DNA from: a virus
Direction: 5' to 3' (one strand)
Length of the DNA: 64,000 bases
IMG/VR virus record: IMGVR_UViG_3300043775_000755
Span: 1-64,000 of that record
The notes under the pieces: generated by a model
Told to the model about the DNA's origin: nothing
Databases searched by the model: none
Seen by the model: the letters and a program-made list of their open reading frames with translations, nothing else
Program-made: the position numbers and the translations under genes
In this document: positions 1 through 64,000 of the stretch, in pieces
Numbering within the stretch: the first letter of the stretch is position 1
How the letters are laid out: the number at the start of each line of letters is the position of its first letter

Positions 1-121
1 ACCCAATAGCAAATTCATCTGCTATTTTTATTAATTTATTAGTATGGTTATATTTTTCTGGCTCATCATTATAGCAATCCCATAATAAAGCGTGTGGTCT
101 AACTTGTTCTTCAAGTGTCAT
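1..121 (-). CDS. Hypothetical phage protein, 3' end off window
   Basis: An open frame starts with ATG at 121-119 and runs off the left edge, giving 40 visible codons beginning MTLEEQVRPHALLWDCYND. Its start overlaps the TGA of the upstream gene (ATGA at 121-118), a typical translational coupling in this phage. I do not recognise the family. The visible part is soluble and moderately acidic, with no signal peptide or membrane segment. It is the last visible gene of the transcription unit that begins at the promoter element near 1540. Confidence 0.6.
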   Translation of the reverse strand, partial: MTLEEQVRPHALLWDCYNDEPEKYNHTNKLIKIADEFAIG

Positions 122-741
122 AGGTTCTTGTTTAATAGTTCTTTTTCTTTTTTTAATTCATTACTCATATTACGATGTATTGTTCTAGTTGTACATCCTA
201 ATTCATTAGCTAACTTAACAACCGTGATTTTTACACCAGCATCGTTAAGATATAACATCATATCATATATATCATTCTCAGAGACTTTCTTAGTTTTACC
301 AATCATCTGTCCAACAATAGAAAGTTTTTCACTTAAACTCAATTTACATTTGTCATTGAATATAATCTTTCTAGTCTTATTAAACGGTGGAGTTTCTAGA
401 TCCTGAAGAGATACATCGTATATCATGCTTTGTAGTAAAGTTTCATTAACATTAAAGGTAACAAATCCGTTATTCTTATTTGCAATGAACTTAGCTAAAT
501 TAACAAACTGATCTTGATCCATAGAAGTATTAAGATACCATAAAACATATAGATGCCATTTCAAAGACTTATATGTGGGAATCTTAGCTTTACTTCTAAA
601 TAGATCATAACATTCATCAGTTCCATTTTCGTAGTAATCACCCCATTCAAACTTCTCAGTTGGTTTATCATTTATAGGAGATTGTTTATATATCACTCTT
701 GTTTTATTTAAGTATTCTAAGTTTCTTTGATACTGTGACAT
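118..741 (-). CDS. Putative helix-turn-helix DNA-binding protein
   Basis: This 207-residue protein has no recognised N-terminal domain. Its last 40 residues read like a helix-turn-helix: a helix ending VVKLANELGC, a turn, then a recognition helix starting TTRTIHRN, followed by a lysine- and glutamate-rich tail. A regulatory role is inferred from this segment only. Its start codon lies inside the left arm of a conserved hairpin (735-780), so translation or transcription of this possible regulator may be controlled by that structure. It is the only clear HTH candidate in the early arm, and so a candidate reader of the repeated DNA motifs found there. Confidence 0.7.
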   Translation of the reverse strand: MSQYQRNLEYLNKTRVIYKQSPINDKPTEKFEWGDYYENGTDECYDLFRSKAKIPTYKSLKWHLYVLWYLNTSMDQDQFVNLAKFIANKNNGFVTFNVNETLLQSMIYDVSLQDLETPPFNKTRKIIFNDKCKLSLSEKLSIVGQMIGKTKKVSENDIYDMMLYLNDAGVKITVVKLANELGCTTRTIHRNMSNELKKEKELLNKNL

Positions 742-780
742 TAGCCTGTTACTTATTATATTAATTAGCTTACGTCACTC
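735..780 (-). repeat. Conserved hairpin element, copy 1
   Basis: The arms GACATTAGC (737-745) and GCTTACGTC (768-776) flank a 22-base A+T-rich centre. This is one of four copies in the window. Here it lies between two minus-strand genes: the right arm is in the end of the 37-residue gene and the left arm contains the start codon of the HTH gene. Unlike copies 2 and 3 it has no T-run after the hairpin on the transcribed strand, so here it may act at the start codon rather than as a terminator. Confidence 0.65.
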
Positions 781-878
781 TTTTCATATTCATAAGTTCC
801 ATATAACGTTTCATATATTATTTTTCCTTCGGATCTTTCTTCATTCATATCCATTATATATTCTTTTATTTTACTCAT
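765..878 (-). CDS. Small hypothetical protein (37 aa)
   Basis: The ATG at 878 is two bases after the stop of the upstream gene, and the frame closes with TAA at 767-765. The peptide begins MSKIKEYIMDMNEERSEG and is charged, with no membrane segment. I do not recognise it. Support is positional: it fills an otherwise empty gap in a tightly packed unit and uses the same minimal spacing as its neighbours. Its last codons form one arm of hairpin copy 1. Confidence 0.5.
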   Translation of the reverse strand: MSKIKEYIMDMNEERSEGKIIYETLYGTYEYEKSDVS

Positions 879-879
879 C

Positions 880-1116
880 CTAATTATTTTTTGCAAGTTC
901 ATCGCTTATAGCTTTTATTTTACCTGTTATTTCTATTACTAGTTCGTATTTCTCATCCGCAATATACTGCGCTTTAATTATGTTCAGCGCAGTAACTTGA
1001 TCTATAAGTGCCTGGCGATCAGACGAATAATGATAGTGCTTGTCCCATTCTTCTTGCTTCGCCAGTAGTTTTTGAAACACGCTCGATGCAATTTTCTCAA
1101 TATCTTCATCTGACAT
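880..1116 (-). CDS. Small hypothetical protein, helical
   Basis: I place the start at the ATG at 1116, directly after the stop of the upstream gene at 1118. Longer forms from 1125 or 1149 would overlap that gene. The 78-residue product (MSDEDIEKIASSVFQK onward) is highly charged and probably all helical, with heptad-like spacing of hydrophobic residues. No family is recognised. It is the second gene of the unit driven from the element at 1540-1582. Confidence 0.6.
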   Translation of the reverse strand: MSDEDIEKIASSVFQKLLAKQEEWDKHYHYSSDRQALIDQVTALNIIKAQYIADEKYELVIEITGKIKAISDELAKNN

Positions 1117-1117
1117 A

Positions 1118-1519
1118 CTATTCATCTGTTTTAAGATCACCGTAAACAAGTTGCCACTGAGTTAATAATATATCGTCTAATTCTTCTGTAATAGCATCGT
1201 TATTAAGACAGATGTTTTCTAACTCAATTCTATTATCATAGTTAACATTAAACTCAGCAGAGTCATAATCAATAACTTCTGTATTAGTACGATCTAAGAA
1301 GTATTCTAACTTGCTTCTAACAGCTGCATTGAACTCTTGGAACTTTTCCTCATCAATAAGATAAGCGCTTGGTTGCGGTAACATTTCGTGTATAGCATGC
1401 AGAGATTCAGTTCTTAAACTGGATAACAACGTTATTACGTCGTCTTTAGAAAAGATACTTGGATAAGCATCTATAGTTTTCGCTATTTGTACATCAAAAA
1501 GATCATTAATTTTTTCCAT
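1118..1519 (-). CDS. Hypothetical acidic protein, first gene of its unit
   Basis: This 133-residue acidic protein has no recognised domain, signal peptide or membrane segment. Its ATG lies about 20 bases downstream of the conserved early-promoter element at 1540-1582, which supports the start. An exact copy of the 10-bp word TGCTATACAC sits in the coding sequence (1388-1397), where it encodes A-I-H. Downstream genes follow with almost no spacing, so it leads a five-gene unit ending off the left edge. Confidence 0.7.
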   Translation of the reverse strand: MEKINDLFDVQIAKTIDAYPSIFSKDDVITLLSSLRTESLHAIHEMLPQPSAYLIDEEKFQEFNAAVRSKLEYFLDRTNTEVIDYDSAEFNVNYDNRIELENICLNNDAITEELDDILLTQWQLVYGDLKTDE

Positions 1520-1539
1520 TGTTTTTAGTTGTTTGTTTG

Positions 1540-1582
1540 TTTATATTAATATTATCAGTTGTTATTCGTATTTGTTTTGTAA
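1540..1582 (-). promoter_or_regulatory. Early promoter element E1
   Basis: On the minus strand this reads TTACAAAACAAATACGAA, a spacer, then a TGATAATATTAATATAAA box ending about 20 bases before the ATG at 1519. It matches eleven other elements in the left arm, each placed just upstream of the first gene of a unit. The first block is slightly divergent here (AAATACGAA instead of GAATACGAA). Confidence 0.7.
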
Positions 1583-1584
1583 GA

Positions 1585-1794
1585 CTATTTGTTTAGGTTA
1601 CCTCTATTTTGATGGACTTCTTTATCCATCTGTTCATAAAATTCTTTTATATCCCAGTTTGCTTTAACATAGTACTTTTTATCACAGATTTCATCACAAA
1701 ATAAATCTTGTGTAAAACCTGTGGTTATAATTTTACTGCAACAGTGACATAATGTTGCGCCACGTCCGTTGTTAAACTTGTGAATTGGTTTCAT
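1585..1794 (-). CDS. Small zinc-ribbon protein
   Basis: The 69-residue protein carries C16-x2-C19 (with an extra C18) and C33-x3-C37, a spacing that fits a single zinc-binding ribbon or knuckle. The rest is basic and polar. Such proteins often bind nucleic acid or host protein partners, but no specific function can be given. The start overlaps the upstream stop by one base (TAATG at 1796-1792). It is the last gene of the unit that begins at element E2. Confidence 0.65.
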   Translation of the reverse strand: MKPIHKFNNGRGATLCHCCSKIITTGFTQDLFCDEICDKKYYVKANWDIKEFYEQMDKEVHQNRGNLNK

Positions 1795-2039
1795 TAATCT
1801 ATCAATTTATCAATGACTATATTATGGTCGTTAAGTATCTCTGCTATTTCATCTGCCATTCTATATAGCGCATCATAAGCGTCAGGTATATTTTCGTCAG
1901 TGAATGTGTCGTAATGCCCTGATAAACGTTTACGTAGGTTTAATATATCGAACAAAGCACAAGCCATATCCATTGACTGGTTCACTCTATTAAACTCCAT
2001 TTGGTCATCGGGCAAATTAAATTCTAATATTGCTTTCAT
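1794..2039 (-). CDS. Conserved small phage protein, MKAILEFNLP type
   Basis: This 81-residue protein begins MKAILEFNLPDDQMEFNRV. I recall that opening from many small uncharacterised phage proteins in Bacteroidota and other hosts. It is acidic and probably helical after the first strand. Function is unknown. It is coupled to both neighbours, overlapping the metallophosphoesterase end by four bases and the zinc-ribbon start by one. Confidence 0.65.
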   Translation of the reverse strand: MKAILEFNLPDDQMEFNRVNQSMDMACALFDILNLRKRLSGHYDTFTDENIPDAYDALYRMADEIAEILNDHNIVIDKLID

Positions 2040-2713
2040 ATTACTAATGTATTACCGTTACTACTTAATTTTCCAAATTTTCCATCAGTCACCACCGATC
2101 CATTGCTAAAGAATGTATCACATACACTTAACTTTTGCATTCCAGCATTAACAACACCTCTACAGTTATGAATATGGCCAAATAAATGATATGCAGGTTG
2201 TACTTCTAATAACTTATTAAGTAAAGATTTATCACCGCAGCATTCCATTAAGCCTTCACGGGTTTCAGACTTGTCTAAAATACCCTTAGGAGGGCCGTGA
2301 GTAACAACAATATCGGTATCATTGTGTATAGCACTGCACCAGAATCGATCAAGTTTATTTCGATCTCTCATAAAGGACCAATTACCAAAGTTAGGTGTAT
2401 AAGGCGAACCAAATATTTTAATACCTTCAATGGTAACATAATCATTTTCTAGGTATATAATACCGTTGTCTTCAAAATCTTTTTTAGTTACTAGTTTCTT
2501 TTCAATGCTAGAATCATGGTTACCAGCTACATATATTTTATACTTAGGTGATAACTCTTTATACCAGTCAATGAATTCTCTAACCTCAGGCTCGTTATTG
2601 TATGGATCTCTAGGATTACTACAATCGCCAGAATGTATTACCATATCAATGCCTTTAGGTACTTTTAATAAGTCGTGATACGTGTGAGTATCGGAGATGT
2701 GCCATATTTTCAT
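2036..2713 (-). CDS. Calcineurin-like metallophosphoesterase
   Basis: All the metal-binding signatures of the calcineurin-like phosphoesterase family are present: D8-x-H10 in the opening ISDTH, G29-D30, G64-N65-H66-D67, a later T-H-G-P-P block, and G-H-I-H near the C terminus. The length (225) is normal for the single-domain family. Members hydrolyse phosphomono- or phosphodiesters using two metal ions; the substrate cannot be read from sequence. It sits in the middle of a seven-gene early unit. An exact TGCTATACAC copy lies in the gene at 2324-2333, encoding A-I-H. Confidence 0.9.
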   Translation of the reverse strand: MKIWHISDTHTYHDLLKVPKGIDMVIHSGDCSNPRDPYNNEPEVREFIDWYKELSPKYKIYVAGNHDSSIEKKLVTKKDFEDNGIIYLENDYVTIEGIKIFGSPYTPNFGNWSFMRDRNKLDRFWCSAIHNDTDIVVTHGPPKGILDKSETREGLMECCGDKSLLNKLLEVQPAYHLFGHIHNCRGVVNAGMQKLSVCDTFFSNGSVVTDGKFGKLSSNGNTLVI

Positions 2714-2901
2714 ATTTCTTCTTTTTTATAAAAATCTTTTTCTTCTAAAAAATCTCTAAACCCTTCAATAATTGTATTTTCATGGAATGTAACCCCAATT
2801 AATAATGCGTAGAATGTATCTATGTATTCACTCATTGTAACATCGTCACTATCAAATTCTGTTGTGTGTGTTTTTCCGTAACTTTCTATTGTAATTTTCA
2901 T
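2710..2901 (-). CDS. Small hypothetical protein (63 aa)
   Basis: A 63-residue acidic protein beginning MKITIESYGKTHTTEF, with a probable strand-rich N terminus and a charged C terminus ending KKEE. No family recognised. It overlaps the next gene by four bases (ATGA-type) and is overlapped by its own upstream neighbour in the same way, so translation is probably coupled. Confidence 0.6.
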   Translation of the reverse strand: MKITIESYGKTHTTEFDSDDVTMSEYIDTFYALLIGVTFHENTIIEGFRDFLEEKDFYKKEEI

Positions 2902-3092
2902 AGTTTATTATCTTTTTCTATTAATTCTAATATATAACTCCATACTTTTTGTTCAAATAAGTCTCGCTCTCTTAACTGAGCTTGTCTTTCTATATCCATT
3001 TTCCAATAGACATTAGGATCAGTGGTTATTTCCATCATTGCAGATAGTTTAGCCCATACTTTCATGCTTGCTGCTTCTTTAATTTCTTGCAT
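2898..3092 (-). CDS. Small hypothetical protein (64 aa)
   Basis: A 64-residue helical, charged protein. I use the ATG at 3092, which overlaps the upstream gene by 14 bases; a second ATG at 3065 would give a shorter form without overlap, and the sequence does not decide between them. No domain is recognised. It is part of the E2 unit. Confidence 0.55.
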   Translation of the reverse strand: MQEIKEAASMKVWAKLSAMMEITTDPNVYWKMDIERQAQLRERDLFEQKVWSYILELIEKDNKL

Positions 3093-3564
3093 AATCTTGT
3101 CTTGTTCTTATATTTTCGTTGCTATTTCGTACATTAACTTTTTCAGCTTCATAATAATTCCAGTAAGCAGTTACACTGTCACCGGGAACTTTGTATTCAT
3201 CAGGCATACATTGAGGCATTGGCGTAGCGCCGATGTTTAACATACCGCCGGGTACATTGCTTAATACATCTTCGCACTTCGTTATGGTTAAATGCTTTTT
3301 GCCGTAACGTTTAGTATACTCTTCGCCAAGCGCTAGCATGTGAAAGTATAGCCATGCGTAATTGTCAGCAGATTCTCGTGCCCATATAGCTGACGGATGA
3401 TTTTTATGGGTTGGTTTGTAAGGTACATCTGCATCATCGCCATCTAACACATGGTGTGCAGTACATAGTAATTGTGCTGATTCAAGGATCATTTTTACAA
3501 CGTGTTTATTGTACATCATTGTAGCTGCTTTGTCTGGATCTTTATCTAAATAGAATATGTTCAT
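3079..3564 (-). CDS. Conserved phage protein, MNIFYLD family
   Basis: This 161-residue protein opens MNIFYLDKDPDKAATMMYNKHVV and contains an H-P-S-A-x-W-x-R-E-S block, a combination I recognise from a widespread uncharacterised phage family. In databases it is sometimes labelled as pyrimidine-dimer-glycosylase-like, but I see nothing here that proves catalysis. The C-terminal 20 residues are asparagine- and arginine-rich and lack the tryptophan-rich tail I remember from relatives, so the end may be diverged. It is the second gene of the E2 unit. Confidence 0.65.
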   Translation of the reverse strand: MNIFYLDKDPDKAATMMYNKHVVKMILESAQLLCTAHHVLDGDDADVPYKPTHKNHPSAIWARESADNYAWLYFHMLALGEEYTKRYGKKHLTITKCEDVLSNVPGGMLNIGATPMPQCMPDEYKVPGDSVTAYWNYYEAEKVNVRNSNENIRTRQDYARN

Positions 3565-3566
3565 AG

Positions 3567-3968
3567 TTATTGTTTTAATAGTTCAGAAAATGTTTTACCG
3601 GTTTTGATTGCTTCTTTAAAGCTATTAGATCTACCCCATACTTCAGCTTTGCCGGTATGGCCGCTTTTACCGGTTACAGTATATTGTACATCACTGTTTT
3701 CAATATCGCATATTCTAAAGTCATCGTATAAAGGGCCGACTATAGGGCAATTGTTTTTAAAGAATACACAATGTGTATTAGGATCGATTTGTGGATTAGC
3801 TTTTAAAAACTTTTTTGTTTGGTTAAACAGTTTAGTTGCTTTTGATTTTAATACTCTGTCTTTGCAAAACCAATCGTAAAAGTTGTAGCACCATGATTCT
3901 TTGCCATCGCTATCTAAAAATATACCGTTTTCAAATGCTTCTAATTGTTCTGTTAGTGTAGTTTTCAT
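3567..3968 (-). CDS. Conserved hypothetical phage protein
   Basis: This 133-residue protein has tryptophan- and cysteine-containing segments (ESWCYNFYDWFC early, then THCVFFKNNCP). It is the first gene of a unit: its ATG is 14 bases past the conserved promoter element at 3982-4024. No known domain is recognised. The cysteine spacing is not a standard zinc site. Confidence 0.65.
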   Translation of the reverse strand: MKTTLTEQLEAFENGIFLDSDGKESWCYNFYDWFCKDRVLKSKATKLFNQTKKFLKANPQIDPNTHCVFFKNNCPIVGPLYDDFRICDIENSDVQYTVTGKSGHTGKAEVWGRSNSFKEAIKTGKTFSELLKQ

Positions 3969-3981
3969 AAGTTGTTTGTTA

Positions 3982-4024
3982 GTTACATTTATATTATCAA
4001 AGTTGATTCGTGTTCAGTCTGTAA
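3982..4024 (-). promoter_or_regulatory. Early promoter element E2
   Basis: The minus-strand sequence has TTACAGACTGAACACGAA, a short spacer, then TTTGATAATATAAATGTAAC ending just before the ATG at 3968. It matches the consensus of the other early elements. A TGCTATACAC word (4029-4038) lies four bases upstream of its outer edge, and the tmRNA 3' end is 19 bases upstream. Confidence 0.75.
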
Positions 4025-4042
4025 GACCGTGTATAGCATTAG

Positions 4043-4357
4043 TGGAGGCGGGGAGATTCGAACTCCCGTCCAAACAACTTTGGTTATTACAATTTATACA
4101 GCTTATGGGGTTAACTAGTCAGTTAACGTTTCCACCACTCTGTTTAATCTAACAGAGAAATCTTTCGATGTTTACGCTGCAATAAGCACCTCAACATCTG
4201 CGTTAATCAATGAAAAAACTTTGCTCATGTTAGCGTTAACTTGGTCAACATCTAACGAAATTACTTTGTTGTCATTTATTAAATTCACCTTAGTTTACAG
4301 TTATCTCTCTGGCTGATTGTAATAATTAGTGGTTGCCTGTCAAATCCAGTCGCCCCC
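4043..4357 (-). ncRNA. ssrA: Transfer-messenger RNA with extended tag frame
   Basis: The 5' end reads GGGGGCGACTGGATTTGACA and the 3' end carries a T-arm (GGGAG, TTCGAAT, CTCCC) followed by CGCCTCC, which pairs fully with the 5' GGGGGCG (one G-U). A ten-base helix P2 is perfect: 4316-4325 pairs with 4084-4093. Later hairpins CTCTGTT/AACAGAG and GTTAAC/GTTAAC resemble the tmRNA pseudoknot region. CCA is not encoded. The length (315) is short for tmRNA. The only long open frame at the expected resume position runs from GAC at 4273 to TAA at 4172: 33 residues, starting DNKVISLD and ending VEVLIAA, against about 10 in bacteria. No smpB is visible, so host SmpB is presumably used. Confidence 0.9.
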
Positions 4358-4362
4358 GGTTA

Positions 4363-4971
4363 TTAATGTATGATTAAACCTACTTTGTTAGTCTTGTTAA
4401 ACCATCTAGTAGCGTATAGATCTACTTCACTTGTATCAACATAGCCAAACTTAAGTAGCTCAGCGCTGTTACGGAAGATTCTTGCATGGCGATCGACTTT
4501 TAGATCAACCATGTGCTTTTGTTTGCCAGACATACTATAGATGATGTCGTAGTTTTCAGGTAAAGTTATTTCTTTAAGTAACTCAACCATATTGGTGTAA
4601 CTGTAAAACCTGACGTCGGGATTGTGTATAGCAATCTGAATCCACTTTTGTAGATATTCTCTGCTATAGTAATCGCCGGAGTCGTGAACCCTCACATACT
4701 GAGGCTTCTTCTTTTGAATTTCCGCATTCATCTCAACTATGAAATCTGATGTTTTGGTCAGTTCATATCTTCTCTCGAACGCAGGTTTTACATTACCCCA
4801 TATATATGCACCCTTTTTAGCATAACAGAACTTTACACACTCGTCAGCCATAGGACAAGTCAATTTACCAGATGCAGATTTATATGCGGGTATACCGAAG
4901 TTAAATACTTTAAGACCTAATACTTTACTAGTCTTTTTTAATTTGGAATTCTGAGTGAGTAAACTTGCCAT
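4363..4971 (-). CDS. Gp88-like phage protein
   Basis: This 202-residue protein shows the pattern I associate with the phage Gp88 family: a cysteine cluster (C-P-M-A-D-E-C-V-K-F-C-Y-A), then a V-R-V-H-D-S-G-D-Y block, with the rest predicted alpha/beta. The cysteine trio is reminiscent of metal or iron-sulphur binding, but the activity of the family is not known to me. It ends six bases before the tmRNA and is probably transcribed with it from element E3. Confidence 0.75.
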   Translation of the reverse strand: MASLLTQNSKLKKTSKVLGLKVFNFGIPAYKSASGKLTCPMADECVKFCYAKKGAYIWGNVKPAFERRYELTKTSDFIVEMNAEIQKKKPQYVRVHDSGDYYSREYLQKWIQIAIHNPDVRFYSYTNMVELLKEITLPENYDIIYSMSGKQKHMVDLKVDRHARIFRNSAELLKFGYVDTSEVDLYATRWFNKTNKVGLIIH

Positions 4972-4973
4972 AT

Positions 4974-5249
4974 TTAGTTAAATTTAATTGTTACACCATT
5001 AGCTTTGATTCTTAAGATATTTGATAAGCTAACCATACGGTAGCCGTCATCATCCATTGAGAATACTTTTAGTAAATTATGTTTTTCAGGACTATAAGCT
5101 AATCCACCGCCGGTAAGATTTTTAGCTACGCCAAATCTAGCGTTGAAAGATCTTGTTGTACCATCTTTTTTAATAAAGGTAATATTAAATATTTTACCTG
5201 TGTCGCCGACAAATTGGCGAATAAATTCATTTGTTTTTAAGTTTATCAT
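4974..5249 (-). CDS. WYL_2/DUF2693-like SH3-barrel protein
   Basis: The 91-residue protein contains R-S-F-N-A-R-F-G-V-x-K-x-L-T-G-G-G-L-A-Y, the hallmark I recall for the small phage family annotated WYL_2 or DUF2693, a predicted SH3-like beta barrel. Function is unknown; a ligand- or nucleic-acid-binding role is inference from the fold. It is the first gene downstream of element E3 (5262-5306) and is followed by the Gp88-like gene and the tmRNA. Confidence 0.75.
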   Translation of the reverse strand: MINLKTNEFIRQFVGDTGKIFNITFIKKDGTTRSFNARFGVAKNLTGGGLAYSPEKHNLLKVFSMDDDGYRMVSLSNILRIKANGVTIKFN

Positions 5250-5261
5250 GTTAATTTGTTT

Positions 5262-5306
5262 TAGTTACATTTATATTATCAATTATTATTCGTATTCGTT
5301 CTGTAA
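5262..5306 (-). promoter_or_regulatory. Early promoter element E3
   Basis: On the minus strand: TTACAGAACGAATACGAA, a short A/T spacer, then TTGATAATATAAATGTAAC, 13 bases before the ATG at 5249. This is close to the consensus of the family. It should drive the WYL_2-like gene, the Gp88-like gene and the tmRNA. Confidence 0.78.
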
Positions 5307-5316
5307 TAGTATTTGG

Positions 5317-5387
5317 GGATCCGGCAGGAATCGAACCTGCATCGCTCAAGTTATTATGAGTCATGTTGCCATTTTCACCACGTATCC
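5317..5387 (-). tRNA. tRNA-like gene, anticodon arm irregular (possible Met-CAU)
   Basis: The minus strand gives a 71-base cloverleaf candidate: acceptor GGATACG with CGGATCC (one mismatch), a D-arm with A-A-T-G-G-C, and a perfect T-arm (GCAGG, TTCGATT, CCTGC). The anticodon arm does not fold normally. A canonical Met loop CTCATAA is present but its flanks do not pair, while the alternative CTCA/TGAG stem leaves an eight-base loop. It may be a diverged or decaying tRNA. It ends the unit started by E4 and lies just upstream of E3. Confidence 0.55.
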
Positions 5388-5398
5388 ATTATTTATCA

Positions 5399-5641
5399 TC
5401 AATCGAGCAAAACCATATATGCATCAGGATTTGCACGTCTAAACCAATTCAATGCTTTAAGAAAGGTTTGATCTTGTTTGCCTATATATACACAACCCAT
5501 AATGAAGTCATACATACTTAATTCTGCAGGTGTTAAACCTATGCTGCAGCCGCTGAATGGATTAGTAACTTCGCCGCCGTCAGTGTATAGCATACCGTTG
5601 AACCACTTTGGTAACGGTGTATCTTTCTTTAAATTTATCAT
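5399..5641 (-). CDS. Conserved small phage protein (80 aa)
   Basis: The 80-residue protein has a G-G-E-V-T-N-P-F-S-G block and ends with W-F-R-R-A-N-P-D-A-Y-M. I recall this combination from small uncharacterised phage proteins. It is soluble, with no membrane segment. It is the third gene from element E4, followed directly by the tRNA-like gene. TGCTATACAC lies in it (5583-5592), here encoding L-Y-T rather than A-I-H. Confidence 0.6.
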   Translation of the reverse strand: MINLKKDTPLPKWFNGMLYTDGGEVTNPFSGCSIGLTPAELSMYDFIMGCVYIGKQDQTFLKALNWFRRANPDAYMVLLD

Positions 5642-5646
5642 AGTTA

Positions 5647-5889
5647 TTATTTATCTGCGGTTAAACATATTCTTATATTATCGTCGTATCCGGTATACCG
5701 GATTCCGGTAAGAGCGAAGGTGCTTTCGTTCCATTCTAATGTTACGCCTAATTTTTTTGCAATTTCCAATGTTTTACGGGTTAAGTCACCTTGAAATTCT
5801 AATCTATTATTCCATAAAGTTACTACATAAAATTGGTTCATATCATCACCTGTGATGGTATTTAATACTTCTAATTGTTCTGAAATCAT
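5647..5889 (-). CDS. Small hypothetical protein (80 aa)
   Basis: An 80-residue soluble protein beginning MISEQLEVLNTITGDD and rich in strands in its second half. No family recognised. Its start overlaps the stop of the upstream gene by four bases (5886-5889), so translation is probably coupled within the E4 unit. Confidence 0.6.
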   Translation of the reverse strand: MISEQLEVLNTITGDDMNQFYVVTLWNNRLEFQGDLTRKTLEIAKKLGVTLEWNESTFALTGIRYTGYDDNIRICLTADK

Positions 5890-6083
5890 TGTTTGTGTTT
5901 TTTAAGGGTTAAGTCGTCTACTGTATTTGTTATTTGTTTTACCATTTGTTCTAAGTAAGCTACAGTAAATATACCGCGTCCGCCACTTGCTTCGTGTTCA
6001 TTAATATCATTACTCCATTCTTTAAGTAATATTTGTAGCCCTTCTTTTAAGAACCACGCTTCTTGTCCGTTTAGTTTTTTCAT
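5886..6083 (-). CDS. Small hypothetical protein (65 aa)
   Basis: A 65-residue protein beginning MKKLNGQEAWFLKEGLQ, predicted mostly helical. It is the first gene behind element E4, whose inner edge is 15 bases from the ATG. No domain recognised. A glycine-rich A-S-G-G-R-G turn in the middle is the only distinctive feature. Confidence 0.6.
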   Translation of the reverse strand: MKKLNGQEAWFLKEGLQILLKEWSNDINEHEASGGRGIFTVAYLEQMVKQITNTVDDLTLKKHKQ

Positions 6084-6098
6084 AGTTGTTTGTTATTG

Positions 6099-6140
6099 GT
6101 TACATTATTATTATCAATTGTTATTCGTATCCAGTCTGTA
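6099..6140 (-). promoter_or_regulatory. Early promoter element E4
   Basis: The minus strand has CTACAGACTGGATACGAATA then TTGATAATAATAATGTAACC. It overlaps the last 27 bases of the upstream gene (6114-6395), so the phage keeps this element even at the cost of coding overlap. It precedes the genes at 6083, 5889 and 5641 and the tRNA-like gene. Confidence 0.72.
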
Positions 6141-6395
6141 GAACTGATCTAACACTAGTTTCTCAAGCTTCTCTAATAATTCATCATCAAGATCATCATC
6201 ATCAAAGATAATAGTTATTTGTTCATCACGTTCGAAGTCAGTGCCTACTACAGTTAATATACCTTCGTAAGTTTCGCCGTCCATTGTTACCGCGCCACCA
6301 GGTAATGTAATTTCTTCAGCATTTAAAGTTACATCAAAATAATATTCGTCGAATGTCCTGCTAGAGGAATGGCTTATGTCTACTATATCTCTCAT
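6114..6395 (-). CDS. Hypothetical acidic protein (93 aa)
   Basis: A very acidic 93-residue protein with a run of aspartates near the middle (F-D-D-D-D-L-D-D-E). It is predicted strand-rich first and helical last. Acidic early proteins can be DNA mimics or host-protein inhibitors, but this is only a suggestion. Its start overlaps the upstream stop by one base. It is the last gene of the E5 unit, and its 3' end overlaps element E4. Confidence 0.62.
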   Translation of the reverse strand: MRDIVDISHSSSRTFDEYYFDVTLNAEEITLPGGAVTMDGETYEGILTVVGTDFERDEQITIIFDDDDLDDELLEKLEKLVLDQFYRLDTNNN

Positions 6396-6631
6396 TACTG
6401 TATTACTTTTATAAATTGTCCGTTTTTATCGTATAATATGTTTAATTCTAATTCATGATCTACTGTATCGATCATTGCGTTAATATCTTGGAATTGTAAA
6501 CCAGCTGAAAATTCTTGCGCTGTTAGTTTGGAACCGGCACAGTGTATAGCATAGTCATACAAGAGTTGTGGGTTAATATTTTTAGCATTTCGCATTGCAA
6601 TCCATCTACTTTTTATTTCGTCTTTTACCAT
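6395..6631 (-). CDS. Small hypothetical protein (78 aa)
   Basis: A 78-residue soluble, mostly helical protein. No family recognised. TGCTATACAC occurs in the gene (6542-6551) and encodes A-I-H. Its start overlaps the end of the 58-residue gene upstream by 26 bases, and it is coupled to the downstream gene by a one-base overlap. Confidence 0.6.
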   Translation of the reverse strand: MVKDEIKSRWIAMRNAKNINPQLLYDYAIHCAGSKLTAQEFSAGLQFQDINAMIDTVDHELELNILYDKNGQFIKVIQ

Positions 6632-6782
6632 AGCTTAATTCTAATCTTAAATAATTATTGTATACTCTGTTATATCCTTCAACCATTTTTTCATTGCTGC
6701 AATATTCTACATTTTGTATTGTATTCCGCATCCATGAGTTAAACTTATCAGTTTCTTTAATTGCTAATTGTTCTATAGTCAT
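6606..6782 (-). CDS. Small hypothetical protein (58 aa)
   Basis: An open frame from the ATG at 6782 (two bases after the upstream gene) to TAG at 6608-6606 encodes 58 residues beginning MTIEQLAIKETDKFNS. It fills an otherwise empty 150-base gap in a packed unit. It is helical and charged, with a basic C terminus (Y-G-K-R-R-N-K-K). No family recognised. Confidence 0.55.
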   Translation of the reverse strand: MTIEQLAIKETDKFNSWMRNTIQNVEYCSNEKMVEGYNRVYNNYLRLELSYGKRRNKK

Positions 6783-6783
6783 A

Positions 6784-7071
6784 TTAATCTACTTTAATAA
6801 ACCAAGTTAATAACTCTTCTTTAGTCGCAAATACAAACACTTCAGGGTTCTGTCTTAACGCCTGTATTATATACTCTCTTTTAGTTGGTCTTGTCCATGC
6901 ATACGATAAAGATAAGTGACTAAGGTCCATTGCGCCAAATTCATTATCATTCTTTTTAACAATTATATTCTTTCTACCGTTTTCCCATTTAACACCAACA
7001 CTGCTACTATCGGTTATTGTATTCACATCTACAATATCTGTATTATTGTCAAAATTTACTACTTTTCTCAT
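6784..7071 (-). CDS. Hypothetical protein (95 aa)
   Basis: A 95-residue soluble protein beginning MRKVVNFDNNTDIVDVN, with a mixed strand/helix pattern and no recognised domain. It lies two bases after its upstream neighbour and two bases before the next gene, in the middle of the six-gene E5 unit. Confidence 0.6.
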   Translation of the reverse strand: MRKVVNFDNNTDIVDVNTITDSSSVGVKWENGRKNIIVKKNDNEFGAMDLSHLSLSYAWTRPTKREYIIQALRQNPEVFVFATKEELLTWFIKVD

Positions 7072-7072
7072 A

Positions 7073-7321
7073 TTAATATTTTTCTTTAATTTCTGTTAAT
7101 GTTAGGTTATAATGATTCCATAATTTTGTTCTACTGAATGCACTTGCTTTTGCCCCGTAAGAAGACTTCATCTTAGTCTTGACTTGCTTATAATCATCGC
7201 TATTAAACTGTTTGCACATGCCATCAGTATTTACTGCATTGATCCTGTTTGCTCGGTTACGTGCTTTCTTTTCTTCAAGATATTGACACGCTTCTTTCAT
7301 ATTGTTCGCTATTACTATCAT
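7073..7321 (-). CDS. Small basic hypothetical protein (82 aa)
   Basis: I choose the ATG at 7321, which overlaps the upstream TAA by one base (TAATG), rather than the ATG at 7363 that would overlap the upstream gene by 43 bases. The 82-residue product is strongly basic (lysine, arginine) and helical at the N terminus, which would suit nucleic-acid binding, though no motif proves it. Confidence 0.58.
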   Translation of the reverse strand: MIVIANNMKEACQYLEEKKARNRANRINAVNTDGMCKQFNSDDYKQVKTKMKSSYGAKASAFSRTKLWNHYNLTLTEIKEKY

Positions 7322-7509
7322 TAGTCTTTGATTATATAGGTTAAACCGTTTAAATTGAACCACTCAGAATATCCGTCTTGATCGTCGTCATTAGTTATAA
7401 ATCCGAACTTTGACGGTAGATCACCGACAAGATATGGCGTGTATAGCACACCGTTTAGTTTAATAAAATTGTTCTTTAAAAACTTGATTGATTTTTTTTC
7501 TTTGTTCAT
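7321..7509 (-). CDS. Small hypothetical protein (62 aa)
   Basis: A 62-residue protein with a basic N terminus and an acidic middle (N-D-D-D-Q-D-G). It is the first gene after element E5 (7525-7567). TGCTATACAC lies at 7439-7448 and encodes L-Y-T. No family recognised. Confidence 0.6.
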   Translation of the reverse strand: MNKEKKSIKFLKNNFIKLNGVLYTPYLVGDLPSKFGFITNDDDQDGYSEWFNLNGLTYIIKD

Positions 7510-7524
7510 AGTTGTTTAGTATTG

Positions 7525-7567
7525 GTTACATTATTATTATCAAACTTAATTCGTATTCGTTCTGTAA
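7525..7567 (-). promoter_or_regulatory. Early promoter element E5
   Basis: Minus-strand TTACAGAACGAATACGAATT followed by TTGATAATAATAATGTAACC, 16 bases before the ATG at 7509. It should drive six genes, down to the one that ends at 6114. Confidence 0.77.
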
Positions 7568-7572
7568 GAGTA

Positions 7573-7734
7573 TTATAAGGCTTCAATGTCGGTGCAGTCG
7601 TAGTCATCATAGTCTAATATAATTTCTCCTTTGCCGTATTGTTCGCTAACAATATCAACCGCTGATTGTTCGTCGATCGCATCGATGTATAGCACTCTAG
7701 ACGCTGTCTCTGTAATCCTAATTCTATATTCCAT
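7573..7734 (-). CDS. DpnD/PcfM-like small protein
   Basis: A 53-residue frame from the ATG at 7734 to TAA at 7575. It begins MEYRIRITETASRVLYID and has an I-I-L-D-Y-D-D-Y block near its end. This matches the pattern I remember for the small DpnD/PcfM family found on plasmids and phages, whose function is unknown to me. A one-mismatch TGCTATACAT word lies within it. It is the last gene of the E6 unit. Confidence 0.6.
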   Translation of the reverse strand: MEYRIRITETASRVLYIDAIDEQSAVDIVSEQYGKGEIILDYDDYDCTDIEAL

Positions 7735-7735
7735 A

Positions 7736-7909
7736 TTATTGTTGTTTAATTAATTTCGCTTTCCACACGCCTACTCTATTGTTTACTACGTCGATATTCG
7801 GGTTAGTTAAATATCTATAATGACTGATTTCATTGAGTGCTTTGTAGTTGTACACTTCAATATATAACCCTGTACCGATAGTTTTGTTAACTATATATCC
7901 TTCTTTCAT
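7736..7909 (-). CDS. Small hypothetical protein (57 aa)
   Basis: A 57-residue frame from ATG at 7909 to TAA at 7738-7736, one base before the next start. It begins MKEGYIVNKTIGTGLYIEV, with a probable beta-hairpin N terminus and a basic C terminus. No family recognised; support is the packed position in the E6 unit. Confidence 0.55.
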   Translation of the reverse strand: MKEGYIVNKTIGTGLYIEVYNYKALNEISHYRYLTNPNIDVVNNRVGVWKAKLIKQQ

Positions 7910-7912
7910 AAC

Positions 7913-8137
7913 TTAATCTTTACTTGTTAATGTACCCTCAAAAAATGAGTGGATTGCTTTATCTTCTGCTTCTCTAATAGCCTTGTATTTCTCGACATTA
8001 GTTACTTTCTCGTTTAACCATTCTTCAATATTTGCTCTGCTATCAGAGTGATATTCTTGATTCATCCACTTTGATCGGTACATAGCTTGTGTAGTACCGT
8101 CACGTAATGTTCTTGTATATTCAATTATATCTTCCAT
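7913..8137 (-). CDS. Small hypothetical helical protein (74 aa)
   Basis: I place the start at the ATG at 8137, one base after the stop of the upstream zinc-ribbon gene. An ATG further upstream (8236) would read through that gene in another frame. The product begins MEDIIEYTRTLRDGTTQ and is highly charged and helical. No domain recognised. Confidence 0.58.
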   Translation of the reverse strand: MEDIIEYTRTLRDGTTQAMYRSKWMNQEYHSDSRANIEEWLNEKVTNVEKYKAIREAEDKAIHSFFEGTLTSKD

Positions 8138-8138
8138 A

Positions 8139-8243
8139 CTATTCTTCATCTTCATAGTTATTCCAATCAGCGTGCTCGCCACACTCAGCGCAGATACCTG
8201 TATCTTCCATCCATTCGTAAGACCCACAACAATCACTTTCCAT
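8139..8243 (-). CDS. Tiny zinc-ribbon protein (34 aa)
   Basis: A 34-residue frame from ATG at 8243 to TAG at 8141-8139. It contains C5-C6 and C18-x2-C21 with a nearby histidine, a compact zinc-knuckle pattern, and is strongly acidic. Although very short, it sits exactly in a gap between two genes of the E6 unit, and its cysteine pairs argue against chance. Confidence 0.55.
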   Translation of the reverse strand: MESDCCGSYEWMEDTGICAECGEHADWNNYEDEE

Positions 8244-8251
8244 AGTTTTCT

Positions 8252-8467
8252 TTATTTAATATTAGCGTTAATTCTTTCCCAATAGGTTAAACCCTCTCTT
8301 GTAGTAGAAAATGTAAATGCACCAGTAATACCATCTTCTTTAATATCTACATCACTTTGCAGCCATTGATCGATAAAATCGACATTGGCGTTACCATCGA
8401 CTATTCTAGCGATAATCTTTCGTCTAAGCGCCTCATCTAGACCGCGCATCCATTCTATTCTAGTCAT
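8252..8467 (-). CDS. Small phage protein with T-x-x-G-x-x-Y-W motif
   Basis: A 71-residue protein whose C terminus reads F-T-F-S-T-T-R-E-G-L-T-Y-W-E-R-I. The same pattern (S-R-T-R-Q-G-A-S-Y-W) closes the gene at 10287-10490, and I recall F-x-W-x-x-T-x-x-G-x-x-Y-W as common in small phage proteins of unknown role. The two genes in this window look like diverged paralogs. Confidence 0.6.
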   Translation of the reverse strand: MTRIEWMRGLDEALRRKIIARIVDGNANVDFIDQWLQSDVDIKEDGITGAFTFSTTREGLTYWERINANIK

Positions 8468-8469
8468 AT

Positions 8470-8583
8470 TTACTTGTTTTTATAGGTTAATTTATTTGTC
8501 ACTGTAATTGCAGTATTCATAGACTGCATTTCTTGGGTGTAAAATATATACTCATCTTCCGTAATGCCATAGTAATCTTGCAT
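8470..8583 (-). CDS. Small hypothetical protein (37 aa)
   Basis: A 37-residue frame from ATG at 8583 to TAA at 8472-8470, beginning MQDYYGITEDEYIFYTQEM. The conserved promoter element E6 ends 18 bases upstream, the same distance as for other first genes, which is the main evidence that this is a real gene. No family recognised. Confidence 0.55.
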   Translation of the reverse strand: MQDYYGITEDEYIFYTQEMQSMNTAITVTNKLTYKNK

Positions 8584-8601
8584 AGTAATTAGTTTTTGTT
8601 A

Positions 8602-8644
8602 GTTACATTTATATTATCAAATCACTCTCGTATTCGTTTTGTAA
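8602..8644 (-). promoter_or_regulatory. Early promoter element E6
   Basis: Minus-strand TTACAAAACGAATACGAGAG then TTTGATAATATAAATGTAAC, upstream of the 37-residue gene at 8583. It should drive six small genes. The 63 bases between it and the next gene upstream hold nothing else recognisable. Confidence 0.77.
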
Positions 8645-8707
8645 AGGTGGATAGATGTTTAATCGATTTTAAAGAGATAATGTTATAATCCCTGACTTCA
8701 CTAAGCC

Positions 8708-8977
8708 TTAGTCATTTCGGTATGAATGGTAAGCCCATATAGCTTGGTTGATACGGTCGAGCTCGCATTTGCCTCCGAGGTAGCGGTGTATAGCATTGTA
8801 GAACTTAGTTAGTTCGACGCAATTCTTGCAAAAGAACCTTTTAAACTCGTCGAGTTCTTCGCCTTGCATGAAATTTAGTCCGACAATATCGTCTCCTACT
8901 TTTTCGATGTAGACATAGCGGTCATCTTGGTTGCACCACACGATCGTTTTACTCTCAATTAATTCATATTCGCTCAT
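8708..8977 (-). CDS. Hypothetical protein (89 aa)
   Basis: An 89-residue protein with three cysteines, two of them in F-F-C-K-N-C, and no standard zinc motif. It is the only gene in its unit, read from element E7. TGCTATACAC lies at 8786-8795 and encodes A-I-H. G+C content is visibly higher here than in neighbouring genes. Confidence 0.6.
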   Translation of the reverse strand: MSEYELIESKTIVWCNQDDRYVYIEKVGDDIVGLNFMQGEELDEFKRFFCKNCVELTKFYNAIHRYLGGKCELDRINQAIWAYHSYRND

Positions 8978-8991
8978 AGTAGTTGTTTTTA

Positions 8992-9034
8992 GTTACATCA
9001 TTATTATCAAATTGGTCTCGTGTTCGTTTTGTAA
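8992..9034 (-). promoter_or_regulatory. Early promoter element E7
   Basis: Minus-strand TTACAAAACGAACACGAGAC then TTTGATAATAATGATGTAAC, 15 bases before the ATG at 8977. The 10-bp word is present four bases beyond its outer edge (9039-9048), in the orientation opposite to the in-gene copies. Confidence 0.76.
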
Positions 9035-9070
9035 GCGGTGCTATACACGTTTACCGTGTAAGATCGTTGA

Positions 9071-9124
9071 AAAAGGTGACATTAGGGTGTTATACTAGAT
9101 AATAGTAGGCTAACGTCGCTATTT
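9071..9124 (-). repeat. Conserved hairpin element, copy 2 (terminator-like)
   Basis: Arms GACATTAG (9078-9085) and CTAACGTC (9110-9117). On the minus-strand RNA the arms pair as GACGUUAG/CUAAUGUC with one G-U, and TTTTT follows, as in an intrinsic terminator. It lies in the 290-base gene-free stretch between the E8 and E7 units. Confidence 0.68.
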
Positions 9125-9204
9125 TAGTTGAATTTAACTGTGTTGTAGGACGGAGTCTACTCTTCCGGCGCTATCTCAAAGCCAGGCTAATATAGTGTAT
9201 AGCA

Positions 9205-9260
9205 AAAAGAGTGACATTAGCTGCTTATAACTACTAATAGCAGGCTAACGTCGCACTTTT
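9205..9260 (-). repeat. Conserved hairpin element, copy 3 (terminator-like)
   Basis: The most complete copy. AAAAAGAGTGACATTAGC (9205-9221) and GCTAACGTCGCACTTTT (9244-9260) form a long stem, extended by TGC/GCA around the loop. It directly follows the gene ending at 9268 in the transcribed direction, and TTTTT follows it, so a terminator for the E8 unit is likely. The 10-bp word (9195-9204) abuts it. Confidence 0.7.
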
Positions 9261-9267
9261 CTACATA

Positions 9268-9480
9268 TTATTTCATATCTTCATCATATACAAACTTACC
9301 AGTTTCGATCCAGTGTAGAATTTCTTCTTTGTATGCGTTTTCGACATGCATTGTTACATCAGGATACTCCCTATCTTGTTTGTGTATTGTGTATTGCTCA
9401 CGACTTAGATCCGAGTTGAACCCTTCCGAGTGTATAGCACCTGTCATCAGGTACCATACAAAGATTATTTTTGTTATCAT
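9268..9480 (-). CDS. Hypothetical protein with hydrophobic N terminus (70 aa)
   Basis: A 70-residue protein beginning MITKIIFVWYLMTGAIHSEG, a short hydrophobic stretch that could be a signal peptide or membrane anchor, followed by a charged soluble part. The 10-bp word (9430-9439) encodes A-I-H at the end of the hydrophobic segment. It is second in the E8 unit, followed by hairpin copy 3. Confidence 0.6.
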   Translation of the reverse strand: MITKIIFVWYLMTGAIHSEGFNSDLSREQYTIHKQDREYPDVTMHVENAYKEEILHWIETGKFVYDEDMK

Positions 9481-9483
9481 ATC

Positions 9484-9627
9484 TTATCTTTCTTGTTCTA
9501 GTATAAATCTGATTAAGTTACTTAGTTTGATTTGATCTGAATAGCTCAGGATCATGAATTCAGTTGTACGTGTGTACTTGTAGCCGTGCTTAGTGGCTAA
9601 TTTGTAAGCTAGATTTGTTAATTGCAT
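9484..9627 (-). CDS. Small hypothetical protein (47 aa)
   Basis: A 47-residue frame from ATG at 9627 to TAA at 9486-9484. It begins MQLTNLAYKLATKHGYKY and is basic and helical. Element E8 ends 14 bases upstream of the ATG, and the downstream gene begins four bases after the stop; both support it. No family recognised. Confidence 0.55.
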   Translation of the reverse strand: MQLTNLAYKLATKHGYKYTRTTEFMILSYSDQIKLSNLIRFILEQER

Positions 9628-9640
9628 AGTTGTTTATTTT

Positions 9641-9684
9641 AGATTCATTATTATTATCAATTGTACTTCGTATTCGTTCTGTAA
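9641..9684 (-). promoter_or_regulatory. Early promoter element E8
   Basis: Minus-strand TTACAGAACGAATACGAAGT then TTGATAATAATAATGAATCT, upstream of the 47-residue gene. A one-mismatch copy of the 10-bp word (9685-9694) directly abuts its outer edge. Confidence 0.77.
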
Positions 9685-9714
9685 ATGTATAGCATTTTTG
9701 TTTGAGCTTAAAGC

Positions 9715-10032
9715 CTACTTTTCAGTAGACTCTAAGACTTCAATTTTAGCTAGATGTCTGACATTACTTGGCATATCAGTAGATTGTGACCAGTATTGTC
9801 TTTTAATCCAACATGGCATTATTGATAGCTTTGGAAGCATAACATTCAGAACTTCATCGTGATTGTAAGTTACTTTCTGATTTTTATTGTTGATGAAAGT
9901 TATAACTTGATTTCGGCCTAACCAATTCTTTCTGACTACAAAGTTAGCTCGTTCGATCGGTGGATAGATCAAAGCCAATTCTTCAGTTGATAATTTAGCG
10001 ATCGCTTGTTGTAATAATTCTTGATTGTTCAT
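9715..10032 (-). CDS. Hypothetical protein (105 aa), two tandem promoters
   Basis: A 105-residue protein with a helical N terminus and a basic central part (V-V-R-K-N-W-L-G-R-N-Q). No family recognised. It is a single-gene unit preceded by two early elements (E9 and E10) about 80 bases apart with no gene between them, so it may be the most strongly expressed early gene. Confidence 0.62.
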   Translation of the reverse strand: MNNQELLQQAIAKLSTEELALIYPPIERANFVVRKNWLGRNQVITFINNKNQKVTYNHDEVLNVMLPKLSIMPCWIKRQYWSQSTDMPSNVRHLAKIEVLESTEK

Positions 10033-10058
10033 AGTTATTTAATTTAAGTTGTTATTTA

Positions 10059-10100
10059 TTTACATTATTATTATCAAATTCAATTCGTATTGGTTTTGTA
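10059..10100 (-). promoter_or_regulatory. Early promoter element E9
   Basis: Minus-strand TTACAAAACCAATACGAATT then TTTGATAATAATAATGTAAA. The spacing to the ATG at 10032 (27 bases) is longer than for the other elements. It is the inner one of a tandem pair. Confidence 0.74.
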
Positions 10101-10140
10101 AGTTACTTTATTTTTATTTAAATTAGTTTGTTACTTTGTT

Positions 10141-10184
10141 ACTTACATATATATTATCAAATTGACCTCGTGTTTAGACTGTAA
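10141..10184 (-). promoter_or_regulatory. Early promoter element E10, outer of a tandem pair
   Basis: Minus-strand TTACAGTCTAAACACGAGGT then TTTGATAATATATATGTAAG. No gene starts between it and E9, so both appear to serve the gene at 10032. A near copy of the 10-bp word (10186-10195) abuts its outer edge. The 90 bases beyond, up to 10286, are richer in G+C and contain a small GAGCT inverted repeat but no gene. Confidence 0.72.
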
Positions 10185-10286
10185 ATGCTATACGCGTTGC
10201 GTAGCTCGCAAGCTCGCACGGTCCCGGCTGCCAATTCCATCGAGTGGAGTAAAAAGATCCCGATTAAAGGACCGAATTCCGTTATG

Positions 10287-10490
10287 TTAGTTCAGTGCTG
10301 GATCGAACTCCTCGGAGTCAACCCATGCCCAGTATGAAGCTCCTTGCCGAGTCCTGGACCATGCACACATGCCGTTGATCTCAGCATTAGTGTCTATGCA
10401 ATGTTGCACGTGCTCTTGGCCGAATTGCCATCTTGTTTCCTCGATCATGTCGAGTCTCGTTTGTGGATGTAAATCATTTAATCTTTTCAT
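10287..10490 (-). CDS. Small phage protein with T-x-x-G-x-x-Y-W motif (67 aa)
   Basis: I start this gene at the ATG at 10490, which overlaps the stop of the 37-residue gene upstream (ATGA at 10490-10487). A longer frame from 10574 would read through that gene in another frame. The C terminus has W-S-R-T-R-Q-G-A-S-Y-W, matching the gene at 8252-8467, so the two look like paralogs. Function unknown. Confidence 0.58.
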   Translation of the reverse strand: MKRLNDLHPQTRLDMIEETRWQFGQEHVQHCIDTNAEINGMCAWSRTRQGASYWAWVDSEEFDPALN

Positions 10491-10600
10491 GCGATGTATT
10501 CGTTTAGTTGGTTTAATTGTTCTTGAGTTAGGCTTGATCTCCACGCTTGTACGTAGATCTCTTCTTCTTGACATAGTAATTCTAATTCTTGATCTGACAT
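10487..10600 (-). CDS. Small acidic hypothetical protein (37 aa)
   Basis: A 37-residue frame from ATG at 10600 to TGA at 10489-10487, beginning MSDQELELLCQEEEIYVQ. Element E11 ends 11 bases upstream, and the next gene starts in an ATGA overlap with its stop, so both flanks support it. It is glutamate- and glutamine-rich and helical. Confidence 0.58.
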   Translation of the reverse strand: MSDQELELLCQEEEIYVQAWRSSLTQEQLNQLNEYIA

Positions 10601-10610
10601 TTTGTTTGTT

Positions 10611-10656
10611 TTTATATTCATATATATTATCGATTGTACTTCGTATTCTTATTGTA
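10611..10656 (-). promoter_or_regulatory. Early promoter element E11
   Basis: Minus-strand CTACAATAAGAATACGAAGT then ATCGATAATATATATGAATA, 11 bases before the ATG at 10600. It is slightly diverged in the first block and lies immediately after the stop of the 35-residue gene upstream. Confidence 0.68.
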
Positions 10657-10658
10657 GA

Positions 10659-10766
10659 TTAACTTTCATATTCTAATTCGATAGATATTAGAACATTGAT
10701 ATATTCTAACAATACTTGATCATTTGTAAGTTTTTTGATTTCTTGTAATTTTTGTAGATTTGTCAT
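10659..10766 (-). CDS. Small hypothetical helical protein (35 aa)
   Basis: A 35-residue frame from ATG at 10766 to TAA at 10661-10659. It begins MTNLQKLQEIKKLTNDQV and looks like one long helix with leucine and isoleucine spacing. It is the first gene of the left arm, behind E12, facing the control region. No family recognised. Confidence 0.52.
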   Translation of the reverse strand: MTNLQKLQEIKKLTNDQVLLEYINVLISIELEYES

Positions 10767-10790
10767 TTTATTTAATTTAAGTTGTTATTT

Positions 10791-10834
10791 AGATTCATAT
10801 ATATTATCAAATACACTTCGTATTCGTACTGTAG
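10791..10834 (-). promoter_or_regulatory. Early promoter element E12
   Basis: Minus-strand CTACAGTACGAATACGAAGT then TTTGATAATATATATGAATC. It is the outermost early element and borders the gene-free control region. One near and one exact copy of the 10-bp word follow at 10839-10848 and 10851-10860. Confidence 0.74.
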
Positions 10835-11600
10835 GAAATGCTATACGCGTTGCTATACACGCTTCGCGCGTGCTCCGCACGTAATCGTATTACGTATCGT
10901 ACGAATCGGGAACGGGAACACACACACAGGAGTCCTGCCCACGGGAACGGAATCATGCAGGAATCATACACGGAACATGATGCCATATAACGCGCACTAA
11001 CACGCATTACGCCAGATCCTGGACGTATACGTACAACATAATGCCACATAACGCATATTCGTACGAGTTAATGCCATATCGTACACATATTCGTACGTAA
11101 TAGTGCCACATAACGCACATAACCACACCACACGGAAACGTATCGTATTACGTACATATCGTGTCATATCGTACATAATAACGTACATACGCACGAGATC
11201 ATAACATACGCACGGCAGCAGATCATAACAATCACACGGCATACGTACACATACATACACATGACACACACACATACACGTACGGCAGCGACACACACAC
11301 ACACCAGCACACACACCGACACGGCGCCAAGCACCAGCATGCCACACCAGCACCAGCCGACACCAGCCAGGAAAGCCAGACCGTTTCCAGGATTCCCAGG
11401 GAAAACCCAAACCGTTTTGGGAAACCCGAAAAAAGGAAGGCACCCCCACGGAAACCGATTCAATTCCGTTTACGAATTCGGGAAATGAAATACGCGTGTA
11501 GCCCCTTAATTATATATATCTGACAATACACATTCAACACCACCACTGACTACGCCGGCGCTACTAAAAAATTTTTTATTATATTTTTTTTTACAAGGTA
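10835..11600 (+). other. Gene-free control region, iteron-like and C/A-rich; origin candidate
   Basis: About 650 bases (10860-11500) have a composition unlike the rest of the window: C and A dominate the plus strand, TACG and CGTA recur, and CA runs appear near 11265-11335. A TGCCA-headed unit followed by ATAACGCA or ATATCGTA recurs at 10981, 11042, 11072 and 11104, and CATACGCACG recurs at about 11195 and 11212. A CCCAAA/TTTGGG hairpin lies near 11406-11422. Frames in it are cysteine- and valine-rich artefacts. It separates the divergent arms, as a replication origin, regulatory centre or packaging region would. Confidence 0.5.
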
Positions 11601-11602
11601 AG

Positions 11603-11650
11603 ATACAGTTTACGAATACCTGTCCTTTTGTAAATTATATTTTACTTTAA
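11603..11650 (+). promoter_or_regulatory. Plus-strand early-promoter-like element
   Basis: The plus strand reads ATACAGTTTACGAATACC, then after the same kind of spacing TTGTAAATTATATTTTAC. This follows the layout of the twelve minus-strand elements (TTACAG, ACGAATAC, TTGATAATAT, GTAA) with several changes. It faces the late arm and is followed by hairpin copy 4 and the gene at 11767, so it may be the divergent partner promoter. Confidence 0.4.
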
Positions 11651-11652
11651 GT

Positions 11653-11706
11653 AGAATAGCGACATTAGCTAGTTATATTATATAGTAGTAGGCTAACGTC
11701 CCTGTT
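11653..11706 (+). repeat. Conserved hairpin element, copy 4
   Basis: Arms GACATTAGC (11661-11669) and GCTAACGTC (11692-11700), with TTTTT following on the plus strand. Its loop shares TAGTAG with copy 2. Placed between the control region and the first late gene, it could block transcription entering either arm. Confidence 0.62.
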
Positions 11707-11766
11707 TTTACGATGCGTAAGATTTAGGTTTGTTGCGTGAGTATATAACTATACTAAAATTAAGAT

Positions 11767-12018
11767 ATGGCACAGAAATTATCGCCTGCTGCGGCTAAAG
11801 CAAAAGCTGTGCGGGATTTGGCTTATGCTAAAACTGAGGATAGAAAAAATAAGAAAGCGCACTCTCAAAGAATGCATCGAGCGAGTCCTGGGAATAAAGG
11901 GAAAGACTATGACCATAAGGATGGTAGGTTTGAATCTGTAAAACAGAATAGAGGGAATGACGGTGAAGGCACTAAGAAGGAAAGTGGTAAGAAGTATAAA
12001 ATAGATAAGAAGAAATAA
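11767..12018 (+). CDS. Small basic conserved phage protein
   Basis: This 83-residue lysine-rich protein begins MAQKLSPAAAKAKAVRDLAY. I recall similar small basic proteins from marine and Bacteroidota phages. It is predicted disordered and helical, without hydrophobic segments. It opens the late plus-strand arm and is followed after one base by the next gene. A virion-associated or DNA-binding role is a guess from its charge. Confidence 0.6.
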   Translation: MAQKLSPAAAKAKAVRDLAYAKTEDRKNKKAHSQRMHRASPGNKGKDYDHKDGRFESVKQNRGNDGEGTKKESGKKYKIDKKK

Positions 12019-12019
12019 G

Positions 12020-12568
12020 ATGGGTTTTCAATTAAGGAGTCAATCACCTCAGCAAGATATTACAAAAAAAGTAACTTCAAAGCAAAGCCTTAACAAAGAA
12101 GGTAAATCTGAAACACATTATTACAGGGGCAATACTGAAGTGTCACCTGATGAAACTAATATACTTAAAAACAAAGATTCTCAAAAGGCTACACAGAAGA
12201 GGCAGGACTACGAAAGAAATCAACCTAACGCTGGGGTGCAATCTTTGTTGGATCCAACAGGCATTAGTCAATGGAAGGAAGCTAAAAGAGGCTTTGTAGA
12301 CTTAGCTAAAATGACAGGTTCTGCTATTGGTGTTAAATCCCAAAAAGGATATGAATGGAACACAAGTAGAGCAATAGGAGACGCTTTTGATATAGCGGGG
12401 GCAATACCCTTAGTAGGCAAAGCAAAGGCGGCTAGTCAAGGTTTAAAACTTGCAAAAAGTATTTCTAAACCACTTGTGTCAAAATTGACAAAAAACCTAG
12501 TAGCTCATGCCGCGCCAACCGCAGGTATTGCCGCAACTAATGAGTATAATAAATCAAATAAAAAATAG
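12020..12568 (+). CDS. Hypothetical virion-associated protein
   Basis: A 182-residue protein with a polar, lysine-rich N-terminal half and an alanine/glycine-rich C-terminal half containing hydrophobic stretches (I-A-G-A-I-P-L-V-G and A-A-P-T-A-G-I-A-A). This pattern is seen in internal or membrane-active phage proteins, but no family is recognised. It lies between two small basic genes at the start of the late arm. Confidence 0.55.
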   Translation: MGFQLRSQSPQQDITKKVTSKQSLNKEGKSETHYYRGNTEVSPDETNILKNKDSQKATQKRQDYERNQPNAGVQSLLDPTGISQWKEAKRGFVDLAKMTGSAIGVKSQKGYEWNTSRAIGDAFDIAGAIPLVGKAKAASQGLKLAKSISKPLVSKLTKNLVAHAAPTAGIAATNEYNKSNKK

Positions 12569-12569
12569 T

Positions 12570-12842
12570 ATGGCAAAGACAGCAGCGTGGACACGCAAAG
12601 AAGGCAAAGATCCAAAAGGCGGATTAAATGCTAAAGGAGTTGCTTCATATAGAAGAGAGAACCCAGGATCTAAATTACAAACCGCGGTTACTAAAAAACC
12701 ATCGGAATTAAAGGCAGGCAGTAAAGACGCGAAGAGACGTAAATCTTTTTGCGCTAGAATGTCTGGTATGCCAGGCCCAATGAAAAAACCAAACGGAGAA
12801 CCAACAAGAAAAAAACTTGCGTTAGACAAGTGGAATTGTTAA
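12570..12842 (+). CDS. DUF6321-like small basic protein
   Basis: The start is placed at the ATG at 12570, right after the preceding stop, not at an ATG inside the previous gene. The 90-residue product contains A-W-T-R-K-E-G-K-D-P-K-G-G-L-N-A-K-G and C-A-R-M-S-G-M-P-G-P, a pattern I associate with the DUF6321 phage family. It is very basic. Function unknown; in other phages such genes lie near structural genes, as here. Confidence 0.65.
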   Translation: MAKTAAWTRKEGKDPKGGLNAKGVASYRRENPGSKLQTAVTKKPSELKAGSKDAKRRKSFCARMSGMPGPMKKPNGEPTRKKLALDKWNC

Positions 12843-12859
12843 TATATAAAAAATAAAAA

Positions 12860-14437
12860 ATGGCAATAGCATACAGTTACCCCACTGCAACACCGGAAAT
12901 ACAAGATCTTTTAGTAGGCACAGAAATGGTTGAAGAAGGTGGCGAAGGAACACCTAGAACAAGAACATTTACTGTGGGTTCTATAGTTGAACTAGCTAGC
13001 AATGGTGTTGCCGGACCACGTGGCCCACAAGGACTTCAAGGGCTTACTGGACCACAAGGAGAACAAGGAGAACAAGGAATTGAAGGACCTCAAGGTATTG
13101 AAGGAGAACAAGGAGAACAAGGATTACGTGGAGTACAAGGTGTTGAAGGACCTCAAGGTATTGCTGGTATTGCTGGTATTCAGGGAGAAACAGGACCAAC
13201 AGGAACTCAAGGCATTCAAGGTGCTCAAGGATTATTAGGACCCGTTGGACCAGCAGGTTTAAATTGGCGAGGAGCATGGACATCAGAAACTTCCTACATT
13301 GCAGATGATGCGGTAGGTTATAATGGAGCATCTTGGTTTTGTAAACTAGCTACTTCTGGAACTATAACTCCAGACTTAGATACAACTAATTGGGCATTGC
13401 TAGCTTCGCAAGGAGCACAAGGGCAAGCGGGATTAAATGGAGCAGCAGGAGCTGCAGGTCCAACCGGCGCACAAGGAACTGCAGGACAAATAGGAACTCA
13501 AGGGCCGCAAGGTGCTCAAGGAATTCAGGGAAACCAAGGGATTCAAGGAATTCAAGGTATTAAAGGCGATCAAGGGAATCAAGGAATGCAGGGGAATCAA
13601 GGAACTCAAGGTCCGCAGGGAATTCAGGGTCCTGCTGGGGTAGACGGAGCTGTTGGGCCTGCTGGATTAGAATGGCGTGGACCATGGGCTTTAGGAACAT
13701 CTTATATTGCAGATGATGCAGTTGGGTACAACGGGGCATCTTACTTCTGTATACTCGCTACTTCAGGATCTACTCCTCCAAACTTAGATGCTAATTGGGC
13801 GTTGCTAGCTTCGCAAGGAGCGCAAGGTGTTCAAGGAGCGCAAGGAATTCAAGGACTTACTGGTGCTCAAGGATCTTCAGGTAGTCTTACGCCTATAACT
13901 GCAAGTGCTCCACTTACGGGCGGAACTATAACAACAACTGGAGTTATAGGTATATCAGTAGCAACAAATCTTACTGATGGTTACATAACTAAAGAAACCT
14001 TTGCTACATTTAACGGAAAGGCAAATGTAAACTCGCAAACATTTACCGGAACACCGTCACTCCCTATCGGAGCTACTGGAGTAACACAGGTTGCTGGAAC
14101 AAACAACACTACGCTAGCTACAACAGAGTTTGTTGCAACAGCAGCAAATAATAGACTTGTAACTGAAACAACATCAGGACATATACTAACAAATGCTGAT
14201 AGCGGAGGAATAATTATATTCAAGACAACAGTTAATCAGACATTAACAATGCCAGCCACCTCGCTAGCGGCTGGATTTGAATGTACATTTGTAACATTAG
14301 CCGGCGTAACATTAACTGTTATTCCTAATGGTAATATATTAAATAATGCTATTGGCACTTTATTGCCTCCGCAATCAAGTTTTACATTAAAGAGAATGAT
14401 GGCAGCAAACACATTCATAGCAACAGGAAACCTATAA
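12860..14437 (+). CDS. Collagen-like tail fibre protein
   Basis: A 525-residue fibre protein. Residues 1-50 form a short anchor (MAIAYSYPT..., then L-V-G-T and R-T-R-T-F-T-V) shared with the gene at 17461. Gly-X-Y collagen repeats follow in three blocks, separated by two near-identical ~55-residue modules (starting L-N-W-R-G-A-W and L-E-W-R-G-P-W) that resemble carbohydrate-binding modules. The C terminus has the beta-rich repeats and T-T-L-A-T-T-E-F-V-A-T block common at fibre ends. The likely role is a trimeric side fibre that contacts the host surface. Confidence 0.85.
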   Translation: MAIAYSYPTATPEIQDLLVGTEMVEEGGEGTPRTRTFTVGSIVELASNGVAGPRGPQGLQGLTGPQGEQGEQGIEGPQGIEGEQGEQGLRGVQGVEGPQGIAGIAGIQGETGPTGTQGIQGAQGLLGPVGPAGLNWRGAWTSETSYIADDAVGYNGASWFCKLATSGTITPDLDTTNWALLASQGAQGQAGLNGAAGAAGPTGAQGTAGQIGTQGPQGAQGIQGNQGIQGIQGIKGDQGNQGMQGNQGTQGPQGIQGPAGVDGAVGPAGLEWRGPWALGTSYIADDAVGYNGASYFCILATSGSTPPNLDANWALLASQGAQGVQGAQGIQGLTGAQGSSGSLTPITASAPLTGGTITTTGVIGISVATNLTDGYITKETFATFNGKANVNSQTFTGTPSLPIGATGVTQVAGTNNTTLATTEFVATAANNRLVTETTSGHILTNADSGGIIIFKTTVNQTLTMPATSLAAGFECTFVTLAGVTLTVIPNGNILNNAIGTLLPPQSSFTLKRMMAANTFIATGNL

Positions 14438-14439
14438 TT

Positions 14440-17400
14440 ATGAATAACTTAGCATTCCAAATATACGGAACAAAAAAAGCAACTCCCTTTCAATCTGTTT
14501 GGGATACAACAATTACTAGTCCTTTAGGAAATGAATTAACTACTAATTTAACAGCAACTGCACCATTAACTAATTGGGCACTTGCACCTGGTGGAACAAG
14601 TCTATTGACGGGAGGATATACTCATACTGTAGGGAGTACAGCTTTATTACTATTTAATTTAGTACCTATTACAGTACAACGTTATCAAATGCAGTATACA
14701 ATTACAGGAACAGGTTCAGTTGTAATTAATTTTGGAGGTGTATCTAGTGCTCCATTAACTGCTGGAACTAATGTTATAATAACATTAACAACAATAAATT
14801 CAAATGCATTATCAATTGCTCCAGATAATAATTTTACTGGAAATATAAGGTTGAGTATAAAACAAAGTGCATCAGCTTCTAATCAAATACAACTACCAAT
14901 AAATATTGCTTCTGGAAAATCAATATGGATAGACTGGGGTGATGGTCAGTATAACACTGCAAATAGTGGTAATATAATTCAAAATAGACTACATACATAT
15001 ACAATACCAGGAGAATATACAGTAAGAGTATTAGGAGATGCTTTTGGTTTTGGCTTTGGTAATCCACCTAATAGCAATCTTAATGATAGACGAAAAATAA
15101 AATCTGTATCTAGTTGGGGTAAATTAAAAATAGGGACAAATTCTTTTAATGGTTGTGTTAATGTAACTATGTCTGGAATAACTGATATTCCTGATTTAAC
15201 TGGAGTGACTAGCTTATCAAATACATTTAATACTTGTTCATTACTAACTACTGTAGGTAGAATAAATGAATGGAATACAAGTTCAGTTACCGACATGTCT
15301 GGTACGTTTTCTAGTTGTCCATTATTTAATAGCAATATTGGAAATTGGAATACTTCAGAAGTTATTAATATGTCCAATATGTTTGGATCATTTAACTCCG
15401 CAAGTAATTTTAATCAAGATATCAGTGGATGGAATGTAAGTAAGGTTACTAATATGAATCAGATGTTTGATTATGCAACATCATTTAATCAAAATCTTAG
15501 TAACTGGGAAAGATCAGGCTCTTCTTTATCGAAAGTAATATTTATGTCATATATGTTCCGAGGAGCATCTAATTTTAATAACGGTTTTGCATTAGGAGTA
15601 GCAAATCAATTACCATGGAATACTAGTGCATGTACTACTATGGAAAGTATGTTTGTTGGTGCTACAGCATTCAACTCAAACTTAGGAACAGGAACAACAC
15701 CATGGAATGTTAGTAAGGTTACTACATTTATAAGTATGTTTAATGGAGCATCTAATTTTAATAATGGAGATGAAAATGATATTACAAAATCTAAAATAAA
15801 TGATTGGAATGTAGGAGGAAGTGTAACCTCAGTTAGTATTTCTTCTATGTTCCGTAGTGCATCTAAATTTAATAGAAACATTAGTAATTGGAATGTGAGT
15901 AAGGTGACTAGTACTAGTACTATGTTCTTTGGTGCTTCTGCATTTAATCAACCTTTAGCTAATTGGGAAAGGAGTACAGTTGGGAATGTATCTACAATAA
16001 GTAATATGACTAATCTATATGCTATGTTCCAAGGTGCTTCTGCATTCAATCAAAATATAGGTAACTGGAATGTAACTAAGGTGACACAATTTGCACAAAT
16101 GTTTCAAGGTTCTGGATTTAACAATAATGGAAGTTCTGATATAAACAATTGGGTTATAAATACTACACCTGGTGCTAATGTACTTATGAATGGTATGTTT
16201 GTTACTACTGGTTTTAATCAACCATTAGATAATTGGAACACTTCTGAAGTTACTACTATGGCTTTGATGTTTGGACAATCTCCATTTAACAATGGACTTT
16301 CATTAGGAGTTGCTGGTACACTAGCATGGAATACAGCTAAAGTGACTAGGATGGATGGTATGTTTGGTACTAATTCAAGATTTAATTGTAATATAGGAAG
16401 TTGGAATGTAAATGCTTGTACCAATTTTAGTACAATGTTTCAAGAGGCTCATGCATTTAATAATGGAGGAAGTTCTAGTATAGGTACTTGGGACATAAAT
16501 ACTGCAGCAGATATTGATATGTCAAACATGTTTAAGTCTGCTACTATATTTAATCAAGACATTAGTTCTTGGAATGTATCTAAGGTAACCTCATTTTCAA
16601 GTATGTTCCATAGTGCTCCTGCTTTTACCAACGGATTAAACCAAAATACAAACCCAAGAAACCCAAGAATTGGTATAAATGGTTGGGATATAAATACTAC
16701 ACCTGCAGCATTAGTAAATATGGGTAATATGTTTAATGGTGCTGTAATTTTCAATAAAGATATTAGTTCTTGGAATGTGAGCAAGGTTACTAATATGTTT
16801 GGTATGTTTCTAAATGCTTTTGCATTTAATCAACCAATAGCAAACTGGGAAAGGACAGATTCTACATTAGCAAATGTTACTAGTATGTATTCTATGTTTG
16901 AAAACGCTGATTCATTTAACCAACCTATTGGGAACTGGAATGTTAGTAAGGTGGCTAGCATGGTTGCTATGTTTAGATATAATGCCATTTTTAATGAACC
17001 AATTGGAAACTGGAATGTTAGTAATGTAACTGATATGTCTTATATGTTTGAACAAGCTGCATCCTTCAACCAACCATTATCTAATTGGGAAAGAATATCA
17101 TCTCCTGATACTTCTACATTAGCTAAGGTGACAAATATGGCATATATGTTTAGTTCTAATCCATTTAACCAAAATATTGGAAACTGGAATATATCTAATG
17201 TAACAAATTTCAAAGGTTTTATGCAAACTAGAGTACCTACTAATTTCTCAACAACTAACCTAGATGCAATATATAATGGATGGGGTTCATTACCAAGTGT
17301 TCAACCAAATCTATCATCACCACTTGCAATAAACATAAGTTTTGGAGGAGCTAAATATACAGCTGCATCAAGTGTAAAAAGAGCAGTGTTAACATCAGCA

Positions 17401-17451
17401 CCAAATAACTGGATAATACAAGACGGAGGAATAACAACAATAATAACATAA
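14440..17451 (+). CDS. DUF285/BspA-like repeat adhesin (receptor-binding candidate)
   Basis: This 1003-residue protein has a beta-rich N terminus, a PKD-like segment with I-D-W-G-D-G-Q (about residues 165-175), then about 23 repeats of W-N-x-S-K-V-T-x-M-x-x-M-F-x-x-A-x-x-F-N. This is the DUF285 or BspA-type surface repeat known from mycoplasma and Bacteroidetes surface proteins. Some units carry W-E-R-S or W-D-I-N instead. It starts two bases after the collagen-like fibre. A receptor-binding or adhesion role is inferred. The near-identical DNA repeats make copy-number change by recombination likely. Confidence 0.85.
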   Translation: MNNLAFQIYGTKKATPFQSVWDTTITSPLGNELTTNLTATAPLTNWALAPGGTSLLTGGYTHTVGSTALLLFNLVPITVQRYQMQYTITGTGSVVINFGGVSSAPLTAGTNVIITLTTINSNALSIAPDNNFTGNIRLSIKQSASASNQIQLPINIASGKSIWIDWGDGQYNTANSGNIIQNRLHTYTIPGEYTVRVLGDAFGFGFGNPPNSNLNDRRKIKSVSSWGKLKIGTNSFNGCVNVTMSGITDIPDLTGVTSLSNTFNTCSLLTTVGRINEWNTSSVTDMSGTFSSCPLFNSNIGNWNTSEVINMSNMFGSFNSASNFNQDISGWNVSKVTNMNQMFDYATSFNQNLSNWERSGSSLSKVIFMSYMFRGASNFNNGFALGVANQLPWNTSACTTMESMFVGATAFNSNLGTGTTPWNVSKVTTFISMFNGASNFNNGDENDITKSKINDWNVGGSVTSVSISSMFRSASKFNRNISNWNVSKVTSTSTMFFGASAFNQPLANWERSTVGNVSTISNMTNLYAMFQGASAFNQNIGNWNVTKVTQFAQMFQGSGFNNNGSSDINNWVINTTPGANVLMNGMFVTTGFNQPLDNWNTSEVTTMALMFGQSPFNNGLSLGVAGTLAWNTAKVTRMDGMFGTNSRFNCNIGSWNVNACTNFSTMFQEAHAFNNGGSSSIGTWDINTAADIDMSNMFKSATIFNQDISSWNVSKVTSFSSMFHSAPAFTNGLNQNTNPRNPRIGINGWDINTTPAALVNMGNMFNGAVIFNKDISSWNVSKVTNMFGMFLNAFAFNQPIANWERTDSTLANVTSMYSMFENADSFNQPIGNWNVSKVASMVAMFRYNAIFNEPIGNWNVSNVTDMSYMFEQAASFNQPLSNWERISSPDTSTLAKVTNMAYMFSSNPFNQNIGNWNISNVTNFKGFMQTRVPTNFSTTNLDAIYNGWGSLPSVQPNLSSPLAINISFGGAKYTAASSVKRAVLTSAPNNWIIQDGGITTIIT

Positions 17452-17460
17452 TAAACCAAT

Positions 17461-20229
17461 ATGGCTATAATATATTCATATCCATTAAACGACAATATAA
17501 AGCCGTTAGATGAGTTAGTAGGTACTACTGAAAAAATTATTAATGGTCAATTAAAAACCGTTACTAGGAATTTCTTGTTACAAGATTTAGCGGAGTTCTT
17601 TATAGTTGACGGAGGACTTCAAAAAACAATAATATTAACTACAAACGATACTAGTGGTGCGGCTACTTTAGATCAGATTACAGGCGTACTCAATATACCT
17701 CAATATTCTAGTGACGGTTACCAGAACCTTCAACAGGTTACAGATTTAGGAGCAACTACTACTAATCCAATAACTATTACAGTTGGGGAAGGCGTCGTAA
17801 ATGGTATTACTTCATTTTCAGCTCAAGGATATGGTATCAAAGGAGAATCAAGTGAAAACTTTGGAGTTTATGGAACTTCACGTTCGCTAGCTGGAGTTTA
17901 TGGATTTTCAGAAAGCGAAGGTGTAAGAGGCGAAGGTTCAACGGGTGTAAAAGGGGTTGGAACATATTATGGCGTAGAAGCAAACAGTACTGATGGAGTT
18001 GGTCTTTTGGCGCAAACTAGCACAGGAATTGGAGTAACCGCTTCCTCAGAAAACAATGGTACTGCAATATATACTTATTCAACTTCTGGAAAGGGAATTG
18101 AAGTATATGGAAATGGAACAATATCTATCGATGTAAACCTAGGTAATTCAAATAAAGGTTTAGTTATAAATAGCGGTGCATCATCAACTGGTAATCCAAT
18201 AGTAGTAAATAAAAACGGAGTTGATAAATTAGTTGTAAACCAAGAAGGAGAACTTTCGATTGTCAAAATACCAGGAGGTAATGAATTCGAATATTTAATG
18301 GCAGATGGAAGCGTATCAACTGCAATTCCATTTAATCCTTCTGACTACGACCTGGATGAGTTCACCAATGCTGGAATAGATCCATTTGCTCATATATCAG
18401 ATATTGCAAATAAAGAAAATTCAGCAAATAAACAAAATTCATTAGCATTAGACGGAACAGGAACTAAGTTTCCTACAGTTGACGCGGTAAATTTGGGTAT
18501 AACTAATTCTAACTATTGGACTAAGACAGGTAATAATATACAAAATAATAATACTGGAAATACTATTTTTGGAAATGGAGTATCTTATGTAGACGCTTCT
18601 GGAAATTTTTATGGGAACTATTTTTATCCTAATACCATTCAAGGAGGTAGATTTATTAACTTAAACGCAATTAGTAGTTCATCAGCTCTTATAAAATATA
18701 ATGGCGATTATTCATCTACTTATGATAATAGAACATTAGTAGACAAAGGGTATGTAACAACTGCGTTAAGCACAAAAGAAAATTCATTACCAACTGTGCC
18801 AGTTGATGGGTATGTATTATCATCTACTACCGCCGGCGTTAGATCTTGGATTCCAATGACAGGTGGAGGCGGTGTAGGTTTAAGTGTTAATTATTATCTA
18901 AACGGCGGTACAAATCAAGGTACGTTTGGAGGTACAACTTACTATGAGTTTAGTAAAACTGCGGTAATAGGAACAGGTGCGGATTTTAATAGAAATACAA
19001 ATGGATATATAGCTTCATTTATAACTGATGTTGCAGACCCATCTTTATTGCTTATTCCTGCTGGAAATTGGAATTTAGAATTTTTCTTTTCTTCAACTAC
19101 TCCTGGGGGTTCACCTTCATTTTATGTTGAATTGTATAAATACAATGGAACTACATTTACTTTAATTGCAAGTAGTTCTGCTACTCCTGAAGGAATAACA
19201 AACGGTACGGCTATTGATGCTTATTTTACCGCATTGTCAGTACCTGAAACAGTATTAACAGTCAATGATAGATTAGCTATAAGAGTTTTTGTAAATACTT
19301 CAAGTAAAACAATTACGTTACACACACAAAACGGGCATCTTTGCGAAGTAATAACAACTTTTACTACTGGATTAACTGCTTTAAATGGATTACAAGCACA
19401 GGTTCAGAATTTTTCAGTAGGAACATCAGGAACAGACTTCGCTATAAATTCAAGTGGAAGTACACATACATTTAATTTACCAGATGCTTCAACGACATCT
19501 AGAGGAGTTGTTACTATAAATGACCAACAATTTTCAGGATTAAAAAACTTTACAGATAACATTATAGTAAACACAATTAAAATATGGAGAGGTATAACTA
19601 ATTCTCCATTTAATTTAGCTATTGGATTTGACACGTTAACCACATCAACTGGAAATCAAAATACAGTAATTGGGCATAAAGCATTATCACCTATAAATAC
19701 TTACGCGTCAAGTTTTAATACAGTTTTAGGTTACGAGGCTTATTCTAATGGCGCAGCAAATAATAATACGGCTATTGGATGGCAATCTTTATTTTCTTCC
19801 GAGGCAAATAATAATTCAGCCTTAGGATATAGTTCAGGATTACTTCTTACAACAGGTTTTCAAAATACTTTTATTGGTGCATTTGCAGGGGGTATTACTG
19901 GTCAACTAATTTCTGCTCAAAACAGTACTGCTATAGGTTATAATTCATTTACAACTAAAAATAATCAAGTTGTTTTAGGTAATTCATCTATAGTAGAAAC
20001 AATATTACGCGGAACAACTTTAGTAGATGGTGGAGTAACTAATGCCGTGGATAGTTTAATAGTTGGCGGTCCAACAAAGTGTACTCAATATAAATTAACC
20101 GCTTTAAATACAGCCCCTGCAAGTGCTACTGCAGCAGGTACATTGGGGGATATAAGGATTACCGCAGGATTTATATATGTTTGTACCGCTACAAATACCT
20201 GGGTAAGAGCAGCATTGGCAACATGGTAA
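17461..20229 (+). CDS. YadA-head-like tail fibre protein
   Basis: A 922-residue fibre protein. The first ~50 residues (MAIIYSYPL..., L-V-G-T-T, V-T-R-N-F) match the anchor of the collagen-like fibre. The middle is beta-helical with glycine-rich repeats. Residues about 720-860 carry N-N-T-A-I-G-W and N-N-S-A-L-G-Y repeats typical of trimeric adhesin heads. The tail ends with a short domain around L-G-D-I-R-I-T. The likely role is a second fibre attached at the same virion site as the first. Confidence 0.8.
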   Translation: MAIIYSYPLNDNIKPLDELVGTTEKIINGQLKTVTRNFLLQDLAEFFIVDGGLQKTIILTTNDTSGAATLDQITGVLNIPQYSSDGYQNLQQVTDLGATTTNPITITVGEGVVNGITSFSAQGYGIKGESSENFGVYGTSRSLAGVYGFSESEGVRGEGSTGVKGVGTYYGVEANSTDGVGLLAQTSTGIGVTASSENNGTAIYTYSTSGKGIEVYGNGTISIDVNLGNSNKGLVINSGASSTGNPIVVNKNGVDKLVVNQEGELSIVKIPGGNEFEYLMADGSVSTAIPFNPSDYDLDEFTNAGIDPFAHISDIANKENSANKQNSLALDGTGTKFPTVDAVNLGITNSNYWTKTGNNIQNNNTGNTIFGNGVSYVDASGNFYGNYFYPNTIQGGRFINLNAISSSSALIKYNGDYSSTYDNRTLVDKGYVTTALSTKENSLPTVPVDGYVLSSTTAGVRSWIPMTGGGGVGLSVNYYLNGGTNQGTFGGTTYYEFSKTAVIGTGADFNRNTNGYIASFITDVADPSLLLIPAGNWNLEFFFSSTTPGGSPSFYVELYKYNGTTFTLIASSSATPEGITNGTAIDAYFTALSVPETVLTVNDRLAIRVFVNTSSKTITLHTQNGHLCEVITTFTTGLTALNGLQAQVQNFSVGTSGTDFAINSSGSTHTFNLPDASTTSRGVVTINDQQFSGLKNFTDNIIVNTIKIWRGITNSPFNLAIGFDTLTTSTGNQNTVIGHKALSPINTYASSFNTVLGYEAYSNGAANNNTAIGWQSLFSSEANNNSALGYSSGLLLTTGFQNTFIGAFAGGITGQLISAQNSTAIGYNSFTTKNNQVVLGNSSIVETILRGTTLVDGGVTNAVDSLIVGGPTKCTQYKLTALNTAPASATAAGTLGDIRITAGFIYVCTATNTWVRAALATW

Positions 20230-20247
20230 ACATAAAAAATAAAAAAA

Positions 20248-20424
20248 ATGAATAACTTAGATAAAATATTAAATAAATTCATATCACGTAAACTAATGGT
20301 TTTTGTAGTTGCTTGTTTCGGATTGTTCATTGGTAATATAACATCGACTGATTGGGTTGTAGTAGCTACTGCTTATGTAGGCATTCAAGGATTTACAGAT
20401 ATAATACTAAAATTAAAACAATAA
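20248..20424 (+). CDS. Holin candidate (58 aa)
   Basis: A 58-residue frame from ATG at 20248 to TAA at 20422-20424. A basic N terminus (I-L-N-K-F-I-S-R-K) is followed by one long or two short hydrophobic segments (V-F-V-V-A-C-F-G-L-F-I and V-V-V-A-T-A-Y-V) and a basic end. It sits one base before the DUF5675 gene and just upstream of the spanin gene. Size, topology and context fit a holin. Confidence 0.62.
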   Translation: MNNLDKILNKFISRKLMVFVVACFGLFIGNITSTDWVVVATAYVGIQGFTDIILKLKQ

Positions 20425-20425
20425 A

Positions 20426-20809
20426 ATGAAAATAGAAGTTAAAAGATTGTATAAAACAGAAAATTCAACGATAGGTGAACTATATATTGACGGAGTATTT
20501 GAGTGTTTTACTTTAGAGGACAAAGAAAGAGAAGTAAAAATTAAAAGCGAAACAGCAATACCAAAAGGTAAATATAAAGTTATAATTAATAAATCAAATA
20601 GGTTTAAAAAATTACTACCATTATTATTGAATGTGCCAAACTTTGAAGGCATACGTATTCACCCTGGCAATACTAATCATGATACCGAAGGATGCATATT
20701 AACTGGAACAACTAAAGGTAAAGACTTCATAGGTAATTCAAGAATTGCTTTTAATAGATTATTTAAGAAAATGCAGTTAGCAAAAGAAATAACTTTAACG
20801 ATAACATAA
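20426..20809 (+). CDS. DUF5675 protein, endolysin candidate
   Basis: A 127-residue protein with the DUF5675 layout as I recall it: an N-terminal beta sheet, T-L-E-D-K-E-R, P-x-G-K-Y-K-V, and the block R-I-H-P-G-N with T-E-G-C-I-L-T-G. The H and G-C-I placement recalls L,D-transpeptidase-like folds. It lies between the holin candidate and the u-spanin, so a peptidoglycan-active lysin is likely by position, though no catalytic test is possible here. Confidence 0.7.
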   Translation: MKIEVKRLYKTENSTIGELYIDGVFECFTLEDKEREVKIKSETAIPKGKYKVIINKSNRFKKLLPLLLNVPNFEGIRIHPGNTNHDTEGCILTGTTKGKDFIGNSRIAFNRLFKKMQLAKEITLTIT

Positions 20810-21324
20810 TGATTAAAAAAAATAAAGGTGTAATTGCATTTTGGCTAGCTACTGTATTAGCAGTTATTTTTATAACTATGTTGTCCTCCTGTGCTTCTCG
20901 TAAAGTTATTACAGATAAAGTAGTTATCAAATCTGATAGTATTTCAATTATAAAAGATACATTGTCAATAAAAGTTGTAGATAGTAGTTACGTAAAAAAA
21001 GAAGCAATTTTAGAAGACATAATCATTAGACCAATTGATTCTTGTGCTGAATTCATTGTTGACGGCAAAGTATATAAAAACGTCACTATAACGATTAAAA
21101 AACAAACTAATAGTAACATACATTCAAAAAGTAAAAAGACTGATTTAAACACGTCTAAAACACAAAAAACAGCAGTTAAAACAGAAACTATAGTAAAGAA
21201 AAAAGAAATAGTTAAAAAAGCAAACTATATTATGCATTTAACCGCTTTATTATTTGTTATACTAGTGGGATTCATAGTTTATAAATACCATAATAAAATA
21301 AACGTACTTAGAGTATTTAGTTAA
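20809..21324 (+). CDS. Unimolecular spanin (u-spanin) candidate
   Basis: This 171-residue protein has an N-terminal lipoprotein signal (hydrophobic residues 8-24, lipobox L25-S-S-C28), a long lysine- and threonine-rich periplasmic span, and a C-terminal transmembrane helix (about 147-163). A lipidated N terminus plus C-terminal inner-membrane anchor is the defining topology of u-spanins, which fuse outer and inner membranes at the end of lysis. It overlaps the DUF5675 gene by one base, completing a lysis cassette and implying a Gram-negative host. Confidence 0.78.
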   Translation: MIKKNKGVIAFWLATVLAVIFITMLSSCASRKVITDKVVIKSDSISIIKDTLSIKVVDSSYVKKEAILEDIIIRPIDSCAEFIVDGKVYKNVTITIKKQTNSNIHSKSKKTDLNTSKTQKTAVKTETIVKKKEIVKKANYIMHLTALLFVILVGFIVYKYHNKINVLRVFS

Positions 21325-21383
21325 AAAATATTAATACTGCGTAATAATAGGAATATAATCAAATTAAATTAAATCAAATAAAT

Positions 21384-22940
21384 ATGTCAGATGCAATTGT
21401 TAAGAACCTTAGTTTTGGCGACGATGCCAAGAACAAGGTTTTTGAAGGTATTACTAAATTAACTAAAGCTGTTAGTTCAACATTAGGGGCAAGTGGTAAA
21501 TGTGTAATGCTGGAAGATGGGATGGGTAATCCTATTATTACTAAAGATGGGGTTACAGTAGCGGATAGTATTGTGTTGTTGGACCCAATTGAAAACATGG
21601 GAGCAAGGCTTTTAAAAGAAGCGGCTAGAAAAACAGTTAAAGAAGCAGGCGATGGAACAACTACAGCAACAGTATTAGCTCACGCTATTTTATCCGAGGC
21701 TTATGAAGTTAAAGACGCTGTTAGTTCTAGAGAACTTAAAAACGGTATTGAAACTGCTGTTGAAAACGTTATTAAGTATCTTGAGTCTATAACTGTACCT
21801 GTTACCGGCGAAATGATAAATCAGATTGCAACTATATCAACTAACAATGATCCTATACTGGGTAAAATTATTGGTGATGCTTTTAGAGCGGTAGATGAAA
21901 CTGGAATTGTTATGATGGAATCATCGGCTTTAGCTGAAACAGAAATTGAAATATTAGACGGTGTGCAATATGATAAAGGATTAGTAAATTCACATTTTGT
22001 AACAAATCAAACTAAAAAAACCGCAGAACTTGATAATCCACAAGTATTAATAATTGAATCTCCGGTTGAAAATATTAGACAAATACAATCAATATTAGAA
22101 TACATTATAAAAACAAATAAGTCTTTATTAATTATTGCTGATATGGAACCTAACGTTATAGCGGCTTTAGCTATGAATAAGGTTAAGGGAAATATTAAAG
22201 TCAATGTTATTAATGCCCCAACTTACGGCGTAAATAAGAAAGACATGCTATCAGATCTAGCCCTGTTAACCGGAGCAACCGTTATTAATGAGGATCTAGG
22301 AGATGATATGGATTTAATCCAACCAGAGTATCTTGGTAATTGTTTAAAAAGTATAACCAGCGATGGAGATACTATATTACAAGTTGGAAACCCAAGTGAA
22401 GAGGTTATTAAACTAATAAATGAAATAAAAGAAAAGTTATTAGGCAATAATGCGCCAGGGGAAGTTATTAGATTAGAGATGAGACTTGCTAGACTATGCG
22501 CCAAAGTGGCTATTGTAAAGGTGGGGGCTAATTCCGACATCGAGTTAAAAGAAAAAGCAGACAGAGTTGAAGATGCAATTTGCGCAACTAAAGCAGCAAT
22601 AAAAGAAGGCATTATTCCTGGAGGCGGTATTGCTTTGCTTGATGCTTCAGAAATTATTAATTCAGATTCAACCGGTGAAACTGTATTATTAAATGCAATT
22701 ACCTCTCCTTTTTATACTATTTTAAGAAATGCTGGAATTGATGTAATACCAACAAATAGACGTGTAGGATTTGGCTTAAATGTGATAACTAATAAAACGG
22801 TTAATATGATTGAAGCTGGTATTATTGATCCGCTATTAGTTACCAAATCAGCATTAAGGAACGCGGCGTCAGTTGCTGTTACAATATTATCAACCGATTG
22901 TGTAATCAATAACTTGAGAGCAAATGAAAGCAATAGGTAA
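21384..22940 (+). CDS. groEL: Phage-encoded GroEL chaperonin
   Basis: A 518-residue group I chaperonin with the ATP-site block E-A-G-D90-G-T-T-T-A, the early L-G-A-S-G-K-C segment, an apical-domain region, and the C-terminal A-I-K-E-G-I-I-P-G-G-G-I-A. It is about 30 residues shorter than bacterial GroEL and lacks the G-G-M tail. It should form a folding ring for virion proteins. The gene overlaps the GroES gene by 17 bases and lies between the lysis and packaging genes, which suggests late expression. Sequence divergence suggests long residence in phages. Confidence 0.93.
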   Translation: MSDAIVKNLSFGDDAKNKVFEGITKLTKAVSSTLGASGKCVMLEDGMGNPIITKDGVTVADSIVLLDPIENMGARLLKEAARKTVKEAGDGTTTATVLAHAILSEAYEVKDAVSSRELKNGIETAVENVIKYLESITVPVTGEMINQIATISTNNDPILGKIIGDAFRAVDETGIVMMESSALAETEIEILDGVQYDKGLVNSHFVTNQTKKTAELDNPQVLIIESPVENIRQIQSILEYIIKTNKSLLIIADMEPNVIAALAMNKVKGNIKVNVINAPTYGVNKKDMLSDLALLTGATVINEDLGDDMDLIQPEYLGNCLKSITSDGDTILQVGNPSEEVIKLINEIKEKLLGNNAPGEVIRLEMRLARLCAKVAIVKVGANSDIELKEKADRVEDAICATKAAIKEGIIPGGGIALLDASEIINSDSTGETVLLNAITSPFYTILRNAGIDVIPTNRRVGFGLNVITNKTVNMIEAGIIDPLLVTKSALRNAASVAVTILSTDCVINNLRANESNR

Positions 22941-23184
22941 TAATATAATCATACTACCAAAAAAAGTAGTTACAGATAAAACAAAAGGAGGTCTTCTATT
23001 GATTGAAAAAGACAAAGAAGATATTAGATATAAAGAAGCGGTTATTGTATCAGTTAGTAACGATATAAAAGCGGTTGTTGAAGGAGATGAAATATACTAT
23101 GACAAACACGCTGGCCACGGAATTGAATTTGAAGGGAATAAGTATACCGTTATAAAATTGCAGGATATAGTTGTTGTATTATGA
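22924..23184 (+). CDS. groES: Phage-encoded GroES co-chaperonin
   Basis: An 86-residue protein with the GroES layout: I-I-L-P-K at the start, a mobile loop T-D-K-T-K-G-G-L-L-L (residues 17-26), then a beta barrel with G-D-E-I-Y-Y and a C-terminal strand. It should cap the GroEL-type ring. The order is GroEL then GroES, the reverse of the usual bacterial operon. It overlaps both neighbours by 17 and 4 bases. Confidence 0.88.
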   Translation: MKAIGNNIIILPKKVVTDKTKGGLLLIEKDKEDIRYKEAVIVSVSNDIKAVVEGDEIYYDKHAGHGIEFEGNKYTVIKLQDIVVVL

Positions 23185-23621
23185 AACGGTTTGAAGCTAA
23201 GGACATAAAAGAACTTAACTTATTAAAAAATTATAGAATAATACGCAAATGGGCATGCAAAACAAATCAGTTAAGTGATGCCGATTTAGAATTGCTTATA
23301 TACTTTGACTGCTTAGACTTATTTACAAAACAAGATTTTAAGATAGGTACATATTCATATAGTTGGGATAATAGACGATGGAACTCCTTATTAAAAGAAG
23401 GATGGATAGTTGTTTGGAGACCTAGAAATCACACAACGCAAAAATACCATATATATAAAGTTTCTTTTAAGTGCAAACAATTAATTAGTAGAATGTACCG
23501 TATAATGCTCGGTATCGAAGAAATACCTACTAGCACACAAAGAAACCCTATAATGAAAGGTAAAACTTATAGTGATATAGTGTTGAAAAAAGCAATAGAG
23601 AATGTTAATAAGAATAATTAA
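23181..23621 (+). CDS. Conserved Bacteroidota phage protein
   Basis: A 146-residue basic protein with N-Y-R-I-I-R-K-W-A-C-K and L-S-D-A-D-L-E-L-L-I-Y, followed by a W-x-x-L-x-x-E-G-W block. The arrangement looks like a winged-helix fold, and I recall related proteins next to the packaging genes of Bacteroidota phages. Function unknown. It is coupled to GroES by an ATGA overlap. Confidence 0.6.
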   Translation: MKRFEAKDIKELNLLKNYRIIRKWACKTNQLSDADLELLIYFDCLDLFTKQDFKIGTYSYSWDNRRWNSLLKEGWIVVWRPRNHTTQKYHIYKVSFKCKQLISRMYRIMLGIEEIPTSTQRNPIMKGKTYSDIVLKKAIENVNKNN

Positions 23622-23633
23622 AAAATAAGTAAT

Positions 23634-24248
23634 ATGGCATTTGTAACAGCCGGAATAATGGGAGGTCTGAACAACTTTAACGGTCGTTCTAGCCGTGGAA
23701 ACAATAACTTCTTTGGGAGAGGCGGAACTGTGGGGGCTATTCGCGGAGCTGTGCAAAATGCTTTTCAAACTCGTCAAGCAGCAAAAGTTGCCGCAAGAGC
23801 ACAGGCATTTAATAGGGTTATGTCTCCATTTGGCAATGCTACCAGAACAAGACCTATTGGATTTATTGAAAGAATTAAACAGGCAAATGCTTTTAAAAAT
23901 GAAAGTTTACGGACTGCAGCCTCGCTTAAAAGTCACTTTAATGCTACGATGCAAAATAGCCTACAGCGTTCAATTAACCCGGCGCAAACGCCGATGACGC
24001 CGAGTGCCCCTAGGCTAGCTTCAATGCCGCCATCAACAACCCAAATACAAACACCAATGCCACCATCAACACCACTCCCAATTATGGAAACATCTAACCA
24101 ATTAACCCCGACTCCTATAAGCCCTACAGCTATGAGCAACCAAGCGACAATACAAGCAGTCAGTGGGGTAGAACCTGCACCGCCTGCAACAACTACAATT
24201 GATCCAGCGGCTTTGCCTATAGATCCAAATGCGACTACAAGCGTATAA
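23634..24248 (+). CDS. Hypothetical protein with proline/threonine-rich C terminus
   Basis: A 204-residue protein. The N terminus is glycine- and asparagine-rich (G-G-L-N-N-F-N-G-R), the centre is basic and helical, and the last 90 residues are rich in proline, threonine and alanine and probably disordered. No family recognised. Its composition and place among small late genes suggest a minor virion or internal protein. Confidence 0.58.
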   Translation: MAFVTAGIMGGLNNFNGRSSRGNNNFFGRGGTVGAIRGAVQNAFQTRQAAKVAARAQAFNRVMSPFGNATRTRPIGFIERIKQANAFKNESLRTAASLKSHFNATMQNSLQRSINPAQTPMTPSAPRLASMPPSTTQIQTPMPPSTPLPIMETSNQLTPTPISPTAMSNQATIQAVSGVEPAPPATTTIDPAALPIDPNATTSV

Positions 24249-24277
24249 TTAAATAACAATATACAAATACAATAATT

Positions 24278-24508
24278 ATGAACTTAAATATTAAAACACA
24301 CCCGATGGACTCACATGACAAACTAGCTAAAACTTCAGGAGTTGGTGCTAATGCTTTATGGAACGGTCCTTTTAATACTGACCATTTGCCAAAAGGTAAA
24401 GGATCAAGTTCCGGGAAAGACGGGATTATCTTAAACAACGACAAACCAATGGCGTGTGGTTGCGCAATTACTCAAAGAGTAAAAAACAAATCTAATGGGG
24501 CATACTGA
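24278..24508 (+). CDS. Small hypothetical protein (76 aa)
   Basis: A 76-residue glycine- and lysine-rich protein beginning MNLNIKTHPMDSHDKLAK, with a C-G-C near the end. No domain recognised. Its last 14 bases overlap the start of the 58-residue membrane protein gene. Confidence 0.55.
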   Translation: MNLNIKTHPMDSHDKLAKTSGVGANALWNGPFNTDHLPKGKGSSSGKDGIILNNDKPMACGCAITQRVKNKSNGAY

Positions 24509-24671
24509 TTTAAAAATATATTTATTTAACAGCACCGCAATGGTTGTAAGTATGACCGCAATAGAGCCAATATTAAAAATAATGTTGTTAGTTGTTTCAA
24601 TTGGCTACACAATTAACAGATGGATGGCGTTATATACGGATAAAAAAAATATTAACAAAACTGAAGAATAA
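24495..24671 (+). CDS. Small membrane protein (58 aa)
   Basis: A frame from ATG at 24495 to TAA at 24669-24671 encodes 58 residues with one strong transmembrane helix (I-L-K-I-M-L-L-V-V-S-I-G-Y) and a lysine-rich C terminus. It could be a second holin or antiholin, or a small virion membrane protein. It overlaps the preceding gene by 14 bases and fills an otherwise empty gap. Confidence 0.52.
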   Translation: MGHTDLKIYLFNSTAMVVSMTAIEPILKIMLLVVSIGYTINRWMALYTDKKNINKTEE

Positions 24672-24676
24672 TTATT

Positions 24677-24808
24677 ATGAAAAAAATGGTTACAGAAAAA
24701 GCTACTGGTGAAAAATACGGTTCTAAAGCGGCAATGGCCAAACACGAAAAAGGTGAAGGCAAAAAAATCCAAATGAAAGAAAAAGCAAAAGCTAAAAAGA
24801 AAAAATAA
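24677..24808 (+). CDS. Tiny lysine-rich protein (43 aa)
   Basis: A 43-residue frame from ATG at 24677 to TAA at 24806-24808, beginning MKKMVTEKATGEKYGSKAAM and ending in repeated lysines. It is extremely basic, as expected for a DNA-condensing or virion-packaged peptide, but no family is recognised. It is followed after one base by the next gene. Confidence 0.52.
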   Translation: MKKMVTEKATGEKYGSKAAMAKHEKGEGKKIQMKEKAKAKKKK

Positions 24809-24809
24809 T

Positions 24810-25340
24810 ATGGCATATACTCCAACACCAGGAAGAGGTAACGGTCCTAAAACAGGAGCGGGTTTACCTACAAGTTTAAATAGTGGTTCTGCTGCTAATA
24901 CAGAAATTGAAAAAACAAGCAACTATACTAAAAGCCAAAAATCAATAAAAGAGGGAATTAGTAATAATAAAGGAAAGTTTGGCGCTACAACACTAAATGA
25001 AACAACTGGCTCGCAAGAAGCAGATGCTTATGAGCCTAGGTATGTTAAAGGTAAAGGGGATACTCCGGACCAAGTTGTAAGTGGAGGGAAAGTGATACGT
25101 AAATCAGTTGTTGCGGGAATGGAGAATAAAACAAATCCGGCATATTATAATTATCGAAATAATAAATCTCAGACTAAAGAGGATTTATATGCTGGATATA
25201 AAGCGGACAGCACCGCTAATATGAGTAGCCGTAATAGATCAGCTAATTATGTTAATATTAGAACAGGCGCAAAACAAGATCTTAACGAGGCCGATAAAAA
25301 AGACCTTATGCAATTTGGACTGGCTAAAAAAGTAAACTAA
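24810..25340 (+). CDS. Hypothetical late protein (176 aa)
   Basis: A polar, glycine-, asparagine- and lysine-rich 176-residue protein with little predicted order (MAYTPTPGRGNGPKTG at the start). No family recognised. Like its neighbours it is basic and may be a minor capsid or internal protein. Confidence 0.55.
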   Translation: MAYTPTPGRGNGPKTGAGLPTSLNSGSAANTEIEKTSNYTKSQKSIKEGISNNKGKFGATTLNETTGSQEADAYEPRYVKGKGDTPDQVVSGGKVIRKSVVAGMENKTNPAYYNYRNNKSQTKEDLYAGYKADSTANMSSRNRSANYVNIRTGAKQDLNEADKKDLMQFGLAKKVN

Positions 25341-25389
25341 AATAAATTATAATACGTAATTACATATATAAACAATCAAATCAAATAAA

Positions 25390-25659
25390 ATGGAAACAGA
25401 AATTAAAAAAATTACAGCAGAACAATTAGAAAAAATTAATGCAGGCCAAAAAGATTTACAGGCTATATTGGTTAATATCGGTATTGTGGAATCGCAAAAA
25501 CATGGTTACTTGCATCAATTAGCGGATTTAAACAAATCCATTGAGGATTTTAAAGCTGAGATTGAGGCAGAATATGGGCCAATTAATATTAACCTACAAG
25601 ACGGTTCTTATACAGAAATTGTAAAAGAAAGTGGATCTACCAATTTAAGCGAGGACTAA
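25390..25659 (+). CDS. Small coiled-coil protein (89 aa)
   Basis: An 89-residue helical protein (METEIKKITAEQLEKINAG at the start) with heptad spacing over residues 5-65 and an acidic C terminus. No enzymatic motif. Upstream, at about 25353-25372, lies a TACGTAAT...ATATATAA sequence that may be a late promoter. It begins a run of genes that leads into the terminase. Confidence 0.58.
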   Translation: METEIKKITAEQLEKINAGQKDLQAILVNIGIVESQKHGYLHQLADLNKSIEDFKAEIEAEYGPININLQDGSYTEIVKESGSTNLSED

Positions 25660-25661
25660 TT

Positions 25662-25904
25662 GTGAGTTCTGTTATAAGAAAAATAAGTATAGGTTCAGAT
25701 TATAAGAATGATGCAATGCACTATTCTATAGGACAAACAGTATATGGGGGTCATGAGATTTCCCATATATTGTTTAATGAATTAGAAAATTCTTATAATA
25801 TTCATATAAAGAAGGATGATGAGATAATGCCATGGAAGAAATTTAATTCAAACATGGCAATTTCTGTTGAATACGATTTAGAGTATAATGAGAAGCATAT
25901 TTAA
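25662..25904 (+). CDS. Hypothetical protein, GTG start (80 aa)
   Basis: An 80-residue protein with a likely GTG start at 25662, two bases after the previous stop; no ATG lies near enough. It is strand-rich with a conserved-looking G-G-H-E-I-S-H-I block. I have a vague memory of similar genes ahead of the terminase in Bacteroidota phages. It overlaps the next gene by 17 bases. Confidence 0.52.
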   Translation: MSSVIRKISIGSDYKNDAMHYSIGQTVYGGHEISHILFNELENSYNIHIKKDDEIMPWKKFNSNMAISVEYDLEYNEKHI

Positions 25905-26505
25905 CTTTATAGTTAAGCCATTAGGCGAAAGATATGAAAACAGCATTACGGTAGATAATAAAGAATTATTACTGAATACGAAAATAGAAAGTTTTAAATC
26001 TGTTAATAATGTAGCGGTTGTAATTTCAACTCCTTTAGCATTCAAAACAGAAATTAAAGAGGGAGATTTAGTAGTAATTCACCATAATGTGTTTAGAAGG
26101 TTTTATGACATGAAAGGCAAAAGCAAGAATAGCTCATCATATTTCAGAGATGATCAATACTTTTGCAATGCAGATCAAATTTACTTATACAAAAATGATA
26201 AGAAATGGATTGCATTTAATGACAGATGTTTTGTAAAGCCAATAAAAAATAATGATAATTTTAAGCTAGATAAAGAAAGAGAACTTATTGGTATATTAAA
26301 ATACGGAAACGACTTCTTAAATAAGCTTAAAATCAATCCTGGCGACCTAGTAGGTTATACCCCTAATGGTGAGTATGAGTTTATTGTAGAAGGCCAGCGA
26401 TTATATTGTATGAAATCTAATGATATTGTAATTAAATATGGATACAAAGGAGACGAAGTTGAATATAATCCAAGCTGGGCACAAAGCGGTATTGGAGCTA
26501 ATTAA
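25888..26505 (+). CDS. Candidate double GroES-fold protein
   Basis: A 205-residue protein in which each half looks like a GroES barrel. Half 1 runs from V-K-P-L-G-E-R to K-E-G-D-L-V-V-I-H-H. Half 2 has V-K-P-I, I-G-I-L-K-Y-G, I-N-P-G-D-L-V-G-Y, then a C-terminal L-Y-C-M-K-S-N-D-I-V-I resembling the final M-x-x-x-D-I strand of GroES. If right, it may be a second co-chaperonin or a capsid protein built on that fold. This is a by-eye assignment. Confidence 0.5.
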   Translation: MRSIFNFIVKPLGERYENSITVDNKELLLNTKIESFKSVNNVAVVISTPLAFKTEIKEGDLVVIHHNVFRRFYDMKGKSKNSSSYFRDDQYFCNADQIYLYKNDKKWIAFNDRCFVKPIKNNDNFKLDKERELIGILKYGNDFLNKLKINPGDLVGYTPNGEYEFIVEGQRLYCMKSNDIVIKYGYKGDEVEYNPSWAQSGIGAN

Positions 26506-26713
26506 AGTTGCGGAAGAAGCTATATTAAATAATGGCGATGATGATTTATCAGCAGACAAATTAAAGAATGCAGCAGCAACAAAAAAATTAGCAATATTCG
26601 ATGCGTTTGAAATTCTTGCTAGAATAGAAGACGAAACAAAAATGATTGAGGAAGCTTCTAAGGAAACTGTTGCTAAACCATTTAAAGGTTTTGCAGAAGG
26701 GAGATCCAGATAA
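26438..26713 (+). CDS. Putative small terminase subunit
   Basis: A 91-residue helical protein beginning MDTKETKLNIIQAGHKAV, directly upstream of and overlapping (one base) the large terminase. Size, helical character and position fit a small terminase subunit that recognises phage DNA, but no HTH motif is obvious. It overlaps the preceding gene by 68 bases, so a later start is possible, though no other ATG precedes residue 68. Confidence 0.5.
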   Translation: MDTKETKLNIIQAGHKAVLELIKVAEEAILNNGDDDLSADKLKNAAATKKLAIFDAFEILARIEDETKMIEEASKETVAKPFKGFAEGRSR

Positions 26714-28932
26714 TGTACGAACAAACTTTATATAAGGTATTGCCAGATTATATAAAACCTACGGTTATTAAAAAAAACAATAGGTTAAATAAATGGAAAT
26801 ACGGATATGACAAAGACTATGACGTAATTGTTGTCAGTAAGACAGGTAAGATTGGTGAAATATATGAAATACAAAATCTTAGAATTGCATTGCCTTTTGC
26901 CGAAGACGTACATAAACGATCTGAAACAAAAGAAGAACAATATTGGGAACAAGCTAAGTATCCTAAAGAATTGGATAAGATTAAAAATGTTGCCGATTGG
27001 AGCAAACATCCTGATAGTTTTAAGGAGTATTGGTATGATTATATAGATCAAGAATTTAAAAGAAGAGATGAAGGTTTTACTTATTATAGCAATGGTAAAC
27101 CTACATATATAACAGGTACACATTATATGTACTTGCAATGGAGCAAGATAGATGTTGGAGCGGCGGATTTTAGAGAATCAAATAGATTATTCTTTATATT
27201 TTGGGAGGCTTGTAAAGCAGATCCAAGATGTTACGGAATGTGTTATTTAAAGAACAGACGTTCTGGATTCTCATTTATGTCTTCTGCAGAACTCGTTAAT
27301 CAAGCGACAATATCCAGCGACTCAAGGTTTGGTATACTATCAAAGTCCGGGGCAGATGCTAAAAAAATGTTTACAGATAAGGTGGTGCCTATATCGGTTA
27401 ATTATCCATTCTTTTTCAAACCTATCCAGGACGGTATGGATAGACCAAAAACTGAATTAGCGTATAGAATACCTGCTTCTAAATTAACAAGAAGAAAATT
27501 AGATTCTAATGATAAGTTAGAAGACCTTGAAGGATTAGATACAACAATTGACTGGAAGAATACTGGTGACAATAGTTATGATGGTGAAAAATTAAAACTA
27601 TTAGTACACGATGAAAGCGGTAAATGGGAAAGACCCGATAACATATTAAATAACTGGCGTGTTACTAAAACAACACTTAGATTAGGTAGTAGAGTTATTG
27701 GAAAGTGTATGATGGGTTCAACATCAAATGCTTTAGATAAAGGAGGTGAAAACTTCAAAAGATTATATAATGATTCAGACGTTACAAAAAGAAACCGCAA
27801 TGGACAAACTAGTTCAGGATTATATAGTTTGTTCATACCTATGGAATGGTCGTACGAAGGATTCATTGATGCTTATGGGATACCTGTATTCGATACTCCA
27901 GACAAACCAGTTAAAGGTATAGATGGAAACTACATAGAATATGGTGTTATTGAACACTGGCAAAATGAGGTTGACGGTTTAAAACAAGATCAAGATGGAT
28001 TAAACGAATATTATCGTCAGTTCCCAAGAACAGAACAACATGCATTCAGAGACGAGACAAAACAATCTTTGTTTAATCTTACAAAAATATATGAGCAAAT
28101 AGATTATAATGATGATCTAAGAAATTCACAAGTTATAACACAAGGTAGTTTCCAATGGGAGAATGGCATTCAGGATTCAAAGGTTGTATTTTATCCAAAC
28201 AAAAACGGCAGGTTCCTAATATCATGGGTTCCACCGAAACATCTTCAAAACCGTGTAATAATAAAGGATGGGCTCAAGTATCCCGGTAATGAACACTTAG
28301 GCGCATTTGGGTGCGATAGTTATGATATATCAGGAACAGTCGATGTAAGAGGATCAAACGGTTCGCTTCATGGGCTAACTAAGTTTTCAATGGAAGATGT
28401 CCCACCCAGTCATTTCTTTTTAGAATATATTGCTAGACCGCAAACTTCAGAAATATTTTTTGAAGAAGTTCTTATGGCTTTAGTGTTTTACGGTATGCCA
28501 ATATTGGCAGAGAATAATAAGGCTAGATTATTATATTATTTAAAACGAAGAGGTTATAGACCATTTTCAATGAACCGCCCCGACAAAGTTTGGAATAATT
28601 TATCACCAACAGAAAAAGAAATTGGGGGTATACCTTCAGCGGGCCAAGATATTATACAAGCGCACGCGTCTGCTATTGAAACTTATATAGAAGATTATGT
28701 TGGATATAAAGAAAGCGGGTATGGTAATATGTATTTCCAAAAAACATTAAATGACTGGTCTAGATTTAATATAAGCAATAGAACAAAACATGATGCAACT
28801 ATAAGCTCTGGGTTTGCGATAATGGCATGCAATAAGCATCTGTATTCCCCTTCTACTCCTTACAAGAAAGAAAAAGTAGAATTAAGTTTCAAAAAATATA
28901 ATAACCGAGGTTATAGTTCACAAATAATATAA
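26713..28932 (+). CDS. terL: Terminase large subunit
   Basis: A 739-residue packaging ATPase-nuclease. A degenerate Walker A (N-R-R-S-G-F-S-F, about residue 181), a Walker B (L-K-L-L-V-H-D-E-S, about 299) and a nuclease domain (F-G-C-D-S-Y-D-I-S-G, about 534; later I-L-A-E-N-N-K) can be seen. The protein translocates and cuts DNA at the portal. It is somewhat longer than typical TerL, in keeping with what I recall for crAss-like and related Bacteroidota phages. The portal gene follows after three bases. Confidence 0.88.
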   Translation: MYEQTLYKVLPDYIKPTVIKKNNRLNKWKYGYDKDYDVIVVSKTGKIGEIYEIQNLRIALPFAEDVHKRSETKEEQYWEQAKYPKELDKIKNVADWSKHPDSFKEYWYDYIDQEFKRRDEGFTYYSNGKPTYITGTHYMYLQWSKIDVGAADFRESNRLFFIFWEACKADPRCYGMCYLKNRRSGFSFMSSAELVNQATISSDSRFGILSKSGADAKKMFTDKVVPISVNYPFFFKPIQDGMDRPKTELAYRIPASKLTRRKLDSNDKLEDLEGLDTTIDWKNTGDNSYDGEKLKLLVHDESGKWERPDNILNNWRVTKTTLRLGSRVIGKCMMGSTSNALDKGGENFKRLYNDSDVTKRNRNGQTSSGLYSLFIPMEWSYEGFIDAYGIPVFDTPDKPVKGIDGNYIEYGVIEHWQNEVDGLKQDQDGLNEYYRQFPRTEQHAFRDETKQSLFNLTKIYEQIDYNDDLRNSQVITQGSFQWENGIQDSKVVFYPNKNGRFLISWVPPKHLQNRVIIKDGLKYPGNEHLGAFGCDSYDISGTVDVRGSNGSLHGLTKFSMEDVPPSHFFLEYIARPQTSEIFFEEVLMALVFYGMPILAENNKARLLYYLKRRGYRPFSMNRPDKVWNNLSPTEKEIGGIPSAGQDIIQAHASAIETYIEDYVGYKESGYGNMYFQKTLNDWSRFNISNRTKHDATISSGFAIMACNKHLYSPSTPYKKEKVELSFKKYNNRGYSSQII

Positions 28933-28935
28933 TAG

Positions 28936-31353
28936 ATGATTTATACTAACACGAATAGCTCTTTCCCTAGTCAGGTAGTACCGGATGAAGAAAAACAATC
29001 AGAAGAATATGGTTATGCTGTCGGCATGGCTATAGAAGGAGAATGGTTTAAAGGCAATAGGAATAGCGTTGGTAATGGCAGATGGAGTACTAACTGGCAA
29101 AACTTTCACAACTTAAGACTATATGCCAGAGGTGAACAAAATATCCAAAAATACAAAGATGAGTTATCTATTAATGGAGACCTGTCTTATTTGAATTTAG
29201 ATTGGAAGCCTATACCAGTTATACCAAAGTTTGTAGATATTGTTGTTAACGGTATGTCTAACAGACTATTTAAAATAAAAACATTTGCACAAGATCCTCA
29301 GTCAATGGCTCAGAAAACGCAATATACAGCGGCTTTAATGAGAGATATGGACGCTAGGGAATTACTGGAGTCAATTCAAGCAGAATTAGGAGCTAATCTT
29401 TTCGCTACAGGCGATGGTTCAAATCTTCCAGAGGATGATGAACATTTACAAATACACTTACAATTAAACTATAAGCAAGCAATTGAGATAGCTGAAGAAG
29501 AGGTGATAAATTACGTTCTTAGTAAAAACAGGTTCCCAAATTTAGCTAAACGACTTAACTACGATCTAACTGTACTAGGTATTGCTGCAGCAAAAACAAA
29601 CTTTAATAAATCTAATGGCGTAACAGTAGACTATGTTGACCCTGCTAATTTAGTATATTCCTATACCGAAGATCCTAATTTTTCAGACATTTATTATGTT
29701 GGTGAAGTTAAAGCTATTAGTTTAGAGGAATTAAAAAAACAATTCCCTAATCTAAGTGACGATGACGTAAAAGAAATCGAAAAGTACCCTGGCACCAATG
29801 ATTATTCTAGAACGTATTCAAACCAAGACTACGACACAAATACAATACAAGTTATGTATTTTGAATATAAGACATATTCAAACCAAGTATTTAAAATAAA
29901 ACAAACAGAACAAGGATTAGAAAAGGCTCTAGTGAAGACAGACGGGTTCAGTCCGCCCCCTAGTGACAACTTTGATGTAGTATCTAGAAGTATAGAAGTT
30001 CTTTATTCAGGGGCAAAAATATTAGGGCATAAAAAAATGCTTAAATGGGAACTAGCCGAGAATATGACTCGTCCCGCTGCTGATACTACAAGAGTAGAAA
30101 TGAATTATGCAATATGCGCTCCGCGTATGTATAAAGGAAGAATTGAATCATTAGTTAGTAGAGCAACTGGTTTTGCTGATATGATACAATTAACGCATTT
30201 AAAGATACAACAAGTATTATCTAAAATGGTTCCGGATGGAGTTTTTGTAGACGTGGACGGGCTAGCCGAAGTTGACTTAGGAAATGGAACAAACTACAAT
30301 CCAGCGGAGGCATTAAATATGTATTTTCAAACTGGTAGTATTGTTGGTAGATCCATGGCGCAAGATGGAGGTATGAACCACGGTAAAGTACCTATTCAAG
30401 AATTACAAACATCGTCGGGTAACGCTAAAATTTCATCGTTAATAAATACATATCAATATTATTTACAAATGATACGTGATGTAACCGGTCTTAATGAAGC
30501 AAGAGACGGATCTATGCCAGATTCTAATTCATTGGTAGGGTTACAAAAGATGGCTGCAGCTAACTCAAATGTCGCTACTAGACACATATTAGACGCAAGT
30601 CTATATATAACACTTAGGATATGTGAGAATATATCTAAAAGAATTGGAGACTCATTAAAATTCCCGCTTACCGCTAATGCTTTAATACAAAGTATTTCTG
30701 TTTCTAATGTTAGAACACTGGAAGAACTTCAGCAATTAGATATACACGATTTTGGTATATTTTTAGAGTTAGAACCAGATGAAGAAGAGCAAGCGCAGTT
30801 AGAGCAAAATATACAAATGTCTTTACAGACTGGTAGTATTGATCTTGAAGACGCAATTGAGTTAAGAGAGATTCACAATCTAAAGTTAGCTAACCAATCT
30901 TTAAAATACAAAAGAAAGAAAAAAGCAGAAAGAGACCAGGCAAACCAACAAGCGACTATACAGGCTCAAGCGCAAGCGCAAGCTGAAACCGCAGAAAAAG
31001 TGGCTATGTCAGAAGTGCAAAAGCAACAAGCTTTAGCGCAAACTGAAATACAAATATTGCAAGCGAAGATGCAATTTGATATTCAGAAGTTAGAACAAGA
31101 GGCTTCTATTAAGAAATTATTAATGGCAGAAGAGTTTGGTTACCAAATGAAATTAGCACAAATTAATGCTGATGCAATGAGTAATAAAATTAACGCAATA
31201 GAAGATCGTAAAGATAATCGGTTAAAAACTACTGCTACACAACAGTCAGAGCTAATAGACCAAAGACAGAACAAGACCATGCCTAAGGATTTTGAATCAT
31301 CCGGATTTGATAACCTGAATGGGTTTGATATGGACCAGTTCGACCCAAAATAA
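28936..31353 (+). CDS. Portal protein
   Basis: This 805-residue protein follows TerL immediately and precedes the capsid genes. The N-terminal half has W-x-P-I-P-V-I-P-K-F-V-D-I-V-V-N-G and later M-Y-K-G-R-I-E-S-L, in keeping with the portals I remember from crAss-like phages. The C-terminal 200 residues are a glutamine- and alanine-rich coiled coil, plausible for a long portal barrel. It should form the twelve-fold DNA gateway. Confidence 0.82.
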   Translation: MIYTNTNSSFPSQVVPDEEKQSEEYGYAVGMAIEGEWFKGNRNSVGNGRWSTNWQNFHNLRLYARGEQNIQKYKDELSINGDLSYLNLDWKPIPVIPKFVDIVVNGMSNRLFKIKTFAQDPQSMAQKTQYTAALMRDMDARELLESIQAELGANLFATGDGSNLPEDDEHLQIHLQLNYKQAIEIAEEEVINYVLSKNRFPNLAKRLNYDLTVLGIAAAKTNFNKSNGVTVDYVDPANLVYSYTEDPNFSDIYYVGEVKAISLEELKKQFPNLSDDDVKEIEKYPGTNDYSRTYSNQDYDTNTIQVMYFEYKTYSNQVFKIKQTEQGLEKALVKTDGFSPPPSDNFDVVSRSIEVLYSGAKILGHKKMLKWELAENMTRPAADTTRVEMNYAICAPRMYKGRIESLVSRATGFADMIQLTHLKIQQVLSKMVPDGVFVDVDGLAEVDLGNGTNYNPAEALNMYFQTGSIVGRSMAQDGGMNHGKVPIQELQTSSGNAKISSLINTYQYYLQMIRDVTGLNEARDGSMPDSNSLVGLQKMAAANSNVATRHILDASLYITLRICENISKRIGDSLKFPLTANALIQSISVSNVRTLEELQQLDIHDFGIFLELEPDEEEQAQLEQNIQMSLQTGSIDLEDAIELREIHNLKLANQSLKYKRKKKAERDQANQQATIQAQAQAQAETAEKVAMSEVQKQQALAQTEIQILQAKMQFDIQKLEQEASIKKLLMAEEFGYQMKLAQINADAMSNKINAIEDRKDNRLKTTATQQSELIDQRQNKTMPKDFESSGFDNLNGFDMDQFDPK

Positions 31354-31384
31354 ATTTTATTAATTAATCTTATAATATTATATC

Positions 31385-32602
31385 ATGTCAGAAGAAACCA
31401 AAGTGGAAGGAACTTTTAAAATTAAAAAAACCACCCCAAGAAAATTAAACAAAGTTGAGGAAATAACTAAAGTTACAATAGCTGATACAGAGTCTTCAAA
31501 ACCAGTGGATCAAATCGTAACAAAAGTATTTATAAATAACGAAACAACAGAAGCAAATGCCGTTCAAGAGCAAACAACAAATGAAAGCATGTTGGGTAGC
31601 CAAGGATCCGAAATGGGACTGCAAGAAGTGGGTCAAGGAAACCAAGAGCATAAAATCATTGCCAGCCAAGAAGAAGAAGTAACGATATTAAATGAAATTA
31701 CTGAAGAAGAAATTCTTCGCGAAACGGCTACATTAACGCAAGAAGCTAAAGAAGCTGTACGTGAAGCTGAATATACTGGGAAACAATTACCAGAGAATAT
31801 AGAAAAACTTGTTTCTTTTATGGAGGAAACCGGAGGGGACATTAATGATTATGTTAGACTTAATGCTGACTATTCAAATGTAAACAATGAAACACTATTA
31901 AAAGAATATTATAAAAAAACACGTCCACATTTAGATAATGAAGAGATTGAATTCCTTATGGAAGACACTTTTGAATATGACGAAGAGTTGGACGAAGAGC
32001 GAGACATCCGTAAAAAGAAACTCGCTTTTAAAGAAGAGGTTGCAAAAGCAAGAATTTTTTTAGACGGGCTTAAAAGTAAATATTACGAGGAAATCAAGTT
32101 GAGACCTGGTGTTACGCAAGACCAACAAAAAGCAGATGACTTTTTTAACCGCTACAATGAGGAGCAACAGATGGTAGAGTTGCAACATTCAAAGTTCAAA
32201 CAAGATACTAAAAGTTTATTTAACCAAGAATTCAAAGGTTTTGATTTCAACGTTGGAGAAAAAAATTTTAGATATGGAGTTGGAAATAAAGATGTTGTAG
32301 CAGAAAAACAATCCGACATAACCAATTTAATTAAGAAGTTCTTAAATGATAATGGTGATGTTGTAGATTTAAAAGGTTATCACAAGGCTATCTATGCAGC
32401 CGAGAATGCTGATACCATTGCAAAACACTTTTACGAGCAAGGCAAAGCCGACGCTATAAGAGAAGTTGTTGCAAAGTCTAATAACATTTCAACAGAACCT
32501 AGGCAAACTAGCTCTGGCGAAATATTTGTTAACGGGCTAAGGGTAAAAGCAATTAATGGTGTTGATTCTTCAAAACTAAAAATACAACAAAGAAAATTTT
32601 AA
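31385..32602 (+). CDS. Putative scaffold/capsid assembly protein
   Basis: A 405-residue, highly charged and mostly helical protein, with an N-terminal glutamate- and threonine-rich segment and a basic C-terminal end (K-I-Q-Q-R-K-F). Its place between portal and major capsid genes is the classic slot for a scaffold, and a basic C terminus is typical for capsid binding. No protease motif is seen. Confidence 0.62.
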   Translation: MSEETKVEGTFKIKKTTPRKLNKVEEITKVTIADTESSKPVDQIVTKVFINNETTEANAVQEQTTNESMLGSQGSEMGLQEVGQGNQEHKIIASQEEEVTILNEITEEEILRETATLTQEAKEAVREAEYTGKQLPENIEKLVSFMEETGGDINDYVRLNADYSNVNNETLLKEYYKKTRPHLDNEEIEFLMEDTFEYDEELDEERDIRKKKLAFKEEVAKARIFLDGLKSKYYEEIKLRPGVTQDQQKADDFFNRYNEEQQMVELQHSKFKQDTKSLFNQEFKGFDFNVGEKNFRYGVGNKDVVAEKQSDITNLIKKFLNDNGDVVDLKGYHKAIYAAENADTIAKHFYEQGKADAIREVVAKSNNISTEPRQTSSGEIFVNGLRVKAINGVDSSKLKIQQRKF

Positions 32603-32619
32603 CATTAAATTAAAAAATT

Positions 32620-34104
32620 ATGGCATTAGTTACATCGCCGGCATTTGGTACTCTTGTACCAAGCCAAATTCAAACACCAAGCGGAGCAAATTATTTGACA
32701 TTTGACTCTTCAAACGGTGGCGGAACATTCGCAAAACAATATTTACCAGAAATCTACGAACAAGAAGTAGAAAGATATGGTAATAGAACATTATCAGGTT
32801 TCTTACGTATGGTAGGAGCTGAAATGCCTATGCAATCTGATCAAGTTATTTGGTCTGAACAAAACAGATTACACATTGCTTACAAAAATGTAACAGTTGT
32901 TACAGCTACAACTTTTAAATTTTCAGTAGGTTCTGTTACTGATAACGGAGTTACAGCTAATGTAGAAAATGTTTTATCAAAAAATCAAACAGTAGTTATC
33001 ATTAATCCAGCTACTGGGCGTGAAGTAAAAGCTATCATAACTTCTGTTGGGGCTGTTGTAGCAAATGAGGTTACTATTACAGTTGCTCCTTATTTGTCAG
33101 CTTCTATTGTGACTGGATCAAATGGTACTAATGGTATTGCAACAGGAACAACTGGTTGTAAAGTATTCGTTTACGGTTCTGAGTATTCTAAAGGTTCTAC
33201 TTTAACAGCAGACTCTTATATTAGTATCGACCCAGCGTTTACTCAATTCAGCAATTCACCTATTATCATCCGTAACAAATATACTGTTAACGGATCTGAT
33301 ATGGCTCAAGTTGGATGGGTTGAAGTAGCCACAGAAGCCGGTGCTAGTGGGTATCTTTGGTATCTTAAAGCTGAATCTGAAACAAGATTACGTTTTGAAG
33401 ATTATCTTGAAATGGCAGTAGTTGAAGGAGAATTGGGTACTGCGGCGGCTATCACGGCCGGAGCTAAAAAAGGAACAGAAGGTCTTTTTGCTTCTGTTAG
33501 AAAAAGAGGTAATACACTTGCTGCATTTAGCAACGGGGTTGCTGGTTCTGGAGATGGATTAACTACGTTTGATAATATCTTGAAAAACTTAGATACGCAA
33601 GGGGCTATTGAAGAAAATATGCTTTTCTTAAACAGAGCTACTTCTTTGGAAATTGACGATATGTTAGCAGGCCTTTCTGCAGGAAACCAAGGAGGTGTAG
33701 CTTACGGTTTATTCGAAAACTCTGAGCAAATGTCTCTTAACTTAGGATTTACAGGTTTCCGTAGAGGATCTTACGATTTCTACAAAACTGACTGGAAATA
33801 CTTAAATGACGCTTCTACAAGAGGTGGGCTTGCCGGTACTGGGGCTACTATTGATGGGGTTTTAATACCTGCTGGAACTTCTACAGTATATGATGAGCAA
33901 TTGGGTACTAATATTCGTCGTCCATTCTTACACGTTCGTTACAGAGCTTCTCAAGGAGATGACCGTAGAATGAAAACTTGGGTTTTAGGTTCTGCTGGGG
34001 GTGCTTATACTTCTGACACAGATGCAATGGAAGTACACTTTTTATCTGAAAGATGTTTATGTGTACAAGGAGCAAACAATTTTGTATTGTTTACTTCAGT
34101 ATAG
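32620..34104 (+). CDS. Major capsid protein
   Basis: A 494-residue protein in the major-capsid position, with a beta-rich insertion (about residues 95-200) and the conserved-looking blocks E-R-Y-G-N-R-T-L-S-G-F-L and R-A-S-Q-G-D-D-R-R-M-K-T-W near the C terminus. Length and layout fit an HK97-fold capsid protein of the crAss-like type. The codon choice here is visibly richer in preferred codons than in neighbouring genes, and a strong terminator follows, both as expected for a highly expressed gene. Confidence 0.82.
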   Translation: MALVTSPAFGTLVPSQIQTPSGANYLTFDSSNGGGTFAKQYLPEIYEQEVERYGNRTLSGFLRMVGAEMPMQSDQVIWSEQNRLHIAYKNVTVVTATTFKFSVGSVTDNGVTANVENVLSKNQTVVIINPATGREVKAIITSVGAVVANEVTITVAPYLSASIVTGSNGTNGIATGTTGCKVFVYGSEYSKGSTLTADSYISIDPAFTQFSNSPIIIRNKYTVNGSDMAQVGWVEVATEAGASGYLWYLKAESETRLRFEDYLEMAVVEGELGTAAAITAGAKKGTEGLFASVRKRGNTLAAFSNGVAGSGDGLTTFDNILKNLDTQGAIEENMLFLNRATSLEIDDMLAGLSAGNQGGVAYGLFENSEQMSLNLGFTGFRRGSYDFYKTDWKYLNDASTRGGLAGTGATIDGVLIPAGTSTVYDEQLGTNIRRPFLHVRYRASQGDDRRMKTWVLGSAGGAYTSDTDAMEVHFLSERCLCVQGANNFVLFTSV

Positions 34105-34121
34105 TAATTAATAATGTAAAT

Positions 34122-34153
34122 TTACCCCTGTTGTAATAGCAGGGGTAATATTT
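34122..34153 (+). terminator. Terminator after the major capsid gene
   Basis: TTACCCCTG (34122-34130) pairs perfectly with CAGGGGTAA (34140-34148) around a nine-base loop and is followed by TATTT. The T-run is short, but the G+C-rich stem in an A+T-rich spacer is convincing. Confidence 0.75.
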
Positions 34154-34191
34154 ACTAAAATAAAATAATAAAATAAAAATTATATCATATT

Positions 34192-34959
34192 ATGTCAACA
34201 ACACAAAAAACACAAGTAAAAGAAACTTGGGAAATAAAAGATAGAACGTATATATTAAGCACTGGGTATAATCCGTTAACGCATACAATTCAATCAAAAC
34301 ATTCGGCTAGGTATCCATTCTTATGGTTTGACGCAACAACAGGCGAACAAAAAGAATTAAGATACGCAACAAATCAAAACTCGCCATTCAAAGAAGACCA
34401 AAAAGGAGAGTCTACACTGGGGCACATCGTTTTTGAAAATGGGGCTTTGTTTGTGCCAAAAGAAAAACAAAACTTACAAAAACTATTATCACTATATCAT
34501 CCGGCTAGGGTTAACTCATACTACGAAGTTGATAATGTTGCAGAAGCAATCGATGAATTAGAAGATTTAGAATTAGAAATCAATGCCCTCAATATGGCAA
34601 TGAATATTGAAATTGATCAAGCAGAAGCAATACTAAGAGTAGAATTAGGCTCCAGAGTTAATGCGATGACTTCTAAAGAATTAAAAAGAGACTTGCTATT
34701 ATTCGCTAAAAGCAACCCTAGTTTGTTCTTAGAATTAGCTAATGATGACAATGTACAACTTAGGAATTTAGCTATCAAAGCATCTGAAGCTAATATAATT
34801 AAGTTATCTCAAGACCAACGCACATTCACCTGGGGAACTAATGATAAAAAATTAATGACGGTCCCATTTGATGAAAATCCGTATTCAGCAATGGCAGCAT
34901 TCTTTAAGACAGATGAAGGCACAGAGGTCTTCAAGTCTATAGAGAAAAAACTTAAATAA
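34192..34959 (+). CDS. Hypothetical late structural protein (255 aa)
   Basis: A 255-residue protein with a beta-rich first half and a helical second half (N-S-Y-Y-E-V-D-N-V-A-E-A-I-D). It sits alone between two terminators right after the capsid gene. I recall similar genes in this slot of Bacteroidota phages. The function may be capsid decoration or head completion, by position only. Confidence 0.58.
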   Translation: MSTTQKTQVKETWEIKDRTYILSTGYNPLTHTIQSKHSARYPFLWFDATTGEQKELRYATNQNSPFKEDQKGESTLGHIVFENGALFVPKEKQNLQKLLSLYHPARVNSYYEVDNVAEAIDELEDLELEINALNMAMNIEIDQAEAILRVELGSRVNAMTSKELKRDLLLFAKSNPSLFLELANDDNVQLRNLAIKASEANIIKLSQDQRTFTWGTNDKKLMTVPFDENPYSAMAAFFKTDEGTEVFKSIEKKLK

Positions 34960-34979
34960 TACGTAATACTAATATATAG

Positions 34980-35020
34980 GCGGATATTGTAAATAAAACT
35001 GCAGTATCCGCTTATTTATT
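34980..35020 (+). terminator. Terminator before the ring gene block
   Basis: GCGGATA (34980-34986) pairs with TATCCGC (35005-35011); the stem can extend by several pairs including G-U. TTATTTATTAT follows. It separates the capsid region from the duplicated ring-gene block. Confidence 0.7.
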
Positions 35021-35072
35021 ATAAGTATAATAATAAACAAAATAAATAAACAATAACTTAACAAACAACATA

Positions 35073-35816
35073 ATGGCTATAAACATAGACTCGGTTTATA
35101 AATCGGTTTTAGTTGTATTAGAACAACAAAAAAGAGGTATTTTAACGCCTACAGAATTTAATAAGATTGCTACAACTTGTCAGCAAGAAATATTTACTGA
35201 ATATTTTGATGAGTTAAATCAACTATTAAGAACACCACAAACTAGTCTAGCCTATGCCGATAGAATGGCTTTGTTAGATGAAAAAATATCATTATTTAAA
35301 ACAGCAAAAACTTTAACACTTGGCGATAATACAATTACACCTGCAGCTGCATTATCAACGGTAGCCGTGCCTTCTGATGTGCAGGAACTTGGTAGTGTTA
35401 TTTTTGGAACGGGGGTAACTACTCCTTCGAGAGAAGCTCAAAGGATACAACAATATGAAATATATACAACAAATCAATCTCCTTTAACGGCTCCTAGTAC
35501 TTATTACCCCGTATATACTTATGAAAATAAATTAATAACAATTTACCCAAAAGAAACTTCTGCTAATTCTGGTAAAGTTGTTTTAAATTATTTAAAGTTT
35601 CCTGCGGATGTAAGATGGGGTTTTACTATAAATCAAAATTTAGGGAATTATATTTACAATTCATTAGACTCCATAGATTTTGACCTACATCAATCGGATA
35701 CTCCGTTATTAATATCTAAAATATTAGGATACGCTGGAGTAATGACAAAGGATCAAGCCGTTATGACTTTAGGCTCCCAAAAAGAACAAACAATAAACGT
35801 TAACTCAAAACAATAA
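35073..35816 (+). CDS. Ring/connector protein A1
   Basis: A 247-residue protein beginning MAINIDSVYKSVLVVLEQQKRG. Its N-terminal 60 residues match the gene at 36460 almost position by position (V-Y-x-x-V-L, L-T-P-T-E-F-N-K-I, Y-F-D-E-L-N-Q-L-L), and the C-terminal ends are also alike. Genes in this position in crAss-like phages encode stacked ring proteins between portal and tail. Function is inferred from position and paralogy. Confidence 0.62.
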   Translation: MAINIDSVYKSVLVVLEQQKRGILTPTEFNKIATTCQQEIFTEYFDELNQLLRTPQTSLAYADRMALLDEKISLFKTAKTLTLGDNTITPAAALSTVAVPSDVQELGSVIFGTGVTTPSREAQRIQQYEIYTTNQSPLTAPSTYYPVYTYENKLITIYPKETSANSGKVVLNYLKFPADVRWGFTINQNLGNYIYNSLDSIDFDLHQSDTPLLISKILGYAGVMTKDQAVMTLGSQKEQTINVNSKQ

Positions 35817-35821
35817 AATAA

Positions 35822-36445
35822 ATGGCAACTTTATCCGACGCTTTTATATCTTTAAATGATATTATAAATAACTTCCTAATATCTTACACAGGACCTGGTA
35901 AATTAATTCCAGATGCTAAAAGGACCGAAGTTGTATTCCATGCTAGACGTTGTCTGCAAGAATTTGCTTACGAAACACTAAAGAGTCAAATGAATACTAC
36001 AGATGTATTACCTACCGCAAATGTTGTTGGAGGAGTTAGCGCTTGCAGATTTAACATTCCAAGTGATTCTGTCTCTACGATAAATATAAGACGATCATCC
36101 GGCGGTGGTGGTACTACATATACTCAAGCAATGACCCAGGGAACTATAAATCCGCCCATTAACAATACAACTTACTATATAGACTATGCAAATAAAACTG
36201 TTAATTTCATTAGCACTTTAAACACTTACGGTATATCTTATAGTTATTTATCTAACGCTTTAACTACAGATGAAACGGCATCTATTCCAAAACTTGCGGA
36301 AGAAGCTTTATATTCTTGTATGGTATATGCAATTTTAGCCAATAGAGAGGGCACAGATGGAAATCTTTTACAAAGATTATTAATAGAAAAAATAGACAGA
36401 TTAGAAAAATCAAAATCTAGACTAATCTTTACAAATTTTTCTTAA
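35822..36445 (+). CDS. Ring/connector protein B1
   Basis: A 207-residue protein with L-N-D-I-I-N-N-F-L-I-S-Y-T-G-P-G-K-L-I and F-H-A-R-R-C-L-Q-E-F-A-Y-E-T-L-K near the start, and I-P-K-L-A-E-E-A-L-Y near the end. The same three blocks occur in the gene at 37468, so A1-B1 and A2-B2 are a duplicated gene pair. A structural role in the neck or tail is inferred. Confidence 0.62.
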   Translation: MATLSDAFISLNDIINNFLISYTGPGKLIPDAKRTEVVFHARRCLQEFAYETLKSQMNTTDVLPTANVVGGVSACRFNIPSDSVSTINIRRSSGGGGTTYTQAMTQGTINPPINNTTYYIDYANKTVNFISTLNTYGISYSYLSNALTTDETASIPKLAEEALYSCMVYAILANREGTDGNLLQRLLIEKIDRLEKSKSRLIFTNFS

Positions 36446-36459
36446 TACAAAAATAAAAA

Positions 36460-37461
36460 ATGGCGGTAGACGTAAATACAGTCTATAGAACTGTTTTGCT
36501 CATATTAAATAAGGAGCAAAGGGGTTATATGACACCTGATGAATTTAATAAAGTTGCGGCACAAGTACAGATAGAAATATTTAATAAATATTTTGACGAC
36601 TTGAACCAACTGTTAAAATTACCAAAACAGACAACAATGAACTATTCTGATAGGCTTGCCTTATTAGATGAGAAAATATCTATATTTAAAACTTCTTTAG
36701 AATTAAATAAAGCAGTATCTCCATTTGTTATATCAAATGTTAAAATAGTTGGAACTAACGGGGAGTTTGAAAGCGCTAGCTCGCCTTTTGTTGTTGGTAA
36801 CAAGATAACTATTTCCGGAACGCCTTTATTAGGGTCGGGTGATGGAGTTATTTCTGGTTATACGCCTCCTGGTCCTGCTACATATTACATAACAAGCACT
36901 AACAAGTACAACACATTTACGCTTTCCACAACTTTAGGGGGGCCTCCAATAACAACAACAATTAATGGGGGAACAACATCTGGACTAACATTCTCATATT
37001 TGCCTCCTAGTGGTTCTATTAATAAATTTGTTTTGCCGGTAATGTTAAGAGAACTTGGGAGTGTTTTTGCGTTAAATAATACAAATGAAGTTGAAAGATT
37101 ACAAAAAGATGAACTTCCATACATTAATAAATCTGACTTAACAAAACCTTCAGAAAATTTTCCGGTATATTTATATGAGGATAATCAATTGACTATTTTC
37201 CCTAATACTATAACTAATATAACAGCGAACTTTATAAGACAAATAGCAAACCCAGTCTGGGCATTTGAAGCAACCGCTGGTAATAATTATAGATACGATT
37301 ACTTACCTAATAGCAGTACGCAATTTGAACTACATGATTCAGAACAGACTAATATAATAATTAGAATATTAATGTATTCCGGTGTTATAATAAAAAATAT
37401 GGAAATAGTTCAAATAGCCGCAGCGCAAACGCAGGCTGAGCAAGTTAATTCAAAAGCATAG
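36460..37461 (+). CDS. Ring/connector protein A2, with insertion
   Basis: A paralog of the gene at 35073, lengthened to 333 residues by a glycine- and threonine-rich beta insertion of about 85 residues (roughly 95-175), which looks like a looped-out or decorative domain. The remaining parts follow the A1 layout to the end, including the Q-V-N-S-K C terminus. Probably another ring in the connector. Confidence 0.62.
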   Translation: MAVDVNTVYRTVLLILNKEQRGYMTPDEFNKVAAQVQIEIFNKYFDDLNQLLKLPKQTTMNYSDRLALLDEKISIFKTSLELNKAVSPFVISNVKIVGTNGEFESASSPFVVGNKITISGTPLLGSGDGVISGYTPPGPATYYITSTNKYNTFTLSTTLGGPPITTTINGGTTSGLTFSYLPPSGSINKFVLPVMLRELGSVFALNNTNEVERLQKDELPYINKSDLTKPSENFPVYLYEDNQLTIFPNTITNITANFIRQIANPVWAFEATAGNNYRYDYLPNSSTQFELHDSEQTNIIIRILMYSGVIIKNMEIVQIAAAQTQAEQVNSKA

Positions 37462-37467
37462 TAAAAG

Positions 37468-38679
37468 ATGAGTTTAATTACAGAAACTAATAGACAATAT
37501 TACGAGGGAGCAAAAAGTATTATTGCTACTGCGGCACAAACAAAATTTACTTTTAGTGGATTTAATACACCTTTGATTTGGAAAACATCAAATATTGATG
37601 ATGATAATTACGAGTTAAATAATTTTAAACTTTACAAAAGCACTAATAATGGGTTAGATTTTACAGAAGTATTATCAACAACAACCCCAAATATATCAAG
37701 TGTTGTTAACGACGTTATTACATTAAGCGGCGGAGCGACCGTAAACAATATTTACTTAGTACAATTAAAAAGATTAGAAGGTGGTAAGTATGGTGATAAT
37801 GATGCTTATGGAACTGTAGTTGAAGAAAACTATGGCGGTTATGCATATATTAAACTAGATGAACTTATAAATAACTTTATAGTTGCTTATGTTGGAGATG
37901 GCAAGTTAATAACTGCTGCGAAAAGAACGGATATAATGTTTCATGCTAAAAGAGGTTTGCAGGAATTTAGTTATGATACTTTAAAAAGTATTAAGTCACA
38001 AGAACTAACTATACCTCCTAGTTTGAATATTATTATACCGCAAGACTACGTGAACTATGTTAAGATCTCACGTATTGATTCAAATGGTATAAAACATATT
38101 ATATACCCCGGAATGCTAAATGGTTCTCCATACACAATCCCTGTGCAAGATACGGAAGGAATACCCATACAAGATACATTTGATTATAATATAACAGGCA
38201 CATCTATAATCGAGGAAAGATGGAAAGAATCGAATCCTTCTGAAAACAAAAATATAAACCGTATAAATGATTTAGCCTTTAGTAACAGCGATTCTAATAC
38301 ATATAATTTGTTAGGGCAAAGATACGGTATGGACACCGCTAACGCTAATTTCAATGGAACTTTTATAATAAACGAAAGAGAAGGTAAAATATCATTTAGC
38401 AGTGAGCTAGTTGGGTCTTTAATATTATTAGAATACATATCTGACGGTTTGGGTGATGACTTAGATACTAAAATACCAAAGTTAGCCGAAGAAGCGATGT
38501 ACGCGTATATTTCTCACGCGGTTCTATCAGGGCGCATGAATCAACCTGAATACATTGTGCAAAGATTGAAACAAGAAAAATTTGCTAAAATAAGGAATGC
38601 CAAATTAAGACTATCCAATATTAAGTTAGAGGAGTTTACAAAAGTATTCAGAGGCCAATATAAACAGATCAAACATTAA
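37468..38679 (+). CDS. Ring/connector protein B2, with N-terminal extension
   Basis: A 403-residue paralog of the gene at 35822. It has an extra ~115-residue beta-rich N-terminal domain, then L-I-N-N-F-I-V-A-Y-V-G-D-G-K-L-I and F-H-A-K-R-G-L-Q-E-F-S-Y-D-T-L-K, an inserted loop, and I-P-K-L-A-E-E-A-M-Y. It starts seven bases after A2. Likely a tail-proximal ring or adaptor. Confidence 0.62.
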   Translation: MSLITETNRQYYEGAKSIIATAAQTKFTFSGFNTPLIWKTSNIDDDNYELNNFKLYKSTNNGLDFTEVLSTTTPNISSVVNDVITLSGGATVNNIYLVQLKRLEGGKYGDNDAYGTVVEENYGGYAYIKLDELINNFIVAYVGDGKLITAAKRTDIMFHAKRGLQEFSYDTLKSIKSQELTIPPSLNIIIPQDYVNYVKISRIDSNGIKHIIYPGMLNGSPYTIPVQDTEGIPIQDTFDYNITGTSIIEERWKESNPSENKNINRINDLAFSNSDSNTYNLLGQRYGMDTANANFNGTFIINEREGKISFSSELVGSLILLEYISDGLGDDLDTKIPKLAEEAMYAYISHAVLSGRMNQPEYIVQRLKQEKFAKIRNAKLRLSNIKLEEFTKVFRGQYKQIKH

Positions 38680-38683
38680 ATAA

Positions 38684-41600
38684 ATGGCAGAAGTAAAAAA
38701 TAGTTTTCTACAATCTAAAATGAATAAGGATCTAGACAATAGGCTTGTTCCTAATGGAGAATATAGAGACGCTTTAAATATATCAGTTGGTAAGTCAGAA
38801 GACAAAGATGTCGGCGCCTTAGAAGCAGTCCTCGGCAATGAGTTTATAGCTGCAAATAACCCAAATAATAATGAATTAGTTTGTATTGGCCAGGTTGCTG
38901 ACAATCAGAATAATAGAATATTTCAATTTTGGACAACATATAAGGACCCTAAAGCAGAAGAACCCACCCAAGCAACATCCGGGGACATGCGGATAACCAT
39001 GTATAACGCCAACTCCCCCTCTAATTTACTAATAACTTTAGTATCAGGACTATTTTTAAACTTTGCTAGCAATAGTCAGTTTAGAATAAACGGAGCAAAT
39101 ATATTAGAAAATTTACTTTTTTGGACAGACAATAGAAACCAACCTAGAAAAATAAATATTCTTAAAGCCAAAGACAACCCTTCATATTATACAACAGAAG
39201 TTCAAATATCAGTAGCTAAGTACGCTCCTGTATCGCCAATAAGCTTATATAGAAAAGTAAAAGTTTACACAACCTCCGTTAGTTCAAATCCAACACCTAT
39301 ATCTACCTCTTTCTCAGTTTCATCAACAGACATTGCTAATTTAAGTATAGGAATGCAATTAGTTGGAACTTATGCGAGTCTCGACAGTTACGCTGTTATA
39401 ACAAATATATCAGGAAATGTGGTTACTGTATCATTTAGTACTAATATACCAACTTCAAGTCAGATTTATTTTTATGGTTCCACAATGTCCAGCGAGTCCG
39501 ATAATCCCAATTGGCCAGGTGACCCCAACTATTTAAAAGATAAGTATGTTAGATTTAGTTATAGGTATAAATACGAAGACGGAGAATATTCTTTAATGGC
39601 TCCTTTTACGCAGATACTATATATACCTAATCAAAATGGTTATTTTTTGAGTGGAGATGAAAATTCAGCTTATAGAAGTACCGTTGTTTCCTGGATGGAA
39701 AATTATGTAAATAACGTAGTACTAAATATAGAACTGCCAGATACTGGTATTAATATAGCTAGTTCTTATAAAATAGCAAGTATAGATATACTTTATAAAG
39801 AATCAGATGCGGTTGCTGTAAAAGTATTAGAAACTATAGGTGTAAATCAAATAAGACAAATCGCTGACAATACTAATCTATATCATTATGACTATAAATC
39901 TCAAAAACCATATAAAACACTTCCAGAATCGCAAACTGTTAGAGTATACGATAAGACTCCAGTTAGAGCTCGCACTCAAGAAATAGTTGGGAATAGGGTA
40001 ATATATGGAAATTTTGTAAATCAGAACACGCCTCCTATTAGTATAAACTATAACTTAGCAGTAATAGAAAAAACAAACGCTTTTACTAGTTGGGCGGAAT
40101 ATCCAAACCATACGTTAAAGCAAAATAGGAACTACCAAGCTGGTATAATACTTTCCGATAAGTTTGGCAGACAATCGTCTGTTATATTATCTTCTAACGA
40201 TTTAATAACAGAAAGTAACGGCATTAAATTTGGTGGATCAACAATTTATTCACCATACGCAGTTGAAAGCGCTTTAGGTAATAATGCCTGGGTTAAAAGC
40301 TGGAGAGGAAATACGCTAGCAATGCTTATTAATTCTCAAATAGTATCAACTAAAAGCGAAGGTACCGGAGAACCTGGACTATATGCAACAGTATCTGGAT
40401 CAATATCTGGAAGTACAGATGGATTTCAAATTATATCCCTCGTTATTCCTTCTATTCCTAATACATATAGTTTCACTTTAAGCCCAGATCCAGCCCATCA
40501 AAAAAATATACCTAAAATTGGCAATTATTTAAGAGGTAAATATACAGATTATGTTAAAGTAACTAATGTAACTTCAGCGTATACCAATAACTACGTAGTC
40601 ACTACGGATGGCCCAATTAATGACGCGTATAATTATACCGGAGTAGATCCGGATATTAAGTTTTCTTATGATATAAATCCGTTAGGTTGGTATTCATATA
40701 AAATAGTAGTTAGGCAGCAACAACAAGAATATTACAATGTTTATTTGCCTGGCGTATTAAATGGATACCCAATGTACCAAAAAACGTTAGGAGGACTGAC
40801 TATATTCCCAACTACAGAAGTAAATAAAACCGCTCATGTAGTATTGCTAAATGATAATATAAATAAGGTACCTAGAGATTTAGTTGAAGTTGGCCCGGAC
40901 CAAAAGCAATACAGAAGTAGTGTTGAATTATTCGGCAGAGTAGAAAATACATTAGACACAGCACTCCCTTACTCCACAAATAACAAACAGTATTATCCTT
41001 CAAGAAAAGCGGATGTGGCTTCTACTATAGCAACATCTAACGACTTGAACTTTTTAATAACGGATACTGATAATGCAAATAGCACTGCATCTAATAACTT
41101 TTACCAATTAAATACAGCTCCCGCTATAGCTAGGATTTCTACCGTGGAGAGGATTGGGGTGATAGCAACTACTGCCGCATCGGCGGCACCCCCGTTAGCT
41201 TCCAAGACTATGAACCCTTATCTAAGCGTATATGAAACAGCTCCTGTTGTTTCTGCGCTTGATTTATTTTGGGAAAGCACCACTGCTGGCTTGCTATCAG
41301 ACTTAAACGAGGCCGTGCTACAAGGTAGTAACATTACCGTAGATTTTTCTAGTCTTACTTTTAATTTTAATGAATTTCAAAATGCCGCCGGAGGCAGTAG
41401 AACTTTTGGAACTCAGCAATCGCCATATATATGTAGTTACTTTGAACCAATAAATAATATCGGGGTAGTGGTGGGCACTGTTACTAATATATTAATGGCT
41501 GTTACTGATGGAGACGGGGGAACAAGAGATGAAGATTTTGAATTATTTAAAGAAACCGTTGGTATTGGGACAGGTCAATGGGTTATAAAAATAAGAAGAC

Positions 41601-43195
41601 AATTTACTTTCTTAAAAAATGCTGGAACAAAAGAAAGTTACACTTTTACTTTCACTGTAATAGACCCCCAAAATGGCAATACCACAATAGTTAAAACTGG
41701 TTCTTTAAAAAATTCTGTGCCAGTTATAAGTGCGCCTACTCCTGGTACCATTGTACCAATTACAAATCCTATAGGTGGCCCAATATATTCTTGTACAGGG
41801 ACAAACGGTGCGCTACAAACGCCAGATTTAACTTTTAACAAGCAAGAATTGCAATGGTCTATATTACCTACTTCAACTACTTCTTGGGAAAATTTCTATG
41901 AAATCAATCCTTCCTCAGGGGTCATAAGTCTTAAAACTGCTGATTTAGTTACGGCAACAGAATTTACATTAAATATACGTTTAACAGACGCTTATGACTA
42001 TACGTTAAATACTCCTGGTACTGGATCACTATATGCCGATACTTCTATTACTTTTAAATCCCCTACCGGCGCAAATACGTGTGGGACGTGGGAAAGTTAC
42101 TCAGAGTACGATCCGGTTTTGGATGGAGGCGAAGTTTATGCACAAAGATACTATCTTAACGTAGGTGGTCTAGGCTCTGGAGCTACAGCGCCCGCTAAAC
42201 TTGATTTATGGAAAATGCTTTTGCCAGGGGAAACAATTTCCGCTATTGAGTCCACCGCTAGAATTACGTCTTATGGCGTTGCGCAATCTCCAATTGAAGT
42301 TAGCAGTATTCCTGTTGCCCCGCCAGATTCGGATGTAAATAGAGTGAGGCAAGATGTTAATACTAATAAATTATATAAATATATATATAACAAATATAGT
42401 GGAAGAATTTCGTTTTCAAGTAACAGTACCTTAGTCACAGGGGTGCAAACTAGCTTTTTGTCAGAGTTAAACCCAGGAGATGTTATTACAGTTATCTATG
42501 AGGGGGGAGGTATTGATTATTTTGAATGGTTAAGCCTAGGCACTGTTCAAACAGTTAATAGCAATACTAGTTTAACATTAGTTGCACCTACTACGTTTAA
42601 TAATACTCCCCGCGGCCCAGATTACTTTACAGTTGGGCCTAGGTATTGGGAAGAAAGATATTTCGGCCAAGATCTATCGGTATACAATCTTCCTCCTGCT
42701 AATGGAGGGAGCTTTACTTATGACCAAAACTTTATTGCCTCTTTTAATATTTTTAGGGAACTACCGACCCCGGGGTACCCATCGTTTGTAGAGTATTCAT
42801 ACGCCGCTCTAGTCCTATATTTTGGAGGAGATTTGGTAACAAAAATCGGAGCAAATACATCGAGGGTTATACAGTTTCGAGGCGAGAGTGTGTATGATAC
42901 TTTTATAGCGGACTCCTATGTTGAAAAACGAAATTGTGCAAATGTGTACCGAGCTCCTGGTCTTCAAAGTTGGAGTTTGATCAATAATGGACAAAGCGTA
43001 ATAAATTGGAGAGCCCTTGTGCCTGCAATAGCTGGAAATTCTAACTATCCAATAGCTCAAACGATCGGTGGGGCACTTGCTCCCGGCGAATCTATTAAAA
43101 GTATTAGCACGTATAATGGTAACCAAAAATGTATTTCGCCAAATTCATTAGTTTACGGAGTCGGAGGCTTTGCTCTATTCAGTTCATGCGTGTAA
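38684..43195 (+). CDS. Large tail hub or muzzle-like protein
   Basis: A 1503-residue mostly beta protein. The opening (K-N-S-F-L-Q-S-K-M-N-K-D-L-D-N-R-L-V-P-N-G-E-Y) resembles tail proteins I remember from crAss-like and other Bacteroidota podoviruses. No enzymatic motif is evident. The region about 980-1110 looks like two immunoglobulin- or cadherin-like domains, and the last 400 residues contain two related beta modules starting near S-Y-S-E-Y and S-W-S-L-I-N-N-G. A nozzle or muzzle role is inferred from size and position. Confidence 0.6.
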   Translation: MAEVKNSFLQSKMNKDLDNRLVPNGEYRDALNISVGKSEDKDVGALEAVLGNEFIAANNPNNNELVCIGQVADNQNNRIFQFWTTYKDPKAEEPTQATSGDMRITMYNANSPSNLLITLVSGLFLNFASNSQFRINGANILENLLFWTDNRNQPRKINILKAKDNPSYYTTEVQISVAKYAPVSPISLYRKVKVYTTSVSSNPTPISTSFSVSSTDIANLSIGMQLVGTYASLDSYAVITNISGNVVTVSFSTNIPTSSQIYFYGSTMSSESDNPNWPGDPNYLKDKYVRFSYRYKYEDGEYSLMAPFTQILYIPNQNGYFLSGDENSAYRSTVVSWMENYVNNVVLNIELPDTGINIASSYKIASIDILYKESDAVAVKVLETIGVNQIRQIADNTNLYHYDYKSQKPYKTLPESQTVRVYDKTPVRARTQEIVGNRVIYGNFVNQNTPPISINYNLAVIEKTNAFTSWAEYPNHTLKQNRNYQAGIILSDKFGRQSSVILSSNDLITESNGIKFGGSTIYSPYAVESALGNNAWVKSWRGNTLAMLINSQIVSTKSEGTGEPGLYATVSGSISGSTDGFQIISLVIPSIPNTYSFTLSPDPAHQKNIPKIGNYLRGKYTDYVKVTNVTSAYTNNYVVTTDGPINDAYNYTGVDPDIKFSYDINPLGWYSYKIVVRQQQQEYYNVYLPGVLNGYPMYQKTLGGLTIFPTTEVNKTAHVVLLNDNINKVPRDLVEVGPDQKQYRSSVELFGRVENTLDTALPYSTNNKQYYPSRKADVASTIATSNDLNFLITDTDNANSTASNNFYQLNTAPAIARISTVERIGVIATTAASAAPPLASKTMNPYLSVYETAPVVSALDLFWESTTAGLLSDLNEAVLQGSNITVDFSSLTFNFNEFQNAAGGSRTFGTQQSPYICSYFEPINNIGVVVGTVTNILMAVTDGDGGTRDEDFELFKETVGIGTGQWVIKIRRQFTFLKNAGTKESYTFTFTVIDPQNGNTTIVKTGSLKNSVPVISAPTPGTIVPITNPIGGPIYSCTGTNGALQTPDLTFNKQELQWSILPTSTTSWENFYEINPSSGVISLKTADLVTATEFTLNIRLTDAYDYTLNTPGTGSLYADTSITFKSPTGANTCGTWESYSEYDPVLDGGEVYAQRYYLNVGGLGSGATAPAKLDLWKMLLPGETISAIESTARITSYGVAQSPIEVSSIPVAPPDSDVNRVRQDVNTNKLYKYIYNKYSGRISFSSNSTLVTGVQTSFLSELNPGDVITVIYEGGGIDYFEWLSLGTVQTVNSNTSLTLVAPTTFNNTPRGPDYFTVGPRYWEERYFGQDLSVYNLPPANGGSFTYDQNFIASFNIFRELPTPGYPSFVEYSYAALVLYFGGDLVTKIGANTSRVIQFRGESVYDTFIADSYVEKRNCANVYRAPGLQSWSLINNGQSVINWRALVPAIAGNSNYPIAQTIGGALAPGESIKSISTYNGNQKCISPNSLVYGVGGFALFSSCV

Positions 43196-43227
43196 TAACA
43201 TAAAAAAACAAGTAATAATATATTAAC

Positions 43228-44823
43228 ATGGCAGCAACTATAGAAATAAAATATTATAATTCATTTTGGTTAAAAAAGCTAGCGTCTATAACCGCTGTGG
43301 ATAACTTAAACCCGTTGGAAACAGGCCCTAATACAGCTGACGCTGCTGGGTTTGGTGCCGCCAACACTAATACTGTGCAAATATTAAATACCAGCGCAGG
43401 TTCCGTTGGAATTGGTCAAGTACTTAGTTATTCTACAAACGGCACTTCTCATACTCGTACTATAACGTATGTAGCGCCTCCAGTTGGGATGAGTCCTAAC
43501 GCAACATTAACCTTGTCCCCTAATATAGGAGCAGATGCTATTACTATTGGTACAGATTTAACTTTTGGAAAAATAGTAAATAATGCTTGGTTGCCAAGTG
43601 CTTATGCTAATAATAATGATAAAGACTGGCATATAGAGGAAGCGAGAATTAGAGGAGGGTATAACAATACATCTGTGGACTTTGGCGTAAAAGCTTATAT
43701 AGTAGAGGATTTTCCGCAAAGAGAGTATCTTATCAGCACCATGATTTTCTCTGGCATATTCAACTCTAAAACAGGCGTGAATAATACTAATCAATTCTCT
43801 GTAGCCGACAACATAACTAAAGCAATAGACCCAGCACAAGGTTCAATTCAAAAGTTGCATGCTGAAGATACCAATTTGACTATTTTTCAAGAGTTAAAAG
43901 TAAGCAGGGCTTTGATAGATAAAGATGCTATTTATACCGCAGATGGGAAGTCAATGACAACATCAGGGGCCTCAGTTATAGGCCAAATACAATCTTATGA
44001 TGGCAACTACGGTATAGGCAAACACCCTGAAAGTTTTGCTGTTTATGGCCATAGAAAATACTTTACCGACGATTATCAAAACGTAGTGTTAAGACTATCG
44101 CAAGATGGTATAACTGAAATATCTAGTTTAGGGATGTTTGATTATTTTAGAGATCAATTATCTAACACTAATTTGACTGATGGCTATCTATTTGGCGTAT
44201 GGGATGCTCATTCTAAACAATATGTACTATCTATACAACCAAGTCAACAGACTGGCGTTACGTTAGCTTTTGACGAAGATACCAGCGGTTGGACTAGTTT
44301 CTTTAGTTATATACCAAATCAAGGTGTAAGTTTAAGAAATAATTATTATACATTTAGTCAAGGCAAGATGTACAAACATTATTCAAATAATGTTTCAAGG
44401 GCCCAGTTTTATGAAAATAAATATAAGTCAAACGTTACATTAATTTTTAATCCTAATCCTTCTCAATCTAAGTCCTTTTTAACAGTAAACTATGAGGGAA
44501 CCCCTAATTGGAATTTAGAATCGTATTATACAGAAACAGACACAAGTGTTCCAATAGCAAGTTATTCTGTTCCAAAAAATAGTCTTGAATTACAAAATCA
44601 ACTTTTCTCAAATAATTTTAAAAGCAAAGAGAATAAGTATTTTGGCAATATATTAAATACAACTGTATTAAAACAAGGTGGAGAGGTTGTTTATGGTGAC
44701 TCTATTTCCGGAATTAAAGGCTTCTATGCTACCGCTGTTTTTTCATGCGATAACTCTGCAATAACCAGCACTAAAGCTGAACTGTTTGCAGTATCCTCTG
44801 AATATGTAGAATCATCATATTAA
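43228..44823 (+). CDS. Tail structural protein (531 aa)
   Basis: A 531-residue beta-rich protein beginning MAATIEIKYYNSFWLKKL. Residues about 130-430 carry G-V-K-A-Y-I-V-E-D-F, F-Q-E-L-K-V-S-R-A-L and F-G-V-W-D-A-H-S-K-Q-Y, which I associate with a tail protein that follows the muzzle gene in similar phages. Role inferred from position. A possible late promoter (GTAATAATATATTA) lies at about 43212. Confidence 0.6.
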   Translation: MAATIEIKYYNSFWLKKLASITAVDNLNPLETGPNTADAAGFGAANTNTVQILNTSAGSVGIGQVLSYSTNGTSHTRTITYVAPPVGMSPNATLTLSPNIGADAITIGTDLTFGKIVNNAWLPSAYANNNDKDWHIEEARIRGGYNNTSVDFGVKAYIVEDFPQREYLISTMIFSGIFNSKTGVNNTNQFSVADNITKAIDPAQGSIQKLHAEDTNLTIFQELKVSRALIDKDAIYTADGKSMTTSGASVIGQIQSYDGNYGIGKHPESFAVYGHRKYFTDDYQNVVLRLSQDGITEISSLGMFDYFRDQLSNTNLTDGYLFGVWDAHSKQYVLSIQPSQQTGVTLAFDEDTSGWTSFFSYIPNQGVSLRNNYYTFSQGKMYKHYSNNVSRAQFYENKYKSNVTLIFNPNPSQSKSFLTVNYEGTPNWNLESYYTETDTSVPIASYSVPKNSLELQNQLFSNNFKSKENKYFGNILNTTVLKQGGEVVYGDSISGIKGFYATAVFSCDNSAITSTKAELFAVSSEYVESSY

Positions 44824-44842
44824 ATAAAATCAAATAAATTAA

Positions 44843-45292
44843 ATGAATCAAGCTTTAATAACAAAAGAGTTTATAAACAAAGTTGAGGACTTGCAAGAAG
44901 CTATGTTAAATTCTGACTCAGAATTAATAGCAAAAGGAAATTCAGATATGTTCCCTCTAAAACATACATTTGCAGAAGGAATCTACATAAGAGAAATGTT
45001 TATGCAAGAGGGCGGATTAGTAATTGGCCGGGTGCATAAAAATGAACATGTATGGTTCTTACTGTCCGGAGAACTGCAAATTGCAACCGATAGAGGGGTG
45101 GAGTTTTACGAAGGTCCTTGTTATGTAAAAGCACCTGCAGGAACAAAAAGAGTATTGTGTGCAATAACAGATTCAATATTTGTTAACGTGTTCCCAAACC
45201 CAACAAATTCAACTAATATAGAAGAACTGGAAGACAATTTATCTTGTTTTTATTATAGTAATTATGAGAAATATAAACTTTTAAATAAATAA
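44843..45292 (+). CDS. Cupin-fold protein
   Basis: A 149-residue protein with a single cupin barrel: G-L-V-I-G-R-V-H-K-N-E-H-V-W-F-L-L-S-G-E-L (metal-site histidines, then the G-x-L strand) and a second motif near K-A-P-A-G-T-K-R-V. Cupins bind metals or sugars, and some are enzymes; the substrate is unknown. Its place among tail genes suggests either a virion-associated activity or a structural use of the fold. Confidence 0.72.
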   Translation: MNQALITKEFINKVEDLQEAMLNSDSELIAKGNSDMFPLKHTFAEGIYIREMFMQEGGLVIGRVHKNEHVWFLLSGELQIATDRGVEFYEGPCYVKAPAGTKRVLCAITDSIFVNVFPNPTNSTNIEELEDNLSCFYYSNYEKYKLLNK

Positions 45293-45295
45293 TAC

Positions 45296-46210
45296 ATGTT
45301 AACTTTATTAAATACATTAACGCATATAGCATATACTCCACAGCCTATGCAACATGCCTCTTTAATTGGAGCCGGCGTTATAGCTGGAGCAGGGGTTTTG
45401 AGTAGTGTAATTGGCGGTATATTTGGTGGTAATGCTGCTAAAAAAGCCGCTAGAAGAGCTGCTGCAGAAAAAGCAGCTGCAGAGAAGAAGATTGCTTTTT
45501 TACAGGCTACCAGACAGGCTATTATAAATCCATACGCGAATGTTAAAGACTTGTCAGGAATGGCAAAAGACTTATCTGGAATGGCAAAAGACTTATCTGG
45601 AAATATAAAAGATAGATCTGGAATGGCTAGCAATAAATATGCAAATCTAGGAGTATCAACTCAAGCGGCTAAATTTCAAGCGGAGCAAACAGACATGGCT
45701 TTAGCTAACACATTGGACGCTTTAAGAGAAACTGGGGCCGGAGCCGGTGGAGCAACTGCTTTAGCGCAAGCGGCTTTACAGTCTAAACAAGGCATTTCGG
45801 CAAGTATTGAACAACAAGAGGCAGCTAATGAAAAGTTAAGAGCGCAAGGGGAAGAGAGTTTGCAAAATTTAAAAATAGCGGAAGAAGGAAGAACCCAAGA
45901 GGCCAAATTTGGTGAAGCCGGCAGAATTCAAAATGTGGGTATATCAGAAGCTCAGAGGGTTCAAGGCATTGGTATATCAGAAGGACAAAGAGTCCAAGCA
46001 GCTGAAAGCGAAGGGGCTAAATTCCAATTTAATGCTAGAGAAGATAGACAACAAAGAGAAATTGATAGAGTAGCTGGAGTTGCGTCTAGTGCATCTAATA
46101 GAGAAGCTCAGGCTAATGCAGATAGGGCGGGAGCGACCGCGGGAATGATGTCAGGCGTTGTTAGTGCTGTAGGCGGATTTGGAGCAGCAGCAGTTGCAGC
46201 AAAAAAGTAG
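45296..46210 (+). CDS. Internal virion protein with -1 frameshift extension
   Basis: A 304-residue protein: a glycine- and alanine-rich hydrophobic N terminus (A-G-V-I-A-G-A-G-V-L), long alanine- and glutamine-rich helices with repeated K-D-L-S-G-M-A and I-S-E-x-Q-R-V-Q units, and a second hydrophobic glycine-rich end. Such proteins are ejected or line the tail in podoviruses. At its stop codon an A-AAA-AAG slippery heptamer followed by a G+C-rich hairpin allows a 31-residue extension (ending at 46302) in the -1 frame. Confidence 0.65.
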   Translation: MLTLLNTLTHIAYTPQPMQHASLIGAGVIAGAGVLSSVIGGIFGGNAAKKAARRAAAEKAAAEKKIAFLQATRQAIINPYANVKDLSGMAKDLSGMAKDLSGNIKDRSGMASNKYANLGVSTQAAKFQAEQTDMALANTLDALRETGAGAGGATALAQAALQSKQGISASIEQQEAANEKLRAQGEESLQNLKIAEEGRTQEAKFGEAGRIQNVGISEAQRVQGIGISEGQRVQAAESEGAKFQFNAREDRQQREIDRVAGVASSASNREAQANADRAGATAGMMSGVVSAVGGFGAAAVAAKK

Positions 46211-46302
46211 GGGCGTCGAGCGTGACGCCAAATCCAACAGCAACTAATCCAATAGTAATAGGAGGTATGTCAGAAGACGAAGCGGCAGCATACAGAAAAT
46301 AA
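46201..46302 (+). other. Programmed -1 frameshift signal and extension frame
   Basis: In the frame of the preceding gene the last codons are GCA-AAA-AAG-TAG, giving a perfect A-AAA-AAG heptamer at 46201-46207. GGCGTC (46212-46217) and GACGCC (46224-46229) form a six-pair hairpin starting four bases downstream. A -1 shift reads GTA-GGG-GCG and onward through 31 codons (T-P-N-P-T-A-T-N-P-I-V-I-G-G-M-S-E-D-E-A) to TAA at 46300. The extension has ordinary composition and fills an otherwise unexplained gap. Confidence 0.62.
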
Positions 46303-46328
46303 ATAAGCTACAAAAAAATTAAAATAAT

Positions 46329-47591
46329 ATGAGCGAATACGGAAATTCACAAACTTGGGTTGATACTCAAAGCGGTCAGCATTGGAGGGATATGCAGAAG
46401 AGCATGCAGGACACATTTAAAGGTCTTCAAGATGCAAATATTGAGTCCATCAAGGAAAGAAAGAAAAAAATAGAAGAGGAAGAAAAGAAAAGAGTTTTAG
46501 CTGACGCTAAGCAACAAGCCTATACTGTTGAGTATCAAACTGACATGCAAACTACTTTTCCTAACATGTCACCCGCAGACCTTAATAAAACGTTTGGAGC
46601 TAGTATAGATACAGTGTCTAAATTAAAAAGGAAACTTGATGACGGCGTGCTTCTTACTGATGCTGAAAAAACAGCTTATGCAAGCGCACGGGGAGTTGCT
46701 GGTATTGTAAAACAAGCGGTCGCTAATAGGTTGGCATTGCTAACAGATATTGCTGATTCAAAAAAAATAGCCGGCGGTACAGCTGGCGCTTACAGCAAGC
46801 TTAATCTTGGGTCTGCTGTGAATAAACATTTCTTAGATTCAATGCCTACTAAAGACCGTAAATCAATACAACCTTCATTTACTATATCCCCTGACTTTTC
46901 ATCTGTTGATATTGGCATTGATCTAGACGGCACCCCAAATGAAGGGGCAATATTAAAAGGCGGCAATTTAGAATATGCAATGAGCGATAAAGGGTTTGGT
47001 GGTTTTTTTGAGGTAGTTGATACAGCAAAGCATTTAGACAACGTTAAGTTATCTAGCGGGCTTTATGTACAGGAATCTGATTTAAAATCAGGCGAAGCAA
47101 AAGGCAAAGCGGGATCTATAGATATGAAATTTTTAAATCCAAAAGCTTCCCTAGTATGGGATGAGTCTACTAAAACATATTATAAAAAATTTGCGTTAAA
47201 CGAAGAGGGCAAAGCAAAGCTTAAATTTTCTATAGAAGAGGATATGGCTACATGGTCTGACGAAGAAAGACTAACCTTTGGAGCAGACATAATGAACAAT
47301 GTAACAATAAACGCTAACACGTTAGCAGACCCGGTTGAGAAAGCAAAATTAAACAAGACTATATTTGATTTTTTATATGAAAAATCTCAAAAAGAACAAC
47401 TTGAAATTGATGAAGTAGCTACTAATGTTAAACGTTATGAAGATCCTAAAAAGAAAAAGGATAAAAAAGGCAATACTACCGATACGCCAACAACAACATT
47501 AACCCCGAAGCAACGAAGAGCGGAAGCAGAAGGCAAAGCGAAGGGGCTTAGCGGCAAGGCCTTAGTGGCTCATATAGCTGCAAATAGCTAA
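46329..47591 (+). CDS. Internal virion or cargo protein candidate
   Basis: A 420-residue, mostly helical, lysine- and glutamate-rich protein with a central soluble domain and a disordered threonine/lysine tail. No enzyme motif is seen. It lies between the frameshifted hydrophobic protein and the giant polyvalent gene, the usual slot for proteins packaged in the capsid or tail. Confidence 0.55.
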   Translation: MSEYGNSQTWVDTQSGQHWRDMQKSMQDTFKGLQDANIESIKERKKKIEEEEKKRVLADAKQQAYTVEYQTDMQTTFPNMSPADLNKTFGASIDTVSKLKRKLDDGVLLTDAEKTAYASARGVAGIVKQAVANRLALLTDIADSKKIAGGTAGAYSKLNLGSAVNKHFLDSMPTKDRKSIQPSFTISPDFSSVDIGIDLDGTPNEGAILKGGNLEYAMSDKGFGGFFEVVDTAKHLDNVKLSSGLYVQESDLKSGEAKGKAGSIDMKFLNPKASLVWDESTKTYYKKFALNEEGKAKLKFSIEEDMATWSDEERLTFGADIMNNVTINANTLADPVEKAKLNKTIFDFLYEKSQKEQLEIDEVATNVKRYEDPKKKKDKKGNTTDTPTTTLTPKQRRAEAEGKAKGLSGKALVAHIAANS

Positions 47592-47629
47592 CTATAAATA
47601 ATAATTATAAACAATTTAAACAATATACA

Positions 47630-50600
47630 ATGTTTGAATACCTACTCCCAAACGGGACCGCGTTGCCAGAAGACGAAGTAAGAACACTGGCTTTACAAAA
47701 AGGATTAACTACCGATGAATACGTTAAAAAGCAAGGTTTAAAGTTAAGGCCTAAGCAAAAAAAGAAAACTGAACCTACTGCTTCAAAAACTAAACCAACT
47801 CAAAAAGAAGTTGATAAGGCATGGGGCACTCAAAAAAGTGGCACAACAAGTGCGTTTTATGATGAAGAACAGGAAGCACCCGTTAAAAAAGCATCGGCTA
47901 AACAAAATACTCCATATATAAATATAGAAAAAATATCCGGAGTAACTGATTTTGGTGCAAATTTAGAAAGCGAAGGTGAACCCTTTGATTTTTCAAAAGC
48001 GGGGCAAAGTGAAGAATATAAAACTGAGTCTGTTAAAAAGAACGAGGAAGCTATTGCGTTAAAGAAAAAAGAGCAAAGAGTTACTGAGCAAAGATGGGCT
48101 AGAAGTGAAGAGAATTTAGATATAGAAAACAGTATTAAAAACCCTGACGTTCTACAAAAGAAAGAGCTTAAGGGTAATGACTCTCAAGTTGTTGCTAACT
48201 TAAATAAGAAGTACGGAAGACTTGGATTAGAGTTTAAAGAATTTGTAGTTGGCGGCGGACTTGAAGTACGGCCAATAGGATATAAACCAAACGCTGATAA
48301 GTCAAATCTTGATGTACCTATGAACTTCAATATTGATGACGAAGACGCGTATCAAAGACTACAAGATTATATATCACAATATAAAGTAGACGATTATGCA
48401 CAAAGCGTTAAACAACAACTAGGACCAGAATATTCAAAATTTAGAAAGTCCATAACCCCCACTGAGTTTAACAACGAAGCATTAACAACTGAATGGAAGA
48501 AAAATTTAGATAGTTCTTTTAGGAATGCTATAGCTGAAAAAAATAAATATAAAGGTGAAGTAGCCGCTACAGGCTTAGGCGCTGAGCCCGAAGAATATGA
48601 TTTTAAAACACCATTAGAATTTAAAAGATATAAGGAGTGGAGAAAAACAGGTGTAGTGCCTGAGCCGTCTAGAGGAGAGCTTATGATGTATGACGCTTCT
48701 CGTAAAAAAGATTACACAGAAAAAGCAGCGGCTAAGTATGCATCTTCATTAAGCAAAGACGAAAGAAAAGCTTTTGAAATATTAACCAACGAATATCAAC
48801 GAGAGGGTGTAGTAAAGAAATACAACCTTAAATCCGATGTAAATACCTTTAACGAGGCTAGCAAACTGTTTGAAAAAAATAAACAGGATTACAAAAAAAA
48901 TCCTACAGAAGAAGGATTAGCGCTTTTGAAAAGAAATCAGATAGATCTTCTTAATAAGCAAAACTATTTACAAGATGAAATACTTGGCATAGAAAAATAC
49001 GATAAAGAAAATAAAAACTTTTTAGCGCCTGCTATAACTAATTTTAGCGCAAATTACAATAGTCTAGAAGAATTAGTAACCAACTTTAAACAGCTAGGAA
49101 CAAGCGTAGCTTTATCAATTTCTGAAACAGCTGGTAATATAATTACAGGTGTTGATGAGGTTGCAGGGGTTGATGAATTAGGCCAAGATTATACAGAGAT
49201 GGACGCGTTTAGAAAAAGAGACGTATTTGGCGTATATGAATTAGCTAAGGAATTAAGAAAAGAAAAAGAAACATATCAAAAAGCAATAGGTGTAGAAGAC
49301 ATTAATTCAGTTACTGACGCAGGTCGTTGGCTAGTTAGCTCTGCGGTTAATGCCGTTCCATCATTAAGCATGGCTTTAACCGGTCCTGCCGCTTTGCCGT
49401 TGTTTTTCCTTAGTGGATATGGAGGTAAAGCCGACCAATTCATGGCTAACGAAGAAGAGGCCTTAGCTAGGTTGAAAGAGAATATGGATGCTATTGATGC
49501 CTCAACGGATCCAACTGAGCAATCTCAATTGCAGAAGCAAATCAATAAAGATAAAGAGATACTGGGTATACCAGAATGGAAAAAATTAACGTCTGGAGTT
49601 TTAGCTGGAGCGGCTGAAGTTATTTTTGAGAAGCTAGGTACAATGCCTCTTATCAAGGGTGTATCCCAAGGTATGAAGCAATTGCCTAAAAAGTCTTTAA
49701 AAGAAGGTGCAGAGTGGGCTGCTAAAAATATGGTAAAAAGTTTTAATAAAGAAGGCTTATCAGAGGTAGCAACTACCGCAATGAATAATCTTACGGATAT
49801 ATTATTACTAAATGAAAATAAAAACTGGTTTGATGGTTTTACAGAAACTTATGCTCAAGGAGGTTTAGTTGGTGGGGGATTAGCTTCTTTGCCAAGTGGT
49901 TCCGTTGTTAAGCAAGCTTACAGAAGCGAAGTAGCTTCTAAAAAGGAGCAACGTGAAATGAGTGATATTGTAAATAAAATTGCAAAAATAACAGGAGTAC
50001 CGGGTTATGCGTTAAACCAAAAATTACCATTAGGTAGGTTAACCAATGAAGTACAGGGGCTAGTAGATAAGCTTACCGCTAGAAAAGAGAATATATACGA
50101 AGGAATTGATGATAGGTTAAGCAAAGGATTAACGCTAGATCAATTAAAAACAGTAGGCGATATTAATAGACAAATTAGAGATATTAATAAAGATTTTAGG
50201 GCTGTTGCATCAAACCCTGATGTTGCTCCTGCTCAGCTGAAAGAAATACAAGACGAATATAGAAAAGAATTTAATGAACTTATAGAAAAGAAAGAAGTTA
50301 TATTAAATGATCCTATTATTAAAGAAACTAATGGTAAAATTGCAACGGCTCGTAATGTAAAATTTGATAGCACATTAGGTTATAAAACATACAGCAGTAG
50401 GATGGCTTCCGAAAGCCTTCAAGGAGTTGTGAATGACTTTAGCGCATTAGGCTTTAAAGAAAAACTAGCTTTGCAATTAAAAGCTAAAGAGGAATTTACT
50501 AAGGAAGGCAAAGAGAATGTTTCTGAAAAAGAATTATTAGAAAAAACTAGGCTTGACTGGGTTACTAATGTATACAAAGGCAAGATTAATAAAGGAATTG

Positions 50601-53600
50601 AAAACTCTAAACTACATGCTGTTAATGAAGGTATCGAAGTTGATTTTGACGTTCTTGAGGGTACTCCTAGTGAAAATATAAAAAGGCTAGAGGCTTCTTA
50701 TTTAGCAAGTGATGAGTATCAATCTAATACTCCTACTGAAAGAAAAGAAACATTAGCAGATATTAAAAGCGGAGATGTTGATGCTCAAAAACTTACTATT
50801 GATGGCAGATCTAAAATCGTAATAGACTTAAATAAGTCTGCTGAGGGGCTTAGAACAGGAATTGGTTCTCATGAACTCTTGCACGTAATTGTAGACAAAG
50901 GACTTAAATCAGATAAAGCAACCGCTCAACAAGGTGAAAAACTATTATCATATATACAAAATAAAGACGCGGATTTATATGCTTTAGTTAAAGAACGTCT
51001 TGATAGTAGCTATGCAAAAAAGAATAAAAAAGGGGAAAGAGTTTATGATGAAAACGGAGAGTTAATAAAGGATTCTTCGTATAACATTGAAGTTTTAAAT
51101 GCCGTATCTGATTTAGCTGCTGATGGTAGAAAATTAAAGCCTGATACATTAAATCAATTAAGAAGCTTTGTTAATAAATACTTAAAAGAGGATTTACAGT
51201 TTAAAGAATCCGAAGGAGCTGATGTTTATCAGTTTGTAAGAAACTTTAATAAAACAGCTCATTTTGGAGGTAAAAATAAATATAATATTGACCAATTAAG
51301 CGGTAAATTTTCAGATGAGGATGAAGAAGGCGCAAAACCTGCGGTAACCGGTCCTAAGTCTTCAAAAACAAAAATTGAGGAATTAAAAGAGCAATTAGCG
51401 GCTTTAGAAGAAGAATATGACGAGGGCTATGGCGACATGGAAGAGGGTGATTATAAAAATACTAAAAGCAATCTTGAAACAAAAATAAAAGCTGAAACCA
51501 AGTTAGCCGCTAAAGCTGAACCTACTACCGTAGTTGAAAAACCTAAAAAAGAAGTATCAGAAGAGTCGTCTGTTAAAGAAATAATAAAAGAAAATAAGGG
51601 TAAAATATCTTCTGACAAGGTACAAGAAATATATGATAAAAAAGGAGCGGAAGGATCATTAGAAATAATGAAACTATTTAAACCAATTACAGCACGCATC
51701 GTAGATAAACGTAGAGATGCACCAGGGTTTTCAGAGCCAGACTTAACTTATGAAATAGAAAACGGAAAAGGCGGTATACTAGATTTAATAATGAAGTATG
51801 ACCCTGAAGAGGGTGTCCCATTAGCTGCTTATATTAATAAGTATTTACCGGTAAGAGCTATCACGGCTTCTAGACGTATATTGGATAAAGAATTTACTAG
51901 TGACGTTTCAGAAGAAGTGAATGTTGCAGCAACAGAAACAGCGGATCAAAATATGACCGAAAGAGTTGCTGAAAAACCAACATATAAAAACGCATTAGAA
52001 TCAAAAGTTTTAGCCCCAGACGTGTTAGAAACAGCTAATAAGAAGATATTACCAATCGTTAGAACATTAAAATCAAGGATAGACGCTCCTGTTACGTTGA
52101 ACCGAACGGTAACTCCATTAATTGCGGAGATTAGAGACGAGATAGGTAAACAACTTGACATTGATATAAAAACAATGTTAGGCGGTAAAAAAGACGGTGT
52201 ATTTAGAAAAGAACTTTTAAGAACTAAGCGTTATATTCTTGAGAATATGACTACAACTTGGTTAATGGGTAAAGATGGTCAAGGCGGAATCCCGCAAGCA
52301 ATACAAAAGAAGGTAAATGGACAATGGGTTAGTTTTCCTACTTGGGTTGGTCAAAAGATAGATAGAGAAACAATGTCTACCGACCTTGCTGGAAGAACAT
52401 CCGGCGCTGAATTAGTAAGAAGAATACCTAATGTATTTAATAATGTTTCTGATGTAGATTTCTTAGGGCAATTTATTGGGCCAGACGGTAATCCTATTAG
52501 AGGCAGAAAAGAATCCGGATCTAAAGCTATGGCTGAAGAAATAGCGTTTGACGTTATCTTAAACGACTTTAAATTGCAAGGCCCTATTTTTCAAGCTTTT
52601 GCAGCAAACCAAGAAAGATTAGGCGTGCAAATTAATGATGTTTTAACTACAACGTTTACCAACCAAGTGGAAAGAGGAAATGTTAAATTTTCAAAAGCAG
52701 GCACAACAAACTCAATGTTATTTTTACTAAAAGAAAATCAATGGGATTTTAATTCTCCAGAATTGATTGCCTTTTACAAATCGCTTGGGGATAAAGATAA
52801 AATTAATTATGCTGATTTTAAAAAGGAATGGAGAAGAAAAGTTGCCAACTTACCAGAAGAATATAAAAGGGTATGGGAATCAAATGAGGGCGTTAAATTT
52901 GAAGCAGAAACATATACAAAATTAAGAAATTTTTCTAAAAACAACCCTGAGTTTATTTTAAACGAAAGAATACCAGATAAATTTAATAGTAAAAATCCAG
53001 ATTTAGTATATAAAATAGGCAAAGACGGCAGAGCTATAATAGCAGAGTTAAAAAGCGATAAATACGCTCCCCACGGAAGCACCTCTAATGTGAACATATT
53101 AGGTAAAAATATATCGTTAACAAAAGGGTTTGATGGAGATGCTGATTTTAAAGAAGCAATGCTTAATAGCGAAATAAGAAAAGCTACACTAGATTATTTG
53201 ATAAAAAATAATATAAGTAAAAATCCTAATTCTTTAATTGTTACTAAGGAAGTATGGGATAATGTTAAAAAAGAAAAAAATGGGCCTAGTAAGCCAATAA
53301 CAAGCAAAGCGCTTGGACAAATAAATGCAGGCAAAGACGTTATTCATATACAAGGCAGTGGATCATTTACGTATAAAGGTAGAAATGTTGGACAATTATT
53401 AAATGTTCCTGAAATTGAAGGCAATATGTATGTATATAGTCGTATAACCTCTATATCTGCGGGTAAGAATGGTGATAATAGGCGTGTAATCGAAAGGCTA
53501 TTTTTTCAATTAGGCAATGATTGGGATCAAAAATCTGATTACGATATAGTTAATGACCCGTCAAAATTTGTTAAAGACACTACTAAATTTAGTAAAGCAG

Positions 53601-56600
53601 AGTCTTTAATTACTTCTGAATATTGGGAAAAAGCTACCCAGAATAATATAAATATTAATGCCGTATCAACTTCTTCAAAATTATCTAAAACAGCAAAAGG
53701 AATATCTGTTTTTGATTTTGATGATACTGTTGGATTAACTAAAGGTAGTGTGCTATACACAATGCCTGATGGTTCTAAAGGAAAATTAAACGCTGAAGAA
53801 TTTGCTAAAGACGGCTCTATATTATTAGAAAATGGAGCAGAATTTGATTTTTCAGAATTTAGCAAAGTAGTAGGCGGTAAACCAGGACCTATGGTTGAGA
53901 AGATGAAAAAGATGATTGGTAAATTTGGACCTGACAACTTCTTTATTCTTACGGCTAGACCAGCAAACGCGGCAGGACCAATACACGAATTCCTATCATC
54001 AATTGGTATTGATATACCATTAGAAAATATAACAGGATTAGGCAATAGTACAGCTCAAGCAAAAGCTAACTGGATGACCGGTAAAGCTACAGAAGGATAT
54101 AATGATTTCTATTTCTCCGATGATGCAATACAAAACGTTAAAGCAGTTAAAGACGCTCTAGATGTATTAGATGTTAAATCAAAAATACAACAAGCTAGAC
54201 TTAAATTTAGTAAGAGTTTAAACTCTAGGTTTAATGATATATTGCAAGAGAACGTAGGGTTAGATCCTAATGAAAATTTCTCTGATATATTAGCTAAAAG
54301 AAAAGGCACTGCTATTGGTAAATATAGATTCTTTGTTCCGCCATCCGCAGCTGACTTTGAATTGCTTTTGTATGACTTTTTGGGCAGAGGCAAGATTGGT
54401 GAAAGACAATATAAGTTTTTCACTAAAGCATTGTTAGAACCATATTCAAATGGTATCGCTTTAATAGACGCGGCTAAACAGTCAATTAAGAATGATTATA
54501 CCGCTTTAAAGAAAGCCTTCCCAGACGTTAATAAAAATTTAGGCAAACTAACACCTGACGGTAATTTTACTTACGACCAAGCTATAAGGGTTTCTATGTG
54601 GAACTCTATGGGTGTTGAGATTCCAGGATTAGATAAATCTGATATTACAGCAATGGTTAACTTTGTAAATAACGATGCGTCTTTATCCGCCTACAAAGCT
54701 GGGCTAATAGCTACCGGCCGTCAAGGCACCGGATGGATAGAACCTACAGAATACTGGGATGCTGAAACTATAATTTCTGATTTGCATAACATAACAGAAA
54801 AATTAGGTAGAAAAAAATACTTAGCTGAATTTATAGATAACTCAAAAGAAATATTTACACCTGAGAATCTAAATAGAATTGAAGTAATATATGGATCTAA
54901 CTTTAGAGAAGCTTTAGAAGATTCTATTTATAGAATGACTAATGGAACAAATAGGGAGTCAGGTACTAACAGATTAAATGCAGCATGGTTAAATTGGATT
55001 AATAATTCAACCGCAGCGATAATGTTCTTTAATACAAAATCAGCTTTATTACAAACTGTTGGATCAATTAACTACTTAAACTGGAGAGAAAATAACCCAT
55101 TGAATGCTGCTTTAGCTTTTGCTAATCAACCGCAATATTGGAAAGATTTCGCCATGATATTTAATTCAGATAAGATTAAAGAAAGAAGATCTGGGTTGAA
55201 AGAGGATGTTACTTCAGCTGAAATAGCTAATGCCGCGGAGGGTAGTAAAAATAAAGCATCGGCAGTAATATCTTACTTATTGAAAAAAGGATTTATGCCT
55301 ACTCAAATAGCGGATAGTTTTGCAATAGGAATAGGTGGGGCTAGTTTTTATAGGAATAAAGTTAACGCATACCTTAAACAAGGAATGGAGTTAGATGAAG
55401 CAGGGGCTCAAGCTTGGAAAGATTTTTCTAAAGTAACCGACGAGACACAGCAATCCGGTGATCCGCGGGATATATCGCAACAACAAGCAAGCACTGCAGG
55501 TAGGTTAGTTTTAGCATTCCAGAATACACCTATGCAACAGGCTCGTTTAATTAAGAAGTCAGCATTAGATCTTATCAACGGGAGAGGCGATGCAAAAACC
55601 CACATATCTAAAATTGTGTACTACACGGCCGTTCAAAATATTATATTTGGCGGTTTACAAAGTGCTTTGTTTACCGTGCTGTTTGATGATGATGATGACG
55701 AAGAAGACAAAAAGAAAAAGACAGCAAAAGATAAGTGGATTGAAATTGGCAACGGTACGGTTGATACTTTATTAAGAGGATCTGGATTAGGCGGAGCTAT
55801 TGTTGCAACTTTAAAGAATGTTGCTAAAAAATATTTTGAAGAAAAAGAAAAAGGTTTTAAAGCTGATTACGGCAAAGTATTAATAGAAGCAGCTAACATC
55901 GCACCTCCGCTTGGATCTAAATTTCAAAAAGCTTTTGGCGCAATGAGGACCGCTGAATTTGAAAAAGATGTAATAAAAGAAAGAGGGTGGAGTGTTACTG
56001 CAAATGGTAAATTAAATTTAAGCCCTTCCTACTCAGTGTTAGGACAAGTTGTTGAGGCCGGTACAAACTTACCTGTAAATAGACTTGTAACAAAAGTTAA
56101 TAACGTATCTGAAGCCCTAGACTCTAGAAATAAATCTTGGCAACGTATTGCTATGGGTTTAGGATATAAGCCGTATGCTGTTGGCGCTAAAAATGAAGAA
56201 AGCGACATTATAAAAGCTAATGCGAAACTAGGAAGAAAGACTGTTGGCATACAGAAGATGAAAGAAACTAGGACTATGACCAGAGATAGCTTAAACAAAT
56301 TATCTCCTGAAGATTTTAAAGCTTATGTTCTAAAGAAAAAAACGGAAAGATTAGCTGTAAAAGATAGTATAAATAAATTACCAAAAGCTCAATTAGATAA
56401 GTATCTAGCAGAAAAAGAAGCTTCAAAACTATTTACTAGTAAACAAAAAGAAGTACTTAAGGAAATAAAAAGAGATAGTATAAATAATTTATCTGAATCT
56501 GAATTTGAAAATTACTTAGAAGCTTTAAGAAAAGAAACAGAAATTAAACGTATTAATAGGATACTAGCAAAAGAAGAAAAAGAAAAGAAAAGGAACATCT

Positions 56601-56608
56601 ATAAATAG
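47630..56608 (+). CDS. Giant polyvalent virion protein (2992 aa)
   Basis: Order of recognisable parts: charged N terminus; a glycine/alanine/proline-rich hydrophobic stretch near 570-600; H1081-E-L-L-H1085, the HExxH signature of a zinc metallopeptidase; a sigma-region-2-like patch near 1383-1420 (Y-D-P-E-E-G-V-P-L-A-A-Y-I-N-K-Y-L); a HAD-type domain with D2029-F-D2031-D-T, I-L-T-A-R-P (about 2106) and F-S-D-D-A near 2162; then a long helical C terminus with a D-D-D-D-D-E-E-D run. Such proteins are carried in the virion and ejected. I could not identify an RNA polymerase active site. Confidence 0.7.
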   Translation: MFEYLLPNGTALPEDEVRTLALQKGLTTDEYVKKQGLKLRPKQKKKTEPTASKTKPTQKEVDKAWGTQKSGTTSAFYDEEQEAPVKKASAKQNTPYINIEKISGVTDFGANLESEGEPFDFSKAGQSEEYKTESVKKNEEAIALKKKEQRVTEQRWARSEENLDIENSIKNPDVLQKKELKGNDSQVVANLNKKYGRLGLEFKEFVVGGGLEVRPIGYKPNADKSNLDVPMNFNIDDEDAYQRLQDYISQYKVDDYAQSVKQQLGPEYSKFRKSITPTEFNNEALTTEWKKNLDSSFRNAIAEKNKYKGEVAATGLGAEPEEYDFKTPLEFKRYKEWRKTGVVPEPSRGELMMYDASRKKDYTEKAAAKYASSLSKDERKAFEILTNEYQREGVVKKYNLKSDVNTFNEASKLFEKNKQDYKKNPTEEGLALLKRNQIDLLNKQNYLQDEILGIEKYDKENKNFLAPAITNFSANYNSLEELVTNFKQLGTSVALSISETAGNIITGVDEVAGVDELGQDYTEMDAFRKRDVFGVYELAKELRKEKETYQKAIGVEDINSVTDAGRWLVSSAVNAVPSLSMALTGPAALPLFFLSGYGGKADQFMANEEEALARLKENMDAIDASTDPTEQSQLQKQINKDKEILGIPEWKKLTSGVLAGAAEVIFEKLGTMPLIKGVSQGMKQLPKKSLKEGAEWAAKNMVKSFNKEGLSEVATTAMNNLTDILLLNENKNWFDGFTETYAQGGLVGGGLASLPSGSVVKQAYRSEVASKKEQREMSDIVNKIAKITGVPGYALNQKLPLGRLTNEVQGLVDKLTARKENIYEGIDDRLSKGLTLDQLKTVGDINRQIRDINKDFRAVASNPDVAPAQLKEIQDEYRKEFNELIEKKEVILNDPIIKETNGKIATARNVKFDSTLGYKTYSSRMASESLQGVVNDFSALGFKEKLALQLKAKEEFTKEGKENVSEKELLEKTRLDWVTNVYKGKINKGIENSKLHAVNEGIEVDFDVLEGTPSENIKRLEASYLASDEYQSNTPTERKETLADIKSGDVDAQKLTIDGRSKIVIDLNKSAEGLRTGIGSHELLHVIVDKGLKSDKATAQQGEKLLSYIQNKDADLYALVKERLDSSYAKKNKKGERVYDENGELIKDSSYNIEVLNAVSDLAADGRKLKPDTLNQLRSFVNKYLKEDLQFKESEGADVYQFVRNFNKTAHFGGKNKYNIDQLSGKFSDEDEEGAKPAVTGPKSSKTKIEELKEQLAALEEEYDEGYGDMEEGDYKNTKSNLETKIKAETKLAAKAEPTTVVEKPKKEVSEESSVKEIIKENKGKISSDKVQEIYDKKGAEGSLEIMKLFKPITARIVDKRRDAPGFSEPDLTYEIENGKGGILDLIMKYDPEEGVPLAAYINKYLPVRAITASRRILDKEFTSDVSEEVNVAATETADQNMTERVAEKPTYKNALESKVLAPDVLETANKKILPIVRTLKSRIDAPVTLNRTVTPLIAEIRDEIGKQLDIDIKTMLGGKKDGVFRKELLRTKRYILENMTTTWLMGKDGQGGIPQAIQKKVNGQWVSFPTWVGQKIDRETMSTDLAGRTSGAELVRRIPNVFNNVSDVDFLGQFIGPDGNPIRGRKESGSKAMAEEIAFDVILNDFKLQGPIFQAFAANQERLGVQINDVLTTTFTNQVERGNVKFSKAGTTNSMLFLLKENQWDFNSPELIAFYKSLGDKDKINYADFKKEWRRKVANLPEEYKRVWESNEGVKFEAETYTKLRNFSKNNPEFILNERIPDKFNSKNPDLVYKIGKDGRAIIAELKSDKYAPHGSTSNVNILGKNISLTKGFDGDADFKEAMLNSEIRKATLDYLIKNNISKNPNSLIVTKEVWDNVKKEKNGPSKPITSKALGQINAGKDVIHIQGSGSFTYKGRNVGQLLNVPEIEGNMYVYSRITSISAGKNGDNRRVIERLFFQLGNDWDQKSDYDIVNDPSKFVKDTTKFSKAESLITSEYWEKATQNNININAVSTSSKLSKTAKGISVFDFDDTVGLTKGSVLYTMPDGSKGKLNAEEFAKDGSILLENGAEFDFSEFSKVVGGKPGPMVEKMKKMIGKFGPDNFFILTARPANAAGPIHEFLSSIGIDIPLENITGLGNSTAQAKANWMTGKATEGYNDFYFSDDAIQNVKAVKDALDVLDVKSKIQQARLKFSKSLNSRFNDILQENVGLDPNENFSDILAKRKGTAIGKYRFFVPPSAADFELLLYDFLGRGKIGERQYKFFTKALLEPYSNGIALIDAAKQSIKNDYTALKKAFPDVNKNLGKLTPDGNFTYDQAIRVSMWNSMGVEIPGLDKSDITAMVNFVNNDASLSAYKAGLIATGRQGTGWIEPTEYWDAETIISDLHNITEKLGRKKYLAEFIDNSKEIFTPENLNRIEVIYGSNFREALEDSIYRMTNGTNRESGTNRLNAAWLNWINNSTAAIMFFNTKSALLQTVGSINYLNWRENNPLNAALAFANQPQYWKDFAMIFNSDKIKERRSGLKEDVTSAEIANAAEGSKNKASAVISYLLKKGFMPTQIADSFAIGIGGASFYRNKVNAYLKQGMELDEAGAQAWKDFSKVTDETQQSGDPRDISQQQASTAGRLVLAFQNTPMQQARLIKKSALDLINGRGDAKTHISKIVYYTAVQNIIFGGLQSALFTVLFDDDDDEEDKKKKTAKDKWIEIGNGTVDTLLRGSGLGGAIVATLKNVAKKYFEEKEKGFKADYGKVLIEAANIAPPLGSKFQKAFGAMRTAEFEKDVIKERGWSVTANGKLNLSPSYSVLGQVVEAGTNLPVNRLVTKVNNVSEALDSRNKSWQRIAMGLGYKPYAVGAKNEESDIIKANAKLGRKTVGIQKMKETRTMTRDSLNKLSPEDFKAYVLKKKTERLAVKDSINKLPKAQLDKYLAEKEASKLFTSKQKEVLKEIKRDSINNLSESEFENYLEALRKETEIKRINRILAKEEKEKKRNIYK

Positions 56609-56635
56609 GCACCATACCTAACGTTCCAAAATAAG

Positions 56636-56673
56636 AAAGGGGACCTCGTAATGAGAATCCCCTTTTTTTATTT
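56636..56673 (+). terminator. Late-arm terminator
   Basis: AAAGGGGA (56636-56643) pairs with TCCCCTTT (56658-56665), with an inner CTC/GAG helix, followed by a run of T. It ends the late operon and also faces the convergent ribonucleotide reductase unit, so it may act in both directions. Confidence 0.85.
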
Positions 56674-56675
56674 AT

Positions 56676-56722
56676 GTTCATTATATTTTAACGTTCATTG
56701 ACAATGAACAGTAATGTTCATT
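56676..56722. repeat. GTTCATT repeat cluster with palindrome
   Basis: Four copies of GTTCATT lie within 47 bases: 56676, 56693, 56703 (inverted) and 56716. The middle pair makes the palindrome GTTCATTG-A-CAATGAAC (56693-56709), too tight to fold as a hairpin and therefore more like a dimeric protein site. It sits at the convergent junction of the late and nucleotide-metabolism arms. Confidence 0.5.
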
Positions 56723-56733
56723 ACCAACGAATA

Positions 56734-58455
56734 TTAACCATCGCACGATAAACAACTTTCGTCCATAGCTTTAGCCGCTATATCTCCACGTAAAACAGAC
56801 TCAGTCCTCATATAATATAAAGTCTTAACTCCTTTTTTCCACGCATCCATGTGCACTTTATTAAGCCACTTAGGGGTTGCTTCACTTGGAAAAGCTAAAT
56901 TCAAACTAACTGCTTGGTCAATATACTGCTGTCTCAAGCCTGCTTGATTAACTAATTCTAGTTGATTGATTTCTTTAAACGTTCTAAAAACATCTTTAGC
57001 CGGAACTTCGTGAGCACAGAATATATTCTCAAGTTCATCAATGCCCTGTACCGATCCTCCGTCCGCCAAAATCTTATTCCAAATTTCATCTGTATTTAAT
57101 TTATGTTTCTTTAATAACTTAACTAACGTTGGATTTTTCCTAATGAAAGTTCCTTTAGCACTTTGCTCAGTGAAAACGTTTGCAGCCCACGGTTCAATCC
57201 CTGCTGACACATTTCCAGAAAGTTTGCTATTACTAACAGTAGGAGCAAGGGCACGCAAGTGAGTGTTGCGCATACCAGTACCAACACACCATAAAGGTTC
57301 ACCATAAACCTCAGCAAGAACGCGACTGGCACGTTCGCTTTCAATTTTGATTTGACTAAATATTTTTCTAGTTTCGTATTGCGCGAGCAGGCCTTCGAAC
57401 GGCAATCCTTTTTCTTGCAGGTATGTATGCCAGCCAAGCACTCCGAGGCCAAGTGCTCTTCCTTTAGTTGCTGAACGTACTGAATTTTCAAATCCACGTA
57501 ATCCTTTTGCTCTTTGTATAAACTCCTCCATGACTCCGTCAAGAAACCATATTGAGTCATAAATGAGGTTTGTATCTTTCCACTCTTCATATTTTGCTAA
57601 ATTTAATGATGATAAACAACACACAAAACTGTGCGTCTCGTCTGTATGTAATGTTATTTCACTACATATATTAGTCATGTGAACTTTTAAACCGTTGGTT
57701 TTATATGCTTGCGGATTTGCCTTGTTAACATTTCCTTTAAACATGATATACGGCTCTCCAGTCGCTTTTCGTTTTCTAAGAAGTTTACTCCATCTATCTC
57801 TAGCTTTAGCATCTCCTTGTTCAAGCTTTCGCATAAACTTATCACCAACAACTGCGCATTGATGTAAATTAAGCGATTGTCTATTGACATCTCCTTTGGG
57901 TTCGCGGATTTCAAGCCACTCTTCAAAATCAGGGTGTTCAATGTTGATGTTAACTGATGCTGCTCCTCTTCTAACAGAACCTTGATTTGTCGCAAGGATT
58001 GTTGAATCATAGATTTTACAAAATGGCACGACTCCGTCTGATGTTCCATTACCTGTTATTTTAGCGCCAGCGGGTCTGATTTGATTAATACCGACACCAA
58101 CTCCACCGCCGTGCTTAGCGAGTAGCATCATCTCTAAATTCTTAGTACCAATATCTTGAATACTATCTGCAACATCAATTCCAAAACAACTAATAGGCAA
58201 TCCTCGATCTGTGCCTGTATTAGACAACACTGGAGAAGCTAAACATAGCCAGCCATTCCAAATGTATTCAAAAAACTTTTCAGCTAGTTCTGGCTTGTAT
58301 AAACGCCTCGCTACTGTTTTAGCAACCCGCAAATAAGCATCTGCGGGCGATTCATCAAATATTAAGTAACCTCCTGTTATTGTTTTCTTGTATACATCTG
58401 TATCACCCCATGCTGGATAATCTATACCTTTAACCCATTCATTATTCCACATCAA
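56734..58455 (-). CDS. nrdA: Ribonucleotide reductase, class I large subunit
   Basis: A 573-residue catalytic subunit that reduces ribonucleoside diphosphates with its partner NrdB. Visible features: P-I-S-C-F (first active-site cysteine), G-G-G-V-G-V-G-I-N, T-N-I-C-S-E-I (equivalent of the N-x-C-x-E active site), A-P-T-V-S-N-S, and a C-terminal S-C568-L-S-C571-D-G, the redox-active cysteine pair. The ATP-cone found at the N terminus of cellular enzymes is missing, so activity control by dATP is probably absent. It is the last gene of the minus-strand metabolism arm. Confidence 0.93.
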   Translation of the reverse strand: MMWNNEWVKGIDYPAWGDTDVYKKTITGGYLIFDESPADAYLRVAKTVARRLYKPELAEKFFEYIWNGWLCLASPVLSNTGTDRGLPISCFGIDVADSIQDIGTKNLEMMLLAKHGGGVGVGINQIRPAGAKITGNGTSDGVVPFCKIYDSTILATNQGSVRRGAASVNINIEHPDFEEWLEIREPKGDVNRQSLNLHQCAVVGDKFMRKLEQGDAKARDRWSKLLRKRKATGEPYIMFKGNVNKANPQAYKTNGLKVHMTNICSEITLHTDETHSFVCCLSSLNLAKYEEWKDTNLIYDSIWFLDGVMEEFIQRAKGLRGFENSVRSATKGRALGLGVLGWHTYLQEKGLPFEGLLAQYETRKIFSQIKIESERASRVLAEVYGEPLWCVGTGMRNTHLRALAPTVSNSKLSGNVSAGIEPWAANVFTEQSAKGTFIRKNPTLVKLLKKHKLNTDEIWNKILADGGSVQGIDELENIFCAHEVPAKDVFRTFKEINQLELVNQAGLRQQYIDQAVSLNLAFPSEATPKWLNKVHMDAWKKGVKTLYYMRTESVLRGDIAAKAMDESCLSCDG

Positions 58456-58660
58456 GTTCTAGCTTTTTTTCGTCTGATTTAGTAATCACATCTGCTTTTA
58501 GTTTTTCTATAGCTTCATTATATCCAGGCATGTTTTTTAAAGCTTCTAACGTACCAATTGACAAGTCTCTTAAGTTTGTTAATTCATTTATAACTTGCTG
58601 CATTACTCTTGACAAAGCTTCAACTTTGTTTTTCATTTCTATTAATGATTGTTCTTTCAT
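58442..58660 (-). CDS. Small coiled-coil protein between nrdB and nrdA
   Basis: A 72-residue charged helical protein (MKEQSLIEMKNKVEALSRVM at the start), overlapping the nrdA start by 14 bases. No redox motif, so it is not a glutaredoxin or NrdI. Its conserved-looking place inside the reductase operon suggests a partner or regulator of the reductase, but this is inference. Confidence 0.6.
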   Translation of the reverse strand: MKEQSLIEMKNKVEALSRVMQQVINELTNLRDLSIGTLEALKNMPGYNEAIEKLKADVITKSDEKKLELDVE

Positions 58661-58675
58661 TTTATTATTTTTTAA

Positions 58676-59644
58676 TTACCATATATTTTCATAATCTTCC
58701 CCTTCGCCTGCTTTACTATAATCCGTAGATCTTATTGCAAAGAAATCTGTGTGCGTATGCCCGCCAGTTAAATGGTAAAACCAATCTAAATTTGCTGCAG
58801 CATCTTTGTCGTAAGCAAAATGATCTTTTAGTTCAACATAACCAAGCTCCATCAACTTCTCGTTTGTACGCTTCTTAATGAAGTGTTTTAAGTCTACCGC
58901 TTTAATACCTTCAATATCACCCATCTCAAACATCTTATCAATATAAGCAACTTCTAATTCTATCATTGTATTAGCAGCATCTATTATATCTTTTTTACAT
59001 AAGTGTAATAATTGCGTGTTTTCTCTGCACATATCGCGGAATAGCTTACAACCCATCTTACTGTGTAATGATTCGTCACGCACACTCCACTTCATTTGTT
59101 GCCCAATACCTTTCAATAGATTCCTCATCTGAAAAGAATACAATACAGCAAATGCAGAATAAAGACTAACCCCTTCAGCAAAAGCGCTAAACACAGCAAG
59201 AGACTTAGCAATCCCAGTGTGAGAGTTACCTTCATATCCAACCAAGTTGTTAAACCTTTCAGCCGTTGCGGGTTCGTGTAAAAAAGCTTTGTAATCTTCA
59301 AGTCCAAGTGTTTCATTTAAGTAGCTATAAGCAACAGCGTGAATAGTTTCTTGTGATCCAAACATCATAGCCATTTGTTGTATCTCGTGTTTAGGAAACC
59401 AACTAACAACTTTCTGTGTCCAATAATCTGAAACTGCGCATTCTGTTTGAGCAAAACCCAGTAGAATATTTCCTACCAGGTTCTTTTCTTTTTCATTTAA
59501 TTGTTCATTCCAATCTTTTAAATCTCCTGACATACTTATTTCAGTATGCAACCAAAAAGCTTGTGCTTGTTTGAGCCAACCTTCCGTGTAGTAGTCGGGA
59601 TATTCAAATGGTTTGTATTCTAATCTCTTATCAAATAATCCCAT
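58676..59644 (-). CDS. nrdB: Ribonucleotide reductase, class I small subunit
   Basis: A 322-residue ferritin-like subunit that generates the radical for NrdA. Ligands can be seen: E68 in F-A-Q-T-E-C, E99-T-I-H102, radical tyrosine Y106 four residues after the histidine, and a later R-D-E-S-L-H motif. The first ligand is Glu rather than the Asp of E. coli. The length is normal. The metal (iron or manganese) cannot be read from sequence. Confidence 0.93.
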   Translation of the reverse strand: MGLFDKRLEYKPFEYPDYYTEGWLKQAQAFWLHTEISMSGDLKDWNEQLNEKEKNLVGNILLGFAQTECAVSDYWTQKVVSWFPKHEIQQMAMMFGSQETIHAVAYSYLNETLGLEDYKAFLHEPATAERFNNLVGYEGNSHTGIAKSLAVFSAFAEGVSLYSAFAVLYSFQMRNLLKGIGQQMKWSVRDESLHSKMGCKLFRDMCRENTQLLHLCKKDIIDAANTMIELEVAYIDKMFEMGDIEGIKAVDLKHFIKKRTNEKLMELGYVELKDHFAYDKDAAANLDWFYHLTGGHTHTDFFAIRSTDYSKAGEGEDYENIW

Positions 59645-59649
59645 ATATT

Positions 59650-59799
59650 TTATTTTTCTATTTCAAAAGCAATATCTATGAATGGCAAGTATAAAACATG
59701 CGTTGAATACGTTTCTTCTTCATAAGTTCTTATTCCAAATAGAATTCCTGGGTAAAACCCAACTGTTAAACTCCAATATTTATCTTCCTTGTCCTGCAT
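59650..59799 (-). CDS. Small conserved phage protein (49 aa)
   Basis: I start at the ATG at 59799 (M-Q-D-K-E-D-K-Y-W-S-L-T), since longer starts at 59811 and 59853 overlap the 43-residue gene more deeply. The product contains W-S-L-T-V-G-F-Y-P-G-I-L-F-G-I-R-T-Y-E-E, which I recognise from small phage proteins next to nucleotide-metabolism genes. It is hydrophobic but not clearly membrane-spanning. Function unknown. Confidence 0.6.
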   Translation of the reverse strand: MQDKEDKYWSLTVGFYPGILFGIRTYEEETYSTHVLYLPFIDIAFEIEK

Positions 59800-59911
59800 A
59801 TCTTTTAACATAATTTTTACTTGTTTTATTATTACTATTTTTTGTTTTTGCATGAATCCCTGGTCTGCTTATATTCCTGATCTTTTTAGATCCAACCTCG
59901 TTTTTTGCCAT
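59780..59911 (-). CDS. Tiny basic conserved protein (43 aa)
   Basis: A 43-residue frame from ATG at 59911 to TAA at 59782-59780. It begins MAKNEVGSKKIRNISRPGIH and ends K-R-Y-A-G-Q-G-R. I recall the G-S-K-K-I-R-N and R-P-G-x-H-A-K-T pattern from small phage genes near reductase clusters. It overlaps both neighbours by about 20-26 bases. Function unknown. Confidence 0.6.
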   Translation of the reverse strand: MAKNEVGSKKIRNISRPGIHAKTKNSNNKTSKNYVKRYAGQGR

Positions 59912-60071
59912 CTATTTTATATTTTTCTCGCATTTTTAATATATCCTTGTATTTAACTTTACCATTAACATTGAAAGACCATTTAACCCATTTATCAAAT
60001 TGCCTTTCAGCGTAATTTTTCCATGCTAGCCTTCTCGATTCTGCAGGATTAACTGAACTGTCTTGTCGCAT
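59886..60071 (-). CDS. Small basic hypothetical protein (61 aa)
   Basis: A 61-residue basic protein with N-P-A-E-S-R-R-L-A-W-K-N-Y-A-E-R-Q-F-D-K-W. The ATG at 60071 overlaps the nuclease gene by 46 bases; no later ATG keeps the conserved-looking segment, so I keep this start. No domain recognised. Confidence 0.55.
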   Translation of the reverse strand: MRQDSSVNPAESRRLAWKNYAERQFDKWVKWSFNVNGKVKYKDILKMREKYKIDGKKRGWI

Positions 60072-60472
60072 TCTGGTTGATTTTGTGGTTTATATAATGT
60101 TCTTGTGTCATCGTTATCGTGCATCCATTTCTTGAATAACTTCCATCGTAATGGGAAAGATTCGTTGGCTCTGCCTTTTGTTTCAATTATAAAATCTTTA
60201 CCAATGAAATCTGGTGTATATTTTAAGTTAAGTATTTTTTTGTCGCCACGGTCCTCAAAGCCTCCTTTACCATTGGACTGTCTCTCAAAGCTTTTGTTCG
60301 GAAATTGAAAACTAGGGACAAGTTCAAAAGTGTGTGATTCATATTGCGCTTTTATATCGTGTTCTTTTAATACTTTGTACATATACTTTTCAAGACCTGA
60401 AGCAAAGGTAATGCCGTCATACATTACCTTTTTTGCTACCACAGGACCTTTCTTTCTACTAATCTTTTTCAT
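60026..60472 (-). CDS. PDDEXK nuclease, DUF1064-like
   Basis: A 148-residue protein with the PD-(D/E)xK layout: E28 in S-G-L-E-K-Y, D88 in Y-T-P-D-F, and E97-T-K99 in I-I-E-T-K-G. The opening K-K-V-M-Y-D-G-I-T-F-A-S-G-L-E matches what I recall of the DUF1064 phage family. Likely a small endonuclease used in recombination or host DNA breakdown; the target structure is unknown. Confidence 0.78.
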   Translation of the reverse strand: MKKISRKKGPVVAKKVMYDGITFASGLEKYMYKVLKEHDIKAQYESHTFELVPSFQFPNKSFERQSNGKGGFEDRGDKKILNLKYTPDFIGKDFIIETKGRANESFPLRWKLFKKWMHDNDDTRTLYKPQNQPECDKTVQLILQNREG

Positions 60473-60765
60473 TAATTGTAAGCGCTGTATTTTTCTTTTT
60501 TAGCGTCGACTGTTGTATAATTAACTTCAGCGCGTTTAATCATTGCTTCTTGTTCAAGATCAGTTAACTCTTCTTTTAAACGTTGTATGTATAGCACAGC
60601 ATCCATTAGCTCTTCTTGTAAATGATTAGCCCAAGCAAACAAATCTGACTTATCATCTCGTAATGTTTTACCGTACTTTGCAAAGCCAACATCTGATCTA
60701 CTTATAAATTTATCTACAACTGATTCAACGACTGGATCTCTAAATTCAATTTCTTTCTTTCTCAT
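60472..60765 (-). CDS. Possible all-alpha NTP pyrophosphohydrolase-like protein
   Basis: I place the start at the ATG at 60765, which overlaps the upstream stop by one base. The 97-residue product contains K-Y-G-K-T-L and L-Q-E-E-L-M-D-A-V-L-Y-I, an E-E-x-x-D pattern seen in MazG-like nucleotide pyrophosphohydrolases and related small phage proteins. The second metal-binding half is not obvious, so catalysis is uncertain. A one-mismatch 10-bp word lies at 60587-60596. Confidence 0.55.
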   Translation of the reverse strand: MRKKEIEFRDPVVESVVDKFISRSDVGFAKYGKTLRDDKSDLFAWANHLQEELMDAVLYIQRLKEELTDLEQEAMIKRAEVNYTTVDAKKEKYSAYN

Positions 60766-61604
60766 TATAATGTTGTTGCGTTTAATTGAGTAGTGCACCT
60801 TGGGACTAACCAAGGGCCCTCTTTAACAAATGTGCCGTTCTCCATTTTGCCTTTACGATCCTTAATTACATTGTAAGCTGATACAACACAGTCTTCAACT
60901 TTTAATCCTTCTAATGCTGCAAGATTAGTTAATACAACCATACAATCTCCAATAGCATCGATGAATTCTTCTTTGTCATTTTTAAGAATAGCTTTTCCTA
61001 ATTCTCCAGCTTCTTCCATTAACTTTATAAACTGAGTTTTATTATCGCCGTTTCTATAGATGCCTCTTTCATCCGCCCATTGCCTGATCAAATCATATAC
61101 ATTAGGAACTTCTGTTTTAGATTTTGCTTTTGGTTCTAATAACGTTTTAGCAAATTCTTCTAATGCTTTATTGTATACATAAGTTCTACCTGGATTGAAC
61201 ATAGATACATTAGCATTCTTTACAATCCATTCTGCAATAACAGGAGTTAACGTATAACTACCAAAGCCTGTTTTAAATTGTATTCCTAAGTTGTCAAACA
61301 AGTTACCTTTTAGTTTATTAACTGGACAAGGAAACGTTGTTGTTTGTTCTGTTACATTTAATACCATTTTATTTTTTTGTTTATTGATTAAATTCTTATA
61401 TGATTGTCTGTCTATCTTATAACCGTAGATAAGTTGAAGTTCTAACTCTCGCGCTGATATATAATCTATATCGTCACTTGAATCTAGAACTTCGTATTCT
61501 CCAGTCTGATACCCTTGTTGTATCGTTAATCTATCTTTAAGATTACGTGTCACTCCTATTTTTTTACCAGGAATGTGATACAAAAAATAAATTGTTTTTG
61601 TCAT
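60765..61604 (-). CDS. GIY-YIG-like domain fused to MazG pyrophosphohydrolase
   Basis: A 279-residue fusion. Residues 1-75 (Y-F-L-Y-H-I-P-G-K-K-I-G-V-T-R-N-L-K-D-R) look like a GIY-YIG or T5orf172-type nuclease fold with a degenerate first motif. The middle has no match. Residues about 170-255 form a MazG domain with E197-E-A-G-E201 and E213-x-x-D216...D220, the metal site that splits NTPs or dNTPs. MazG next to thymidylate synthase suits nucleotide-pool control or removal of host alarm nucleotides. Confidence 0.72.
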   Translation of the reverse strand: MTKTIYFLYHIPGKKIGVTRNLKDRLTIQQGYQTGEYEVLDSSDDIDYISARELELQLIYGYKIDRQSYKNLINKQKNKMVLNVTEQTTTFPCPVNKLKGNLFDNLGIQFKTGFGSYTLTPVIAEWIVKNANVSMFNPGRTYVYNKALEEFAKTLLEPKAKSKTEVPNVYDLIRQWADERGIYRNGDNKTQFIKLMEEAGELGKAILKNDKEEFIDAIGDCMVVLTNLAALEGLKVEDCVVSAYNVIKDRKGKMENGTFVKEGPWLVPRCTTQLNATTL

Positions 61605-61613
61605 TTTGTTTAC

Positions 61614-62381
61614 TTATACAGCTACTGTCGCTGTGATTACTGGTCCATGTTTGTATGCGATTAATTCTAGTAGATTACCATCTAACTTATATTTAGGCAA
61701 TTCAAAGTTATCTTGTTTAAGATATTCATGAACAGCTTCTAATTGATTATTGTATATATGCGCATCTACTATCTGTATATCTAAAACATTAGCATCTAAA
61801 CCTGTATAGTCAGCTACATATAATAGTATTCTAGTAAACAAAGCAACGTCATAAGGTATACCTAAAAATAGATCACCTGATCTTTGTACAACAAACATAT
61901 TAAGTTTACCTTTATCTACAAAAAATTGGAAATACAAATAACAAGGAGGCAATGCCATCTGATCTTGCTGAGCTGGATTCCATAATGATATGATGTGTCT
62001 GCGGCTATCTGGATCAGTCCTTAATGATTTTATTACGTTTTGCATTTGATCTATATTTTGGTTGTTAAAATTGCGCATTTGATGCCCATACACAGGTCCA
62101 AGATCTCCATTCTCATCTGCCCAAGCATCCCATATCTTTATTCCAGCATCTTTAAACATTTTAATATTTGTTTGACCAGACATAAACCATTCAAACTCCG
62201 TGTCAAATATCTTTTGCGACATTCTTCTACCAGTTATAATGGGGAAATACTTTGAAACATCTATACTTAAAGATGCATTGAAAATAGAACTACAGCCTAC
62301 TTTAGTACGATCTAATCTATGAGTTCCTTTTGTTAAACATTCCCATAATAATTCTTTATATTGTTCTTCATAATTCTTCAT
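61614..62381 (-). CDS. thyA: Thymidylate synthase (ThyA)
   Basis: A 255-residue ThyA-type enzyme that converts dUMP to dTMP with methylene-tetrahydrofolate. Visible: R-R-H-I-I-S-L-W-N-P, catalytic cysteine in L-P-P-C-Y-L-Y-F-Q-F (Tyr replaces the usual His after Cys), Q-R-S-G-D-L-F-L-G-I-P, and D-A-H-I-Y-N-N-Q near the end. Length is close to the family norm. With NrdAB and the MazG proteins it builds the phage dNTP supply. Confidence 0.93.
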   Translation of the reverse strand: MKNYEEQYKELLWECLTKGTHRLDRTKVGCSSIFNASLSIDVSKYFPIITGRRMSQKIFDTEFEWFMSGQTNIKMFKDAGIKIWDAWADENGDLGPVYGHQMRNFNNQNIDQMQNVIKSLRTDPDSRRHIISLWNPAQQDQMALPPCYLYFQFFVDKGKLNMFVVQRSGDLFLGIPYDVALFTRILLYVADYTGLDANVLDIQIVDAHIYNNQLEAVHEYLKQDNFELPKYKLDGNLLELIAYKHGPVITATVAV

Positions 62382-62382
62382 A

Positions 62383-62721
62383 CTAGAATAGTTTTAAGTT
62401 ATCGTTAATTACTTTTTCTTTTTTAATTTGTTTTTCTACTGCTTTAGGCTCTTCTTTTATTTCTTGCTTAGTATACTTACTATAATAATAAAGATAGTAT
62501 TTATATATTTGTTTCCATATCTCTACTTTACCATAAGTTTCAGGACTTGTGCTTATCTTACCATTAACATTTATAGTTATATACCATTCAGTAGGGCTTT
62601 TAGCAAATGGTGCAATGTATATGCCATTTCTTATACCCCAATCTCTAGCATCGCATTCACTAAGTTTGCAAGAATAACTGCCCATGTCTATGGCCCCTTT
62701 CTTTTTAGTTCCACTACCCAT
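62383..62721 (-). CDS. Hypothetical protein (112 aa)
   Basis: A 112-residue protein with C-K-L-S-E-C-D-A-R-D-W-G-I-R-N-G-I-Y-I-A-P-F in the first half and a lysine- and glutamate-rich tail. It may start at the ATG at 62721, directly abutting the helicase stop, or at an internal Met 13. Family unknown to me; position suggests a replication-associated protein. Confidence 0.6.
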   Translation of the reverse strand: MGSGTKKKGAIDMGSYSCKLSECDARDWGIRNGIYIAPFAKSPTEWYITINVNGKISTSPETYGKVEIWKQIYKYYLYYYSKYTKQEIKEEPKAVEKQIKKEKVINDNLKLF

Positions 62722-64000
62722 TTAGTCCCAAGGCATCTTATCGTCTGAACTTACTGCTGGAACGTGTGGTAAGAAACAACCTGAAGCTGGTTCCCACTTG
62801 AAATGACATTCAGCACCATTCTCACCTAGGTTTTGAAATTTACATTTAAGAACTTTTACTTTAACAGTTTTGTCTTCGTAGTTTCTATGAACTAATAATC
62901 CATGATATGATGCATCGTACCATTCACCACCACCTTTAATGTTGTACATAGTAGGCTCTTCAATCTTGCCACTACTGTCTTTATACATTTTAGTTGGATG
63001 CGCTACAACCATAACTAATACATCATACTTTTTAGCAAAGATTTCAATCTGACTTAAGTATTCTAACGTGTATACATTTACATCGCCAGAAGCATCCGCG
63101 GATCTTACCTTATTGAATGGATCAATAACTAAGCATTTAATTCCTTTACGTTTAACTAGCTCAGCACCTTTACGCAGTACCGATTCTAAAGTATAACGTT
63201 CCATGTCAATAAAGAAATAATTATCATTAACATGGTCCGCTACTTGATTCCACTTCTCTGATTTAATATCTTCAACGCCGGGCATACCTTGCCAAGTTTT
63301 TCTCATTAACTTATGAGCATGCAAATAAGTAGGGTGATTCTCAGGAGAAGCATAAGCAGTTTTCCAACCATAGTTAGCATTGTAACCTATAACCATTTGG
63401 TCAACAAAGTCAGACTTTCCAGAACTAGGTATACCAGTAACAGTGATGAACTGACCCGTATAAGTAGAGAAAATACTATCGAAATTCTCAAGGCCAACCT
63501 GGAATCCAGGTTTAAACCCATTGCGTACAAAATCCGTGACTTCATCTTCTATGTCTCTAAAGGTTGTTACATTTTCTAATGGCACAGGTTTAGCTCTGCT
63601 AATTCTATTAGATAAAGCTTCCTTACCGTATTTAATTAAATATTCATTTGCATCCTTACAATCATCGAAAGTTGCAATATAACAAGTTTCTGATCCTAAT
63701 CTCCTAACTAACTCAGACTGCAGGGCTTGCCCGGCAGCATCTGAATCAACTGCTATTATTATTTTTTGTTTGTCTTCAAAATAGTCGATGCAATTATCCA
63801 GGTATTCTAAATTGTTTGTATTAAGCGTTGCCCCATTTGGTACAGATATTGCATTAGTGATCCCGGACTCATGCAAGGCAAGGACATCCATTTCGCCCTC
63901 CACGATGATACAATACTCAAAACCCACAATGCTATTAATATTGTAAAAAACTTTCTCAGCGCCTTTATACAACTTAAAGTTCTTTCTACCATCTCTGTAT
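62722..64000 (-). CDS. T7-gp4-like primase-helicase, 5' end off window
   Basis: The open frame continues past the right edge (R-D-G-R-K-N-F-K-L-Y-K-G...), so the TTG near 63972 is not the start. Visible parts are a TOPRIM domain (I-V-E-G-E-M-D-V, then I-I-A-V-D-S-D-A-A-G) and a RecA-type helicase domain with Walker A G-I-P-S-S-G-K-S, Walker B C-L-V-I-D-P-F and V-V-A-H-P-T-K. It should prime and unwind DNA at the fork. The N-terminal zinc-binding primase part, if present, lies beyond the window. Confidence 0.9.
   Translation of the reverse strand, partial: YRDGRKNFKLYKGAEKVFYNINSIVGFEYCIIVEGEMDVLALHESGITNAISVPNGATLNTNNLEYLDNCIDYFEDKQKIIIAVDSDAAGQALQSELVRRLGSETCYIATFDDCKDANEYLIKYGKEALSNRISRAKPVPLENVTTFRDIEDEVTDFVRNGFKPGFQVGLENFDSIFSTYTGQFITVTGIPSSGKSDFVDQMVIGYNANYGWKTAYASPENHPTYLHAHKLMRKTWQGMPGVEDIKSEKWNQVADHVNDNYFFIDMERYTLESVLRKGAELVKRKGIKCLVIDPFNKVRSADASGDVNVYTLEYLSQIEIFAKKYDVLVMVVAHPTKMYKDSSGKIEEPTMYNIKGGGEWYDASYHGLLVHRNYEDKTVKVKVLKCKFQNLGENGAECHFKWEPASGCFLPHVPAVSSDDKMPWD

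Follow-up and report, generated by a model that had tools for sequence, protein, structure and literature searches.

A short word dispersed along the early arm

The window, that is the whole 64-kb stretch analysed here, belongs to a viral record of 68,280 bp and carries on its minus strand an arm defined as early by its gene content (replication, nucleotide metabolism and a sigma factor), which makes its early expression putative. A repeat finder revealed in this arm a family of 12 same-strand early promoters (family D1), with TTACAGNACGAATACGAA followed by a -10 element of the TTGATAATAT type. These repeated elements were used to delimit the transcription units, nine of which bear genes, from position 10100 leftwards.

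The same arm is dotted with a 10-bp word, TGCTATACAC (Table 1). Thirteen exact copies are present in the window, 12 of them within 1388-10860, and the full record contains 15, including those at 64039 and 67868. Dinucleotide shuffling (100 shuffles) gave a mean of 0.13 copies per 64 kb and a maximum of one, and the reversed word, used as a control, has no copy in the full record. Two near variants, TGCTATACAT and TGCTATACGC, were counted into the same set. Eight of the 12 arm copies lie inside genes, all in the sense orientation, and are read as A-I-H in six cases and as L-Y-T in two. The four others are intergenic: two are sense, and those at 9039 and 10851 are inverted with respect to the minus-strand transcription and adjoin promoter elements. 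Each of the nine gene-bearing units harbours one or two sense copies (P=0.007 when 12 copies are placed at random). The first-pass annotation had described 12 copies, about one per transcription unit, eight of them in genes in two reading frames and a single orientation, with intergenic copies at promoters, some inverted. All of this was borne out by the counts and translations, and the dispersed word is confirmed as a real feature that extends beyond the window.

Table 1. Word copies, early promoter elements and candidate binding proteins in the window
Feature	Position	Strand	Basis
HTH protein, 207 aa, candidate word-binder	118-741	-	HTH_11 in 19/19 homologues; AF2 and fold matches at residues ~148-206
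Word in gene 1118-1519, sense, A-I-H	1388-1397	-	exact count and translation
Early promoter, TTACAGNACGAATACGAA - TTGATAATAT type	1516-1581	-	repeat family D1
Word in gene 2036-2713 (metallo-phosphoesterase), sense, A-I-H	2324-2333	-	exact count
Early promoter family	3958-4023	-	
Word directly 3' of tmRNA end, 40 bp ahead of next promoter's -10, sense	4029-4038	-	
Word in gene 4363-4971, sense, A-I-H	4624-4633	-	exact count and homologue alignment
Early promoter family	5240-5305	-	
Word in gene 5399-5641, sense, L-Y-T	5583-5592	-	exact count
Early promoter family	6075-6140	-	
Word in gene 6395-6631, sense, A-I-H	6542-6551	-	exact count
Word in gene 7321-7509, sense, L-Y-T	7439-7448	-	exact count
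Early promoter family	7501-7566	-	
Variant TGCTATACAT in gene 7573-7734, sense	7685-7694	-	variant class, 42 observed vs 7.0 expected
Early promoter family	8578-8643	-	
Word in gene 8708-8977, sense, A-I-H	8786-8795	-	exact count
Early promoter, inverted word upstream	8968-9033	-	
Inverted word, 38 bp upstream of -10 of promoter 8968-9033	9039-9048	+	exact count
Intergenic sense word, immediately past hairpin and T run	9195-9204	-	exact count
Word in gene 9268-9480, sense, A-I-H	9430-9439	-	exact count
Early promoter family	9618-9683	-	
Variant TGCTATACAT, sense, end of one transcription unit, abutting next promoter	9685-9694	-	
105-aa clade-specific protein near early-arm start, alternative candidate	9715-10032	-	
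Early promoter family	10035-10100	-	
Early promoter, inverted word upstream	10118-10183	-	
Variant TGCTATACGC, inverted, 35 bp upstream of -10 of promoter 10118-10183	10186-10195	+	
Early promoter family	10591-10656	-	
First early promoter, two inverted words upstream	10768-10833	-	
Variant TGCTATACGC, inverted, 38 bp upstream of -10 of promoter 10768-10833	10839-10848	+	
Inverted word, second of two-copy array with 12-bp spacing	10851-10860	+	exact count
Word within giant late gene 47630-56608 (2992 aa)	53751-53760	+	exact count

Clade restriction and nucleotide-level selection

Relatives were gathered by using the 202-aa protein encoded by gene 4363-4971 as a protein query, which returned 62 loci; 34 relatives were analysed as whole or largely complete records. 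The word occurs in 33 of 50 related records (whole-record count), and its reversed form gave five matches in total. In a tree built from terminase, portal and other core proteins, it is found throughout one deep clade, a group of uncultured tailed phages, and is absent in the sister clade. One subclade of the deep clade (G019, G030, G040, G042) has few copies or none, and no convincing substitute word was detected there. The word is also absent from the nearest named record, MW202828, and from Elemovirus, the best TerL matches (61% and 43%, respectively). The only likeness found to phi14:2 and other crAss-like phages is a match of 38 bp within the tmRNA gene, and the nearest cultured relatives are phages of Flavobacteriia. 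In the papers searched, the word gave incidental sequence matches only. When all viral contigs were scanned for paired words, those with further exact words were almost without exception members of this clade, which points to a phage factor rather than a host factor. A host factor had been considered and was set aside: multi-word arrays are limited to this clade, and bacterial contigs gave scattered single matches.

The shape of the site was derived from 188 non-redundant contexts, in-gene sense and intergenic copies together. It reads not-C, then TGCTATAC, then mostly A/G and mostly C/T. Eight positions are strict, A or G being accepted at position 9 and C or T at position 10, and no extension beyond 11 bp and no partner element emerged from these contexts. 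The 9G and 10T variants are enriched in the clade. None of the single mismatches at positions 1-8 is clearly enriched, their overall density being 20.6/Mb in the clade and 30.6/Mb in the sister clade. A Markov model had suggested a depletion of one-mismatch forms (29 vs ~82); since it shrank in this sister-clade comparison, the claim is limited to the mismatches being not enriched.

The coding of the two tripeptides, the residues of homologues and the turnover of positions strongly support the proposal, first made from the eight in-gene copies, that the word is selected as DNA or RNA and not as protein. A-I-H occurs 65 times in the early proteins of the clade, and in 61 of these cases the underlying DNA is exactly the word, compared with 7 of 14 in late proteins. 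Its rate is 60 per 100,000 in early and 4.8 in late proteins, and it is never found in sister-clade early proteins. The same holds for L-Y-T, coded as the word in 25/32 early vs 3/53 late occurrences. In the 202-aa protein, nine genomes share an aligned word read as A-I-H, where almost every other genome shows A-K, A-N or the like. Some word positions are common to relatives, and others differ between phages within the same gene families (ERF, HTH, thymidylate synthase and others). Positions turn over while the gene keeps a copy, so the word is retained per gene or per unit, not per position. Two observations had been named as able to overturn the initial proposal, namely relatives lacking the word at homologous positions and a background accounting for its count. 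The relatives do possess the word, in many cases at positions that are not homologous, and no background model accounts for it. The word is thus under nucleotide-level selection, even where the protein sequence changes.

Orientation by context and promoter linkage

In the early genes of the clade, exact copies are sense in 85 of 92 cases and antisense in seven (P=4e-18). Late genes contain 10 sense and 11 antisense copies across 2.7 times the length, often in the giant late gene, in counts that include some short spurious ORFs inside the early arm; per unit length, early genes carry over ten times as many copies as late ones. When the variants at the last two positions are included, 247 R-Y words are found in the clade, 113 of them sense in early genes and 84 intergenic. 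Antisense early copies recur in the thymidylate synthase gene of four genomes. The sense in-gene copies are spaced more evenly than random (CV 0.75 vs 0.96, P=0.006), and predicted RNA accessibility at the word shows no difference from controls.

Intergenic copies behave differently according to their orientation. A -10-like element lies within 85 bp downstream of 48 of the 53 inverted copies, as against 8 of the 33 sense ones, for a background of 20%. Independent array loci, fetched separately by the array pattern alone, led to the same picture: the element is on the TGC side in 55/72 clade arrays and on the far side in 1/72. In unrelated contigs, the corresponding figures are 2/55 and 1/55. 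Within an array the copies follow one another head-to-tail, most start-to-start intervals being 9-14 bp or 21-25 bp, and the distance from the promoter-nearest copy to the -10 varies from 29 to 46 bp. A linked copy is missing from many promoters of this family. The orientation is indeed split by context, sense in genes and inverted at promoters, so that the TGC end is turned towards RNA polymerase in either case.

A putative regulator, its rivals and known systems

The HTH protein encoded at 118-741 had been pointed out initially as a possible binder of the word. It is a genuine HTH protein: Pfam HTH_11 is recognised in 19/19 homologues, the HTH is C-terminal, and a structure search gave generic HTH matches only (Z up to 6.2, residues ~148-206). 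Its gene lies near the sigma factor gene in many relatives. No tie to the word emerged: the protein persists in the word-losing subclade and was not detected in the word-rich genome G044, where this part of the sequence appears damaged. The L5-type immunity repressor of Cluster A mycobacteriophages combines an HTH with a stoperator domain, binds its site as a monomer and stops elongation in one orientation only; it was not matched when PDB sequences were searched with a profile. An alternative candidate is the 105-aa protein, which is clade-specific and has a confidently predicted fold with no clear structure match and no known relatives. In phylogenetic profiles, no family tracks the word cleanly. 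As to lysogeny functions, no integrase (PF00589) was found in 38 records and a single sub-threshold ParA-type match (PF13614) in 30, many records of both sets being possibly incomplete; no HTH_3 protein was seen in the related records searched.

We infer from these patterns that a protein would bind the word, obstruct RNA polymerase and set the timing of early expression. A regulator encoded by the phage clade may use TGCTATAC-R-Y as its asymmetric binding site on DNA. Inverted copies upstream of early promoters, single or in head-to-tail arrays, would act as operators. The sense copies, one or two per unit and mostly in-gene, would act as polar, stoperator-like roadblocks to the polymerase. 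Because the TGC end is directed towards the polymerase in both settings, the protein could use a single surface to meet it both when transcription starts and while it elongates. Most probably, the word would serve to switch off early transcription when late transcription begins, given that the word is confined to early units and that integrase, ParA and HTH_3 proteins were not found. We regard such a combined operator and polar roadblock for early shut-off, recognised by a phage-encoded regulator, as a moderately probable reading. Several observations count against it: a simple polar block predicts neither the unbiased late-gene copies nor the recurrent antisense copies of thymidylate synthase, no family follows the word, the HTH candidate outlives it, and the spacing between word and -10 is not constant. 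A broader proposal is offered tentatively. In a phage without recognisable lysogeny genes, a stoperator-like network might time shut-off instead of immunity, the same protein face being used at promoters and in genes and a DNA signal dictating amino acids in many early proteins.

The word could instead act in RNA, as UGCUAUACRY in early mRNAs that would be cut by a phage endoribonuclease, or paired by a small RNA bearing the inverted arrays, and thereby silenced. The strictly sense early-gene copies, at least one per unit, the strict 8-nt core and the copy immediately 3' of the tmRNA would fit such a signal, as would the tolerated changes, A to G at position 9 and C to T at position 10, which are those that G-U wobble permits. 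However, wobble changes within the core are not enriched and the word shows no accessibility preference. The inverted copies are tied to the upstream side of promoters, the arm's first promoter among them, so that RNA models account for the in-gene copies only, and this explanation seems unlikely. The promoter copies lie immediately upstream of the promoter core, a frequent position for activators, and the phage encodes a sigma factor. They might therefore recruit polymerase to early or middle promoters, the in-gene copies being sinks or looping partners. Yet the many promoters of the same family devoid of a linked copy argue against an activator or accessory site, which would also leave unexplained why each unit keeps one or more sense copies even though amino acids are changed thereby; we hold it to be quite improbable.

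A polar replication, recombination or packaging signal along the arm, of the Chi or KOPS kind, would agree with the polarity and even spacing of the copies and with their presence in the giant late gene. The excess in early over late genes, the lack of polarity in late ones and the promoter linkage of inverted copies make it very improbable. Chance, shared ancestry or protein conservation could be invoked for the positions common to relatives, but these explanations were rejected and retain a negligible probability: the shuffles, the reversed-word control, the turnover of positions, the other residues of wordless homologues and the coding of the tripeptides all speak against them.

If the regulator-site reading is true, polar protein roadblocks inside coding sequences would not be peculiar to temperate actinobacteriophages, and phages without recognisable lysogeny genes could time expression by such means. 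The word is a clear example of a 10-bp DNA signal taking precedence over protein sequence across many genes, a point to bear in mind when selection on phage proteins is interpreted. Little is known of how transcription is controlled in relatives of Flavobacteriia phages, and the word with its putative regulator forms a pair that can be tested there.

Other short signals share some of these features. The T4 RegB nuclease cuts early mRNA at GGAG near ribosome-binding sites. As with RegB, a short word in early mRNAs could mark shut-off, but the present one is longer, lies in the middle of genes and is also associated with promoters, where its orientation is reversed. Chi and KOPS are likewise short, strict, oriented signals inside genes; they mark whole replichores, whereas the word marks mainly early units and promoters.

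The closest known system is that of the Cluster A mycobacteriophages (L5, Bxb1, the TipsytheTRex repressor), whose stoperators had served as the analogy in the first-pass annotation. In these temperate phages, which have a known repressor, L5-type sites, operators among them, point the same way with respect to transcription; the motif is 13-14 bp long and most copies occupy short gaps between genes (PMC9283540, PMC6550527). The analogy breaks down at several of these points. The word is 10 bp long, sits mostly inside genes, where it imposes amino acids, and is mostly inverted at promoters, often in head-to-tail arrays, whereas Cluster A operators are oriented as the stoperators are. Unlike in the temperate Cluster A phages, which have an integrase or parABS, no lysogeny gene of the families tested (integrase, ParA, HTH_3) was found in the related records searched, many of them possibly incomplete. 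What holds is the general design: in both systems, many dispersed and asymmetric sites with a group-restricted consensus are mostly oriented with transcription inside the units, and some of them are placed at promoters.

Atypical word copies and a dispersed motif of the sister clade

Copies of the 10-bp word are also observed in the following two genes. The giant late gene holds one copy in each of about eight genomes, among which both orientations occur. In the thymidylate synthase gene, the word lies antisense at the same aligned position in four phage records (G007, G021, G025 and G026, e.g. G007:535), a position where G041 and G049 carry a sense word instead. Sister-clade genomes (records G011, G013, G015, G016, G020, G032 and G033) contain another dispersed 12-13-mer, TTGTTCACAC(T/C)CATC, present in 2-5 copies per genome and found behind stop codons, within a 412-aa gene and, in antisense, in the giant late gene. 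This motif is possibly the counterpart of the word in that clade.

Candidate terminators and sigma factor

The GACATTAGC...GCTAACGTC hairpins, some of which are flanked by T runs on both sides, look like bidirectional terminators. The intergenic stretch between the two arms is CACA-rich and of low complexity. A phage sigma factor matching phrog_351 is found throughout the word clade, and is a candidate for reading the GATAATAT promoters.

Coordinates of the features (window positions unless a record or locus is named)
Feature	Position	Strand	Details
Hairpin, four copies	729-784, 9070-9125, 9205-9260, 11653-11708		~50 bp
tmRNA gene	4042-4357	minus	33-aa tag
tRNA-like gene	5315-5387		four-base anticodon (ataa) as reported
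Inter-arm stretch	10860-11500		
Giant late gene	47630-56608		2992 aa
Sigma factor gene	record G000 66956-67720 (= locus L064:3956-4720)		phrog_351, E=1.6e-18

tmRNA gene

The word is located directly 3' of the end of the tmRNA gene, which has 38 bp in common with Cellulophaga phage phi14:2.
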